DNA of 64,000 nucleotides from Cladocopium goreaui (taxonomy: Eukaryota > Sar > Dinophyceae > Suessiales > Symbiodiniaceae): contig CAMXCT020000248.1 in NCBI GenBank assembly GCA_947184155.2, positions 67,501 to 131,500 of the forward strand, written 5' to 3'. Positions within the stretch are counted from its first letter, which is position 1. Every line of letters begins with the position of its first letter. The translations under genes and the position numbers were made by a program. This document shows positions 1 through 64,000 of this stretch, piece after piece. Below the pieces are notes generated by a model. It was not told the DNA's origin, did no database searches, and worked only from the letters and a program-made list of their open reading frames with translations.

Positions 1-516
1 CTTGGATATGAAACAACAAATAAAACAGTCTTTGCAACACATTCATTTTCCATGTCCTTTTAAGTCTATTCGACTTATATGGCTTTGAGGTCAACCCGAA
101 TCATGAAACACGTGCAGGGTGGTCCTGCAGGAAGGTTTCATGTCCAGCCCTCATTCTTTCCAATGGGCTGTTGATTTTGTTTCGACTTTTGATACCTTTG
201 ATTCGACTTTTGATACCTTTGAAACTGAAAATGAATCATAATGAATGAACCCCTTTTCACGGCTCCCCATTGCAAATCGCCATGCGAGGTGGACAATCGA
301 TGCTGTTCAGATCAAGATCTCACAGATGATGAGGTGGGATGCAGCCCCTACTTGGGAGACGCCATCCATAAACATACCAGTATCTATTTCTATGTATATA
401 CTTGATTATACTTATATTCAATGAATTAGGTAAAAGTGATCCCAGATGTAGATGTACATTTTTACATATGCACACGTAGGTGTACTTAACAAATCTTACC
501 CACATGCTCCATTTAA
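1..516. other. No gene seen; short direct repeat
   Basis: No convincing coding exon was found. A perfect 21-bp direct repeat lies at 181-201 and 202-222 (unit begins TTCGACTTTTGATACC). The rest is unremarkable sequence, possibly intron or upstream flank of the exons that begin near 523. Confidence 0.4.
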
Positions 517-522
517 TTTCAG

Positions 523-937
523 GGTGGCTTGATGAACTTCTTTCCGGTGGGGGAATCTATGATGGCCCTTGTTGCAGCGGACTCAGCAATCAAATTTGGC
601 TGTAAATGAGATCAAGTATCTGCAGTGAAACCTCTGGCTGTCAATCGAGGACACGTCGATTCAGAAAAAGGCATTCCTTTCCGGTGTCTTGTACTATGTT
701 GGGATCCCAATGGTTTTGTGTCATGTTGATGTTGGGTGTCAAAAACTCTCATGCCCTGCTCAGGTCAGCCGCTTCCTGGCCAAGCAGGACTTAGATGGTG
801 CAGACCCTGAAGATGCTTACACTACCATTTGTGACACCATGGATGAAGCATCCAAACAGCTTGACAATTTTTTGCCTGGATCGAAATTTGACCTTTCGTT
901 TCTCCAACCGATCCAGAGATATTTGATCAACGGATGA
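523..937 (+). CDS. Candidate exons of an unassigned gene
   Basis: Two stretches look like exons of a split gene. The first follows an AG acceptor at about 522 and reads a short open segment to about 600. The second, roughly 785-937, reads an acidic segment (LDGADPEDAYTTICDTMDEA and on) that ends in a stop after RYLING. No family was recognised. They may be N-terminal exons of the methyltransferase gene starting near 2.6 kb, since strand and spacing fit, but nothing in the sequence proves it. Both are short and the reading frame between them is not established. Confidence 0.25.
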
Positions 938-1812
938 AGGTATATAGATCGTATAGATGCCATTAGATGCCTGTAGCAGCTACAGGCACCAATACAAGGC
1001 AATGTTTGGGGTCTTTGAAATCTTGGTAAAATCCAAGGTTGGGATTTGTTGCCTCGCAAGGAAACCTTTGGGGGAAAAGCGGAAGTCCTAGCTAGATTCA
1101 GCAGCCCTTCCTTGTGCAAGCAAGGTGATTTCATTTCATATGTTTCCACAAGGTTTCGTTTGTCAGTTTCTTTTCTGTGGCAAAGTTGCTTATCTTTGCA
1201 AGTGTCTGCATTTGTTATCTTCACGTCCCAGCCCTTTGCCCATGATTTCGCCTTGCCTCGGGTCACATGCCGCTGAATGCTGTGGACCACCTGTCAGAGT
1301 TGGACACTAAGTAGGGGTGTCAATCATGTCAGCTCAATCATATCAACCAGTCAACTCAGTTCACAAACTCAAGTCATGTCCATGACCTCTTCAGCTCTAA
1401 GATCGGGCTTCTCCGATACCAACCATGATGAAGATGATGAGCCAGCAGCTTAAATAATTATATGCCAAATTCCTTTTACATCTTTTACCGCCCGGCCACG
1501 CCTAAAGCCTTGCCCAGCGTAGGCCTTCTGACTTGGCCTCGGATGTCAAGCTGACATGTTTCTGAAGTCGCTTATGGTTGGGGGGCGATGACCATTGCTG
1601 GCAGGTCCGACTTCCACCTATGGGTGAGCTTACACTGCATGGATCCGTCCGATGGGTGAAGCCGTGGTTTTTTCCACAGCTGGAATGGGTTCCACATGTC
1701 ATCGAGCTGGCTTTTTGACTGCGTTGTTGAATCACATGTTGAACTGATTTTGCTTGTTTGTCACTCATTGATCAGTTGTATTTAATTTGATTTGGATTTT
1801 TTACATTTCACT
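938..1812. other. No supported gene; probable intronic or spacer DNA
   Basis: Only short overlapping open frames on both strands, none with recognisable domains or exon-like borders. I see no repeat array. Confidence 0.35.
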
Positions 1813-1815
1813 CAG

Positions 1816-2235
1816 GTACCTCCCAGGAAACCCAAACCTGGCAGTCGTTCCAAACTGCCAGCCAAAGACAAGTTAGTCACGAAGAAGATATGCTTGAAGT
1901 CATTTGGCACCATCAGCCTTGCCCTCAGGTCCCCTGCCCTGAGATTGGCCGTTTCCATCCATGACCTTGGCCCAGGACTCTACGGGGCAACTGTCCAAGC
2001 AAACCCAAATTTCCTCAGCAAGAGGGGCTCAGGGGTCGTGTGCTCAGTCGGTCATGCCCAACAAAATTACGTTAATCTTATTAATTTATTGGCCTTTGCC
2101 TCCAAGGATTGCGCAAACCAGATTTTCTGGTGGAAAAAGTTTGGGGATCAGTGCCGACTGCACAAAGTTCCAAAGGGCATTTACTGCCATCCATCTACTG
2201 CAGAGCACTTGTCTGGTTTGGAACCCCAGTCGTAA
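1816..2235 (+). CDS. Candidate exons, unassigned
   Basis: After an AG acceptor at 1815 (cactcag before gtacct) the sequence reads a basic segment (PPRKPKPGSRSKLPAKDK) followed by KSFGTISLALRSPALRLAV. The frame remains open to a stop at 2233-2235, but the true 3' exon border is not clear. The first half has the composition of a disordered basic linker. No family recognised. It lies about 0.4 kb upstream of the methyltransferase motif I exon on the same strand, so it could be an N-terminal region of that gene; this is inference. Confidence 0.3.
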   Translation, partial: VPPRKPKPGSRSKLPAKDKLVTKKICLKSFGTISLALRSPALRLAVSIHDLGPGLYGATVQANPNFLSKRGSGVVCSVGHAQQNYVNLINLLAFASKDCANQIFWWKKFGDQCRLHKVPKGIYCHPSTAEHLSGLEPQS

Positions 2236-2326
2236 TCATATCTTATCTTCAATGCACATATACATGTCGAGATAACCTTAGGATATAATGTGAGTCCATA
2301 TATACATGAATTTATTGTTAGCAAGT

Positions 2327-2512
2327 TCCTGCCCACAGCCTCCCTTGTTCCGTGGTGCCCTGCTGTCTCGAGGCCTTCCAATCGGTTGGACCTGTGCGAG
2401 CGATGGCAGTGTGAAGGACAAACTCGAGGCCATATTTCCGTGGCTTAAGGTGCCCCAAGAGGAGAGGGTCAGTCATGACAACAAACTTATTATTACTTCA
2501 AAAAGTATGTAA
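2327..2512 (+). CDS. Candidate exon, unassigned
   Basis: An open segment reading PLFRGALLSRGLPIGWTCAS and then DKLEAIFPWLKVPQEERV looks protein-like. It ends around 2466, where GAGAGG|GTCAGT could be a GT donor. No domain was recognised. It is the last exon-like segment before motif I of the methyltransferase and may belong to it. Confidence 0.3.
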   Translation, partial: SCPQPPLFRGALLSRGLPIGWTCASDGSVKDKLEAIFPWLKVPQEERVSHDNKLIITSKSM

Positions 2513-2619
2513 AATTCAACATCTTTATTTCATAATTGTGTTCATTAGGTCCCAACTTTGGTAATTAGAAGTGATGCCTTAATTGTTTGATGAACAAGTC
2601 TATGATGGTTAGATGCGCT

Positions 2620-4381
2620 GGAACATTAGCTTTAGATGGTTGTGAGGAGCGCACTCATCGGGTGGCATCCCTCTTCTCGGGAGTATTGGGATTTGAGCTG
2701 GGGATCCGGCCGTCCAAGACTTAAATGAAAGTCATCCCATGTCAAATGATTACCAAGATTTGTGGGTCGATTCGCTCAGGTTTGTGACAGTTGTGTCCTA
2801 CGTGGGGAGCTCAAGAAAATTTGATTGGATCATATTGGATACATCACAAAACATGTGCCCCTGACATATTTAGATGTAGACAGGCTACAGCAACATAACA
2901 ATCACCAAATTCAAGTCTGCCTAGGTCGAACAATCTGCTCATTGCAGAGCTGTGATCGCTGCTCGAATCCGAGATGGGCTGGCTGACCCAGGGGTTATAC
3001 TGGAAGATATCGTGAAAACCACGGCAGCAAATCTTGGTCCTGATATCGACGGATATGTAGCTGGCTTTCCATGTCAGGCCGGGTTGCCACGATTACTTCT
3101 TAATCACTTCTTGCACCACTATTTCCCGACCCCAGTTTGGAATTTTAATGGCAACCATTGATGGCAGGATGTGAGCAATGCTGGAAACCAAGCTGTTCTG
3201 GGTGGCAGCAGAACCGTACTGGTGAAGGAGATCTTTCGGCTATATGACGAATCTGTTGGCCTGGGTCGGCCGGTGAATCTTGAAAATAAATTGAACATTT
3301 ACATGTTATATATGTCATCCAATCTGAGTTATTGTGATTTTGTTTAACTATTTCTAGAGATCATACAACTTGTCGCTCGGTTTATCATGAAACTAAGGAA
3401 GTTCTTGCTGCTGGAAAACGTAGCTGCCATACTGTCACCAAAGTGCAGAGAAGTGATGCAATACCTTCACGAGGCCCACTGCCCATCCAACCCAACAGCC
3501 CTCGCCACCGTTCTCGCCTGCCAGGCTTCATCGCAGCGGAACCTCAGGATGACATACGTGTCCATTGATGGGCACATGGTTGGTGCGCCAGTCGAAAACT
3601 CAGTAAGTGAAATCTGCAAGCAACAAAAAAATGCAAAACAACAGAGCTTTCAATCGCTTTTAAGCAGCTCTCCTTCTAACCTGCTAGTTGTTTATCGTAT
3701 TTTATCGTAATCAAAATTTGAATTTGATCTTAAACCTGAACTCAGATTTGGAGACAACGTGTCTTCATCCTCATTGCCAATCCAATGCTCCCTTTCTTCC
3801 AGGCCCCATCCAGCTTATGCCAAAGAAGTTTCATTCCTTCATATTTGGGTCCTTAATGGTCCTTATATCTATACCAATATATGTATATATATGTATATAT
3901 ATGTATATATATGTATATATATATATATAACTATATATATATACATATATGTTTTACATATATCTAAATATATATATAGATGTATATTATATCTGAATAT
4001 ATATATACATGTATATATATATATATGTATATGTGTATATATGTATGTATATATGTGTATATATGTATATATATATATGTATATATAATGTAGATTTGCG
4101 TGTAAAAGATTGTGTACAAGTTTATGTACGTAACTTACGAACTTTGAGAACCTGAGCCCAGCAAGACCGGCCAGGGCCACAGCGTCATGGACATCCAGGA
4201 CTTGAAGGCGTGGCCTCAAAGGAAATGGATGAGTGGCCAAAAAGTGCCACCTATCCACAAATGGCTCACGAACGAGCGATGCGATGATCACAAGGATAGA
4301 CTTGTTGCATGTGGAAACATAGTTGTGCCAGCCATGGCATACCTAGGCATGTGCAGTCTCATGACTATGTGGGCTAGATGA
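2620..4381 (+). CDS. C5-cytosine DNA methyltransferase (Dcm/DNMT-like), split by introns
   Basis: Encodes a SAM-dependent cytosine-C5 methyltransferase acting on DNA. Hallmarks are spread over at least five exons in the correct order. Motif I ([15 protein letters not shown]) is at 2662-2706. A segment ending in motif IV GFPCQ, with the catalytic Cys, runs about 2944-3077. DVSNAGN..GSR and KEIFRLYDE follow at 3168-3270. Motif VI (LLENVA) is near 3405-3425, a motif VIII-like stretch ([16 protein letters not shown]) near 3550-3600, and motif X (GNIVVPAMA) at 4313-4339. The intron after GFPCQ is best placed at 3078-3167 (90 bp, GC donor, AG acceptor). The motif II-III exon between 2712 and 2944 was not identified with confidence. 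Key catalytic motifs are intact and no stop interrupts them, so the gene may be functional. It resembles bacterial Dcm-type enzymes more than animal DNMT1. Cytosine methyltransferases carried by retrotransposons are reported in dinoflagellates; whether this one is a host gene or element cargo is open. Confidence 0.8.
3868..4092. repeat. TA-rich microsatellite (TATATG-type)
   Basis: About 220 bp of alternating TATATA/TATATG lies in an intron of the methyltransferase gene, between the motif VIII and motif X exons. Open frames through it on both strands (runs of Tyr and Ile) are composition artefacts. Confidence 0.9.
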
Positions 4382-5376
4382 CCCCCACCCGTGCCACAAA
4401 TCGAGCGCAGTGCCAATTCAAAGGGAAAATGGCAATCGAGTGAACTTCTGAACGCTTCCAAACAGCAATTTCAGTTTGTGAGTTTGAGAATGTTTGAGAT
4501 GCATTGGTGACTTGATGATTGAATAATATTGAATACACATGTCACTCAGCATTTCGGTTTTTCATTGGCCTCTTCCCATTGCTGCCAGCAGTGTGGGTGG
4601 TGCCGACCTGTTTTTGACAGTGCTTCGCAAAAGCTGTTCATCAGTTTCGATTCTTTCTGAAACTGAATCTTTGTTCTGTATGTTTTTCCATTGGTGCCGC
4701 TGCCAAACGTCAGGTTGGTTTGAGAGGATATCCTTGAAATATGGCATCAATTCCAACAACAAAAGAACAGTGACTGCTCCCAGTCCAAGAATGGTGATAG
4801 CACCCTATAATTTCCAATCCATGGTAATAGCTCCCAATCCAAAAGGTAATATATCAATGATATGTCAGATGATGTTGTATAGAAACGCAATGTCAACAAG
4901 TTGCAATCCCTAATCCTTTGCTGCGCAGCCATGGGTTGCATTGCGATTTTCTCGAGAATTCCTTTCTAGGACAGCCAAGAAACTAAACTATTTCACTGTT
5001 TGTTAGGAACCAATATCGCCAACTTCCAACCGTCGCAGGACATCTGAGATTGCAGCTTCCTGGTCTCCAAGAAGGTGCCTGAGTTGAGGAAGGGGCACCG
5101 TGCCTCCTAGATCGTTTTTTTGAGAACCTTCCTCCCCTTTGACTTTGCCCATGCTTTGCCCGTACTTTGCCATACTTTGCACATCTTTGCACATATCTCT
5201 ATGTGTATCAAAGGTAAATGCTTCACATGCTGATAGTCTTGAAGATCTAAAATATATATCTAAGTCCGTATTGATATTTAAAGTTCATGATGATGCATTT
5301 GTCTCAAACTCCAAAGTTTCTTTGCGAATGTTCAAAATTGACTGGAGATGAAATTCAATGTCAATGGTATGTCAGG
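4382..5376. other. Spacer between methyltransferase and DUF7869-like genes
   Basis: No convincing exon. A short imperfect repeat (TAATAGCTCCCAATCC-like, about 4770-4850) is present. It may contain the methyltransferase 3' end and the upstream region of the next gene. Confidence 0.35.
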
Positions 5377-7740
5377 ATGCAGTCTTCTCTTCGTCCGGTT
5401 GATAGTTTGAGCGATGAAGAGAACACGAATGACAATCCGGGGCCCCAGCCGAAGATTCGTTCTCCTCGTCCAAGGGCACCTGCCAGGGGTCGCCGAAAGG
5501 GCTCTTTTGCAAAGGTTCATTTTGGACGACATGACAGTCCTAAGCATCTAGCAAATCTCATCAGAGGGAGCTGTGGGTGCAAAGCTTTGTGTTTCTCAGC
5601 ATATCGCGAACATCAAATCCAAGAATGGCTGAAACTTCGGAAACAGCTTGGGGGCATGACAAAGCTGGAGAAAGATCAGTACGTCAGGGTGTCCCAGCCA
5701 ATGCAATCAAGCAAACTCATCAAAACCTTGAGTTTCAGAATCGATTACTCATGTATGATGGAGCCACCTAATCATGTAGCTACCAACTAAGGTCTTCAAG
5801 CTCTTGCAAATGCAAGACAGCTCACCATGCCCTGGTTCGAGGCACATCCGATTTCTTGGAAACCCGTTGTGCAACAGAGGGTTTATGAGGTTGATGGGGA
5901 TTGTTCGAAACAGATTTCGAAAGATGCATGTGGCAGCACAAAAAGGGCAAGAGCATTGCCCATACGATGGTCGCTTTGTGGTCAAAGGAAAACAAACGCC
6001 CAGCGACACCTGGGACCGAGTTCATATGTTTTTAACCCAGCTCTACATGGAAGCTGCAGAACCAATTCCAGATGGGTTGAATTCAAACAAACGTCCACGA
6101 CAAGGGTCCAAGAAAAGGGACAGTCCACATTTGGACCGTAGCAAGATGAAGCATTTGCCTTATGGAACAATCAGTGACTACTATCGTCAGTGTGTGGCTG
6201 CAAACCCTGGCCACAAGATCGGTCGAAAACTGTTTTGCTCAGACCCTCGATAAAAGTTAAGTCAACATTGCTTTTTTGATTTGGTAAAACGTGGTAAAAA
6301 CTTTGGACCTTGGCTTCATTCGTTCATTCGGGTTAAGGGTTCATGGGTTTCGTCATTCGAGGTTTGGCAATCCGACTTCGAGCACTTATTGCGGATCCGG
6401 TTCTACACTCATCATTCCAAGTGCTCTTTGTGTATCAAGCATCGTTTGATCATAAAGAAGCTGGGGCATTGCCCTCCAGCCAGGAGAGCTCAACATGCTA
6501 TGTTGCAGAAGCACCTTGACAGGCAGCACAAAGACCGCCAAGTGTACTATGCTGCTAGGGCTCGATCTCGGTTGGGGGCCACTACTTTGGGTGAGTGTGA
6601 AATCACTGCCATATTGGACTCCATGGATGCTCAAAAACATGCATGGCCCAGAAGTCGGTGTATGTCATCCAAAGAGTTTTCAAACTTTAACCGTCCGCGG
6701 TTAACGTCCACCACCTTGTTGGTGCACGGACATCTGGTTTTGGTGGCCCTTTCCCCCAGCCTCTTGACCACCGGCAGCAGCCGCACAGCAGAGATCATCT
6801 GTCATGGCCTCAGCAAGTTGGCGGATACCGTGGACTTCAGACTGGTATGGTTGAACCTTCAAGCTGATAATTGTAGCAAGGAGGTCAAAAATGTGGGTAC
6901 CCTTCGCCTTTTGGCAATGTGGACTGCTTTACACAAAATAGCAGGTGCTGAAGTCAATTTTTTGGCTAGCGGACACTCCCACGAAGACATCGACGCCCTA
7001 TTTGCCTTGCTACGTTGTCACATCGAACAACATCATGAGTTGTGGACACCATCGGCCTTCAAAGAATGTTTGCAAGGATTCTTCAATGATCCCCAAAATC
7101 GGCCATACGAACCTATGAGATCGGTTGAGCTCATGACCCGGTACAAAGATTGGATACTTTTCATTTGATGTAAGTAAACTATAAATCTTTTTTTGGTTGG
7201 ACCATGTTTGACCCACACAACCTGCAGTGTTTTCCACGGTTTTCCATGGCATGTTCATTCCCATCCTCAACCAGCTCAGGACAAATTGGCTTTCCCATCA
7301 TTTCGAACATGCTCGACTCACAGGTATTGGTGGGCCGGGGGCTCCGCATTCCATCCGTTTGGAACGCATCGGTTCCACAGGACAGTTCTATTTAATTGTT
7401 TTCATTTGCCCATGAAACGTGATGCTGATTTGGTTTGTGTTACATGATGTCCATTAGCACCCTGCCAGGACTCCAGCGAGACTCAATTGACTCATCATTT
7501 TGGGATCGACGAGAGTACATACCAAGTTCCTCCGATGTCATCATGAGGACCCATTGGTTTTAGTGTATCCGAATTCTTTCTTTTCAAATGAACATCCCAT
7601 AAGTTCCTTCCGTGCCTATTATGCCAGGACCAAACAATGGATGAGTGACGGAACTTGGCAGCCGACCACTTTCCTTTTCTTGCCAGCCTCTGTGGCTGCA
7701 AGGGCTCAAGGAGATTGTCCGCCAGGCCATGCACCACCGG
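5377..7740 (+). CDS. DUF7869-like protein, transposase-like, multi-exon
   Basis: Belongs by eye to the large eukaryotic family annotated as DUF7869, common in dinoflagellates. Exon 1 (5377-5682) starts at an ATG and reads MQSSLRPVDSLSDEE, a basic region, then GSCGCKALCFSAY. Exon 2 (5792-6241) holds FLGNPLCNRGF, VVKGKQTPSDTWDRVHMFL and GTISDYYRQCVAANPGHKI. Exon 3 (6362-7166) holds a Cys pair (CSLCIKHRL), DSMDAQKHAWPR (6616 on), LQADNCSKEVKN (6857-6892) and GHSHEDID (6970-6994). A later exon carries GIGGPGAPHSIRLER (about 7320-7365), and ARTKQWMSD.WQPTTFLFLP follows near 7620-7685. The spaced acidic residues resemble a DDE/RNase H-fold transposase core; that function is inference. Introns fit at 5683-5791 (GT-AG, 109 bp) and 6242-6361 (GA-AG, 120 bp). 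The exons are open and conserved in order, so the gene may be intact. The exact 3' end is uncertain. Confidence 0.72.
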
Positions 7741-8581
7741 GTCAAAGTCATTATGATTGTCAAAACGAGTCACCCTTTACTAAACTATTACATAAGATGT
7801 GCCTATTCATTCTTTTACATGCGAAACATTGCAACTTCTACTTTGATAATTTTGATACTGATCGAGATCGTAATCCCTTTTGTGCACAGGCTGGGCACCC
7901 CGCTTCCCCACACCAATGCTGCGCCGCAGGTTTCACCGAGAGGCCAGTGAATCCTGAGTCGGATGAAAACAAAGCCATCCGGAAATTTGCACGGCTGATG
8001 CGTCCATGCCTGAGATGTTTCATCATGAACACTTATCATTGCACACATATATCATAGCATAAAACTCCAAATGAATGCATGTTTTTCCATGTACGCATCT
8101 CATCCAATATTGAAACAACCTGCAGTGACCTACAGATTTTTTCGCAATGACCATGCAGTTATGAACCTTCGATATCCCAATTGCCTGTGATTCATTCCAT
8201 GAGGTGATGACCCATTTGATATGCACGCTGCTGCGCAGCAATTGGAGGACTTGTCCTACGGATTCGTGGATCAAACTTTTCTCGATGTGAGCTGGTGGGG
8301 GTTGCAAAAAATATGTCAGAAGCTAGTTAACCCAGTTTGTTTTAAGTTCTTTGGTCAACACTTGATTCTCAAAGCCAGTGGCTTCCCCCTGAGGGCCTTG
8401 CCACAGCTTGGAGGGGCCGTTGGAAGATCTGCCTGGCCCGTGGTTCAAGGGCGTGATTTGGAAGCTGTCACTTATTTCAAATGTGTTCAAAACATGGTTT
8501 CACATGAATGCTTGTTATGCATCATGGCTATGCGTGATACTTTCAAACCATTTGTGGCGCCAATTTTCATTCCCAATTAAG
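7741..8581. other. Possible further exons; no clear product
   Basis: Short plus-strand segments could be exons (for example PESDENKAIRKFARLMRP near 7950-8010 and AAQQLEDLSYGFVDQTFLD near 8225-8290), but no frame can be joined across them and no family was recognised. Confidence 0.25.
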
Positions 8582-8764
8582 GTGCCAAACCAATTGCAAC
8601 TTCGAAGGGAGAGACCCTCCGCTGATGAGGAAAACAGATACTTGAGAGGTCGTAGTCAACAAGCGCTGTATAAAGCAGCATCCAAATTGTGGATGCAGGG
8701 CTTGGAAATCTCTGAAGCCATCCGAATCGTTAGTGAAGCTGTCAGAGAAGCTGGTCATCACTAG
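8582..8764 (+). CDS. Small helical exon or short ORF, unknown
   Basis: After an AG acceptor at 8579-8581 the sequence reads RRERPSADEENRYLRGRSQQ, then ALYKAASKLWMQGLEISEA and IVSEAVREAGHH, and a stop at 8762-8764. The pattern is an amphipathic helix-turn-helix-like segment with regular Leu/Ile/Val spacing. The phrase SEAIRIVSEAVREAG is reminiscent of helical regions near termini of dinoflagellate transposon proteins, but I cannot name a family. It may be the last exon of the DUF7869-like gene upstream or a separate remnant. Confidence 0.35.
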   Translation: MPNQLQLRRERPSADEENRYLRGRSQQALYKAASKLWMQGLEISEAIRIVSEAVREAGHH

Positions 8765-9097
8765 CTTTGCAGGGGAGGTCAACAGCTTTTGGGCCCAAGA
8801 TGAACATCACATCAGTTCTTACATGTTCTTATCCATCGATCTCACAACCACCTATGTCACTTCGAGTATGTTCAGTATGTTTATACCATTTTGTTATATG
8901 TTTTGTGATTGGTCATAGATCCAAAGTGTTTAAGACACATTATGATCAAGGTCTTCGATGGTCTTGAGCCCATGCGATGCCAGTCCAGTTCCCTTTAGGG
9001 ATCTTTTGGAATCTTTGAGCTTCACGACAGTGGTGAAAATGTTATTTTGTGCATGGCCAGTTATGCACAGTTTGGGTACCTCTGCCGACCCAGCTGT

Positions 9098-9300
9098 TTG
9101 TGCATGATCGGGTCGGGATTCGTCACAAAACCCCATTGGAAACCTCACTCATATCAATTCTTGTTGTCGTCCACCCCAGAAATTCAGCCCATCATTGGAT
9201 TCTCAGGGTTTTTGTGCATGATCGGGTCGTGATTATGCACAAAACAGGTGAGCTTTTGGGAGTTCCAGTTTGTGCATAATCATCAATGCACAAAACCAAT
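9098..9300 (+). repeat. Short interspersed repeat around TGCATGATCGGGTCG
   Basis: TGTGCATGATCGGGTCG occurs twice (about 9100 and 9213), each followed by a GATTxxxCACAAAAC stretch. A weaker third copy (TGTGCATAATCATCAATGCA) lies near 9270-9290. It sits immediately upstream of the first exon of the long gene at 9.33 kb. Function unknown. Confidence 0.5.
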
Positions 9301-9330
9301 GTTCCAGTCATCATTCCCAGTGCCTGCCAG

Positions 9331-12300
9331 GTGATGGGGAAGCGGAAGTCGGAGCCTGCATCGGGAAAAGCTGCAGGGGCTGTGAAGGCCAAAGCGGCCA
9401 AAAAGGGATCTGGTGTCATGACCATACCAGCTGATGCCATGAAGTTGCCGCACATCAAGCTGTATGATACATGGGCGTACCTTATCAGCATTTTCTTGAG
9501 GATATTCAACAGTATTAAATAATTTGAAATCATACCATTGGAACAGTGTCCATCACCAAACCCCAAATGACTAACTTAGGCGCGAGAACTTGACTCAGAA
9601 GAACCTGACCATCGACCTGTTCCTGTCGGAAGCCCTTATGTTTGAGGAGCCGTGTTTATCCCTGCCAATGTATGTTTTAATTGGGTACCATCTTGACCTC
9701 GAAAGGACGCCGAAAAAAAGTTCTATGAGTTCATCGAAGCAGAGTTCCCTCCAGATCCCTCAGTGTCCGAGTCTTAAGTGCCACCCACATCTCATTCCAA
9801 CACTGTCATCCCTGAATGCTCAGGCAATACAGCACTGATGCGGACATCGGTCAGGCTGGATCGTCTTTGCTTCTCCGGCCATACCATCTTCCACACAGAT
9901 CGGATTATGGTTTGCGGGGAACCAGTGATGCAGACACTTTGATTTAACATGTCAGTTTGGTCTGATTGTAACTGTTTCTTGGGCCTGACTGTTTGCAAAC
10001 TATTCAAAAATTGGTTGGGTAAACTAAGGAGGTCCAGCATGCCCTTTGTCAGCTGCAGCTGTTGAACGGTCTGCAGACTGACCCAAACAAGCCGGGCACC
10101 GAGAAGATGGTTGGGTGCCTCGTGAAAAATGCATGGCTTCACAAAAAGCCCACCACTACAAAAGCAGCTGACGTGACCACCTTGAATGTGGCAGGGCCAG
10201 GTCAGTTATTTTTGGTCAAAGGTTGGAACCGATCACTTTGTGCCTTGAGTATCCTTTACGCCTGCTATGATTCCCCAGAGCTTCTGAAGGAGGGGGTATG
10301 TGAAATTCAAACTCGTTCCAGCTTGTTCGCCTTTTTTCCATGTTTCCCCCCCTGACATCGTTTTATATTGTTTTGACTGCAGGAGTTGCCAGACGATGTC
10401 CGGAGGCACGTTGAAACGTGCTGAAACGTTTGGATGGAACAATGAAATGAGAATAACATAGAATAACATATTATAACGCTAGTTCATTTATCTTGTACCA
10501 GTTTTCCCATGACAAGTTGCTAAGGATATGCGCTTACATGTCTATATAGATGCTGCAAGTGTTTTCCGGGTTTGCAGTTTTTCCCCAATGATCTGTCTAG
10601 TGCCACCTGTTGCATCCCCATGTTCGGTAGGTCTTTCAGCGTTATCCATGCCACTGCAGTTGAGTCTGACAGCAACCTCATTGTCAACACGAACAGAGGC
10701 CATCCATGAATTGCTTTATCACTGTTTAGTTTAGCATCTCAAACCATCATCATCATCAACTTTGGGAAGTTTTGTTATTCAACCCGTTCAGGAGTCTCCC
10801 TGGGGGGGCAGTTGCGGCGCCGCCCAAACGCCTTCAATCTTCTTCACCAGCTTGAATTCCTGGAGAGAAGCGGCGTGTCCAGGACACTCTCGGTCATGTC
10901 ACTACAGGCGTGTGAGGGTGTGGCCACAGTGTGGTCTTCATGTATTTTTGATCACCATGATTTTCATACATTTCATACATTTCTTTGATAGTGAGAATTT
11001 TGTCACGCCCATTGGGTCAGGCACATGAAAGCGTATCCCAGTTTGCTCAAGCCTATGCTTTGGGGGAGAAGGAGTCAAATGCAGCAGTGAACCTTCTACG
11101 ACACATCCCCCCAAGTATCAAGGACTCCTTGACCGAACTTGTTCGGATTCTTGGTTTTGAATTGATTGGGACGCATCTTGGCAACTATTCCTTTTGCAAT
11201 GGGTCCCCCATGGTTACTTTCATATACTTTTATATCTTAACATCATCAACCGCTGGTCGCATGTCCGAGGATTCATACTCAGCCCAAGTTTGTCAATCAC
11301 GATGGTTTGGCAGAAGGTCTTCTAAACCATGGCTACTGCAGTGCATCTGGGTTCCTGTTGCCGTGGAGATCCTATTTGTCCAACAGCCAGGGACTTCTGA
11401 ACCTTTTGATCGCCAGGATGGAAATCGATTGGGTGGCGATGTCGCCCAAGCAACGGAAACCCTGGAATGTGAAGGACCTGGAACCTCAGCTGTATACCGC
11501 ATCAAACCTATGTTTGGGTATGTTTGAATCTATATAATGTTTCTTGTTTTGGAAACCGAATAGTGTTGAAATCTACCACCATGCATACCAAAGGCTTTGA
11601 CTTGTTGATGTTGAGCTTGCTAAGACCCAGCTCCAACGTGTATGTGGTGGCTTCCTCGCATGCTTGGAGCAGTTTCATTCATCGGTCCCCGAGAAGTTTG
11701 CCAATTCCTGTCTCTCTGAGATCCATAGGTCGTTCCTGGTCTTAAAGATTTGCAACTTCAACCAATGCAAACAACATACATCCTTCTAATCATAACTTGA
11801 TTTCGCGTTTTTTTTGAAATATCATATTAATATAATTGGTCCTGACAACCTATTGATCGTGACACCCCATCTGCCGCCGCCTCCAGGTTTGAACTTCGCC
11901 ATGGTGATGCTGACATCCTTCTCCTGCTTGAGACGACCGTCCCGCGGACATCACGAAGGTGTCAATCTTTGCTGGGCCATTGTCGAAGTACACCAAGGAG
12001 GTTGGTGTGATGGGGGTCCATACCCATGATTCCATGTTTCCATGTCCCATGATTCTATGCTGTATGATTCCCATGTCCATTTTACATCAACGCACCCAAC
12101 AAAAAAATATTCCCCGTACAGGTGGAGACCCAGAATCACACGCGAGCTGAGCAGCTCCTCGTCATGACTCAGTTTTCCATTAGCTAAACCGTTTAAATTC
12201 ATGTTTTCTTTGATCCAGGTTATCTGCTCAACTGCTTCACACGACTTGGCAACAGACCGAATTGCAGATTGAGACTGACCTCTCACAGCTTCGCGAATGG

Positions 12301-15300
12301 TCCCAGAAGTTTGAGCTCTATGTGAACAAACAGGCCTGTCGTTTTAATTTCTGTTGGGTTTTACAAAACATATTTTTCCCAAGTTTCCATGAATATGTTG
12401 AGATCATGAATGGGCTTTGAATTCCCTTCTTCCGTTAGGGCAGCTTGGACTACAAGTACATCAACGATCGCTACATCCGCGGCCGCGCCGCCATCGACAC
12501 CTTGCTGAGCAAGAAGCACACGTTCATGCGCTGCTCTTCCTTGGTTTTGGCCCATGCACCGATCGTCCAACAACAGGCGGAGCTGGGAAAGGATGGGTTT
12601 CCTGGCAATTTAGTTTCCCCATACCTTTGTCACGAAACTTTGACAGCCTCTATGGCTTTTAATTTCAACCCAGCAGTAACTGAGGCTGACGATCTTGTTG
12701 GGTGATTTCACCCTTTGGCCATCAAGTCCCTCAGCTTACTTTTTGTACATGCTCATCAACCTTAGATTATAGCTTCCGATCAGCATACCTCAAGATGTTG
12801 AAAAGTAATCGGAATGATTTCCATTTTATGTTTACAGACCTCATTAATCAAAATGGCTGAGGACCTTTGGCAATCGATGAGTCGATCACGCTTGCCCAGG
12901 GCCTTGCTTCAGGCAATGTGAACACCCTGAGCTTTTGGATGCTACCACAGTGGCACTCTGGGATGGGTCGGAACAATACCCTGAAAAATCGTCGTCTTGT
13001 TGAAGACAAAGTGCTTGGGCTTCTTGCCATTGAAGTTAACATGAACGATTTCATGTTTTGTTTGGTTGATCAACCATACTAACACATGAGGTGTTTGGTT
13101 GAGTAACCATACCAACATAAATGAGTTTCATATTTTGGTTTGCAAATTTTTGCAACATACATTCCCTTTTGCCAAGGACACTCGACAGCTACGAGCTGAG
13201 CTTGAACTACAGTGATGCAGTTCACCAGGGCGACAAAAGAAAACAAAGTCAGCAATGTTTCTTGTAAATGAATCAGATTCATCAACTTTTGTTTTTATTT
13301 GGGAATCCGAACCCAACATTGTTAGCCCATGGATTTAGTGATGATTGTGGCTTTCTGTGGTACCAATCATCCCAACAGGCTTGGCTGGAGTTTCAGCAAA
13401 TCACACCAGCACACCTTGGGCCAAGAGTCGCTCATTGTTGGGGACCATCACTGGCATTGAACGCAGCCGAGTGCAGGACCTGTAGAACCCCGACCCTGAC
13501 AAAGCCCTTGCTCCGCATTGGCGGGTTCCTGGGATTATTTTACAATATGATTTTGGTGATTTTGTTCTTGGTCCGAAGATTAATACATATTAACACCATT
13601 TAACACCATTATTGAACGAAAAAAGATCGAATTTCCTTTACGGTCCACACATAAATCACTGTTATCTTTTTTTACCCTGGGTGAGGTTCAGCAGCGGGGC
13701 ATCAAAGCCACTCGTGACATCCTCTTGAAGCTTCTGGATGGGATGCATGAGTCGGACCGTCAAAAGGTCTTGGTGGTGGACATGGTCCCTTCAAGGTCTG
13801 TTGTTCAATCAAACCCATCTACTTTTATTGTGGTGTTCAATGCTTCCTGGTTCAAATTCAAACTGTATGGCCTACTTGATCCCCTGGCACCAGGTTCAGT
13901 GAATGGTCGCAGGCATGCTGGGAGCTCCAACGCGATGCTCTTCTGAACGAGCCTGATGGCAACAAGTGGGATTTCCACTTCATGGCCATCTATCATGACG
14001 ATGAAGGGCATCACATGGAGTCAAACAGGGAACTTGTCACGGGGCGGGCCATGAGTCAATGGTGGGACAAGGTAGATGAGTCTGGTCCACCAGCACGAGC
14101 GTGTGAGCCCTTTTCCATCGATGTTCCTGCCATGGAATGCCTTACAATCTCAGAGAATGAAGTGAAGCCTCTTTGGCTGTGCCCAACAAACAAAGTTATA
14201 AGCTCCCCCAAATTTGGTCATCATGGATGTCAAACAATGTCAAACAACAGTTTGTAATTTGATTCAGTACCTCCGTAGGGTTTTGGGTTTTGGTGGTGAT
14301 TCCAACTCAGTCAAACCCATCTCAGGATGCCCGATTTGATCACCCAGAAGTTTACAGCCACCCACAAAGATCATCTCCAGAAGATCACCGAGAAGATCAC
14401 CCACGAGACTGCCGTGCACAAGGCCTTGAGGATGGCTTCAGCTCCACCATCATCTTCCTCGGGTGCGAATGGCGTGGGGCAATCGCGTACAATGGCAGGC
14501 CCTGAGTGGGGTTCTGATGAGCCTGTGAACTGGCGCAAGACTTTGAACCTTACTGGGATTTCGGTGGCCGATTTTGATTCTGGCAACACGCACCATGGCT
14601 ATATGATTAAATGATCAATTTCTTATTTTTGGATGTTTTGGAACTATTGTTTTTCCAACCACAAATTTGATTTCGAGTTCCACTTGCTTCCATTTATGAC
14701 TACAGTCTCTGGGATTTCTTGGAAAGACCCTGTATTTTGTATCTCGGAACTATAGTTCTTGACTTAGGTCAGAAGCCTGTGCACCACTTGCTCGAGAACC
14801 CAATCTTGAGCTGGTGTTGACTAGTGCTGGATCGCTATGGATCGTGAACCGCACCACCAACCGAATCGACCTTGCTGCTGGTGAACTCTTTGGTTTCAAT
14901 ACTGGAACCTTCATCGAAGTTCAGTCAGGCTCTGGGTTTCAACCATCAAAGTTCCATTGCTATGTTCAATTATTGAAATTTGGGTGGATGGCTTTAAACA
15001 TGCCGCCAACCGTCCAAAACCCTGTGAGACACTGTCGGTGGACAATCTGGACTTCTACCATGGCTTGTCACTGACGACCGCACTGTGGTTTGCTTGGTTT
15101 CCACTGGAGAGAAAAAATTGACCACCGTTGCAGAAGCAATGTGCGATGTGACGCGACTTCGAGGAATCACCGAGATCAGAATGGTAGACCATTCTCTGAA
15201 CCCCAAGATGAAAGCCAGGGTTGCCAAAATAATCATTTCATTTTCATCTCATCATGATGATGGTCAAAGTAGGCCAACCCAACCAGTCATGAACCCAGAT

Positions 15301-17516
15301 TTCAAGTCCACCCTTTGGTTGACTTTTTCAATGATCATCCCTTCAGGTGGCACCAGACGGAAGTCAGATCCCAATGTGCTTCCGTTACAAGGTGGTCCCG
15401 GATTCAAAGATCAATTGTTTCCGGCCCAAAGACCTGACTGCCGCTGACAAGTCGAACCTTCGTGGGGCAGTGTTTGGGGCCCTGTGGTCCGGAAAATATG
15501 GACAACTACCCAATACTCCTCACTGCAGTGTCACTTGGGAGGCTTGGGGCTGCCAAAATTTCTCCTTTATCTCTACGTTTCTATTTCTTTAGTTGTATGT
15601 TTTCTTGTTTGTGTGTACTATGTAAATCTCTGTAAGTAGAAATATTCGTATGTAACATATGTATCATATATTGATATATATTGCATATTTACACACAGAT
15701 TTACATATAAATGTTTCATATACACATATCTCTCTATGATCAATGTATGTGCAACTCACTGACAAATAGTGACATATAGTGACCACACATGCACTTACTA
15801 CATGATAATCTGCGCGCACCCTAGCCTCCCAGTGCGGAATGCCCCTGGTTTCCAGAGCCAAGAGTCTAAAGACAAAGAAGCCCCAAGGCGCCATAGGTCT
15901 GGTCATTCCCGCCTCGCCTGCCAGGTGAAGATCTCTGAGGGTGTACCATGCGAGGTGACACCCTTGAAACCCAAGTTTCACCTACTAGGGCAGGTTGCTG
16001 TGGAACCTTCTACTGCCCTGAAGTTGAAGTGAGAGGACCATGGATTTTGTCAGTGCTGCTGCGTAGGCTTTGCTGAAGGTGGTTTCCACTTCTACAATAA
16101 CCATTCCATGAATTTCCAAAACAATACATTGGCCTTCGACTCATCAATTTATTCGATTTGATTTCGAAATCACAAACCACCAGCGAAGATGGATGAAGAG
16201 AGCAGGCACTAGCATTTTCAATTTTGAGGTCTTGAAACCAAGACAAAACTTGGTTGGATTTGAATCTTGGATCACACGCGGCTGGGGCACAGCGTGGAAA
16301 TCATTCAGTGGATTTTTGCAGATCTTTGTGAAATATTGTGAAATCACTCATCGATTCACTTTGGCTTTGCATCCAAACTAGCAAAAACACTTTGAACATC
16401 AAGCCTAAGCCTAAGGCAAAGCCTAAAGGACAAGCAAAACCGAAATCAACTCCCAAAGCTGGATCTAGCACAAAACCGAAAGCAAAAGAGAAGGCAACCG
16501 CCAAACGAAAGGCCCCTGAGCAGGAGACAAAAGAGGATCAGAGTGAAGAGGAGGAACAAGATATGATCCCAAAGAAAAAACCAGCTACGAATACCACCAA
16601 GGTTTTGAAGCGTCCAGCAGCCAAGGGCACCGCAGAGGAGAAAGCGTTGAAAGTGTACAAGTACAAGTACAAAGACGGGAAGTGGGGATTCAAGGTCAAC
16701 GGCAAAGAAGTCATGGGCGTCATTTACTCAGTTCGCATGAAACATCATGAAACCAAATCGTTCGACTGATGCCAACGTATGATGATGATGGTGGTGGTGA
16801 TGATGATTATTGTAAATTACAATGATGATGTTGACGATGGTGATGATAATGATCATGTAAAATAGACATTGATGATGTTGATGATAATGACAATGATCAC
16901 CCCTGTTCTCCCCAGGTCAAACCTGTGGAGGGCTTGTCCGACGAAGTCATGGAAACCATTGCTGCAGCTTGGCTCAACTTGATCTATCATGAGCCTGTCA
17001 CTTATCTTTACATTTATTTGTCATACATCTTGCGTTGCTCTATCATTGATCGATCGTTGATGTATGCTTGACCTACATTGAGTTATTTTTTAGTCATTAG
17101 TTCAAATGAAACCGCATCAAACTACTTTTGGATGACAGGAGGCTGTCAAAGCTGAGCTTCTGCGATGCAATGGTGATGCTGCTAAAGGCCGTGATTTAGC
17201 CGCAACTCGGACTTTGATGGCCGTGGATGTGCAGGGTAGTCTATGTTCATGTATACGCGTTTTCTTCGAAAAGAAAACATAACATCGTTTTGGAGGCATT
17301 ACGCTGCCAAGTCCAATCAACACTTCAACTGTTTTGATATGACCAACTTAGGATGCCATGATTGAGTCCTACAAGAATGCCCCAACAGAGCTTGCTGCTG
17401 ATGATGATGTGATCGCCCACTTGGACCTTGAAGAAGAAGGAGGCGAAGAGGAAGAGCGTGTGGATGACCCCGAGGCTCTCAAAAGTTGCGAAACCATGAC
17501 TTTGATATCTTCATAG
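9331..17516 (+). CDS. Long many-exon gene, unknown function
   Basis: A chain of short plus-strand exons with clean protein-like reading. The first probable exon (9331-9476) starts MGKRKSEPASGK, a Lys/Ala-rich N-terminus, and ends IKLYDTWA. It joins across a 103-bp GT-AG intron (9477-9579) to RENLTQKNLTIDLFLSEAL. Further exon-like segments lie near 10022-10198, 11021-11213, 11279-11516, 11884-11960, 12217-12350, 12440-12590, 12867-13037, 13170-13265, 13690-13797, 13894-14166, 14333-14600, 14770-14960, 15050-15220, 15347-15530, 16391-16769, 16916-16985, 17143-17240 and 17353-17516. The 16.4-16.77 kb exon is Lys/Pro-rich (KPKPKAKPKGQAKPKSTPK), contains VLKRPAAKG, and ends in a YKYKYKDGKWGFKVNGK module. 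The last exon is acidic and ends in a stop at 17514-17516. No domain was recognised. One gene or several cannot be decided; at least one join (near 11.6 kb) seems to need an unusual border or is broken. Confidence 0.5.
16780..16905. repeat. GAT/GATGAT-type simple repeat
   Basis: Imperfect GATGATGGTGGT/GATAATGA runs between two exons of the long gene; probably intronic. Confidence 0.8.
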
Positions 17517-18068
17517 ATTTTTCTTTATCAGTCCATGTTTCAACTCAAACTGTTTATTAAATGAGGTATTACATGTCTTGACATTGCGCCCATTGGTCTC
17601 AAGTCTCTTCATTGCTGTTTGCTGTCCATTACTAGTGCCAAACTGAAATTCATGGTTGGTTGGCTTTGGTGACAACCATCTTACTGTACCTTTTGATCAT
17701 CTTAGATGACTTTCGATCATTCTGATTCTCACCCGTGTGGTTTTCCCCAACGGCTGACAGGCGTAGAATTCCTGAGAGCCGCCTTCCAGAACCAATTTCA
17801 TTGAGAACCTTCTGGAACCAATTTCACTGAGAACCTTCGGGAACCAATTTCACTGCGGATTCTTCTGGCATTGGATCAAGCATTGGTTGAAATCTGACGT
17901 CTTAAGATGAAATATTTCAACATGAAAAATTGTTTTCCAAACATATGTTGACTGCAGCTGATCCCAAGAATGCCCTCTGCGCGAGACACAAACCAGGGAA
18001 CAGGAAAACCAGGAGTCAGAAAAAAAATGGTTTGCTGAACAACAAGCGTTGGGTCCACCCATCATCCA
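17517..18068. other. Intergenic spacer
   Basis: No supported gene. A short 31-32-bp direct repeat (GAGAACCTTCTGGAACCAAT-like) occurs about three times at 17770-17860. Confidence 0.4.
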
Positions 18069-18202
18069 CCTATCATCCTATATGTATATATATATATACA
18101 TATATGTTTATGTATGTATATATATACGTATATATATATGTATATATATGTATATATATATGTATATATATATGTATGTATATATATATATATATATATC
18201 AT
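18069..18202. repeat. TA-rich microsatellite
   Basis: About 130 bp of TATATA/TATATG. Open frames here are artefacts of composition. Confidence 0.9.
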
Positions 18203-18575
18203 GTGTGAAACTGAAACCAATAAATATCTTGAAACAGAAACGCACCAGTGCATAAGCAAATGGGTTTGCACAAAATAAATTATACATGGATATTCACCCA
18301 ACTCTATGCCAGGTCACCCATGTTCAGTTTGATTTGGACAACTTTTTTTTGGACCCAATGGAAATTTGATGTCACAAAACTATCTTTAAATTACATACTC
18401 AATGTCCAATTGCCTGTTTTAAACATCTTCACGTAACATCTAGAGATCACCCCTAGGATTTTATGAAGTGATTTGCATTTACACCTTGGTTTGAAATACT
18501 GCGAATTCCTGGTGGAACAACCCCTTTCATTGGCCCCAACCATGCACAACCAATCCTGGATTGGAAGGGTCGGAA
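18203..18575. other. No feature seen
   Basis: AT-rich spacer between two TA microsatellites; no coding pattern found. Confidence 0.4.
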
Positions 18576-18745
18576 TCTACATAAACATATATATATACAT
18601 ATATATACATATACATATACATATATTTACATCTAAATATATTTACATATACATATATATATATAAATGTATTGGTTAATGCCTTATCATGTGTATATAT
18701 ATAATTTCTGTTCATGTATATATATATATATATATATATTTATTT
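18576..18745. repeat. TA-rich microsatellites
   Basis: Two runs of TATATA/CATATA (about 18580-18668 and 18695-18742), probably of the same kind as those at 3.9 and 18.1 kb. Confidence 0.88.
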
Positions 18746-18989
18746 ATTTACTTATGTTATTTTTATGTTTGTGTTCATCTACATTTTTTGACATCTACTA
18801 TATATCCTTTTGGTTCCTGTCGCATTTTAACTGTGAGATAAATATCAATATGTTCCTACAAAAAGCTGGCTCACGTCGAAACAAAACTGCTAGCGTTGGC
18901 CCAGCATGATTGCTGGCAAAGCTGTGCAGGGCCTTGCTTTGCATCAAGGATTTTGACATTGGAGGTAGTGCACTGTGCCAATGCTGAGA

Positions 18990-19110
18990 CAATGCTAGTA
19001 GCTTTGCTTGCACCTGTGCTGGGCCAATGCTAGCAGCTTTGCTTGCACCTGTGCTGGGCAAATGCTAGCAGCTTTGCTTGTGCTGTGCTGGGCCAATGTT
19101 AGTAGTGGGC
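18990..19110. repeat. 35-bp tandem repeat
   Basis: Two near-identical 35-bp units (18990-19024 and 19025-19059; core AGCTTTGCTTGCACCTGTGC) are followed by a shortened third (19060-19092) and a decayed fourth. The array ends about 250 bp before the start codon of the DIRS-like element. Confidence 0.85.
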
Positions 19111-19360
19111 CTCATGTTGCAACTTATGGTAGCCTGAGCCAAAGCCCTTGATGTAAAGCAAAGCCCTACACAGCAGGAACACCACATTTTTCTGGCCCCA
19201 GCCAAGGAGAGTTTGTGGAGCCAGGACCATTAGCTGTAAGGGATACAACACACAGCAGAGTGTCATTCTTAATCACATCAAAACCGAAGTGTTGGTCAAC
19301 CTGGGATAAATATCCAGCAGCATTTCAAAATTTTAGTTTTTTCACTCTCCTTTGTTCGTC

Positions 19361-20655
19361 ATGTCGGCTTTGGACAGTAAGGCGGCCTTTGCTGAACGGT
19401 TGAAGCAGCTGGGGGTTGAGGATGAGCTCAAGTCAGAGCTGCAGTCCAAAGGGTTTGACACCTTCGGAGCCCCAGCATTCGCAGTGCCGACCACCCCGCA
19501 GCAAATAACCGACACGGTGTTGGATGCTTGGTTGAGCAAGGTCACGGTTAGAGACTTGGCCCCTTTCGAGACGTCTTGTATCCGCAGATGGTAGTAGAAT
19601 CACATGCCCTTGCGCTCAACGACCTCCAGAGGAAAGTTGACGAGCCGTCCGATCCACAACTTATCAGCCGAAAGCTCTGTATCGCCGAAAGGCAGACCAG
19701 ACAGGCAGAGCAAGCGACTAGGCTAGAAGGTATTATTTTCTCTCCAGAAGTCACGCCTAGCCACGCACCAGTAGATTTGTGTGTCAACATGTTGGAACAA
19801 AATGTTTTGACGTGCATCAAGCCGGAAGAATGTACATCACGATCCCAGGAAATCCAAAGCCTGAAGAAGGACGCAAAAGTGTCGTTGGACGCCAGTAGGA
19901 GCATCAAGATCACCTCCAAGGCCGCATCAACCACATGCTCAGTGGGATCCGAATTAGATATAAGGAATGCGTTTCAATGGAGATCCCTGGCCATGGACCA
20001 GGCCAAACTGTGGTCACCCAGAGAGATTGAAATGTGGGTCCAACATCTCTTCCTGTCGCATGAGAGGTCACAGCCTTCTGGTTTCGCATCCGTCACTTTG
20101 CAGCAGATCATCGAATGCGACAAGCAGATGTTCATCCGTGCATCCAATAATCTTGTAGGCAAGCTTCAAGCCGAGCCCGGTGTGGTCGTGACGCCGCTGG
20201 ACAAGGAGATCAAGATGTTGAGGACGTCTCCAGAGCTAATGCCTTATCTGATGCCTATGCCCACAAAGCATCCGAGCCCCAAAGCCGCAGGTACTCCCCG
20301 GCCTAACAAAAGAGCCACATCAGACGCATTCGACCAACCTGCCAAAATCCGAAAAGGGAAAGGAAAAGGCGAAGGAAAAAGTAAATCAAAATCCAAGCAA
20401 TGGTCTGGCATCGACATCCCGCCTGGTTGTGTGTCGCCAAGACGCCAGAAGGAAAGCCGATTTGCTTTGCCTTTAACAAAGGGGTGTGCGGCTTCAAAGG
20501 ATCTGGCCCTCAAAGCCAGAGGGGATATCACCAGTGTTACAAGCAGGGCTGCCACAAGGCCAAGCCATACCATGAGTGCAGCCACGTCCAAGAATGACAA
20601 TCAGCCCCAAGGGCAGAACAACATCCAGTTTCACCTCCGCAGCCTTTTGCAGTAG
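19361..20655 (+). pseudogene. Gag-like protein of the DIRS-like element, frameshifted
   Basis: Starts at an ATG with SALDSKAAFAERLKQLGVED and reads KGFDTFGAPAFAVPTTPQQ, a pattern I associate with dinoflagellate retroelement gag proteins. The frame closes at 19594 but the protein continues in another frame (VVESHALALNDLQRK, then IAERQTRQAEQATRLEGI and DLCVNMLEQNVLTCIKPE) to about 20400. A Lys/Gly-rich stretch (KIRKGKGKGEGKSKSKSK) precedes the finger. A second frameshift puts the Cys/His finger (GKPICFAFNKGVCGF, then CYKQGCHKAKPYHECSH, 20445-20580) in a third frame. The likely role is nucleic-acid binding and particle formation. Two frameshifts make it a pseudogene. Confidence 0.65.
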
Positions 20656-20690
20656 AAATCTGTTATGGGCAAGCATCCCTATCTCGAAGT

Positions 20691-20933
20691 TTGATCAATG
20701 CAGGTTTTTCCGTTCTCGCAGTGGGCCACGTCATGCATGACCCTAAAGTTCCGGTTGCTCTCTTGGATTTAACGGACCCACACCATCAGAAGATTTTAAT
20801 TGATCTCTTGCTTAGTAGGCCACCAGATTACATCCATTTGGGTATGCCATGTGGAACAGCCTCCAGAGCACGGGAAAGACCCATTGCTAAATCCAAAATT
20901 CTCCAGGGGGCACCCCAACCACCTGCGCTGTGA
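20691..20933 (+). pseudogene. Methyltransferase-like segment of the DIRS-like element
   Basis: Reads VALLDLTDPHHQKILIDLLL, then PDYIHLGMPCGTASRARERP. The PCGTASRARE motif and the preceding DxxxP/LL pattern recur in dinoflagellate retroelement proteins and resemble the catalytic loop of a SAM-dependent methyltransferase (compare PCQ of C5-methyltransferases or DPPW of DNA adenine methyltransferases in DIRS elements). Activity is not implied. The frame ends at a stop at 20931-20933. It lies between the zinc finger and the pre-RT region. Confidence 0.5.
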
Positions 20934-21144
20934 TCTGCTGATCATCCGCTAGGCCTTGCCTCACATGAATCCAGACACAACCTCAGGCATAAGACTGAGA
21001 AAATCTAACCAACTGTACAGATTTGTTGTACATTGTAGATATCCTCCTGCCTTGAAATATAACTCGGTGATTAGCATTATCGGTCTTGGTTCTGGGCAGC
21101 CATTTTGGCACTTGTACAGGAACAGACCAATCCGGACCTAACAA

Positions 21145-21655
21145 AACTTTCGGATTCTTTGACCGAAATTTTCTTTCACAATTGTTGCCGTGGGGGCCAA
21201 AGAAAAAATGGGACAAGGTGGAAATCCACACCAACAGTCTTCCACTCCCTAACAGCGATCTGCCAAAACGACCATGAACACTTACCATATCAGACCCATG
21301 CCGACAATGGTACCTGGTCCTTTGATACTTCCAGTGAAGCAGCATATCCCGAATTGCTTACCCAGCGGGTGCCATCAGCCGTTCGGAAATTCCTGGAATC
21401 AAAAAACCTTTCTTTTCAGCCACTGCCGCTACCTAGAATTCACACTCTAGCTGTCCAACATCGGCAGCACAAGAAAAGAAGTCAACTTATTCCCGAATTT
21501 GCTGACATTCACTGGCTACCCGCCAATACAGTAATCCATGATTCCCAGAAAAAGTTCATGACGGAGGGGGTGCCTTTGGTTGGTTCTCACGATCACCCTT
21601 CGTGTTATCCTCTGAAACTTAAGGCCGCTTCCATGTCTGAAGAGGAACTGAGAGA
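21145..21655 (+). pseudogene. Conserved pre-RT region of the DIRS-like element
   Basis: One open segment reads CCRGGQRKNGTRWKSTPTVF, then CQNDHEHLPYQTHADNGTWS and FDTSSEAAYPELLTQRVPSA. The Cys-rich start and the FxTxxEAxYPxLLxQR pattern are constant neighbours of RT in this kind of dinoflagellate element; function unknown. The following SMSEEEL segment leads toward RT but a frame change lies near 21.7 kb. Confidence 0.5.
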
Positions 21656-21744
21656 CTCGGCGCTGTCTTGCCCTGGAGAAAAGGAGGCCTCAAACAGAAG
21701 CCCCGGGCTTTGCAGAACATCTCGAGGAGACAGCTGCAGAAGAG

Positions 21745-23210
21745 GTGAAACTGCAATTTCTCGAAGGGCCTTTCTCCTCTTCAGCAGAAGTGAGTGAAGC
21801 ATTGGGGCACCACCAGTGGAGGATAATGAGACGATTTGTGATTGAGCAAGGTTCAAAGTTGAGACCCATCCATGATGTGCTGGAGGCTCAACTTAATGCA
21901 GCCTACACATCAACAATTGGACTTGACCTCCAAGATGCAGATTACTTGGTGGCTTTGATGCTGGAGTTGGGCAAGACTGGAGACCTTTGCTGGGTCGGCA
22001 AGACCCTTGACTTGTCCAAAGCGTACAAACAACTTCCAATCTTGCCCGGCCATAGTGGCCATAGGGACCTGGCAGTCACTTTCTTCAGAGACAGGCATGG
22101 AAGGTCGAGATACTACATCCCTAACGCCTTGATGTTCGGATCTACTGCAGCAGTGTATGCCTTTAATAGGGTTAGTCGTTCCTTATGGTTCCTGCTCAAT
22201 GTGTATCTGAAAGTGCCGGCGGCAGTGTATGTCGATGACTATCCATTGTTTTCTCCAGTGTCGAGTGCGCATGAGACAGACATGCTGGTCTCCGATTTTC
22301 TTGACCTTTTGGGGTGGCGTCATGATAGGACGGGACCCAAGGGCAAACCCTTTGCCCCAGCCTTCGATGTCTTAGGCTTGACTCTGGATCTCGCAGGGTT
22401 GCGAAATGACAGATCTGCTATCTTGAGAAACAAAGAAGGGGGGGTCGAGAAGATCGCTTCCAAAATCGTCAAGGTCAAGGACTCAGGGGTCATGAGCCTT
22501 TCCGACGCTCAGGAGATACATGGCCTTTTGAACTTTGCAACCGGTTACTTTGCCGGTAGGTCTCTGAAGTATGCCTGCTTTAGAATCTTTTCCTTGGTAG
22601 ACAAAGGGGACCGCCACTTGCCCCAGCTGCAAAGCTGGTGTGATGAGGCCCTTCTCTTACTTGACAGCGTCCAGCTCCGGACGATCCCAGTGAGTATCAG
22701 TACCAGCACTGTTTTGGTGTTCACGGACGGTTCTTGGGAGAGTAACGTTGCAGGATTAGGAGCAGTACTGTTAAATGAGTCGACAGGGAACCGACTAGTT
22801 GTACAGGACCGAGTGCAAGATGGGCTACTTGACTTGTGGCGCGATCTGGTAGGAGACCAGCTCATATGCCAGATAGAGCTTTTTGCGATGGACCTAGTCA
22901 GATGGGAATGGTAACTGGAGTTGAGTAATAGGCGGGTGCTGCTGTTGAATGATAATAACTCAGCTAGAGGTGGAATCGTCAAAGGCCGATCAAACTTACA
23001 GCCCTACGATGGATGACCTCATCAAAGCCTTCTATTCGATTGAAGTCCATTTACCGTCCTTCTGGTGGGTAGAACGAGTCCCAAGTAAAAGTAATCCTGG
23101 TGATGAACCCTCTCGTTTCGAAGGAAGAGCCTCTGCAGCCCTTTGGAATGCACGATTCTTGCCAGGATTTAAATGCCAAGCCAAAGTGGCAGACTGGTTG
23201 ATCAAGACAG
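21745..23210 (+). pseudogene. Reverse transcriptase and RNase H of the DIRS-like element
   Basis: The frame open to 22914 reads RPIHDVLEAQLNAAY, TLDLSKAYKQLP (first catalytic Asp), NALMFGSTAAVYAFNR, YVDDYPLF (active-site Asp pair, about 22228-22251), then the RNase H start VLVFTDGSWESN..GLGAVL (about 22711-22767) and CQIELFAMDLVRWEW. A stop follows. RNase H continues in another frame as LLLNDNNSARGGIVKGRS (22938-22995), then in a third as WWVERVPSKSNPGDEPSR (about 23065-23115). Catalytic motifs survive, but the RNase H half has two frameshifts. No integrase or recombinase follows before the LINE. Confidence 0.75.
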
Positions 23211-23325
23211 CCAGCCAAAGACGCCTCGGTTGTTTGTCAGCTTTCACTTTCACTTTCACTGCAGTTAAAGGTCTGTGCCTTTGCCGCGCGTGCAATCTCT
23301 CGAATTATCAATTAGGAAAAAGAAG

Positions 23326-26300
23326 TCAAGGTATGATTTGGAAGTCAGGCAGCCAGGTGTCGCGCTGTTGGGCTGAGCAAGCGTATGTTGCTCCCTGGAG
23401 CCACTGCGTCAAATCAACCGACAAAGGCTTGGTTAAGCAAAATGCTCGTTGACTCTCGCAACGCGCTAATTGCTGTATAATTGCAAAAGCAAGCCCTTTA
23501 CAAAATTGTTGCGGATATTCCTTATGTTGGGCTGTTCGGTAAACTCCATTCTCGTCCCTGCCGATAGCTACAGCCTTAGGCCGCTGTGCTTGCATGTCCG
23601 CTTGGGTGTATAAATCTCTGCAAAAATGAGGCATTTGGTAGTGGAGCAAGCCGGTCGGCTTCACCACAGTTGCACCCCATAAGTACTGAGAAACATGGGC
23701 CAGGCGCACATCAGGGTGTTGCTGTAAGACTTCCAAGAGGGAGCTAGTCCACACACTCGGGCGGCTAGAGTCATGCGGTTTGGCCGGGTGCTCTGAAACA
23801 AAGCAGCCCCCAAAAGCCATATGAAAGCCTAAAGTCCAAGCAGCCTGTTGAAAAAAATTACCTCCAACATGACACTGCTGGAGTTCCCTGACCGACAAAC
23901 CTTCCAGGCCTAGCAGACATTCAGCTGATCGTAGGGGACGCGGGCCAGGACGATTGGTTTCCGCCGCATCAGCCACATGAAACCGGGCTTCGCTGAAAGT
24001 TTCACAAGGCGATCCAACCAAGGTAGCCGCGACAACACCAGCTTCGTAAAGCCGTATGATAGCTTTCCAAGAGGTGGAACCCAGTGCTAAATTCCCAAAT
24101 TCAAGCGAAACAGCAGTATCGACTGATAGAACAAGGACAGAAATCCCTCGCGTGCCAGCAAGCTCATGAAGGTGTGCGTGGACATCTCCTTGGCGTCGCC
24201 TACCACTGAATAAATGGAGTACCAGATACACTTCCCGACCATCTGCCATCAATAGTTTGGGTGTGGGCTTCTCCTGTGGCAAATCCAAAAATGACATACT
24301 TCTGATCTGCCTCAGCCAGACAGCTTGTCCAGCAAAAGCACGCATGACAGCTTGTTGTGTGCGGCTGCAGATCTTGGGATGCTTGAGGGGTTCACCTTCC
24401 TGGCGCCTAGGCCGATGTGGCGCAAGAGGGGCAGGCGCACATGCGCGCAAACCGGCTTCAAGGTGTGCCACCTGTGCCAGAAGTCGGTACCTTTCCAGTT
24501 GTGAAGCAAATTCCGCAAAAATCTCCTCCACATCGTACTCAGCGACGCCGTCTTCAAAGGTGCTAATGATATCAGGAAACCAATGTTCCCCCCACAACAG
24601 GAAAACAGGCTCAAGCCAAGGGTCAAGATTGGACTCAAATGCATCAGGGCAAGCATACAGAGCATCAATCCAAGCATCTGTGAGTTCATGTTTTTCTTCG
24701 GCTGTGGGCCCCTGCGGGTAATAAGCACGAAACCAGCGTAATGTAGCACATTCCAGTGCTTCCCCCAAACGTTCCCCAGTAAGCAATTCATCATCTGGCA
24801 CAAATGGGATCCGCAATTTCTCATGGCACACAGCGAGTTCAGCATGCAAATTTGCCTTACGGCGATCATCCAATGTCAATGGACACACTGGCGGCCCTTC
24901 CACCTGAAGCGCATCTCTTCTGGACAAACCCGCAAAATTAGCGTCGGCCCCAACATCCTCCCTTGCATATTCAATTACCCTCCCTTGTGCAGTGAGTGCA
25001 GCAAAGCAAGGATTATATCCCAAACGCTTTGGAATGTAAGCCAGATGCTGTTGCAAACGTTGGGTGGACCAAAGGAACTTGCCGCAGTGCAGGCATGTGC
25101 ATCCCTGAAGGAAGGGCCTTTCTAAGGAGAAAATTCGATGTGCTTTCCGCTGGTGTGCCAATAAGCCACGCCTAGTAGCAAATGCACGTCCACAAAAACA
25201 CGATTCCGTCTCCTCAAGGAGCCCAAGGTGCTCAGTAGCATGCTCAAATGTGGCGCCAGCCATTCTCAATGTGCGGAAAACTGCCCCATGAAGCTTCTTG
25301 GCATCAGACATAATGGCATTTTGTATAAGGTGAATCTTCAGGCTTCGCTTCACCATGTTGACCCACTGACTGCGTGGGTCTTGCCAAAGGTCGAACAATG
25401 GGGTCAGGTTATCCTTCCAACCATCGGGTAAACAACCTGGGCAAACTTCCTCCATCCAAACAAGATCCGCTCTCAAGCCATGCATCCATGATCCTTCAAC
25501 ACAAGCAAATTCACAATGGAGCAGATCATGCAGAAAAGCCGGACCCGTACGAAAGAGTCTCTGTGCGTACAAGAGGCGTTCGACTGCAAGTTTAACACGC
25601 ACTTCTGGGGTATTTGCAAGCATCAACAACTGATCAGCCGGCAGCTGCAGGTGACAAACACGCAGCACACGCTTCAGCAAAGCCACAAAGGCTCCCTGCA
25701 GATATTGCAATTGCTTCGGTGTTGGGGTTGGCCAAGAGCCCAGGCCGAAGAGCATCTTAGTCACCACAAGCGAATGGAAGAACTGCAGTCGCAATTTTGT
25801 TGGCAAGTTCTTATTCGTCAAGATAGGTTTCGCAAGCTGTGCAAAAGCTGATTTGGCCATGCCTACTCTAGTGCGGAGTTCACAGGTAAGGTCATGGCTG
25901 GATGTGAACTGGGTGCCTAAATGGCGATAAGCAGAAGTGAAGTGCAACCATTCAGTGCGCCCATCCTCAAAGGTACACAGGACCCCAGGCCGGGAATGCA
26001 ACAAATACTTCTTCCTCAAAGCGCTAGCACCCTGGCCCCGCAGAGTCAGGACGGCACTAGTCTTGCCCTTGGCAAAATTCAAGGAAAAGCCATAGTTGCT
26101 GAGTGTCGTTCGAACCTGCTCAAGGGTCCTTTGCAAAAGAGGGATCACATCATCTGCTGCTTGAGTAGCTAAAGGGACTGCAATGTCATCTGCCCAAACC
26201 ACTGTAGGCACCTCAATGTTGATATCGGAAAGGAGGCGAGCAAACTCGTCCTGCGCACCAAGCCACTGATCAACAGCAGAAGCGACCTTGGCCATCAAAG

Positions 26301-29300
26301 CATGAAAAATAATATCTGCTAAGGGGCTGCCTGGGCGCGTCCCTCTATGCGTACGCAAGAGCCATTGGTCATGCAAAGTGCACCACGTGCCAAGGTGGAT
26401 GTCACGCAACAGCCTCACAATAGGAGCAGCAACTCCCATATCGGCCAAAATACCTGGGAGTTGGGCAAAGGAGCGAAATTTATCCTCTGGAAGCCCATTC
26501 TTGACCAATACTCGCATGACATGCTCAAGATTGGCTCCGTCATTCGATCCTACCACAGCTTCACGGATAAGGTGGTGAAAGGCGCTGGAAAGGTCCAGAA
26601 ATAGAATTGCACTATTGAGGCCTTTGCTGTCACAAATCATGCCAAATGTCCGAAGTGCGTGGGAACCATAAAGCACTTGCTGCCCAGAAAAACCCCCGAG
26701 CTGGCCGGGTGAACGGGCAGGGGCCAATGATTTCATGATACGACTCCGCAAAATGGCATGCATACGTTTACCCACATTAGGTAATAACAAAATGCCACGA
26801 AATTGGCTGGCAGTAGTAGGATGCAGAGTCTTGGGCAGAATGGCAACTGGGCCTCCTTTAGCTTGGATTGGTTCGCACTGCCACAGAAATGCTTTCACAA
26901 TCAAGTCATGGTGCAACTCCGCAAGTTTTGCAGAGGCTTGGTGGAACAGGGCAGATGGAAGCGGGTCATAGCCAGAAGCCTTATCGGCCGGCACGGAGCG
27001 AAAGGCACTTTCAAGCTGGGAGAGGCTAGGCAAATCTTGCAAATCCAGGTGCAAAGGAGCGTCGAGCCTTCGCAAGGCTTGTTGAAAGGCACATGCATCA
27101 ACAATTGCATCAGGAGTAATGGCAACTCCTGCTTCAAGATTTTCATAATGGGGTAGCCACTGGTCCTCCAATGCTTCAAGTTGAAAAGGTGCAATATTCA
27201 TGCGTTTCTGGCGGTGTTTGGGCAATGACCGCCGCACAATCCCCCACAGCTGCTTAACGGCACTCGGATGCAAAAACTCAGTGCAGTCAGCCATCAAAGA
27301 GGTATAGAACTGAATATCATCCGCCCGCATAGCTTTGGCAACTTGTACCCCCAGACAACGAAACTGACTATAGCAAACAGCGATAAGACAGTCTTGTTGC
27401 CGAAGCAGGTCATCAAATGCAACATGGACTTCGGTGGGTGGACAATCACACATCGCATGCTTCCAACAGGAAAACCAAGCTTGTAACAATGTGAGCCTCT
27501 GGACTCGAGAATGTTCATGAAGACGGTTGCGACAAGAGCGCTTTTCTTGCACTAGCTGCCATGTCCATTCAGTCATGGTCACCTTCTTAGGCTTGGAGAC
27601 TCGTTGGGATTGACAGGACCATAACTTATCAACAAGAGAATCCTGCAAAGCCGCAGCATGTGAGTGCACATCAATTGTCCAAACCGGTTGCTCAATATTT
27701 TGCAGAATGGCAGGGTCAATGGCATCAAATGTCAGCTTAGTCATGCCAGCTTTTTTGGTATGACCAAAGGGTCGCATAGAACAGGTGAGATGAACCACAG
27801 CTGCTCTGTGGTCTTCCTTCATGAGTCCAACATCGATATCCTCGCTGATCCAAGACCTGCAATATGAAAGCTGCCATTCAGCATTCCTGTACCATTGTCC
27901 ACGTGAATGGCGCCAGGTGGCGCCAAGACCAACATGGGTGGCTTCGAAAGTGGCAGGGATCCACAAACCATGCCTTGCAAGAAAGTCCAAAAACCCTTCA
28001 GCCTTTGGATCGAGGGCTTCAGCTTGATGATCACCAACCTGAGCGTTAGGCTCCGCTCCAACTCGGGCATTGGCATCAGCGAGCAGGACGGTATGCCATT
28101 GATGGTACTTAGTGGGAATGGCATCAGTGACAGACTGCCACCATGCTTGGATGGTGGTTGATTCGGCGCCTGTGTGTGGGGCATGCCCAGCAACAAGAAT
28201 ACATTTCAAAAGAGGATTTTTGATGCGCAGGATGAGAAGCCGTGGCGAATTGAAAATAATGGCAACTTCTCGATCCTTGACAAACACCTTTTCCTTCCTT
28301 CCATTCGAAATGATGTAACCGATAGGCAATTTCCTGTGCAGGCCAATAAAGACACCATAGTGCCCTTGTGCATTGGCCGGGCTACGGAAAATCCAATAGT
28401 TGGCATCATGCCACTGGGACTTCTGACGATGCCGCGTTTCTTGCCACGCCCAAACATGAATCCCAGCCTCATGGAATTGCGTGAGCAATGCATCCTGTCG
28501 GGAAGGTCCCTGGTTGAGAGACTCGGCCAAATTCTGATGCACAGCTTGGGCAGGCTTAAGGGAAAGCACATTACATGTAGCGAACTGGATATCAAGCCAA
28601 CCCTGTTGCTCAGTCGTTGGGGATACCTCACAAGTTAATTGTGGAGGGAACACTGACACATCCGGGACTGTACTAGGACCGGCAGGGAAAACAATGCGTG
28701 ATCCATCCCAATGCAGGTCCCTTCGGAATAGGTACCAGGTCCATTCAGCAAGATTGACAAATTCAGCTCGGGTAACATGCTGGATCCAAGGCTGGAGATC
28801 ATGCAGAGGGTAGCCATATGCTGCCTGGAAAGCAAGGCAGTCCACCAATTCATTGCCCGGCTCGCCCACATGCGCTTTGATGTGGCGATGCTGCAATGTA
28901 ATGCCAAATTTATATTCCAGGCATCGGTGCAAGCTTCTCAGGAATTGGCCCATACGTGGTTGTGACCAGATCTGCCACGTACCCTCTGCTTGCTGGCCGA
29001 CTGTCTGCGAGTCGTACCTGAACTCAACCTTAGGCAGATTGGTTTGTGAGCAAAGCATGAGTTTGAGCAAATCATAGGCAAATTTGTGGGCTAAAATGGC
29101 TGCTGCAAGCTCGGCCACATAAGATGTGGCTGTGGAGTCAAGCCTGGTGGAAACTGCCCCCGCAAAATACCAGGTATGCGAGACCTTGGCAAAGGCAGCA
29201 ACGGCACAGCCTGCAGATTTGTCTCCATCACTCTTGATGCAAGATCCATCATAATAGATCAAAAGTTCCTGACACGGCGTACCCGGGGTCCACCACGGGG

Positions 29301-32300
29301 CTTGCACCCAACTTAAGCTGGCAGGGTGCCATGGAAAGTGATCAGGCAGATCATACACTGGCAGGATGAAATGCGCATCCAACTCCTCGAAAACATGAAT
29401 AACCCCAGAAAAGTCAACCTCAAGCGGTATGTCAGCAATCAAACGTCCTTGCCAGGTCATCTGAACGAAAGAACCATTAGAGCATTGCGCGCCAACACGT
29501 CCATCAATTAAGATGGTGCAACATTGCAATTGTCGCAGACTGGCTTGGTCAAAATTAACCCCAAAGACAAGTCCAACATCCTTGCGACAAAGTGGGTTGG
29601 GTAGCAGGGCTGCACGAGTTTCAGACAAGGCCTTATCCACACCAACTCCGCAGGCTTCAATCAGAAGTGCCATCCTGTCAGATGATGCAGAAGCTTGAAC
29701 ACCAAGAAAGTGCAGTTCGGCTGTGTCCGGGTGCTGTATGGTAAGCACCTCTAACGGCAAATCATCAGCAACATCAAACCAAACTCCTCGTAACACATCA
29801 GGAAGTGGCAGATCTTCGTCAATGCAGACCGATCTGGGTTTGAAACAATGCAACTGTACCCTCTCATGCAGAAACCATGTCTTAACTTCTCTGGGTCTCT
29901 TCACAGGTTGGACACGGCTAGCACGCATCTGAAGGAAATTCAGCGCTTCTGTGCCTGGCAACTCAGGACGAATTGGCGGTTGCCAGTCAGCAGGAAGCAC
30001 AATGCGGGCAACTTGCATGACAAGACAGCTACCATCACGTACTGCGATATGACTACCGGGCTGTACAGGCATTCTCTCCATCCACAGTGCACAGTTAGTA
30101 CCAGGGCATTGACAGTCATTTGAGTACCCTAATGCTGCAATAACATCAGCGGCAGTGGTTCGCTCGTTCAAGGTGAAAACTGCTCTAAAGGGCAATCCAT
30201 GGTTGATCGCCGAATCATAGATCGTGATAAGTGGCGACGATCCAGTGGGCAGTTCATGCTGTATCAACACGACGTGAGCACTGACTGAAGACTCTATATG
30301 GGGCGGTGCAGGATGCACTACCACAAATGAAATAGGAGCGGAGAGATCAATGTACTCTCTCCATGGCGCTTTCAACCTTTCTTCCCATTGCATAAAATCT
30401 TGAAAAAGAACCACCCTACGGCTTTGTAGACAGCTCAATCGTCCAATGCCCGGTGCCACAAACCAAGTGAGGACATGTGCAGCACGCGATTCCTCCTCCC
30501 ACGCAAATGCACAATTCTCCCAACAAGCAAAAAGATCTTGCAAATGCTCAGGCTGGGCATGGATCGAGTCTTGTCCTGGCTGAAACACAGCAGCATCCGG
30601 ATTAAATCGGAAGGCAGATCTCTGCATCAAAGCCAGATCTTCGAAGTGTTGCCTAACTTCTCTGGCTTCTTCATCAGCAAGATCATGTGCAGCAACACGC
30701 AGGTAGAGGCTGGAGCCAGTCACCACATCAATCCAATCAGGGCCGGGCACAGCACGTCCCTGTGAAAAGAGTGTACATTGATTACTTGCACAATAGTGTG
30801 CCGCATCCATTGCTCGTATCACATCGGCCATATTGGTACGAGTACTGATGGAAAAGGCACCTTGGATCATGCCATCACGTGCCGACCCTTCAATGAGGGT
30901 GGTCAGGACAACCGCTGCACTCTGTTCATTGGGTGCCTGTTCAAGCAGGATATGACAAGCACTACGGAAAGACCGGAATTGTGGCGGCCTGGGACGAACA
31001 ATAAACACCGAAAACGGTAAACTGACATCGAGTAAGTCACTCCAGGCATGGCGTAGTGCATCAATCCATGTAATAGGGTTGCTGGCAAGATTGACATACC
31101 TAGGTCGGTGACAGGTTGGTCTCCTGGTGTGGTGAACATACCAAACTGTCACCTGTATGGTAAGTTCATCATCCCAAGCATTGTAGTCAGTTGCATTCTG
31201 GAACAATGGAGCCAGCTCATCAATCCACTGATCGCTACCATCATGGTATGGCCTGGGAGGTCTGCGGACGTGCTGGTCCAAAAAGGTCATAGGAAATTCA
31301 TCTCTTTGCACGTTGTTTCCAGGTTTACACTGACGCGGCTGTGGGTGGTGGAAGGTTGCATTGCGCTGAAAGAGACTGAAGGCATCCGCAACCTGATCCG
31401 AATAAATGTCAAGCTCAGCACCTGAGACGAGCACCAAAAGAGAGGTTCCTAATCGGAGGATAAGACTCTCATCAGGGAAATAAGTCTGTCCAGCCATCTG
31501 GATGATAGTAGGCCGGTGTGAATGTTCATGAGGGACTGCCAATCGTAGGATGTCCCTTCCAGTCGTACGGCTAAGGAGAACATGTGTGAACTGTCGCATA
31601 GGCATCGCCAACCCATCAGTTCCTTGAACTGTGATAAGCACAGCAAATTGGTCATTAGGAAGATCCTGTGTAACCAAAACATGTGGGCACTGACCTCCCG
31701 TGAGTCTCGAATGCACCAATGTGGAGATAACTTCAATCTCAGCTGCACTTCCTCTAATGAGTCTATCTCGCCAAGGAAAAATAAAATCCGTCCTCCACAT
31801 ACCTGGATCATTTGTGATACGCACAATGCGGGGGGCATCACAATGGAAATCCACATTCAGATTGAGATACCACACAGCCACATTCATGAAAGTTGTCTCC
31901 TCAATTAAATCAAATTCATGATGATATTGAAAGTGCCGGTCAAGGACTTGCAGCCAAGCAGGCCGAGCATCGGCCTGGAGTGTTGCATTAGACAAAACAA
32001 GGTCAGGCAATGTGCCTCCGCCGCCTGCATGCGCACTCAAAAAGGCGGGCTCCGGTGGTCGATCAAAAACCTCACCATGAATGGCTCTCTGCAACACACT
32101 TCGAATCTGTGAATTGTCCATCAGCAGTAATTGAGGGAGGTTAATCGCTACACCTCTGCTAATCACAAGCCTAAACGCATTACCATCTTGCACATTCACT
32201 TCATGCAAACGGCCAATAGGAATAGTACCAAACCAGAGATTGCAAATATTGCGGAAATTGGCTGGTGGGCAATCAGGCTGCATGTGCAGGAATGTGACAA

Positions 32301-34944
32301 GTCTTTGTAGGTTAAGACGTCGAGGCAAGGCCAAAGCAAAGGTAAATGGATTCCTTTCAGCGTCTTCCTCTGAGTCATACACAGACAAAATGGCAGATCG
32401 GAATTCGGCTCTAGCACCTTCAGTAATGGTAAGCTGAGCGATTGTACCTGCCGCACTGTCCTCAGGCTCCGGGGAAACCAAAGCAAAATTCAGAGCATTG
32501 CTATCAACTACTCGATCATGCCATGTCGCAACCAGCTGTGATCGCCAACGAGTGAAGTCAGCGGACAGCAAAGTGATACGTGAGGCATGGCACTTGTTGT
32601 ATGTTGTATGGTGCAGAAACCAGCTCTCAATTCTGAAAAATTCAGGTGCCTGTGGGATGCTCACATCCATCTGTGTGGAAATCCGGTCCCAAATTTCACG
32701 AAATGCTGTCGGCTGGGCATCAATCGCAAAAGGGTCCAGGGGAGCAGGTTCCTGTTGGTCAGCTTGCCTAGCCGCATCAACTGCCTGCAGAAATTCATCA
32801 GTGAAGCTATCACAAGGCATCTCAGAACCAAAGTGGGCGTCATTTTTGCTGATATATCCAGGGCCATCGGCCCTCGTCTGCAGCAGGCTCTCATCATCCC
32901 CCAAACTGTCGCCGTGATCCGACTCAGTACAAGGTTTGATTTGCACCGTGAGACCCCGTCCAGACCATGTACGGAAAGATTGCTCGGGGCTCAGCAGTGC
33001 GGGATTTTCCCAGACAATTGGATTACGGCTAAAGGAAGAGAAGAGTGGCACCGCAAAAAGGACGTCTCTCTGAGTGCAAAGTTTCGGAAGCACTACTGCA
33101 ACTCGCACCATGACACTGGGTTCAATACGGTCAGAAAATTCCATAGAAAATAATGCCGAAGATTTCCCAGAGTGTCGCTGCGTAATGATAACATGTGCCA
33201 AGTGTTCTTCAATGGGAACTCGTGGGGGGTTAGGCTGGACAAGGTCAATAAAAGTTGATTCGCCAAGCTCCAACCAAAAACGCCAAGGTTGCAGGATGTC
33301 TTCTCTCCATTCCCCAACATCCCCTCCCAGAGTGACTATCTTAGGTTCTCTACAGATGCAATGTTTGTCGTGATCTAAGAACCACGTTAGAATGGTGAAG
33401 CTGAAATCAATGTCTCTGTCAGCATCACAGCTGCGTGCAAACTGACCAGCGATGCGTTGCAAATCAATGATCCAATCATCTGGTAATTCTTCATCAGAAC
33501 TCAATACTTCAGCTTCTTGCTGCCGCGAAGCTACAGCACTGGTCTGCATGGCTTGAAAGGCATCATGGTCGTGTTCAGATTGGGCATCTGTGTCATTTCT
33601 GGGTACAGCAAGAGCCCTGACTTCATCCTCGTTCAAAAGGCTGGGTGAATATCCGTCCTCCACCTCATGCTCAGAAATGCGGCTAACAATCTCATCATCT
33701 GAAAGCAAATCTTGGGTCCAGCGTGCAATCTGGGTTGTAGGACATGCGTATCTTTCAGATGGTGGAATGGCAACCCGAATCAAATCACCATGACTCAGCT
33801 GACGTTGTAGCAGGTCAGTGTCCTGCCATCTCTCATTATTGTGCCAAACAAAGCATTTGTCATTCTCCCTGGCGCAATATCTGTCAACGTCAGCAATGAC
33901 CAAAATGGTAGCTCGATCGCAATGCAGCGGAGCTGCCAGCACAAAACGCTGTGTTGTGGGGCCTGCACGAAAACCTACTTCGATAGCATGTGCATGGATT
34001 TCCAAATCAAAGAGCACCAATCTAGCAAGTTGCCCGACTGCAATATCAGGAAAAAGATGCACAATGACAGGAATAGAGTCAGGTGGAAGGCCCTTAACTT
34101 CAGCATTGATTTCGTAGACATCAACCACATCCACAACAGTGGTGGCATAATGATGTGCAACTTCACTGATCATATTTTCATAGCTACTCCAGTCAAGAAA
34201 GACACGCAAAGGTAGGTCCCCAACATGAAACATGATGACGTCTTGTCGTGTGTCATCAAGACTAGGCGGGCCAATGCGAGAATCAGAAGAAGATCTGGAC
34301 GATTCTAATTCAGATTCCCAATTCTCTCTATCATCGTCGTCATTATGGTCAGTAAAGACATTGGGAACAGTGCGGCCCTCTCCAAACGTCTCGACCAAAT
34401 CAACGTCATGATCTGAATGTATAGCTTGCTTGAAATGCAAGTTTTGCACAAATGAAATAGTATCAGATTGACTTTCATCAACAGGTAAGGATTTGCAATC
34501 TCGGCTCAACAAACTCGCACAAGAGGATGGCTCCGGAGGTTGCATCACTTCAGAAAATCGTGGAAACGTGTCAAAACCTGTCAAATACGGATTTTGCTTT
34601 CGAATTCGTTTTCTGCTCCATGGTTTAGTGGGCCAGTTATGCAAAGCAATCTGTGCCACTTGGATCTTCCCCATCGCAATTTCCTCATCATCGCCCAAGA
34701 AAATATCAATCTGATCATCAAACCTAACATGTTTCGTATGAACATCAGAGGAATGTGGTCTCTGAGATAGAATCGAGGTCGAGGGACTGCTTGCACAATA
34801 GGGTGACTTGATAGCAGGTAATTGAGGAAGTCGAGCAAGATGGTCAAAGCCCACTTCCCACTGCAAACTCAAAGCGTTCAAACATGCTTGGAAAGGACTC
34901 ACATAGAAAGGTTCGTACTGGATGGAATGCGTCCATGGTAGCAT
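23326..34944 (-). CDS. LINE ORF2: giant polyprotein, six modules, RNase H, endonuclease, RT, zinc fingers, methyltransferase-like
   Basis: About 3,872 residues from the first Met after the ORF1 stop; the frame is open further upstream, so the true start is uncertain. Order: an acidic N-terminal region; six tandem modules (about residues 510-1860); RNase H (29290-28790, YYDGS, VAELAAA, RYDSQ, HVGEPGNELVD); AP-endonuclease (28610-27780, CNVLSL, WQETRH, LADANAR, EDHRAA); RT (27010-25950, DKASGYDPLPSALF, FLDLSSAFHHL, GTRPGSPLADIIF, WADDIAVPL); two Cys/His fingers (25205-25045); and a C-terminal domain with LHLFSGRRRQGD and GSPCETFSEARF (24235-23990). RNase H upstream of the endonuclease is unusual; in LINEs that have one it normally follows RT. 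Endonuclease and RT catalytic residues are present. It nicks target DNA and copies its RNA. Stop TGA at 23328-23326. Confidence 0.85.
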   Translation of the reverse strand: MLPWTHSIQYEPFYVSPFQACLNALSLQWEVGFDHLARLPQLPAIKSPYCASSPSTSILSQRPHSSDVHTKHVRFDDQIDIFLGDDEEIAMGKIQVAQIALHNWPTKPWSRKRIRKQNPYLTGFDTFPRFSEVMQPPEPSSCASLLSRDCKSLPVDESQSDTISFVQNLHFKQAIHSDHDVDLVETFGEGRTVPNVFTDHNDDDDRENWESELESSRSSSDSRIGPPSLDDTRQDVIMFHVGDLPLRVFLDWSSYENMISEVAHHYATTVVDVVDVYEINAEVKGLPPDSIPVIVHLFPDIAVGQLARLVLFDLEIHAHAIEVGFRAGPTTQRFVLAAPLHCDRATILVIADVDRYCARENDKCFVWHNNERWQDTDLLQRQLSHGDLIRVAIPPSERYACPTTQIARWTQDLLSDDEIVSRISEHEVEDGYSPSLLNEDEVRALAVPRNDTDAQSEHDHDAFQAMQTSAVASRQQEAEVLSSDEELPDDWIIDLQRIAGQFARSCDADRDIDFSFTILTWFLDHDKHCICREPKIVTLGGDVGEWREDILQPWRFWLELGESTFIDLVQPNPPRVPIEEHLAHVIITQRHSGKSSALFSMEFSDRIEPSVMVRVAVVLPKLCTQRDVLFAVPLFSSFSRNPIVWENPALLSPEQSFRTWSGRGLTVQIKPCTESDHGDSLGDDESLLQTRADGPGYISKNDAHFGSEMPCDSFTDEFLQAVDAARQADQQEPAPLDPFAIDAQPTAFREIWDRISTQMDVSIPQAPEFFRIESWFLHHTTYNKCHASRITLLSADFTRWRSQLVATWHDRVVDSNALNFALVSPEPEDSAAGTIAQLTITEGARAEFRSAILSVYDSEEDAERNPFTFALALPRRLNLQRLVTFLHMQPDCPPANFRNICNLWFGTIPIGRLHEVNVQDGNAFRLVISRGVAINLPQLLLMDNSQIRSVLQRAIHGEVFDRPPEPAFLSAHAGGGGTLPDLVLSNATLQADARPAWLQVLDRHFQYHHEFDLIEETTFMNVAVWYLNLNVDFHCDAPRIVRITNDPGMWRTDFIFPWRDRLIRGSAAEIEVISTLVHSRLTGGQCPHVLVTQDLPNDQFAVLITVQGTDGLAMPMRQFTHVLLSRTTGRDILRLAVPHEHSHRPTIIQMAGQTYFPDESLILRLGTSLLVLVSGAELDIYSDQVADAFSLFQRNATFHHPQPRQCKPGNNVQRDEFPMTFLDQHVRRPPRPYHDGSDQWIDELAPLFQNATDYNAWDDELTIQVTVWYVHHTRRPTCHRPRYVNLASNPITWIDALRHAWSDLLDVSLPFSVFIVRPRPPQFRSFRSACHILLEQAPNEQSAAVVLTTLIEGSARDGMIQGAFSISTRTNMADVIRAMDAAHYCASNQCTLFSQGRAVPGPDWIDVVTGSSLYLRVAAHDLADEEAREVRQHFEDLALMQRSAFRFNPDAAVFQPGQDSIHAQPEHLQDLFACWENCAFAWEEESRAAHVLTWFVAPGIGRLSCLQSRRVVLFQDFMQWEERLKAPWREYIDLSAPISFVVVHPAPPHIESSVSAHVVLIQHELPTGSSPLITIYDSAINHGLPFRAVFTLNERTTAADVIAALGYSNDCQCPGTNCALWMERMPVQPGSHIAVRDGSCLVMQVARIVLPADWQPPIRPELPGTEALNFLQMRASRVQPVKRPREVKTWFLHERVQLHCFKPRSVCIDEDLPLPDVLRGVWFDVADDLPLEVLTIQHPDTAELHFLGVQASASSDRMALLIEACGVGVDKALSETRAALLPNPLCRKDVGLVFGVNFDQASLRQLQCCTILIDGRVGAQCSNGSFVQMTWQGRLIADIPLEVDFSGVIHVFEELDAHFILPVYDLPDHFPWHPASLSWVQAPWWTPGTPCQELLIYYDGSCIKSDGDKSAGCAVAAFAKVSHTWYFAGAVSTRLDSTATSYVAELAAAILAHKFAYDLLKLMLCSQTNLPKVEFRYDSQTVGQQAEGTWQIWSQPRMGQFLRSLHRCLEYKFGITLQHRHIKAHVGEPGNELVDCLAFQAAYGYPLHDLQPWIQHVTRAEFVNLAEWTWYLFRRDLHWDGSRIVFPAGPSTVPDVSVFPPQLTCEVSPTTEQQGWLDIQFATCNVLSLKPAQAVHQNLAESLNQGPSRQDALLTQFHEAGIHVWAWQETRHRQKSQWHDANYWIFRSPANAQGHYGVFIGLHRKLPIGYIISNGRKEKVFVKDREVAIIFNSPRLLILRIKNPLLKCILVAGHAPHTGAESTTIQAWWQSVTDAIPTKYHQWHTVLLADANARVGAEPNAQVGDHQAEALDPKAEGFLDFLARHGLWIPATFEATHVGLGATWRHSRGQWYRNAEWQLSYCRSWISEDIDVGLMKEDHRAAVVHLTCSMRPFGHTKKAGMTKLTFDAIDPAILQNIEQPVWTIDVHSHAAALQDSLVDKLWSCQSQRVSKPKKVTMTEWTWQLVQEKRSCRNRLHEHSRVQRLTLLQAWFSCWKHAMCDCPPTEVHVAFDDLLRQQDCLIAVCYSQFRCLGVQVAKAMRADDIQFYTSLMADCTEFLHPSAVKQLWGIVRRSLPKHRQKRMNIAPFQLEALEDQWLPHYENLEAGVAITPDAIVDACAFQQALRRLDAPLHLDLQDLPSLSQLESAFRSVPADKASGYDPLPSALFHQASAKLAELHHDLIVKAFLWQCEPIQAKGGPVAILPKTLHPTTASQFRGILLLPNVGKRMHAILRSRIMKSLAPARSPGQLGGFSGQQVLYGSHALRTFGMICDSKGLNSAILFLDLSSAFHHLIREAVVGSNDGANLEHVMRVLVKNGLPEDKFRSFAQLPGILADMGVAAPIVRLLRDIHLGTWCTLHDQWLLRTHRGTRPGSPLADIIFHALMAKVASAVDQWLGAQDEFARLLSDINIEVPTVVWADDIAVPLATQAADDVIPLLQRTLEQVRTTLSNYGFSLNFAKGKTSAVLTLRGQGASALRKKYLLHSRPGVLCTFEDGRTEWLHFTSAYRHLGTQFTSSHDLTCELRTRVGMAKSAFAQLAKPILTNKNLPTKLRLQFFHSLVVTKMLFGLGSWPTPTPKQLQYLQGAFVALLKRVLRVCHLQLPADQLLMLANTPEVRVKLAVERLLYAQRLFRTGPAFLHDLLHCEFACVEGSWMHGLRADLVWMEEVCPGCLPDGWKDNLTPLFDLWQDPRSQWVNMVKRSLKIHLIQNAIMSDAKKLHGAVFRTLRMAGATFEHATEHLGLLEETESCFCGRAFATRRGLLAHQRKAHRIFSLERPFLQGCTCLHCGKFLWSTQRLQQHLAYIPKRLGYNPCFAALTAQGRVIEYAREDVGADANFAGLSRRDALQVEGPPVCPLTLDDRRKANLHAELAVCHEKLRIPFVPDDELLTGERLGEALECATLRWFRAYYPQGPTAEEKHELTDAWIDALYACPDAFESNLDPWLEPVFLLWGEHWFPDIISTFEDGVAEYDVEEIFAEFASQLERYRLLAQVAHLEAGLRACAPAPLAPHRPRRQEGEPLKHPKICSRTQQAVMRAFAGQAVWLRQIRSMSFLDLPQEKPTPKLLMADGREVYLVLHLFSGRRRQGDVHAHLHELAGTRGISVLVLSVDTAVSLEFGNLALGSTSWKAIIRLYEAGVVAATLVGSPCETFSEARFHVADAAETNRPGPRPLRSAECLLGLEGLSVRELQQCHVGGNFFQQAAWTLGFHMAFGGCFVSEHPAKPHDSSRPSVWTSSLLEVLQQHPDVRLAHVSQYLWGATVVKPTGLLHYQMPHFCRDLYTQADMQAQRPKAVAIGRDENGVYRTAQHKEYPQQFCKGLAFAIIQQLARCESQRAFCLTKPLSVDLTQWLQGATYACSAQQRDTWLPDFQIIP
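29400..33420 (-). repeat. Six tandem protein modules within LINE ORF2
   Basis: Six copies of one module begin near 33415, 32650, 31890, 31173, 30497 and 29900, so units are about 200-255 residues. Each opens with a pattern like TWFLHH......C..PR.V.L, then a Trp-centred W...L...W.D segment. A hydrophobic stretch with PxPP and an H.V(L/I)xQ motif follows in the better copies. The first and last copies diverge most. A half-unit seems to precede the first (about 34080-33780). The copies differ strongly at DNA level, so the duplication is old and the reading frames have been kept. I recognise no named family. Confidence 0.7.
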
Positions 34945-35093
34945 CGGATCAAAAAAGGGGTCCCAACGACCGCATGCTGCACCAGACAATAACTCTATTG
35001 GCTGATAGGCCTCAACGATCGAAGCATCATTGGACTCATAGAAGCTGGCCACATGCACAGAATTCCTTTGAACTTCTGAAGCACGGCCTGAGA

Positions 35094-36215
35094 TCACGGA
35101 TTCCTGGATGCACCACCAGCAAAGGGCTCTAAAGCACGAGGCCTTTTGGATCGTTTGTCCTCGTCTGCAGTGTCGTCTTCCTGGATGTCGGTGGCCTTCT
35201 GGTCCAACTCCAATCCCAGGGAGCCCGCACAGCTTTGGAGCACTCCTTGGAGCTGCTTCCTTAGGACCTCCTCCTCTTTGTCGGCAGGATCTTCCGGAAT
35301 CTCTTCTGCTTCCACTTGAACAGAAGACGGAGGCAAGGTAGGACCTCCAGCTGTAGCGTTGCTCAGCTGTTGAATGATTCTGTTCGTTGCAGTGATCTCG
35401 GTCCTTGCCTTTCCTGCATGTTCCGTGAGTGTCGCCTGATGTCTTCGGAAGTCGTCCAGTTGTTTTTCCCACATCTTGATTCCATTGGACAAATGGGCCA
35501 TCCAAAGGGAGCGGTGGGCACGTCTTTGGTCTGTGACTTCCTGCAGGTGCTTCTTCACCTTGCCCAAGTACTTCGTAGCTTGGTGCAAGTTCTTGATCCC
35601 CATTCTTCCCGTCTCCTGTTCGGTTTTCTCGATAAAAAGCTTGGTATCTTCTGGCATTTTGGCTGGGTCGGGATATGCCTTGCGCAAGTGCTCTACCATC
35701 TCTTGCTTTTCGCTGGATGTGCTTGCTGGCATCAAGGAGGAAAATGGGCTCGAGGGCAAAGCTGTGGTGGGCATGAATTGGGCTGTGTCCATCGGTGTCC
35801 AGGGCGCAAAATTGTCTCCCTGTTGAAAAGGAGAAGTCGATTCTGTTCCTCCATGACTCGGAGGCATTCCTGGCGACACGCCCTTCTTCCCTTTCCCTTT
35901 CCCTCCTTTCCCTTTCTTGCCCTTCAGAATAGGCTTCTGGTGACTGTGCTGGGCTGTGGCACCTCCATCTTGGCGATATCTTGTAGATGACCGACTCGAT
36001 GAGCGGCTTGATGCCCAATTTGAGTCTTCGTCCCAGTTGTCCCAGTCCTGCCAGCCATATGTCTCCTTCTGTTTGGGTCGAGTTGGATGTCGAGTGCCCT
36101 TCTTCCAAGAGCCCCAACAAATCGCACACTCGACTGCGTACTTCTTGTTGATCCTCCCACAGGGGCATTTCCAAGGGAAGTATGTCTCGTTCGGATCTTC
36201 CTCGTCCATGTTCAT
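35094..36215 (-). CDS. LINE ORF1: RanBP2-type zinc-finger protein
   Basis: About 373 residues from the first of two close ATGs (36215 and 36209; the second begins MDEEDPNETYFPWKC). A RanBP2-like finger (WKCPCGRINKK..CAICWGSW) lies at about residues 14-37. It is followed by a Trp/Asp segment (GWQDWDNWDEDSNW), a Ser/Arg run, a Lys/Gly-rich stretch (KGKKGKGGKGKGKKG) and a long helical, probably coiled-coil region (about residues 170-290). The C-terminus is acidic, then DKRSKRPRALEPFAG. The likely role is RNA binding and RNP assembly, by position and composition. The frame is open further upstream to 36485, but the finger sits right after these ATGs and the upstream part looks non-coding. ORF2 lies in the frame reached by a -1 shift. 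Confidence 0.72.
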   Translation of the reverse strand: MNMDEEDPNETYFPWKCPCGRINKKYAVECAICWGSWKKGTRHPTRPKQKETYGWQDWDNWDEDSNWASSRSSSRSSTRYRQDGGATAQHSHQKPILKGKKGKGGKGKGKKGVSPGMPPSHGGTESTSPFQQGDNFAPWTPMDTAQFMPTTALPSSPFSSLMPASTSSEKQEMVEHLRKAYPDPAKMPEDTKLFIEKTEQETGRMGIKNLHQATKYLGKVKKHLQEVTDQRRAHRSLWMAHLSNGIKMWEKQLDDFRRHQATLTEHAGKARTEITATNRIIQQLSNATAGGPTLPPSSVQVEAEEIPEDPADKEEEVLRKQLQGVLQSCAGSLGLELDQKATDIQEDDTADEDKRSKRPRALEPFAGGASRNP

Positions 36216-36600
36216 TGCTTGACTGATTTTTGAAATAAATAAAGCGTCTCGGCTGTGATGTGTACTCAAAATATGCCTGATCTTTCTCAAGGCAGCTTTG
36301 GTGAGCGAAACCCAGCCGTGTTTGTGCAAAAACCAGTTGCGCCTTGCCTTGGCCCTCTCTCTCCGTGCCTTCCGGCGAACAGTAGTTTTGAGTTGCGTAA
36401 TCCTTAATAAATGTAAAAAGGACCGTGAATCCCAAAAAGATGTGGAGGAAGCTGCACATACAAGAGATGTGGACCAAATCGGCACAAACCCCCGATGATA
36501 CGCTCACCGGCAGAAGCGAGAAAAAGCTGATGCGCCAAGAGGAAATGCCAGGGCAAACCAATACGGCAAATACCAGGTTAGTACAGCAGCTAAATCAGTG

Positions 36601-37140
36601 AAAGTAAATTTGAAGCAAAGTACCCAAGGTCGAATGACAGCAGGGGCAGCACAAAAATTCAATCGGCCAAATAATCAAAATGCAAATGTCCACACAAATT
36701 GTAAATAAAGCCAGAAAATGTAACCAAAGCGAATTGTAGGCTTAGTGAAAAGCAGCTACAAAAGCGCAATATCCAAGGTTCCACGACGCAGGAACCCGCG
36801 GGCACTCCCGCTAAAGCTATGGCAATACGCCCACCCTGGTCACACGTCGGGGGGCGGCTTTGAGCCACAGCCTTGGTTGTTTGTCAGGGGGAAATAAAAA
36901 CCGATCCGTGCCTAGAATCACAAACATGTGGTCACACATCCAAACCGATGGATCAGGTGACTTGTCTCCAGGCCTTGAGTGTGCACAAGTCGCAATTGAG
37001 ACATCCCAGTCTCATACTCGTTGTTCCCCCGATTGAAACAAGATTCGGGCTGCTGGCTGCGTGAAATATCGGATGAACCTGATTGTCGCCACGGCATGTA
37101 CATTTGGAATGAGTTTGTTTCTAGGGTTCAAGGAAGTAGG
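36601..37140. other. LINE 5' flank or untranslated region
   Basis: No convincing gene on either strand. On the minus strand this would be upstream of ORF1 and could hold the LINE 5' UTR and promoter; no motif was identified. Confidence 0.35.
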
Positions 37141-38975
37141 GACAATTTTAGAATAAGGATAAAACTATTCCTCAAATAACCGTAAAATAACCGTAAAACA
37201 ACACTTCAATAACAATAAAATCATTTCAAAATAACAAAAAATAAGAAACCTTGGGTTCATTTTGAAACAACGCCAAAAATTACATCAGCTCAAGGTGTAC
37301 TTTTGGGACCACCAAAAAAACGACACCAAAGTATTCCCACCATGACCCAAATAAAACAACATTTTCACGGAAAATATTAAAGGGCAATTTTTTCTGTTTT
37401 CCCAGACTATTTTGCGAAAATTACCTTCAATCTGTACTACCAAGATATTACCGTCAACTAGGGTACTGTTTTGGGGGAAAAACAGGGCACATTTTCTGGT
37501 GATTTTGCGAGTATTTTGATTGTTATTTTTGGTGAGCGCGAGAGTGAAACTTGAGGAACTGCGCCGCGCCAAAAGTTTTAAGGGTTATTTTTTGAAAATG
37601 CCCTGAACATATATGTTTACGGGTTATTCTTGTTACCCTAATTCTATTTGAAGGTTCATTTTGATTATTGTAAACATGTGTTAAACTGTTAGTTTTTCAC
37701 CTTTAACATATTTTTTAGGATTATTTTAAATTACCCCCAGCACATTTTCAAGGGTTATTTTTACAGGAGGATGATGGGGGATGAAGGCGTGCACATTGTA
37801 TAAAACCATCCTGTCTGCTGATCTGCTTCCATTTCTGGAGCTTGGATCTATCCCAAACTTTCAAACAAACAATCCAAATTCTAAAAGAGGAAAAAACGGG
37901 TCCAAAACCAAGGAAAAAAACATAACCCCATGTCACCTGTCCAGCTTTTCTTCAGGCCCTCTCCATGGGTCGATTTTTTTTGTTTTCTCGAGGTGTTTGC
38001 CACTGTGTCAATCCAACAATATCAGTTGCTAATTTTTTTGTGTTTTTTGTTTTCCTGTTTCTTGGGTTCCTGGGAGAAATTTTCGCCCTGACAAACATCC
38101 ATTGGCACAGCTTTCAACCCTTCACATTTTATATTGATGTTTTCATTGAGTTACTGATTTTGGCTACTGAACCATCAGAGAAAATTTACCGTAAAAACAA
38201 CTCTATCACCCACCTCTTCAGGCACTCCATTGGACTGATGTTTTATTGGTATGCCGAGGTTTTGGTTCCTCATCTTAAAGGTTTGGTTCGTGTTCTTCAA
38301 ACCTGAAATCACTAAAAGTGATATCTAACATAAAACATATATTTTTAAAAATGGATTGTTTCAGCACCACTTTGTTGTACAAAAAATATGTTTGTCTCAA
38401 AGTGTTTGCTCCTTCAAAAAGGCAAACTTGTATCCCTCACGACAAAATTCCTCTAAAAAAATGTTGTTTTCCTTCGGAAGAAATAGATACTAGTTACTAT
38501 TTTGTAGAATGCCACATTATCTTCTTGGCAACTCTTGCATGCGACAGATACAGCATTTCTTGAAGAAATGTTGGTATTCCTTTGAACAGACATGTTCATT
38601 TTAAATTTTAAAGGTTCAATTTTTCATTGTACAATGTAATAGGTTGAAAGAAACAACATTCTTGTAGTCATGCAATATATCTTGAAAAACACTAGTCTAA
38701 GATGTACTAGTCTTTCGAACAACATGTATGGTTGAAATTGAAATATATATAATATTTTCAACGCAAATCCTTCCCCCTCCCACCAGTCAGACATCACTCC
38801 CACAAAATCAGCAATATGCCATTCAAGGATGCAATACCCCTAGCAGGAAGTGTACAGCCTATAGCTGGAGAATACAACCAATTTTTGTTCAATACAGCCT
38901 ACAGCCCATTATCTCCTTTGAAAGGGGCAGCAATTGTGCAGAGCATGCAATAAATCTTTGAAACATGTGCTTGTA
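37141..38975. other. AT-rich gene-free region with GGGTTATTTTT-like repeats
   Basis: Degenerate short motifs recur: AATAACCGTAAAATAACCGT near 37170-37200, and GGGTTATTTTT with TTACCC in the 37580-37770 stretch. They resemble the array at 40.98-41.22 kb. No exon or ORF with protein-like composition was found. Confidence 0.5.
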
Positions 38976-39104
38976 TTCACCCCGCTTCGCGTGGGGTGGC
39001 CGCCCACACCGCAGGTTTATTTCGGTCCGTGAGAGGGGCTAGGTGGTGTGGAATATGAGGAGCAGAGCAGCACAGGAGAATTGACATACATAACTGCTGG
39101 GTTC

Positions 39105-39450
39105 GTGAATATTTTTCACTTTTCCCCCCCGTGGAGGCTTCCCAAGCTAGGGAATTTTCGCTTTTCCCCCCCGTGGGGGCTTCCCAAGCGAGGGAATGTT
39201 CACTTTTCCCCCCCGTGGGGGCTTCCCAAGCGAGGGAATTTTCACTTTTCCCCCGTGGGGGCTTCCCAAGCTAAGAATTTTCACTTTCCCCCCCGTGGGG
39301 GCTCCCCAAGCTAGGGAATTTTCACTTTTCCGCCCCGTGGGGGCTTCCCAAGCTAGGGAATTTTCACTTTTCCCCGCCGTGACAGCTTCCCAAGCTATGG
39401 AATTTTCACTTTTCCCTCCCTTGGAGGCTCTCCAAGCTGCGGAATTTCAA
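39105..39450. repeat. 41-42-bp minisatellite, about eight units
   Basis: Units read GAATTTTCACTTTTCCCCC, then CGTGGGGGCTTCCCAAGC and TAGG. About eight copies with variable C-run length and single-base changes. Open frames through the array are artefacts. Confidence 0.9.
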
Positions 39451-39499
39451 ATAGCTAGACAACGACGCCTAGATAGTCCCCCAAATCCCGTGTTCTTTG

Positions 39500-39895
39500 A
39501 ATGTGTTTCCATGTTTTTGCAATGGTTTCCTTCAAAGCACGGTACTTTACACTTTTGTCGCCATAAAACCGGTCGAAAACATCATGTTCGACAATGCTTC
39601 CAATTCCCTTATCTCCCCAACCGTTGAAAATACCGCTATTTACAGTGTTTTCTTCAATTTTTCCATGTTCCAATGCCGGTAGCCAACTCCAACATATATA
39701 TAAGAAATCCTTCCAAAACATTGTTTTTGACAGTGTTTTTCCAATGTTTCCAGTCAAACAGACGGTAATTTACACGTTTTTTGCCATAAAGGCAGTAAAT
39801 CCTTCCAAAACATTGCTTTTGACAGTGTTTTTGTAATGCTTCCAGTCAAGCATACGGTAATTTACACGTTTTTTGCTATAACGTCAGTCCAAAAC
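39500..39895. repeat. About 92-bp degenerate tandem repeat
   Basis: AAATCCTTCCAAAACATTG begins two well-preserved units at 39705 and 39797; each runs through GACAGTGTTTTT and GGTAATTTACACGTTTTTTG. Weaker copies lie before and after (for example GGTACTTTACACTTTTGTCG near 39545). Confidence 0.7.
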
Positions 39896-40235
39896 ACTTG
39901 TTTTTGCAGTGTTTTCAATGCTCTGGCATCCAAAAACCCTGCAAAATCTTGCTATGTACAATGTTTTTTTCATTTTTGGCCGTTTTTCCATTGCCGGAAA
40001 GCTACCAAAATGACCCAAAATTCCATTTCAATACCCTCTTGCGCTCAGACACCCAAAAATCCTCGAAAAATGTCGAAAACACCACCGAATTTTGGTCTCG
40101 GTGCGAAACCGTTTTTGGGCCCCCCCCAGCTAAAGCTGATATAGCGACTGCTATATTAACAAATGTGATTGAGCATTTAGTGTAGCTGTTTGCCCCCCAA
40201 TAAGCACGCCTTCACCGCCAAAGCGGTGTGGGCGG

Positions 40236-40975
40236 ATTTTTACACTTTCACAAAGGTACAGTACACAATTCAGTGCAGAAAGCAGGGGTGTTTTCAAGAT
40301 GCATGATCTTCTCCAAAAATACTTGTTCAAGATACAACAGTCTTTTCAGGAAGTGCATTTCTAAAGTTTCAGTTGCGTTTTCACGCACAAAGCGTATTGT
40401 TTCCCTGCAAGTGTGTTACTGTTTTTCAGCAAGGCAACGCTTTTAAGGCAAAATATAGACTATAGATGATGCCTGGAAAAGGTCTAGATTCAATCGTAGT
40501 TAAACCATCTTTTGAAGAAGTGCATGTTCAATCTGGACATGTTCTTTTGTGAAAAGCACTCATGAACAGCATGAAAGGATGCACAACACTTTTCAGAAAA
40601 TGCAGAATTTGCAGCTGGAAACTGCACTCATGTCTGTTCAATATCAAATACATATTTTTCGAGAAACATAAACTATTGTGAAAAAAAAACAATAAATTTG
40701 TCAAATAGTGTGTGTATATATATATAGTTGTATATGGTAATATGTACAACAATATAATGCATAATTAATTGCAGGCATCAAAATCATTGTATATAGACAT
40801 GTTTTTTTTTTTCCAAAATGTTAAACAAAAAAACACATTCTTGGAAGGAGACAACATCTCTGCAAAAAATGTAGTATTCTGGACAGTCGTGATTTGTGGC
40901 TTCATGTGTAAACCATTTCGATACCTCGAAAAAACTGCAAAATCAATACTTTCACCACTCCACCCCCCACGGTAG
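40236..40975. other. Gene-free, weakly repetitive
   Basis: Loose repetition of TTTTCAGGAAGTGCAT/TTTTGAAGAAGTGCAT-like words between about 40300 and 40640. A short TATATA run lies near 40717-40730. No exon recognised. Confidence 0.4.
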
Positions 40976-41345
40976 TCCGCTCTCTATTTTTATTTCCCTT
41001 AAACTGTATTTTTACTACCCCTAAGGTGTACTTTTAGGGGTTAAATTTATTACCCTGAACATATTTTTAAGGGTTCTTTTTCATTTCCCTAAGGTATATT
41101 TTTGTTACCCTCAAGGTGTATTTTTAAATGGATATTTTTTTTTTATAACCCTTAGCAAATGTTTAAGGGTTGTTTTTATTACCCTTAAAGTGTATGTTTA
41201 AGGGTTATTTTTGGATAAACAATTACTGTTAGAGGATATCCTTAATGTATGTGACTGCATGTGTGTATGTGTGTATGTGTGTATGTGTGTATATGTGCAT
41301 ATGTGTAACTGTGTGTAATTGTATGGGTATACGCGTATATTATTT
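40976..41345. repeat. Degenerate TTACCCTTAAGG repeat and TGTGTATG microsatellite
   Basis: From 41010 to 41215 a unit of about 33-35 bp recurs (TTTTTATTACCCTTAAGG, then TGTATTTTTAAGGGTT), partly palindromic. From 41260 to 41310 there is (TGTGTATG)n. The AAGGGTT words are not the TTTAGGG telomere repeat in tandem. Confidence 0.7.
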
Positions 41346-42606
41346 GTATGACTTCATGTGGATGTCTATATGGCAGTGTGTCAAAACCTTGTACCCCTGG
41401 TGAACATCAAAATAGCTGGTAAATGGATGTTCATTCCCCTAAAAATGGTAATAATAGGTATTGATCCATAGCCATATGTGTGCGGCTGACATGTCCACAA
41501 TGTCCAACATACGAGGAGAGACGGCAACACGAATGCTGGATTGCGTTTGATACCAGTAAGTAAATTTACAATGCCAAAACTGGAATAAAACAAATAAAAA
41601 CATTGGTTTGCTCTTAGGCAGTTTTGTGTTTGCAAACGTTTGTTTTTAAATGTGCGTTCGTGGGTATGCGCATATTATATGCGCGTTTATGTGAATGTGG
41701 GTATACGCGGATTGTTTTTCCTTATCCTTGAACCTTGAACTTGAAACTGTCACTGCTGTTGGGTTAGAAAATTCGTTAATTCTCGAACAACAGCTGTGAT
41801 GGGGCAACATCCAGGTCATCTAATGTTGCCGCTCATGACACACCAGTGGGCATGCAGAAAAAATGTTTTCACATTGTGGGTGGATCAACGTGATTTGAAC
41901 TTATGCGAACCTCCTTGAAGCGTCATTCGAGTTTGGGTGGATAAGGGGTTGGTAAATGGTTGCCGCAACAGTTCCATTTTTTTGCATTCTTCGCATCATC
42001 CTATCCAATGACTAGGTCATCACATAAGTAGACGCCGCATGATGTGTTTCTGCACAACGTTTCACTGAATCTTTGTCCGTTCGACATGAACCAGCAAAAA
42101 GGACTTGTTGTAGTCACCTCAAATTTCACATCAAACTCGGCAAACAAAACATAGCCGGAACAAACAGCAAAGCAATGACCCCGGGCGTTTGAAAATACAT
42201 CAAGTCAGAACATGTCAAAACATGGTGTTTTTCTCTATGCTGACAGTACCAGGTGTGTTTTGTTTTTTTCTTTTTAATGTTTGGCCGTCAATGGCAATGG
42301 GTTGAATGAACTATAAAACACTTGTCAAAAATCACATTTCCATCTTATGACAAAACCCTTTGGAACCTGGACATGTGCATGTCACAAATGTCTCTGCATG
42401 TTTTGTCCATCTCTGCACGTCCATATTCGACACTCTTTCTCAGAAACGGGTTGATCACAAATTGTAAGACATATTTCCTATCCACAAGAACAACAACTAG
42501 AAATACACATTTTCAACAGTAACAGCACCTGAACAATGGTATAAATAAATATATATATATATATCCATTCATTCAATTTCTGGCCATTAGGGCATTTGCG
42601 TGCCAA
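41346..42606. other. No supported gene
   Basis: AT-rich spacer without a recognisable exon. A short TATATA run at about 42547-42563 lies just upstream of the next gene. Confidence 0.4.
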
Positions 42607-43563
42607 ATGTATTCCACAAAAGGACGCCGACTCCGGCAGTTTGCAACAGTGTTGGCTGCCACGCAGGTGCGTCAACTGTTGCCGAGCACTTCAGCTGTCC
42701 CAACATTGGCACAGCGCGTGAACAACGCACGGAAGTTACGTGAAGTTTATCGACCAGGGTTTGCTTTCCCAGCTTGGAGTGTGGATGACTTGCAAAGCGG
42801 TAAACTCGAAGAACTCGCCCAAACGGTCTCTGTGTATTACCCCATGGATGCAGATTTGATGGAAGTGGAGGAACTAGTTAAACAGCGGGAACCTGTGAAC
42901 ATTGCGATGAGACGATTGTATGATGAGGGCAGAATGAAGGAGTATTTTGGTTACAACAGAGGTGCTTACGATCGAAGTTCCCCAGAAAGGTTGATGCCAA
43001 ATATTGCAATCTACTGCAAGACTCCAATGCAATTCGGAAATCAGCGGGAAGAGGTTCATGTGGTCAATGTGATAGGATTTGCGTTTGATTCTCCCCAACA
43101 ACCAGATTATCAACATTTTCGCCATAAAGGAGGAATCCGAGATCTGATTCAAAAGATGAACCAGATGTGGGAATATGTGTTCTTTTGTGCACGAAACAAA
43201 GAGTTGGATCGCGTTTACTTGCCAAACGTTGGTGGTGGTGCGTTCTTTGCGGGTTTGCGGGAGCACTGTAACTATGAATGGCTGAAACGTGAGTCTTTGG
43301 AGCCGGTCCGGCAAAGATATCCGGATATTGAGGTTTTTGACTTACCTCACATCCCTGCTTGGGTCTTTTCTGATGGACGGTCGTCTCTGAAGTGCAGTTT
43401 GCTTGTGAATGCCTGGGACCCTTGGAGCATGGTGGGAAATGGCAATGAGGGTGACAATAGCCTGGATGGATTTTTTGGCAGGTGCACTGCCATGGCATTG
43501 TTGTGTTGGCCCCTGACAAATCCATATATGTCCTACCAAAAAGTACCTGCTATGTCGGCTTGA
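42607..43563 (+). CDS. Macro-domain-like hypothetical protein, single exon, intact
   Basis: 318 residues from ATG to TGA with no intron or break, against a region otherwise without genes. After a basic N-terminus come RLMPNIAIYCKTP, then VHVVNVIGFAFDSPQQPDY (about residues 155-175), RVYLPNVGGGAFFAGL (about residues 204-219, a glycine loop as in macro domains) and LLVNAWDPWSMVGNGNEGDN with SLDGFFGRCTAMAL near the C-terminus. The NAWDPxS.GNGN..D.SLDG.xGR pattern is, from memory, typical of an uncharacterised family seen in Legionella-type bacteria and protists. By fold it may bind ADP-ribose or a related nucleotide; this is inference. No signal peptide or membrane segment. The ATG has stop codons in frame upstream; an additional 5' exon cannot be excluded. 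Transfer from bacteria is possible given the lack of introns. Confidence 0.7.
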   Translation: MYSTKGRRLRQFATVLAATQVRQLLPSTSAVPTLAQRVNNARKLREVYRPGFAFPAWSVDDLQSGKLEELAQTVSVYYPMDADLMEVEELVKQREPVNIAMRRLYDEGRMKEYFGYNRGAYDRSSPERLMPNIAIYCKTPMQFGNQREEVHVVNVIGFAFDSPQQPDYQHFRHKGGIRDLIQKMNQMWEYVFFCARNKELDRVYLPNVGGGAFFAGLREHCNYEWLKRESLEPVRQRYPDIEVFDLPHIPAWVFSDGRSSLKCSLLVNAWDPWSMVGNGNEGDNSLDGFFGRCTAMALLCWPLTNPYMSYQKVPAMSA

Positions 43564-45480
43564 GACAAGAAATAGTTTGAAAGGTGCCTTCAAAGTGTGT
43601 CAGAGGAACTGTTCGACCCCATTTTGTACTCTACACTTCTTGGTGAACAACTTGCGCCTTTTTGAAATCCAATGGCTCCACTCCTGACGTGGCATTTGCA
43701 TTTCACTGGACTTCTGGATAAGGAGGAATTCTGCATGCCGTGTCACCAGAGTGAGACTGGCAGCCTGACCCAACACCCAAAATGTTGCACAAGGATTTTT
43801 GAGGTGGAGCTGCAGCACAAAGGAAGAAATTTTGGCTTTGACAAAGCTGGAACAGATGTCATGGTTTGTTGGACTAATACTGATGAAATTTGTTTCTTTG
43901 TACTCGCAACAATTTTTTTTCTCCTTTTGTGCTGGTATTTTACATGTACAAACACACATGCATACGTAGCCGAATTCTCAGCAGCATTCTATAAGCTTGA
44001 CTGACCCAGTCCCCCAGTTTACCAAGGGATTTTGTAATCAGGATAGATGCCTTCTTCAAAGTAGCAAGGTGTAGTTGTGAACTTCCGAACTTGATTTCCC
44101 AGCTGCAGATGTTTAGACTTCAATACGAGAGAAGCACGCCAGCTTTTCCGTTTCGGGTTGCTCTCATGGGCGTGACGGATGTCGAAGGAGCCTTGGGTGA
44201 CTCAAGGGGCAACTCGGCGAAGCAAAAATCTGCAACTCTTTTCTACATCTGGTGGCTCCAGGTAGGTAGATAATCAAAACATGCATATGGGACTTATGGG
44301 ACACCTTTTTATACATTCACCGCGCTTCGCTTGAAAGTGCCACCAACACTCAGCAGCAGGAAGGAACAGGAGTAGGGCCCAATGATGCCCATGAAGGGAG
44401 TAAAAGGAGGAAGAGGAGCTAGTGGGTGAAGTTCCTCCTTGTACATATATACAGGTGTTGTGGAATTTCAGGGGCAAACAAGGAGGAAGCGGATCATGTT
44501 GGCAGAGAAACGTAGAGACACTATGCTGAGCCTGGAAGGTGTTGCGCTGGATGGAATGAGAGCTTATATGTACAAGTAGCGCAAGTAGGAATGGACTCGA
44601 AGTAGTTGCAGCAGTAAGACCACCGAGGAGAGACAGTCACACAAGATGCAGTATGAGCCTGACATAGAATTCAAAATAAATTGGAATTATCATTAGCATT
44701 GTGGCCGGAAACAGAAGCACCTTAGCGTCGAGGTCAGATGTGGTCAACAAGGCTGAACAACTCAGAATCACGCTGAGTTCATTCACAAACCAAGAGGCTG
44801 ACGTAACAAAACTCAAAAGTTGCACAGCTGAGTCCTCTACCTTGTGCAGCGCATAGCTTTGAGTTGTTGATTGTGGAAACAAAAAACGCTTTACAGCCCC
44901 TACCATTCGCCTCCTCCTGGTTGCTGCACAAGGCATGGCCTCCAAGAAAAGTTCAGCAAAAATCATGCAGGGAAGGCGCTGGCAAGGTCTTGTCTATGAT
45001 GCGCTGCTTTGATGCTGACAGAGCGCTGCGCACGCAGTTCTACGATTTTTTCGCCCTTCCAGAAATTGCTAAATCAAAAAGAGATTCGGAAAGGCATAAG
45101 GCTTTATTGCAGACAAATCGCATTTTAACAAGCTGCGGGACAAATGTTGGTAGTTACATGTCATCCTGCACCCCTACCTGCAGGGTCACGACCATTTGCA
45201 ATGTACTTCCCATTCCTAAACTACAATAGTCAACAGTGTCAACATGTAAAAGCATTGTAATGCGCAGTGTTTCTAGGAATCACAGAAATCAAACATCGCA
45301 AGATATGCAAAACAAAAACGGTGTTGGGTCCCATGTAGGTTTAGCCCACCTTCACGTCCGTTGCAAACGTGGACTTGGGAACATGTTTTTTTTCATGCCT
45401 TTTCGATATTTTTCTCAACAATGGGATCGTTGGGTCCGTTTTTCCCCAGTAGCGATAGCTTGGGGTTGTTGCCTCTAAAG
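43564..45480. other. No convincing gene
   Basis: Several open frames of 60-120 codons occur on both strands (for example a plus frame at 43672-44004 with one hydrophobic run, and one at 44864-45229), but none has recognisable domains or exon borders. ATTCACCGCGCTTCGC at 44316-44331 resembles the hairpin arm at 38975 (ATTCACCCCGCTTCGC), suggesting a dispersed element end. Confidence 0.4.
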
Positions 45481-45499
45481 GCGGATGGGCGCCGTCGGG

Positions 45500-45985
45500 T
45501 TCCCGGCGGTGTCTCGGTGGTGGTCTCGGTGTCTCGGTGGTGTCTCGGTGGTGTCTCGGTGGTGTCTCGGTGGTGTCTCGGTGGTGTCTCGGTGGTGTCT
45601 CGGTGGTGTCTCGGTGGTGTCTCGGTGGTGTCTCGGTTGTCTGTAGTTGGTGTCTCTAGATGGTGTCTCGGTGGTGTCTTGGTGGTGTCTCGGTTGTCTC
45701 TTGGTGGTGTGTCGCTGGTGTCTCTAGGTGGTGTCTTGGTGGTGTCTAGATGGTGTCTCGGTGGTGTCTTGGTGGTGTCTCGGTTGTCTCTTGGTGGTGT
45801 GTCGCTGGTGTCTCTAGGTGGTGTCTTGGTGGTGTCTTGGTGGTGTCTTGGTGGTGTCTTGGTGGTGTCTTGGTGGTGTCTTGGTGGTGTCTTGGTGGTG
45901 TCTCGGTTGTCTCTTGGTGGTGTGTCGCTGGTGTCTCTAGATGGTGTCTCGGTGGTGTCTTGGTGGTGTCTCAGCGGCTTCCATG
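45500..45985. repeat. 11-bp minisatellite (GGTGTCTCGGT)
   Basis: About 40 units of GGTGTCTCGGT or GGTGTCTTGGT. GGTGTCTAGAT and GGTGTGTCGCT variants recur in a higher-order pattern. Because the unit is not a multiple of three, all frames read simple Val/Ser/Gly/Trp-rich peptides without stops; these are not genes. Decayed copies continue to about 46090 and reappear at 49620-49800. Confidence 0.92.
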
Positions 45986-46144
45986 CTGATACAAGGTGTT
46001 GACTGTGTCTTGGTCGTATCTTGGTGGCGTCGTGTTGGTGTGTCGGGGCGGTTGTGTTGGTGGTCCATGGTTGTGTCTCTGTGGTGTTTCTTGATTGGTC
46101 GCGCCACGCACCAGGTAGTCTTCAACGGTTGTATGCTGTTGTCC

Positions 46145-46620
46145 ATCATGATTGCTGAAGATGACGGTGCTAATGCGGAGGAGGAGGAGGATGATGGTGA
46201 TGATGATGGAGTTGGTGGTATTGATGAACATGATGGTGACTGTACTGAAATGGTGATGATGGTGATGGTGGTGGTGGTGGTGATGATGATGATCTGGAGT
46301 GATGGTGATGATGATGATGGTGGTGATGATGATGATGATGGTGATGGTGATGGTGGTGATGATGATGATGATGATGATTAAGATGATTAAGATGATTAAT
46401 ATGATGAATATGATGAAGATGATGAAGATGATGAAGATGATGAAGATGATGAAGATGATGAATATGATGGTGATGGTGAGGATGATGATGATGATGGTGG
46501 TGATGGTGATGGTGATGGTGATGGTGATGGTGATGATGAGTATGGTGATGATACCGACGACGCTGACGATGACGATGACGACGACGTTGATGACGACGAC
46601 CTTGCGTTTGCAGGTTTGGG
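46145..46620. repeat. GAT/GATGGT simple-sequence array
   Basis: About 470 bp of GATGATGGT and GATGAAGAT runs. All frames give Asp, Met or Ser homopolymers and are rejected as genes. Confidence 0.92.
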
Positions 46621-47575
46621 TTGAAGCGTGGGGAGGGATGGATGTTGACGTATGTTAGGAAGTAACATACTTATATAATTGCTATGATGCTTCTACCGAA
46701 GCAACTGCGAACATTCCTTCGTGCCATGGAGCAACCAGGGCAGTGGGCTGCTCACTTCACCACAGGAGTTGACATACCTGCTGCATGCTACACTTGCACC
46801 GAGACCCTCTCGCACAAATTTATCAAAGCAAAATGGTACTAGAATAGAAAACCAACAGGAAAGAAGGACATAATCTCTACAAGAAATAATCTCTACAGGA
46901 GGAAGGGAAAGAAGGAAGCTCCAAAATGCTGTGAGCACTTTCCAATTTACACATGTTACTTTCAGAGAGTGACAGGTCCCAAGAAATTTGCAAGCGTTGG
47001 TTTCAAAAAGTGGCAAAGACCGTGCAGTTTAAAGGTTTTAGCCGCAACACGCTGCAAACACCATGCCACCAGATGATAATTTCAAGATATTGCGAGCACC
47101 GTCCACTTGCAGGTTTGAGCTTCAGAAAGTCGGAAAAAGCAACCAATTTACAGGCGTCAATTTCAAAATGCTGCGCTTGCCATGCGATTTACCAATGATA
47201 GCTCCAAAATACTGCAAAGATCTTGCGATGCACTAAATTTTGCCCCAGTATGCCGCACATACTGTGCAAGTAATAGTTTTTGATTTCTAAATGTTGCAAG
47301 CATTCTACAGTGTACAGTCTTTTTTGCTTCAGAGCGCTGTGAAATCACAACATAGTTTACAGATATGATTCCAAACCTTGCAAATACCATGCAGTTTGCA
47401 GATGTTAGCTTCGCACTGCTGCTAAAAGATTGTCCGATGGCAAAGCTCCGTGCAATGAATTGATGTTGCATCATGCCAGGCAGTGTACATGTGCTAGCTG
47501 CAAAATGCTGCAAATACCGAGGAATTTTGCGGCAAATATTACGCGGCTTAGAGATTGTAGCAGCAAACGACCAAC
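46621..47575. repeat. Degenerate approximately 40-bp repeat
   Basis: From about 46920, words like TTCAAAATGCTGCAAACACC, CATGCAGTTTACAGATG and TTAGCTTC return every 40 bp or so, strongly diverged. Before that, 46680-46920 holds nothing recognisable. Confidence 0.5.
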
Positions 47576-48665
47576 ATATTATACACAGATACTTTCACAT
47601 AGAGGTGCTTTCACAAAGACATGTTTTTACACAGACATTTGCGCATACGCATGCTTTTACCGAGAGATAGTTTTACACAGGTGTTTTTAGGCAGGGATGC
47701 TTTTACACAAAAAATACACACAGACGCCCGGGTACTTCTACACACAGATGCCCTCACACAGCGGTGCTGTTACAGAATGCTTGTACACGCACGAGCTTTT
47801 ACACAGGGCTTCTTTTGACACAAAGATCGCAAAGTAGCCTTTACACACACAAGCTTTTACATTAAATACCTTACGCAGAGATGTTTTTACACAGGAATCT
47901 ATTTGTACAAGAGCGTTTCTTTACACACATACATGTACGAATCAGGTTTCCATCCACTATGTTTTTACAGAGAGATGCTTTTACATACAAGTGCTTCTAT
48001 ACAGGGAGGGGCCTTCACATAGAGATGGTTTTACGTAGAGAGATGATTTTACAAAGGGATGCTTCTACTTACAGGTGCTCTTACACAGAGATATTTTCAA
48101 CACAGAGATGCTTTTACACACGGGTGCTTTAAGATACAAATAAACACTTTTTACACAGAAATGATTTTGCCAAGAGAAACTTTTAGACGCAGGCGAGTTT
48201 ACACGCAGTTGCCTTTACACAGAGATGCTTTTACACAGGTGTTTTTACACGCTGACACGTCTACACAGTGCTTTTACGCACACGTTCTTTTACGCAGAGA
48301 TTCCTTTACACGCAAGCACTTTTACACAGAGACACTTTGACACAGTGGCAGGCGTGTTTAGATGCAAATACTTTTACGCGGTGATGTTTATTTTGTGCGC
48401 GTTTTCTTTTACATACACGCATGCTCTTTCACATGGATGCTTTTAATCACGCATGCTTTTACACAGAAATATTTTTACACAGAGACACCTTTACACAGAG
48501 ATGCCCTTGCACAGGGATGCTTTCCCACACAGACACGACTTTTAACACGCAACGACTTTTACAGAGAGATGATTTTACATTGAGCAACTTTACACACAGA
48601 TGCCAAAACAAACAGAGGCGCTGTTACAAAGGAATGTGTTTGCACGACGAGCTTTTACCTATGGG
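47576..48665. repeat. Approximately 16-bp minisatellite (GATGCTTTTACACAGA)
   Basis: Over 1 kb of diverged units of TTTTACACAGAGATGC, with substitutions and length changes. It is the reverse complement, with divergence, of the array at 59.40-59.87 kb. Open frames of 60-90 codons across it are artefacts. Confidence 0.85.
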
Positions 48666-49195
48666 CATTACTGCGGCATGATTTCCGACGGCGGACACGC
48701 ATATGGCGCAAAAGAGTTCAGCAAACACAGTTTCACCACAGCTGTTGAGGTTCGAGACGCATTTTGTGGGAAAGGGTTGGCCCAGCGCAAGCCCACATTG
48801 CAATTTGACCTCAGTGTATGACGATCGACACTTCGTGCGAGAGGCTTGCGTTTCGCGGACATCAATCCATGCCGCCCTGGCGCTCTAAGAAAAATAGAAA
48901 ACATCAAGATAAGAAATTGATCTCACATCTGCCACTTTGCACCTGTGTATATCCACTTCTCGGTGTTTTTAAAAAAATCGATCTCCACCTGCATCTCTAT
49001 ATCTTTCGCAATACACCTGCATATATTCGCTTGGTAGCTGTGTTCAGGAAGATTCTGTGAACCTGCACCTATGCATCTGCACCTAAATGCCTGTCAGTAA
49101 GATTGAAACCTGCATCCACGCTTGTGTAAAAAAATGGTTTGAAAGATGTATTTAAGAATATGATTTTGTAGATGTACTAAAGTGAGGATGTTGAA
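48666..49195. other. No supported gene
   Basis: Spacer; short T/C-rich words (CACCTGCATCTCTATATC, ACCTGCACCTATGCATCTGC) near 48930-49110 form a loose repeat. Nothing coding recognised. Confidence 0.4.
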
Positions 49196-49426
49196 GAAGA
49201 AACATATGATTATGATGATGATGTTGATGATGATGATACGGGCATGGTTATTGAAAGAGAAGAAAAATGCTGATGATGAAGATGACGATGGTGAAGATGA
49301 TGATGATGAAGAAGAAGAAGAATGATGATACGGGCATGGTTGATGAAAGAGAAAAAATGCTGATGATGAAAACTATGATGGTGAAGATGATGGTGATGAT
49401 GAAGAAGAAGATGATGACGATGATGT

Positions 49427-49460
<34 letters not shown>

Positions 49461-49480
49461 GGTGTTTTGATGATGGTTGA
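49196..49480. repeat. GAT-type simple-sequence array
   Basis: GATGATGATG/GAAGAAGAAG runs like those at 46.1-46.6 kb. A 45-bp segment (GATGATACGGGCATGGTT...) occurs twice, near 49233 and 49325. Confidence 0.9.
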
Positions 49481-49931
49481 TGTTTGCACTGACGGTGTTG
49501 TGATGATGGTGATGGCAAAGGATGATTATGACAAAGTATGCTGGCAACAACTTTTTGGGAAAAAGACCCTTTGCAGGTCCTTTCGGGAAATGGTGGTTTC
49601 TGGAAATGGTGGTGTCTGTCCTGATGCTGCTGGTGTCTTGGTGGTCTTTCAATTGTGTTTCGGTGGTCGTTGGCGTCTTGGTGGCACTTTGGGCGGTGTG
49701 TCCGTAAGTCTTGACGGTGTTCGGTGATGTTTTGGGTCTTGCTCATGTTTTCGTGGTGTTTCTGTGGTGTCTTGGCGGTTCCGGTGGTGTTTTGGTGGTA
49801 TCGAAGATGCTCAATTGGCCTCAACGGAGATGCGAAATTTTGCTCTTGGGGTTGTATGCGAGGTTAATTGTCGGAGAAACCCATCGTTTCTTTTTGTGAA
49901 GATTTCGGCACAGCTTCTGCAATGGTGCTTG
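49481..49931. other. Decayed GGTGTCTTGG repeat, no gene
   Basis: A diverged copy of the 11-bp repeat seen at 45.5 kb runs over about 49620-49800. The last 60 bp may be the intron end before the channel exon. Confidence 0.5.
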
Positions 49932-50957
49932 AGGAACTGATCAGCTGAATGACCTCCGGAGACAAATCAACGAGCTGCGGGATTTCTTGGAGGTGCACTT
50001 GTCTCGTCACACAGAACTTCTGGAGAGTTTGCAAGAACCTCACGGAGGAGAGTCTATGGGGCAGATAGAGGCTGAGTTGCCGCCTGAGCCTGAGTTGGCT
50101 GAAGGTGAAGGTGAGGTTAAACAGCCTCCCCAAGAACACCAAGAGACAGACAAGAGGACTTCTTTTGCCGATCGACAGGCAATGTTGTGGAGTGGCTCTG
50201 TCGTTGGAAGAAGTTCGCTGGTTTCAGCAAGTATTTTCCATTTTAAAGCCAGGGCACACATGCAATCACTCAAACTACGTGCTAGTAAGCGCAATCCGGC
50301 TCAGAGTTCTCAAGAATTCGGCTGGCAGTCACTTGTCCGAGATTTGGTGTTCTCCTCGCTCTTTTCAGCCATCATCACTGTGCTGATTCTCGTGAACGTA
50401 ATTTTACTTGGTGTAGAGGTTGACCTTTACGCATCGCTGGATGTTAACCAGGAGGTACCAAGCTGGTATGGGACAGCAAATGCCATCATTGTGGGCATTT
50501 TTGTTCTGGAGATCGGCTTGAAAATCTTTGCGCTGGGATGCCGTGATTTTTGGCGTGGCAGAGATTCTGCTTGGAATGTGCTGGATTTCACGATCGTTTT
50601 TATTTCAGTCCTTGATGTGGTGCTGCAGTTGCTGTCTTCCACCTTGGACACCGGGATCGCCAGCCTGGTGAGGGCCATCCGGATCGCCCGCGCAGTTCGG
50701 GGCATCCGACTCATTCGAATCTTCCGATACATTACAGCTCTCAGAACCCTGGCGCTATCCATTATCAGCACGTTGGGTTCTTTGTTTTGGACAATGGCTT
50801 TGTTCATGCTCATGTTTTATTTCTTTGCCATTGTCTTAACTCAGCTTGTGGCCGACAACTGTCGATTCTTGAAAATGGATGGAGATAGCCTGGGCACTGG
50901 GCCTCTGTGCCGAGAGATCTTGCCAAAATATTGGGCATCAGTGCCTGAGAGCAGCTG
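49932..50957 (+). CDS. Voltage-gated cation channel exon (S1-S5), partial gene
   Basis: One long exon codes for the first part of an ion-transport domain. It starts after an AG acceptor near 49931 with a coiled-coil segment (DQLNDLRRQINELRDFLE) and an acidic linker. S1 is VFSSLFSAIITVLILVNVIL. S2 is TANAIIVGIFVLEIGLKIFA. S3 is WNVLDFTIVFISVLDVVLQL. S4 (RAIRIARAVRGIRLIRIFR) has Arg at every third position, which marks a voltage sensor. S5 is TMALFMLMFYFFAIVLTQL. It ends at about YWASVPESS, just before a GT donor (50958); the pore loop and S6 are not found in the window. The product would sit in a membrane and pass Na+ or Ca2+. Selectivity cannot be told because the pore is absent. The downstream intron holds simple repeats and perhaps LINE2. 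The open frame running on to 51597 is repeat sequence, not protein. Confidence 0.82.
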
Positions 50958-51059
50958 GTATTTAAGACCTATGGTGCTGTTTTTTTGTTGTATTTTCCCG
51001 AGAGCATCTAAGCGAAGGGTTCTTCTAATAGTGGGGGTCTGTTATACTATACATCTTCA

Positions 51060-51313
51060 CATCTTCCTCTTCACATCTACACAGATCATCTTCACATCTT
51101 CACATCTTCACATCCTCACATCTTCACATCTTCACATCCTCACATCTGCACGTCTTCACACATCTTCTCTCTCTCTCTCTGTCTCTCTCTTTCTCTCTTC
51201 TTCACATCTTCACATCTTCACACCTTCACATCTTCACATCTTCACATCTTCACACCTTCACATCTTCACATCTTCTCTCTCTCTCCTTCTCTCTCTCCTT
51301 CTCTCTCTCTCTC

Positions 51314-51381
<68 letters not shown>

Positions 51382-51391
51382 GCTGGCTGGC

Positions 51392-51426
<35 letters not shown>

Positions 51427-51595
51427 GCCTCTTTCTCTCTCTCTCTCCCTCTCCCTCTCTCTCTCTCTCGCACTCTCTTGCCCACTCCCTGTCTCTCTCT
51501 CTCTCTCTCTCCCTTTCTCTCTCTCTCTCTCTTGCCTTCTTGCCCTCTGTCACGGTCTCTCTCGGTCTCTCTCCTTCTTTTTCTTTTCTCTCTTT
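51060..51595. repeat. Pyrimidine-rich microsatellites (CACATCTT, CT, CTGT, CTGC)
   Basis: Tandem TTCACATC words (51060-51270) are followed by CT runs, (CTGT)n, (CTGC)n at about 51345-51380, (CTGT)n again, and CT runs to 51590. All frames read Leu/Ser/Cys- or Arg/Glu/Gln-rich peptides; these are not genes. Confidence 0.93.
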
Positions 51596-51644
51596 AGGCC
51601 GCGGGCGGTGCCGACGAGGCGCCACGAAATGGCCACCCTTCACA

Positions 51645-51865
51645 AGAAATGAGGTTCGATCGTCAAAAACTGAAATAAAATTGCGCTTTTGAAGTGCTCG
51701 CGGCAACCTTTCGCACGAAATGAGTTTCGAGTGTCAAAAACTAAGGTAAAATTGCGATTTGGGCGCTTCGGCGGCAACCCTTTCGCACGAAATGAGGTTC
51801 GATCGCCAAAAACTGACGTAAAATTGCGATTTTGAAGTGTCCACGGCAACCTTTTCGCACGAAAG
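51645..51865. repeat. 72-bp tandem repeat, left block
   Basis: Three units at roughly 71-72 bp spacing: CACGAAATGAGGTTCGATCG, TCAAAAACTGAAATAAAATT and GCGCTTTTGAAGTG. The same unit resumes at 59160 after LINE2, so LINE2 appears inserted inside this array. Confidence 0.88.
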
Positions 51866-52082
51866 TTTCTTTGACATCACCCCCTGGACTTCTTCGACTT
51901 GGTCCTTGGTGGAAGCGGGTATGCTTGGCATGTTTACTTCCCTGACATTGTTTTGCATAGCAAAGAATGTCACGCACATGTTTCACTTTTTCGTTTGCAC
52001 ATTGACGCGTCGAAAGCACGATGTCACAAATCAATAAAATGCAGTGAGCCTGGCCAGTTGGGTCAACTCAAAGAATTCAGAG

Positions 52083-54045
52083 TCAAGCCATGCCAAAAGT
52101 CAGAGGGAGTTTCACGAAATTTTGGAAAGCACAGTTTTGGGAAGCGATTTCAAGAAAGCAGTTTTGGATTTTGAGATGCAGAAAAATCAGAAACAGAAGG
52201 CACAGACTGGCACGGAAATGGAAATGTCCAATTCTTTGTGCTTTGAGAAGGAAAATAAAGAAAATAAATGAAAAAAGACGCGTAAGACGCAATAGGTTTC
52301 GTTCCAATGTGGCCACCACCATGCCACCTTGTTCCCACCTTGAGCAAGCAAACGGCTCGAGAAAGAGATGCGACGATTGTCAATGCCTTTTCAGAACTCC
52401 TGCAACAATTCGCATCGGAGGAGCAACCTCAAATCTTCTCACTAGCAAAGGCAAAGGCAAAAAGGGCAAGGGTAAGTCCACCCAGGTAAGGCGAATGCTG
52501 AGGCTGCCTCTTACACTACGAACCCTACTTCAGGCGTTGCAGGAAACCCTCTCGAGGTTTCAGAAGAATAAGAAAGGGAACTTGATAGCCAACATCACTA
52601 GGGTTATCACGACAGCACAGAACGGCAAGTTAGATCAGGACGAGGGAGAAAACACTCTCCCCAAACTTTCCAACAGAGATCAGCAAACCAGAGGAAAGGG
52701 AAAGGGCCAGGGAAACCTCCCAAGAAAGTTTCCTCAGTTCAGACCAATCAGATACGTCAGCAAACGCAGCACAAGCCAGTTCAAAAGACAGAAAAGGATC
52801 CTGATAACAGCTGGGTCCCGGTTGTCAGAGGCAAAAAGAAAACACAGCAAGCAGAGTTAGAAATTTCAGCTTGGCCGCAGGGAGCCATCCTTTCTGACAT
52901 TGAGCTATGGAAATGCCTCTACCACGGTTCTTGCTTCTTGGGTGCGCGCAGCCGAGTTCGCTGAACAATGTCGAAGCCTGGCGGAGATACATGGCCTCAA
53001 AGCCAAGTTTGTTCTGATCACCACCCAAGAAATGGCAGAGGCAAAACAGCAGCACTTCGCCATCACCACAGCTCCACATTCGCATCAACTCAGGAGGCTT
53101 TATTTGAAACCTCTTGCTACGGAGTTGCCTGACCTCCCACCAGATCCCATAGCTAGCAGCACGCACAGACCAACGGAGACCCAGCTTTTCGTTTTCGAAT
53201 CAGCATTCCCAGATCCTTTGTGTCCAGGGACCGGTGGATCACTTTACAGTACTTTGCAGCAAGCTCCAAAAGAGGCAGTTGCCGCCTTAGTGTCCAAGAG
53301 TCAATAGTGAACTGCACAGCGCATATGGTTGCAAAACTTCAAGTCAAGGAACTCGTGACAGAAACATTGAGATCCTCGATGGGTTCATCCGTGTCACCCA
53401 GCTGGGCGCCAAGGAACCCGAATCCAACAACGGAAAAGGAGCCATCTTCGCGAAACCACTTGCCAACCAGCAACACACCATTTGTCGGCAGCCGATACAA
53501 TGGTTAAAAAAGGAGCCGCAGGACACAGAAGCGCAATATTTTTCCAAATGCAGCACTCTCAGCTCCACTCAAAAGCTCCCTTTAGCTTTTAGGACAGGAG
53601 GAGGCAGTGGCGTTGGTTTGAGGAGAACTGATGGCAGCAAGCCTCCGATCACGGCCAAAATTTGGAGACTCACAGGGGCTCCGAATTTGTTTCGAGCCAT
53701 CGATATCTCTCAGGCTTTGGAAGGAGCAGGATGTGCAGATGTCATGGCTATTCAGCCACCCAGAGGACAAAAGCCATGGCTAATCAAAGCCAAACCAGCC
53801 AAAGACAGTTCTGAAGATTTCTACGGCATCAGCACAGTTGAGCACACCTTACTTCTCAGCAAAGTTCCTCCCAGAGCACCTTACATCTTGGGGGTCCAAG
53901 GTCTTCGTCCGTATAGATGGAAGCCTTACAATTCATATCACAGCCAAGGTGCAATAGAAGAAGCAGAGGAGCCACTTCCTTCACAAATGGAAAGTGGAGG
54001 ATCTCACGGGACAGCAGCAAGCAGCAGAACAAGCACAACCGGCTA
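52083..54045 (+). pseudogene. LINE2 N-terminal/ORF1 region, frameshifted
   Basis: Protein-like stretches jump between frames. RERDATIVNAFSELLQQFAS and SLAKAKAK (about 52350-52460) lead into GKGKKGKGKSTQ, a basic stretch like those of other dinoflagellate LINE ORF1 products. Next come WVPVVRGKKKTQQAELEI, AWPQGAILSDIELWKCL, then CRSLAEIHGLKAKFVLIT in a different frame, and further on AKIWRLTGAPNLFRAIDISQ (about 53660-53720). At least four frameshifts. The likely role is RNA or nucleic-acid binding, judged only from composition. Confidence 0.5.
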
Positions 54046-54129
54046 ACAATGACCAAGATGCGGGTATGACAGCAAGCAAAACGAGAGACAAAGAAAATAA
54101 TTAGTCCCAAAAAAGAGCAAATGAAAAAG

Positions 54130-54690
54130 AAAAAGGTTGACTTTCTTTTGGGATTCAGAGCGAGGGAATGTGGAGGACAAGGTGCATGCGGCTATAATTC
54201 TGTTGGTGTCTCTATGCAACTTTGCAAAGAGCCCAATTACCGTTTCCCAGCAGCAGCCAAGCTCACACACAGGGGAAAACTTTGAGAAGATTCACCAACA
54301 CATCGGCGCCTACAAAGCTGATTGTGAGGCTGCTTGGATACAGGATCCCCAATGGACCCTTACCACTGAAGGAGGCAAGGTTCCCACTACGTTTGCAGAA
54401 TGGCTGGACTCTCTGCTGAGGCCATCCAGATGGATTTGTTAGCACACCTTGATAGCTGCAAGTCGCAGACTCGGGGTGCACAGCACGGTTCTCATTGAAG
54501 AGGCGGACGAGGTCACGCCGATTCAGATGAGGCGCAACAACTCTACAGCAGATACACTGGTGCTTCACCTCAAAAATAGCCACTATCAGGTTATTGTTCC
54601 GGACCCTCACCGTCCGGAGGAGGAGGACACAAACAGTCCGAAGCACCTAGCACACCAAAAAGACCGAAGATCCATATGGATCAGCCAAGT
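54130..54690 (+). pseudogene. OTU-type cysteine protease-like segment of LINE2
   Basis: In one frame GQGACGYNSVGVSMQLCKEP (54178 on) matches the start of an OTU domain with its catalytic Cys. After a frame change, HIGAYKADCEAAWIQDPQW and TFAEWLDSLLRPSRW follow. A further segment SRRLGVHSTVLIEEADE ends in LVLHLKNSHYQVIVPD (about 54558-54603), whose His fits the OTU catalytic His. OTU proteases cleave ubiquitin chains or polyproteins. OTU domains are known in several LINE lineages. Two frame changes make this copy inactive. Confidence 0.6.
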
Positions 54691-54899
54691 ACTAGCAAAC
54701 GCAGTTCCAGCAGTAGCAGCAGAACACCTATATAACTGGATGCCAAAACACACTCCTGAGAGCACACCCCTCAGAACGCCAGCTTGGCTTCCAGAGCACC
54801 TCAAGCTTCTACAGCCAAGAAATCACAAGCCAAAGCGTCCACAGCAACCGTAAAGAAGCGAAGCTTTGAGGAGATCATTCCTCCAACTACTCCCAAAAG

Positions 54900-55480
54900 T
54901 AGCTCTTGTGCGAAACCAAAGATCTTTTCTTGGCCTTGCAACATTTGCGGGACGGTGATCAAGGGCACCACCGCTCTGCGTTTGTCCCAAGATCGGGGAT
55001 CACACATGTCCTACAGGCATTCTGATGTGCCCGGCAATACTTTGGCATCATCCCTGTCAGCTACACCTTGGCGCCTGAGCTGCAGGGTTGGAATTGCCCC
55101 TTGTGTTCAGCTAGTCTTCCCAAGTTGGGACCGGCTCAAAAGGTCAAGTCGCTCCGGCACCATTTTGCCACAAAGCACAAAAAACGTGACACCTCCCTCA
55201 CCTGGGGCAGTCACCAAAGCAAGAATTGCCAGATACAGCAAAGATCCCAAGTCTGAACCAAGGATCCGTGACAGGATCCGGAAAACTCACGAGGAGCAAA
55301 AGGCCAGAGTGAAGACCAACGCAGTTCTGGACACCAGATTGGTCCACTTGGCCTGCACTTTCCAGGACGGTCCGGAAAGGTTCTATCTACACTTGCAAAT
55401 CTTGCCACTGCATTGATAAAAAGAAAGCACCAGCCTGGAAAACGCAATGCGATCAGAACACTGACAGGAGCAAAAAGCAC
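54900..55480 (+). pseudogene. Zinc-finger region of LINE2
   Basis: Finger 1 is WPCNICGTVIKGTTALRL..GSHMSYRHSD (about 54937-55026). Finger 2, in another frame, is GWNCPLCSASLPKLG and then SLRHHFATKHKKRD (about 55085-55190). A CxxC segment (YTCKSCHCIDKKKAP) follows near 55386-55430. These C2H2-like fingers precede the endonuclease and may bind the element's RNA or target DNA. Confidence 0.6.
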
Positions 55481-55586
55481 CAAGCAAAACAGGTGTGGCT
55501 GAAGCAATCAGCCCACAACAAGCAGCTGCTTTTGGACGCTTGGGGCATTACACTGTCGCAAACCAATGCCAAATTCCAGCGCCTTA

Positions 55587-55622
55587 CTGAGCAAGGAATA
55601 GAACCAAATCCCGGCCCGGATG
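55587..55622 (+). other. 2A-like motif (GIEPNPGP) before LINE2 endonuclease
   Basis: TEQGIEPNPGPD lies about 75 codons before the endonuclease domain. The consensus for 2A ribosome skipping is D(V/I)ExNPGP; here Gly replaces the Asp, with IExNPGP kept. 2A-like sequences are known in non-LTR retrotransposons. If active it would separate the upstream protein (OTU, fingers) from the endonuclease-RT protein. The Gly substitution leaves activity uncertain. Confidence 0.55.
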
Positions 55623-55846
55623 GGGCCTCAGATCATGGGCTTTGTCTTTCTTTTAACGGCCGGCAAACTACTTCTCCTTCCACTCCTTCTTGCCGCAGTA
55701 CTATCACAGAGGAGAATGCGTCCCAGCAAGACGAGGACGAACCACCGGGGGCTTACCCCTATTTATAACAGCACAGTAAGCAACTTCTGAGAGGTGACAG
55801 CAATTCAAACCACTCTTCACACTACAGGCAGCGGCAGCAACACTCG

Positions 55847-56668
55847 ATGCTTCACGCGCCCTCGCAGTGCACTGCTGCAACCTTGATCAGCATCAATACA
55901 GGAGGAGCGCCCGGGGTATGGAGAGCAATCGACAGATTCCTTGTTGAAGCAGAACAACCACCGGCAATCATGTGTATGCAAGAGGCAGCTCTCTCAGCCA
56001 ATGAATATGACGCAGTGGCAAGCCGTTTCAATTTTCTTGGTTACAGCACTTTCTATGCCAAAGCGGCACATCCCCACAGGCCTTCTGGCGGGGTGCTGAG
56101 CGCTACTCGGAGGGAACTTAGGGCTCAGCTCCTGCACGCACATTTTGAAGAAGACCACCAGCACATTGCCATAAGTCTTGGTAGCTGGATCCTCCTGAAC
56201 AGTTATGTTCCACCAAGGCCAAATTTGCTTGAACAAGCTCTGACGAGCGTCAATGAAATTTTGAGTGTACACAGAGCCAACGCAGGCAGCAGACCTTGGC
56301 TATGGACGGGAGACTTCAACGACTCTGCAGCTCAAGTTCAAACTACAGCAAACCTTCATGACGGCAGCCTCCTTCAAGCGCAGACCGCCTGGAAGGGCAC
56401 TTACAGTATTGACCAGATCTGGACCAACAGAGGTGATCTGACGAGGGTGCATGATATCAGCACGGAGAGGATATCCAACCACAAGGCTTTGCAATGCTCT
56501 ATTGAAGTCCTTTGGAAAGAGGCCACGCATAGAGGTATTCTCAGACAGCATCACCAGTGGACACCACCACCTGGCATGCAAATCAAAGACTGGCGCAAGC
56601 AAGTGGAGATTACTGTGGATCGTCAAAGTACTTCCTCCACTAGGCAGGCACTTGCGACAGCAATGTGA
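55847..56668 (+). pseudogene. AP-type endonuclease domain of LINE2
   Basis: About 270 codons in one open frame. Visible landmarks are SINTGGAPGVWRAIDRFL, PPAIMCMQEAALS (catalytic Glu), GYSTFYAKAAHPHRPSGGVL, SWILLNSYVPPRP, PWLWTGDFND (Asp and Asn of the active site), SIDQIWTN and ISNHKAL (His). Order and spacing match the exonuclease-endonuclease-phosphatase fold of LINE endonucleases, which nick the target. The domain is whole, but the protein is cut from RT by frame changes after 56665. Confidence 0.75.
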
Positions 56669-56679
56669 AGGCAACCAGT

Positions 56680-59160
56680 TGCCCACAACGCTAAGGAGGA
56701 CACGGAGGAACCTCCGGTTGATACTACGTGGGGGCTCTACAACCAAGCCCTCTTTGATTGTTTTCAACACACGGCGACTCGTATGCTTTTGGCAGATTCA
56801 GAGACGAGCACTACAGCTTTCAACCTGTGGGAATTCAAGGCGTCCACAGCCCAGCCGAAGCCACTGGTTCCTCAACATATGTATGTGGGTCCGTCCCCGC
56901 ACCAAGAGGACTTATGGCACCATGCAACAACGCAAACAAAACAACTGGCTTAGCAGAGCCACACGACTGGCAGACCTCTTGGACAGGCCTACCCTCAGCT
57001 CAGAGCAGCAGCAAGAAGTCAGCACTCTCCAGCGTCGCACTGGCTATTTTTCTCTGGATATTTCGCAGTTGAAGATATCCTTTGAATCAGCACAGCAAGA
57101 ACTGCAGCAACAGCAGCGGACAGAGACTCAGCAGAAGATCAATGCGTGGCGTACAGACATGCAGAACAATGATCATAAATACCGTAAGTGGCTTCAATGT
57201 AAGCATGACGAACATTTCGCTCTTGTCCCATATAACGGTCAGATTGCTCAGACCAATCAGGACACTTTAAGAAGCGACCTACAATCACTGGGAGACGGTC
57301 TGGTCGGACAGCAGCATCAGCAAACAGCAAAAGATCGATGTGCTCCTGTGGAACCTTCCGCAACACAACAGCGCTAACATCAGACCACAGCCTGAGGAGT
57401 CTGCAACTATATTAGACAGAAGCTCACAGGAGCGGCAAGGCCGGGGTCTGACAAAGAAATCAAAGACTTGCCCGCGGCGGCTTTTGCTTCATTTGTGCAA
57501 ATTTCAGAGCAATGGGAAATCTACGCGAGAACTCCCACTTGTCTGACTTGGTCTAGACAAATCCACTTGACGAAAGAGAACAAGATTCAGAACAATTTGA
57601 TTTCAGCAAAAGATCTTAAGCGAATCAATATACTTAGCCAGTGGTGTCGGCCTTGGACTTCAACATGGGCAAAGAGACAATGCATTAGGGATTGGAGAAA
57701 TGCCGCAATGCCTCTGACAGTGGCAGGAGGCGCGGGCTCCAGAGGGGCGGAGCACCTGGCCAGCGCCCTAGTTGACCTCCACGTCAAGCAAGGTTGGTTG
57801 GCGTCTTTGGATTACTCTCTTGGCAGCCACGGCGGCCATGCAACAGCTAGGAATGCCAGCAGGTTTATGCAATGCTCTTTGTTTTCAGTGGAACCACCAA
57901 CGGCGCCTCCTTCAATGGCAGCAAGACATTCTTGCCCGGCCGCTAGAGACAGCAGTGGCGATCCCGCAAGGGGATGCACTATCACCACTGGCTTTAGGTG
58001 TCTACATGTATGCAGGGCTTCGTTTCGTGGAAGTTCAAACACCAGAAAATGCTCAGCAAAGGCAACGTTCCATCTACATGGATGACAGAACATGGACATG
58101 CAGTAGCCCAGCACTCTTGATGCAAACCTTGAGGAGCTGTGAAACTTTTAGCAACAGCATCGGTTTACAAGAAAACCCCGAGAAAACGCAATTGGTTGGC
58201 AGCAGCCAATACAGACGCAGAAGGCTCAAGGAGGAGCTTGCAGATCAACGACTGTTGGCAGAGAAAGTATCTTCCTCCGCTCTTGTCCTTGGTTGCTCAA
58301 CAGGTAAAGCACACTGCATTCAGAAGAAAGAAAAGCAGAGGATTGAAGCAGCAAAAGCACTTTATGCCAGGCAGAGCATTCTTCCGGTCAAGCAGCGGAC
58401 AAAGCTGAACGACCAACGCAGTCTTGGTGTTAGCAAGGCGGCATATGGTTGGGTTGCTAACACATCACCTCAGTCACACAGCACAGACCATGACAAAATG
58501 GCACGGAAAGCTAGCAGACCTTTCACTCAAGTAGCGATCAATCTTCACAATTTGCAGGTTGTGATAGGAACCAGACAGGTTCTCCTGTGGTTGAAGAGGA
58601 AATGCATGGAGTCTTGGACATGGCAACAAGACAGAGCCAGCCAAATCGCGCAAGAGGCGCGCCAGTGGTTGACAGACCGTGGTTGGGAGCAAATTCGACA
58701 AGGATGGCATCATCCAGTGCTTGGCAAAGAACTTCACACCGCCTTTGCACAAGGTGAAAGATGGATCCCAGTTACAGCAAAGTCCATTGCACATTTGTGC
58801 AGGGAGGGTTGGAGGACGCAGCAGTGGGAGGAATTTTTGCATTCAGGCAGAAGGGAGAGCCGGATTTTGGGCCTTTGGCCCTATGATGAAGTCAGGTTCT
58901 CACATGTGAGAAAAATTGCACAAGAAACCCAGGGAGCGGCTTTGGCGATTCTCTACGGGGCGGTTCTCTACGGGGCGGTGAGCCCGGCATGTTTTGGACT
59001 GCGCCCTTGAGCTGGGGCAGGTCACACTTTTTGTCCGTTTTGCGGCAGTTTGCAGGCAGACCATGCGCACGTCTTCTGGACCTGCTCGATGCGTCCCTTG
59101 GAAAGAAGGTTACCAGCCAATGATACTCTGCAAGCTCGATTGGGGTGGCTGCTGAAATAA
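56680..59160 (+). pseudogene. Reverse transcriptase and C-terminus of LINE2, frameshifted
   Basis: A helical Gln-rich linker (about 56930-57350) leads to a decayed RT. FASFVQISEQWEIYARTP and NILSQWCRPWTSTWAKRQ (57480-57690) are followed by GGAGSRGAEHLASALVDLHV and LASLDYS (first Asp). In another frame come LGMPAGLCNALCFQWN, AIPQGDALSPLALGVYMYAG (57955-58015) and RSIYMDDRTWT (active-site pair, about 58068-58100). The long 412-codon frame continues to 59010, then a frame change gives ADHAHVFWTC and LGWLLK. RT catalytic motifs survive, but at least three frameshifts are present. Confidence 0.72.
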
Positions 59161-59400
59161 ATTGCGCTTTTGAAGTGTCCGCCGCACGAAACGAGGTTCG
59201 AGTGTCAAAAACTGAGGTAAAATCGCGATTTTGGCGCTTAGGCGGCAACCCTTTCGCACGAAACGAGGTTCGAGTGTCAAAAACTGAGGGTTTTTTGCGA
59301 GTTTGGTTGGTCCGGCGGCAACCCTTTCGCACGAAATGAGGTTCGAGTGTCAAACGCTGAGATAAAATTGCAAAATTTTGGATCCTCGGCGGCAATCGTT
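59161..59400. repeat. 72-bp tandem repeat, right block
   Basis: Three diverged units with CACGAAACGAGGTTCGAGTG and TCAAAAACTGAGGTAAAATC, continuing the array broken by LINE2. It passes directly into the 16-bp array. Confidence 0.88.
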
Positions 59401-59870
59401 TGTGTGTGAAAGGTCTGTGTGTAAAAGCGGCGGCTGTGTGTAAGAGCATCTATGTGTAAAAGCGTCTGTGTATAAAAGTGTTTGTGTGTAAAAGCTTCTG
59501 TGTGTAAAAGCTTCTTTGTGTCGGGGCTCCTGTGTGTAAAAGCTTCTGTGTGCAAAAGCGTCTGCGTGTAAAAAGTGTCTGTGTGTAAAAGGTTCTGTGT
59601 GTAAAAGCTTCTGTGTGTAAAAGCTTCTGTGTGTAAAAGCTTCTGTGTGTAGAATCTTCTGTGGGTAAAAGTGTCTGTGTGTAAAAAGGCTTCTGTGTGT
59701 AAAAGCTTCTGTGTGTAAAAGCTTCTGTGTGTAAAAGTTTCTGTGTGTAAAAGCTTCTGTGTGTAAAAGCATCTGTGTGTAAAAACTTCTGTGTGTAAAA
59801 GTTTTTGTGGTTGAAAGCTTGCTGTGGGCAAAAGCTTCTGTGTGTAAAAGTGTCTGTGTGCAAAGGCTAT
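59401..59870. repeat. 16-bp minisatellite (CTGTGTGTAAAAGCTT)
   Basis: About 28 units of TGTGTGTAAAAGCTTC with TGTG/TCTG changes. It is the inverted counterpart of the array at 47.58-48.66 kb. Open frames on the minus strand read THRSFYTQKLL repeats and are artefacts. Confidence 0.93.
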
Positions 59871-59889
59871 CTCGGGAATGCCTCCACGT

Positions 59890-59940
59890 CGGCGATGGCG
59901 GGATCCGACGTCGGTGATGGCGGGATCCGACGTCGGTCGG
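59890..59940. repeat. 22-bp direct repeat with palindromic core CCGACGTCGG
   Basis: GATGGCGGGATCCGACGTCG occurs twice in tandem (59893-59938), each with the perfect palindrome CCGACGTCGG. Function unknown. Confidence 0.75.
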
Positions 59941-60300
59941 AGTGCGAGACTGTCCATGAAGGTTGAAATTGAAGGCCCCCAGAAGATGGCCAAAAATGAT
60001 ATGAAAAAGAACAAAGAAAGAAACAAAACAAAAAAGAATGGGAAATTCATCCAGGGGATGATGAAAAAAAGAGAGAAGAATGCATGAAGGGGCCGAAGCG
60101 CCCAAAAAAGAAAAGAAAAGAAACCGGAAAGAAATGCAGAACGATGGTCAGGGTTGTGGTTTTGGTTGCGTTTTTTGGTGGCTTCGGCGGCTTGTTTGGT
60201 TCTGTTCTGTTGGTCGTGTGGATTGTTTTTCCTGGACATGCACCAGCTGTGACCCGACTGTATTTAAACTTAGCCTAAACGGCTCCTGGCACGGCGAGTG
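59941..60300. other. No supported gene
   Basis: Lys-rich low-complexity frames on the plus strand and Phe-rich ones on the minus strand reflect A/G-rich composition. No domain recognised. Confidence 0.4.
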
Positions 60301-60930
60301 TGCTATGGCGTAGCGCCGATGCAGCAATGCAGCAATGCAGCAGTGCGGCGGCAGCTTGCGCTGATGTGCAGCCGCTCACTGCAATACGTTTTGGTTGTCA
60401 GGTTGGGACTTGGCAGCAATACAAAGATGCTGGTAACGCATCTGCCAATTCAATCCCTGACTTTGATCATGAAGTTGACACTGTTGGGGTGCTTTTTGAC
60501 TGGTGGATTCTGGGGTTTGTTGGATGGGTTGTGCCGCAATTGCCGAAGCTTATTCACTACGCTTTGTGTTTCAATTTTTGTAGCCGGGCATTAATGTTAT
60601 GGTCAATGGCTGGCCACCCGCAGAGCTCACGGGGCCGCTGGCCCTGATGGCTGGCATGGTGCTGAGCTTCAGCACATCCCACACGGTGCCATCGCGGTCT
60701 TTCATCAATGTTCCGATCGATGGTTTTGAAGTGGCTGTGTCCCACAACAATTTCTTCAATCCCGGCAAGTCAATATACCTAAAGCGGGAAAGTGCTCCGA
60801 AGCATATCATTGGATGTTAAATGTTTTTCCCAGCCGCTTCGTCTGGGGGGCTGGCGGGCGTGTTCTGTTAGCAGCCGAGGCTGGCAATGGCTATGGAAGT
60901 TCAGGACTCTAAGCGAGCAAAGACGGAGTA
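60301..60930. other. Possible small ORFs, unassigned
   Basis: A plus frame at about 60595-60820 reads VNGWPPAELTGPLALMAGMV, then FINVPIDGFEVAVSHNNFFN and stops; a minus frame over 60571-60810 reads WDVLKLSTMPAIRASGPVSS. They are antisense to each other and I cannot say which, if either, is real. Short CAG-type repeats lie at about 60318-60345. A hairpin (CAGCC...GGCTG) with a GCTTCG loop occurs near 60836-60858. Confidence 0.25.
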
Positions 60931-61034
60931 GGCTGTGAAGTCTTGCCGAGCATTTTTCCCGAATGCGCAGCGAAGGGTTCCCGTTTATAGTTGGGGGTCT
61001 GGGGGTTGGACCTTTGTTCGCCGCCAGTTGGTCG

Positions 61035-61130
61035 GCGCGTCGTTTTTGGCGTCGTTTTCGCGTCGTTTTTCACGGCGTTTTCGCGTCGTTTTTCGCGTCG
61101 TTTTTCGCGTCGTTTTTCGCGTCGTTAATT
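61035..61130. repeat. 12-14-bp tandem repeat (CGCGTCGTTTTT)
   Basis: About seven units of CGCGTCGTTTTT with short insertions; leads directly into the 54-bp array. Confidence 0.9.
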
Positions 61131-62310
61131 CGGTGTCTATAGGGGAAGCTGCAAAACCTCGTGCTTTTTGCCACGTGGACGTCGCCGTGTCTATACGGGA
61201 AGCTGCAACACCTGGTGCTTTTTGCTACGTGGACGTCGCCGTGTCTATAAGGAAAGCTGCAACACCTCGTGTCTTTTACTACGTGGATGTCGCAGTGTCT
61301 ATAGGGGAAGCTGCAAAACCTCGTGTTTTTTGCTACGTAGATGTCGCAGTGTCTATAGGGGAAGCTGCAAAATCTCGTGTTTTTTGCTACGTGGAAGTCG
61401 CAGTGTCTATACGGGAAGCTGCAAAACTTCGTGTCTTTGCTACGTGGACGTCGCCGTGTCTATAGGGGAAGCTGCAACACCTCGTGTTTTTTGCTACGTG
61501 GACGTCGCCGTGTCTATAGGGGAAGCTGCAACACCTCGTGTCTTTTGCTACGTGGATGTCGCCGTGTCTATAGGGGAAGCTGCAACACCTCGTGTTTTTT
61601 GCTACGTGGACGTTGCCGTGTCTATAGGGGAAGCTGCAACACCTCGTGTCTTTTGCTACGTGGATGTCGCCGTGTCTATAGGGGAAGCTGCAACACCTCG
61701 TGTCTTTTGCTACTTGGATGTCGCAGTGTCTATAGGGGAAGCTGCAAAACCTCGTGTTTTTGTACGTAGATGTCGCAGTGTCTATAGGGGAAGCTGCAAA
61801 ACCTCGCGCTTTTCGTACGTGGACGTCGCTGTGTCTTTAGGGGAAGCTGCAACACCTCGTGTTTTTTGCTACGTGGATGTCGCAGTGTCTATAGGGGAAG
61901 CTGCAAAACCTCGCGCTTTTTGTTACGTGGACGTCGCCGTGTCTATAGGGGAAGCTGCAAAACCTCGTGTTTTTTGCTACGTGGAAGTCGCAGTGTCTAT
62001 ACGGGAAGCTGCAAAACTTCGTGTCTTTTGCTATGTGGATGTCGCCGTGTCTATAGGGGAAGCTGCAAAATCTCGTGTCTTTTGCTACGTGGATGTCGCA
62101 GTGTCTATAGGGGGAGCTGCAAAACCTCGTGTCTTTTGCTACGTGGATGTCGCAGTGTCTAAAGGGGAAGCTGCAAAACCTCGTGTCTTTTGCTGCGGAG
62201 ATGTCGCCGTGTCTATAGAGAAAGCTGCAAGACCTTGTGTCTTTTGCTGCGGAGACGTCGCCGTGTCTATAGGAGAAGCTGCAACACATCGTGTCTTTGC
62301 GCAAGCTTTC
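61131..62310. repeat. 54-bp minisatellite, about 21 units
   Basis: Units read GTGTCTATAGGGGAAGCTGC, AAAACCTCGTGTTTTTTGC and TACGTGGATGTCGCA. Because 54 is a multiple of three the plus strand keeps a long frame with 18-residue repeats (CYVDVAVSIGEAAKPRVF). Single-base indels move the frame and other frames are also open, so a gene is not supported. Copy ages vary; the middle copies are most alike. Confidence 0.93.
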
Positions 62311-63735
62311 TAGTATACGGTAGTACTGGAACGTGTTTGTGCGAATTTTGTAGTATACGGTAGTACTGGAGCGACTTTGTGCGAGTTTTGTAGTATACGG
62401 TAGTACTGGAACGTGTTTGTGCGAGTTTTGTAGTATACGGTAGTACTGGAACGTGTTTGTGCGAGTTTTGTAGTATACGATAGTACTGGAACGTGTTTGT
62501 GCGAGTTTTGTAGTATACCGTAGTACTGGAACGTGTTTGTGCGAGTTTTGTAGTATACGGTAGAACTGGGAATGACTTTGTGTAAGTTTTGTAGTATACA
62601 GTAGTACTGGAACGTGTTTGTGCGAGTTTTGTAGTATACGGTAGTACTGGAAGGTGTTTGTGCGAATTTGTAGTATACGGTAGTACTGGGAATGACTTTG
62701 TGCAAGCTTTCTAGTATACGGTAGTACTGGAACGTGCTTGTGCGAGTTTTGTAGTATACGGTAGTACTGGAACGTGTTTGTGCAAGCTTTGTAATATACG
62801 GTAATACTGGAACGACTTTGTGCAAGTTTGTAGTATACGGAAGTACTGGAGCGACTGTGTGCAAGCTTTGTAGTATACGGTAGTACTGGAGCGACTTTGT
62901 GCGAGTTTTGTAGTATACGGTAGTACTGGAACGTGTTTGTGCGAGTTTTGTAGTATACGGTAGTATTGGGAATGACTTTGTGTAAGTTTTGTAGTATACG
63001 GTAGTACTGGAACGTGTTTGTGCCAGTTTTGTAGTTTACGGTAGTACTGGAACATGTTTGTGCGAGTTTTGTAGTATACGGTAGTACTGGAACGTGTTTG
63101 TGCAAGCTTTGTACACAGTAGTGCTCGGAAGTGCTTTGTGCAAGCTTTGTAGTATACAATAGTACTGGAACGTGTTTGTGCAAGCTTTGTACACAGTAGT
63201 GCTCGGGCGTGCTTTGTGCAAGCTTTGTAGTATACAGTAGTATTGGAACATGTTTGTGCAAGCTTTGTAGTACACAGTAGTACTGGGAAGTGCTTTGTGC
63301 AAGCTTTGTAGTACACAGTAGTATTGGAACGTGTTTGTGCAAGCTTTGTGGTATACAGTAGTACTGGGATGTAGTACACAGTAGTACTGGAACGTGTTTG
63401 TGCAAACTTTGTAGTACACAGAAGTACTGGAACGTGTTTGTGCAAGCTTTGTAGTACACAGTAGTACTGGAACGTGTTTGTGCAAGCTTTGTAGTACACA
63501 GTAGTACTGGAACGTGTTTGTGCAAGCTGTGTAGTGCACAGTAGTACTGGAACGTGTTTGTGCAAGCTTTGTAGTATACAGTAGTACTGGAACTTGTTTG
63601 TGCAAGCTTTGTAGTACACAGTAGTACTGGGAGCGACTTTGTGCAAGCTTTGTAGTACACAGAAGTACTGGAACGTGTTTGTGCAAGCTTTGTAGAACAA
63701 AGTAGTACTGGGAACATTTCGAAGTAATTTGTGAA
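62311..63735. repeat. 40-bp minisatellite, about 35 units
   Basis: Units read TAGTATACGGTAGTACTGGA and ACGTGTTTGTGCGAGTTTTG. From about 63100 the sequence shifts to variants with GTAGTACACAGTAGTACTGG and GCAAGCTTT. All three minus-strand frames are open for hundreds of codons, which is what a 40-bp unit without stops must give. The junction with the 54-bp array is abrupt. Confidence 0.93.
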
Positions 63736-64000
63736 AACTTTGTGTAAAGTAAGAGGAGTGTGGAGTGTAAAGTGTGGAGTGGGGAGTGTAGAGTGCGTAA
63801 CGTGTAGAGTGTGGAGTGTGGAGTTTAGAGTGTAAAGTTTAGAGTGTAAAGTGTAGAGTGTGGAGTGTAAAGTGTAGAGTGTGGAGAGTGAAGTGGAAAG
63901 TGTAGAGTGTGGAGGAGTGCGGAGTGCGGAATTGAAAGTAAGGAGTGTGGAGTGTAAAGTGTGGCGTGTGGAGTGTAAAGTGTGGAGTGTGGAGTGTGGA
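63736..64000. repeat. GTGTAGAGTGTGGAGT short repeat to the window edge
   Basis: Imperfect short units of GTGGAGTGTAAAGT/GTGTAGAGTGTGGAGT. The array is cut by the window edge. Confidence 0.9.

What the first reader, a model, noticed from the sequence alone, without database searches (positions are those of the whole stretch)
29400..34080. Six tandem copies of an unnamed protein module in a LINE ORF2
ORF2 of the giant LINE has about 1,350 residues made of six copies of one module (start pattern TWFLHH...C..PR.V.L, Trp-rich centre, PxPP, HVLLxQ), plus a possible half-copy before the first. I know of no LINE with such an N-terminal array. The copies are strongly diverged yet all in frame, which suggests they are used. 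Possible roles are RNA or protein binding, particle formation or target choice; these are guesses. This is my best candidate for an undescribed system in the window.
Basis: partly seen in the sequence, partly recalled or inferred. Interest (0 to 1): 0.88.

Follow-up and report, generated by a model that had tools for sequence, protein, structure and literature searches.

The report
Ubiquitin-fold repeat array in LINE ORF2
A giant retrotransposon, probably from a dinoflagellate, carries in front of its copying enzymes a chain of six and a half repeated protein modules, each predicted to be a pair of small ubiquitin-like folds; related elements keep the same modules in varying numbers, so the array looks like a maintained working part whose job is still unknown.

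Summary
The repeats are real. ORF2 (minus strand, 23326-35097, 3,923 aa from a GTG overlapping the ORF1 stop) holds six full modules (HMM E 1e-17 to 3e-47) and, before them, M0, a certain copy of the module's second half (hhalign 97.6%); its first half has no proven match. Of 29 related proteins found, 28 carry module matches; one to six modules stand between M0 and RNase H. Modules group by position rather than by element, so most duplications are older than the split of these elements. Module identity to relatives has median 49%, somewhat below the enzymes of the same relatives.

The parts
35094..36503 (-). ORF1 (469 aa stop to stop); Cys-rich CPCG...C..C segment and a Lys/Gly-rich stretch, seen by eye
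   Evidence: no Pfam family at E<=0.1
23326..35097 (-). ORF2 proper: residues 500-4422 of the open frame; taken to start at a GTG that overlaps the ORF1 stop TGA (GTGA). Four relatives (P0005, P0009, P0011, P0014) begin with Met at this place
33766..34023 (-). The stretch before it (to about 34248) may be a diverged first half, unproven
   Evidence: HMM E 8e-13; hhalign 97.6% for this half, 1.9% for the stretch before it
32938..33393 (-). Module M1 core, residues 1068-1219
   Evidence: HMM E 2e-43
32161..32631 (-). Module M2 core, residues 1322-1478
   Evidence: HMM E 5e-46
31426..31881 (-). Module M3 core, residues 1572-1723
   Evidence: HMM E 8e-38
30694..31152 (-). Module M4 core, residues 1815-1967
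   Evidence: HMM E 3e-47
30010..30474 (-). Module M5 core, residues 2041-2195; the one whose structure was predicted
   Evidence: HMM E 1e-46; AlphaFold pLDDT 91
29497..29886 (-). Module M6 core, residues 2237-2366, the most diverged of the six
   Evidence: HMM E 1e-17
28804..29286 (-). RNase H domain, upstream of the endonuclease; candidate catalytic D-E-D-D residues kept (assignment by eye)
   Evidence: Pfam PF00075 E 1.7e-7, above cut-off; alignment
27832..28584 (-). APE-type endonuclease-like domain; a stretch with an R-x-D motif is missing in this copy (6-residue gap at about 27883)
   Evidence: No Pfam endonuclease match of its own at E<=1; aligns with P0018 and P0022, which give PF03372 below its cut-off, E 0.003 and 0.014
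26059..26811 (-). Reverse transcriptase, residues 3262-3512
   Evidence: Pfam PF00078 E 1.8e-7, above cut-off
25138..25200 (-). C2H2-type zinc finger
   Evidence: PF13894 E 0.0015, below cut-off; region conserved in P0013 and P0020
23425..24264 (-). C-terminal domain of about 280 aa, conserved in P0020; C5-methyltransferase-like motifs by eye and recall only
   Evidence: no credible Pfam, NCBIfam or PDB sequence match

Best explanation
The array is a chain of six modules and one half-module (M0). Each full module is two beta-grasp domains, A and then a ubiquitin-like B, so there are 12 domains plus that of M0. It precedes RNase H, endonuclease and reverse transcriptase on one LINE polyprotein. 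It most likely works as a multivalent protein-docking scaffold: the ubiquitin-like folds are not conjugated or cut off but stay in the chain, and each position shows its own surface to a partner (host ubiquitin-pathway or chromatin proteins, or the element's own ORF1 protein), so that the RNP is gathered and brought to its target. Shown: repeats, orthology by position, conservation, variable number, absence of Gly-Gly. Predicted: the folds. Inferred: docking and partners.
Confidence: 0.5

Rival explanations
1. Gag-like self-assembly: modules bind one another or ORF1 protein and build the particle; the number of modules sets size or valency.
For: Beta-grasp folds can pair edge to edge (recalled). 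Copy number varies from 1 to 6 after M0 without losing the domains behind.
Against: Orthologous positions stay distinct and do not homogenise, which suits different partners better than one repeated contact.
Confidence: 0.2
2. Nucleic-acid binding array that holds the LINE RNA or the target DNA.
For: A LINE must bind its RNA; conserved Trp, Arg22 and two Cys are present.
Against: The best fold matches are ubiquitin-likes, which mostly bind proteins (role recalled); ORF1 has its own Lys-rich stretch and ORF2 a C2H2 finger. Surface charge was not computed.
Confidence: 0.15
3. Polyubiquitin-like precursor: modules are cut apart and conjugated or act as free ubiquitin mimics.
For: Tandem ubiquitin-fold layout like linear ubiquitin, ISG15 and FAT10.
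Against: No Gly-Gly near any of 108 module ends; linkers of about 40-100 residues between the cores.
Confidence: 0.04
4. Passive repeat expansion without present function.
For: Copy number varies; M6 is weakly conserved and M1-M5 are less conserved than the enzymes.
Against: Halves of M1-M5 are kept across elements at 24-82% identity, median 49%; no stop in ORF2; codon position 2 most conserved.
Confidence: 0.06

Closest known systems
SymbioLINE-Dnmt elements (de Mendoza et al. 2018, PMC5890265; abstract, outline, sections 6 and 7 and found passages read)
   Same: Two-ORF LINEs of dinoflagellates with an extra domain kept by selection; an RT in ORF2.
   Different: There the extra domain is a cytosine methyltransferase in ORF1. 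The parts read mention no repeat array. The legend of Fig. 1 names RNase H, endonuclease and RT without saying in words which element holds each. Sequences were not compared.
Tandem ubiquitin-likes: ISG15, FAT10, USP7 UBL domains, linear ubiquitin
   Same: Ubiquitin-fold domains in a row; best Foldseek matches of the module.
   Different: 7-12% sequence identity in those matches, low whole-chain TM, no Gly-Gly end, six pairs and a half in one chain, inside a retrotransposon.
APE-type LINEs with RNase H (I group; recalled)
   Same: RNase H, EN and RT in one ORF2.
   Different: In those RNase H follows RT (recalled); here it stands before EN.
Pandoravirus proteins named BTB/POZ and ubiquitin (BFVD)
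   Same: Best viral structural matches, E 5.8e-4 and 7.3e-4.
   Different: TM 0.27-0.31; kinship not shown.

Membership tests
Non-LTR retrotransposon (LINE) | RT domain in the last ORF | tested here: met
   PF00078 31.5 bits, cut-off 29.6
Non-LTR retrotransposon (LINE) | APE-type endonuclease before RT | tested here: inconclusive
   ORF2 itself has no Pfam endonuclease match; it aligns to P0018 and P0022, which match PF03372 below its cut-off; one conserved motif is missing in this copy
Non-LTR retrotransposon (LINE) | Target-site duplication and defined 3' end | not tested
   Repeats were listed within two flank regions separately; the flanks were not compared with each other
Ubiquitin-like superfamily (beta-grasp), B domain | Ubiquitin fold | tested here: met
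Ubiquitin-like superfamily (beta-grasp), A domain | Ubiquitin fold | tested here: inconclusive
Ubiquitin-type modifier | C-terminal Gly-Gly for conjugation | tested here: not met
   0 of 108 module ends
Ubiquitin-like superfamily | Sequence match to a named family | tested here: inconclusive
   23 rows against Pfam: seven families matched by one row each, best E 0.044, none ubiquitin-like by name; PDB profile search, no ubiquitin-like. Distant members can be missed
SymbioLINE-Dnmt | DNMT domain in ORF1 | tested here: not met
   ORF1 has no Pfam match at E<=0.1

The most novel reading that the evidence does not exclude
A LINE lineage captured a pair of ubiquitin-fold domains and multiplied it into an array of up to six pairs and a half, each then specialised and kept, as a modular device by which the retrotransposon handles host ubiquitin-pathway or chromatin proteins: a retrotransposon counterpart of viral ubiquitin mimicry.
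Probability: 0.25. Interest if true: 0.82.

Novelty: new variant of a known kind. Interest (0 to 1): 0.62.

Why it matters
LINE ORF2 proteins are usually endonuclease plus RT with short extras (recalled). A family whose ORF2 begins with one to six pairs of beta-grasp domains after a conserved half-module, most positions kept over deep divergence, gives a natural series of array lengths with which to ask what such an array does for a retrotransposon. It also tells annotators that some long unnamed proteins in metagenomes belong to this element family.

Tried and rejected
A and B as an internal duplication: no sequence support. Polyubiquitin-like processing: no Gly-Gly. Phage origin: no tblastn match in phage records at E 1e-5. 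Relatives in viral or prokaryote contigs: patterns hit 5, 4, 40, 66 and 1 stretches and in the last scan none, but no relative was confirmed. Search with the module alignment for short proteins carrying a module: 1 hit, P0019, itself a fragment of an array; that search only reaches proteins of about 110-340 aa, so host proteins with the module are not excluded. Both long searches scored only the roughly 8,000 candidates sharing most words, so the number of relatives is a lower bound. PDB by sequence: nothing useful. Second LINE copy in the window for dN/dS: none. In one search the join of ORF2 M6 with other M6 rows is flagged as possibly false (long branches).

In print: ten searches in open PMC papers only; two searches returned none, the rest were judged by titles and abstract starts; only PMC5890265 was read, in part. 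Subscription papers and Repbase were not available.

Full report
WHAT IS THERE. The minus strand holds one open frame of 4,422 aa at 23326-36594. ORF1 lies in another frame at 35094-36503. I take ORF2 proper to start at residue 500, a GTG overlapping the ORF1 stop (GTGA); relatives P0005, P0009, P0011 and P0014 begin with Met at the same place. So ORF2 has 3,923 aa: N-terminal region, M0, six modules, RNase H, endonuclease-like domain, RT, C2H2 finger, conserved C-terminal domain.

REPEATS. M1-M6 were cut and compared. All ten M1-M5 pairs score below 1e-4 by phmmer, down to 8e-19; M6 reaches 9e-6 against M4. Shuffled segments gave 7.8e-5 once and 0.0031 next in 50 rounds, so the M3-M5 pair is marginal and M6 by itself not decisive. 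An iterated HMM of 154 positions settles it: all six in ORF2, E 1e-17 to 3e-47, with no other hit in ORF2 at E<=0.01 except M0. M0's second half is a sure copy (HMM E 8e-13; hhalign 97.6%, E 3.3e-12). Its first half is not: alone it gives 1.9%. The joint alignment of 14 M0 rows at 96.6% over 148 columns is carried by the second half. In P0004, P0006, P0017, P0024, P0025, P0026 and P0029 the HMM match to M0 starts at model position 39-43, inside the first domain, so a decayed first half remains possible.

RELATIVES. A search with the array gave 18 proteins, one with a module alignment gave one more, and one with the most distant hit gave ten new ones (11 rows, one of them the query): 29 in all, a lower bound since the two long searches scored only the best candidates. 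Twenty-eight have module matches; P0027 begins at RNase H. In ORF2 and the eight relatives that show both M0 and RNase H, the number of modules between them is 6 (ORF2), 5 (P0004, P0009), 4 (P0002), 3 (P0015, P0016), 2 (P0017, P0025) and 1 (P0028). P0018, P0020, P0021 and P0022 begin with what looks like the last strand of M0 and have 2. P0007, cut before M0, has 6. P0016, P0017, P0024 and P0028 have one full module before M0. Many of these proteins are cut at their ends, so counts are for what is seen.

HISTORY. In a tree of 74 modules from ORF2 and all 18 first homologues (73 complete ones, plus ORF2 M6), rows group by position: M1 (10 rows, 100/100), M2 (13, 98/99), M3 (13, 100/100), M4 (13, 97/99), M5 (13, 98/96), M6 (5, 94/96); the remaining rows, of P0015-P0018, lie on long branches or apart. 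A second tree of 56 rows from 16 chosen proteins, with the two-module elements, keeps M1, M3 and M4 as strong clades and M2 (100/99, with P0029 beside it at 97/90); M5 is 88/96 there without P0015-P0017, which fall apart from it, and M6 carries a long-branch warning. So the M5 grouping of the distant elements is not stable. Overall most duplications came before the split of these elements.

CONSTRAINT. Identity of ORF2 to up to twelve of the first 18 relatives, by part: M1A 38-74%, M1B 24-65, M2A 48-82, M2B 53-72, M3A 34-52, M3B 34-64, M4A 49-60, M4B 39-51, M5A 32-60, M5B 29-59, M6 21-31, linkers 30-66, RNase H 51-58 (4 rows), EN 46-48 (3), RT 55 (1). For the halves of M1-M5, 80 of 94 values lie in 35-70%, median 49. 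In the four relatives that cover modules and enzymes the modules average 43-45%, below RNase H and RT and slightly below EN. Between M1-M5 in the window itself, 1,565 codon pairs match at 0.358, 0.466 and 0.295 in positions 1-3 against 0.256, 0.257, 0.266 by composition, as expected if protein sequence was kept and synonymous sites are near saturation. dN/dS between copies was not possible: no second copy in the window, no DNA of relatives.

MECHANISM. Shown: a maintained, position-specific, length-variable array. Predicted: ubiquitin-fold pairs. Since none of 108 module ends has Gly-Gly nearby and the most conserved residues (W7 89 of 91 rows, W33 87, W41 88, G151 90, in M5 numbering) look structural, I infer a non-conjugating, multivalent docking scaffold. 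Which partners, and whether in host control, target choice or particle assembly, is open; rivals are listed.

KNOWN OR NEW. SymbioLINE-Dnmt (PMC5890265, sections 6 and 7) is the closest described dinoflagellate LINE that I found: it too carries an added domain, but a DNMT in ORF1. None of ten searches, judged by listings, showed a LINE with a ubiquitin-fold array. RNase H before EN is also unusual (recalled). I rate it a new variant of a known kind.

Noticed in passing
window 27832-29286, minus strand: RNase H lies upstream of the endonuclease-like domain, not behind RT as recalled for other LINEs; the order is shared by relatives such as P0016, P0018, P0020, P0022.
   Followed up: partly
window 23425-24264, minus strand: C-terminal domain of about 280 aa, conserved in P0020, with FSG, GSPCETFS and KEYP stretches that recall C5 cytosine methyltransferases (recalled); no credible library match. 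Possible DNMT-like domain at the end of ORF2.
   Followed up: partly
window about 27883, minus strand: The endonuclease-like domain of this copy has a 6-residue gap where all eight aligned relatives have an R-x-D motif; this copy may be unable to cut.
   Followed up: no
window 35094-35097, minus strand: ORF1 stop and ORF2 start overlap as GTGA; four relatives begin with Met there, which hints at termination-reinitiation.
   Followed up: partly
window 61133-63711: Two long satellite arrays, 54-base units (61133-62298) and about 40-base units (62296-63711), under several of the long open frames of that end.
   Followed up: no
window 49933-51594 (+), 6254-7165 (+), 57772-59007 (+), 21652-22911 (+): Ion_trans (E 7.6e-21), DUF7869 (8.5e-16), RVT_1 (8.8e-10) and a weak RVT_1 (1.9e-4, below cut-off): a channel gene piece and other retroelement pieces nearby.
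   Followed up: no
P0016 256-412, P0017 190-348, P0024 548-703, P0028 754-894: A full module before M0 that is not detected in the window copy.
   Followed up: partly
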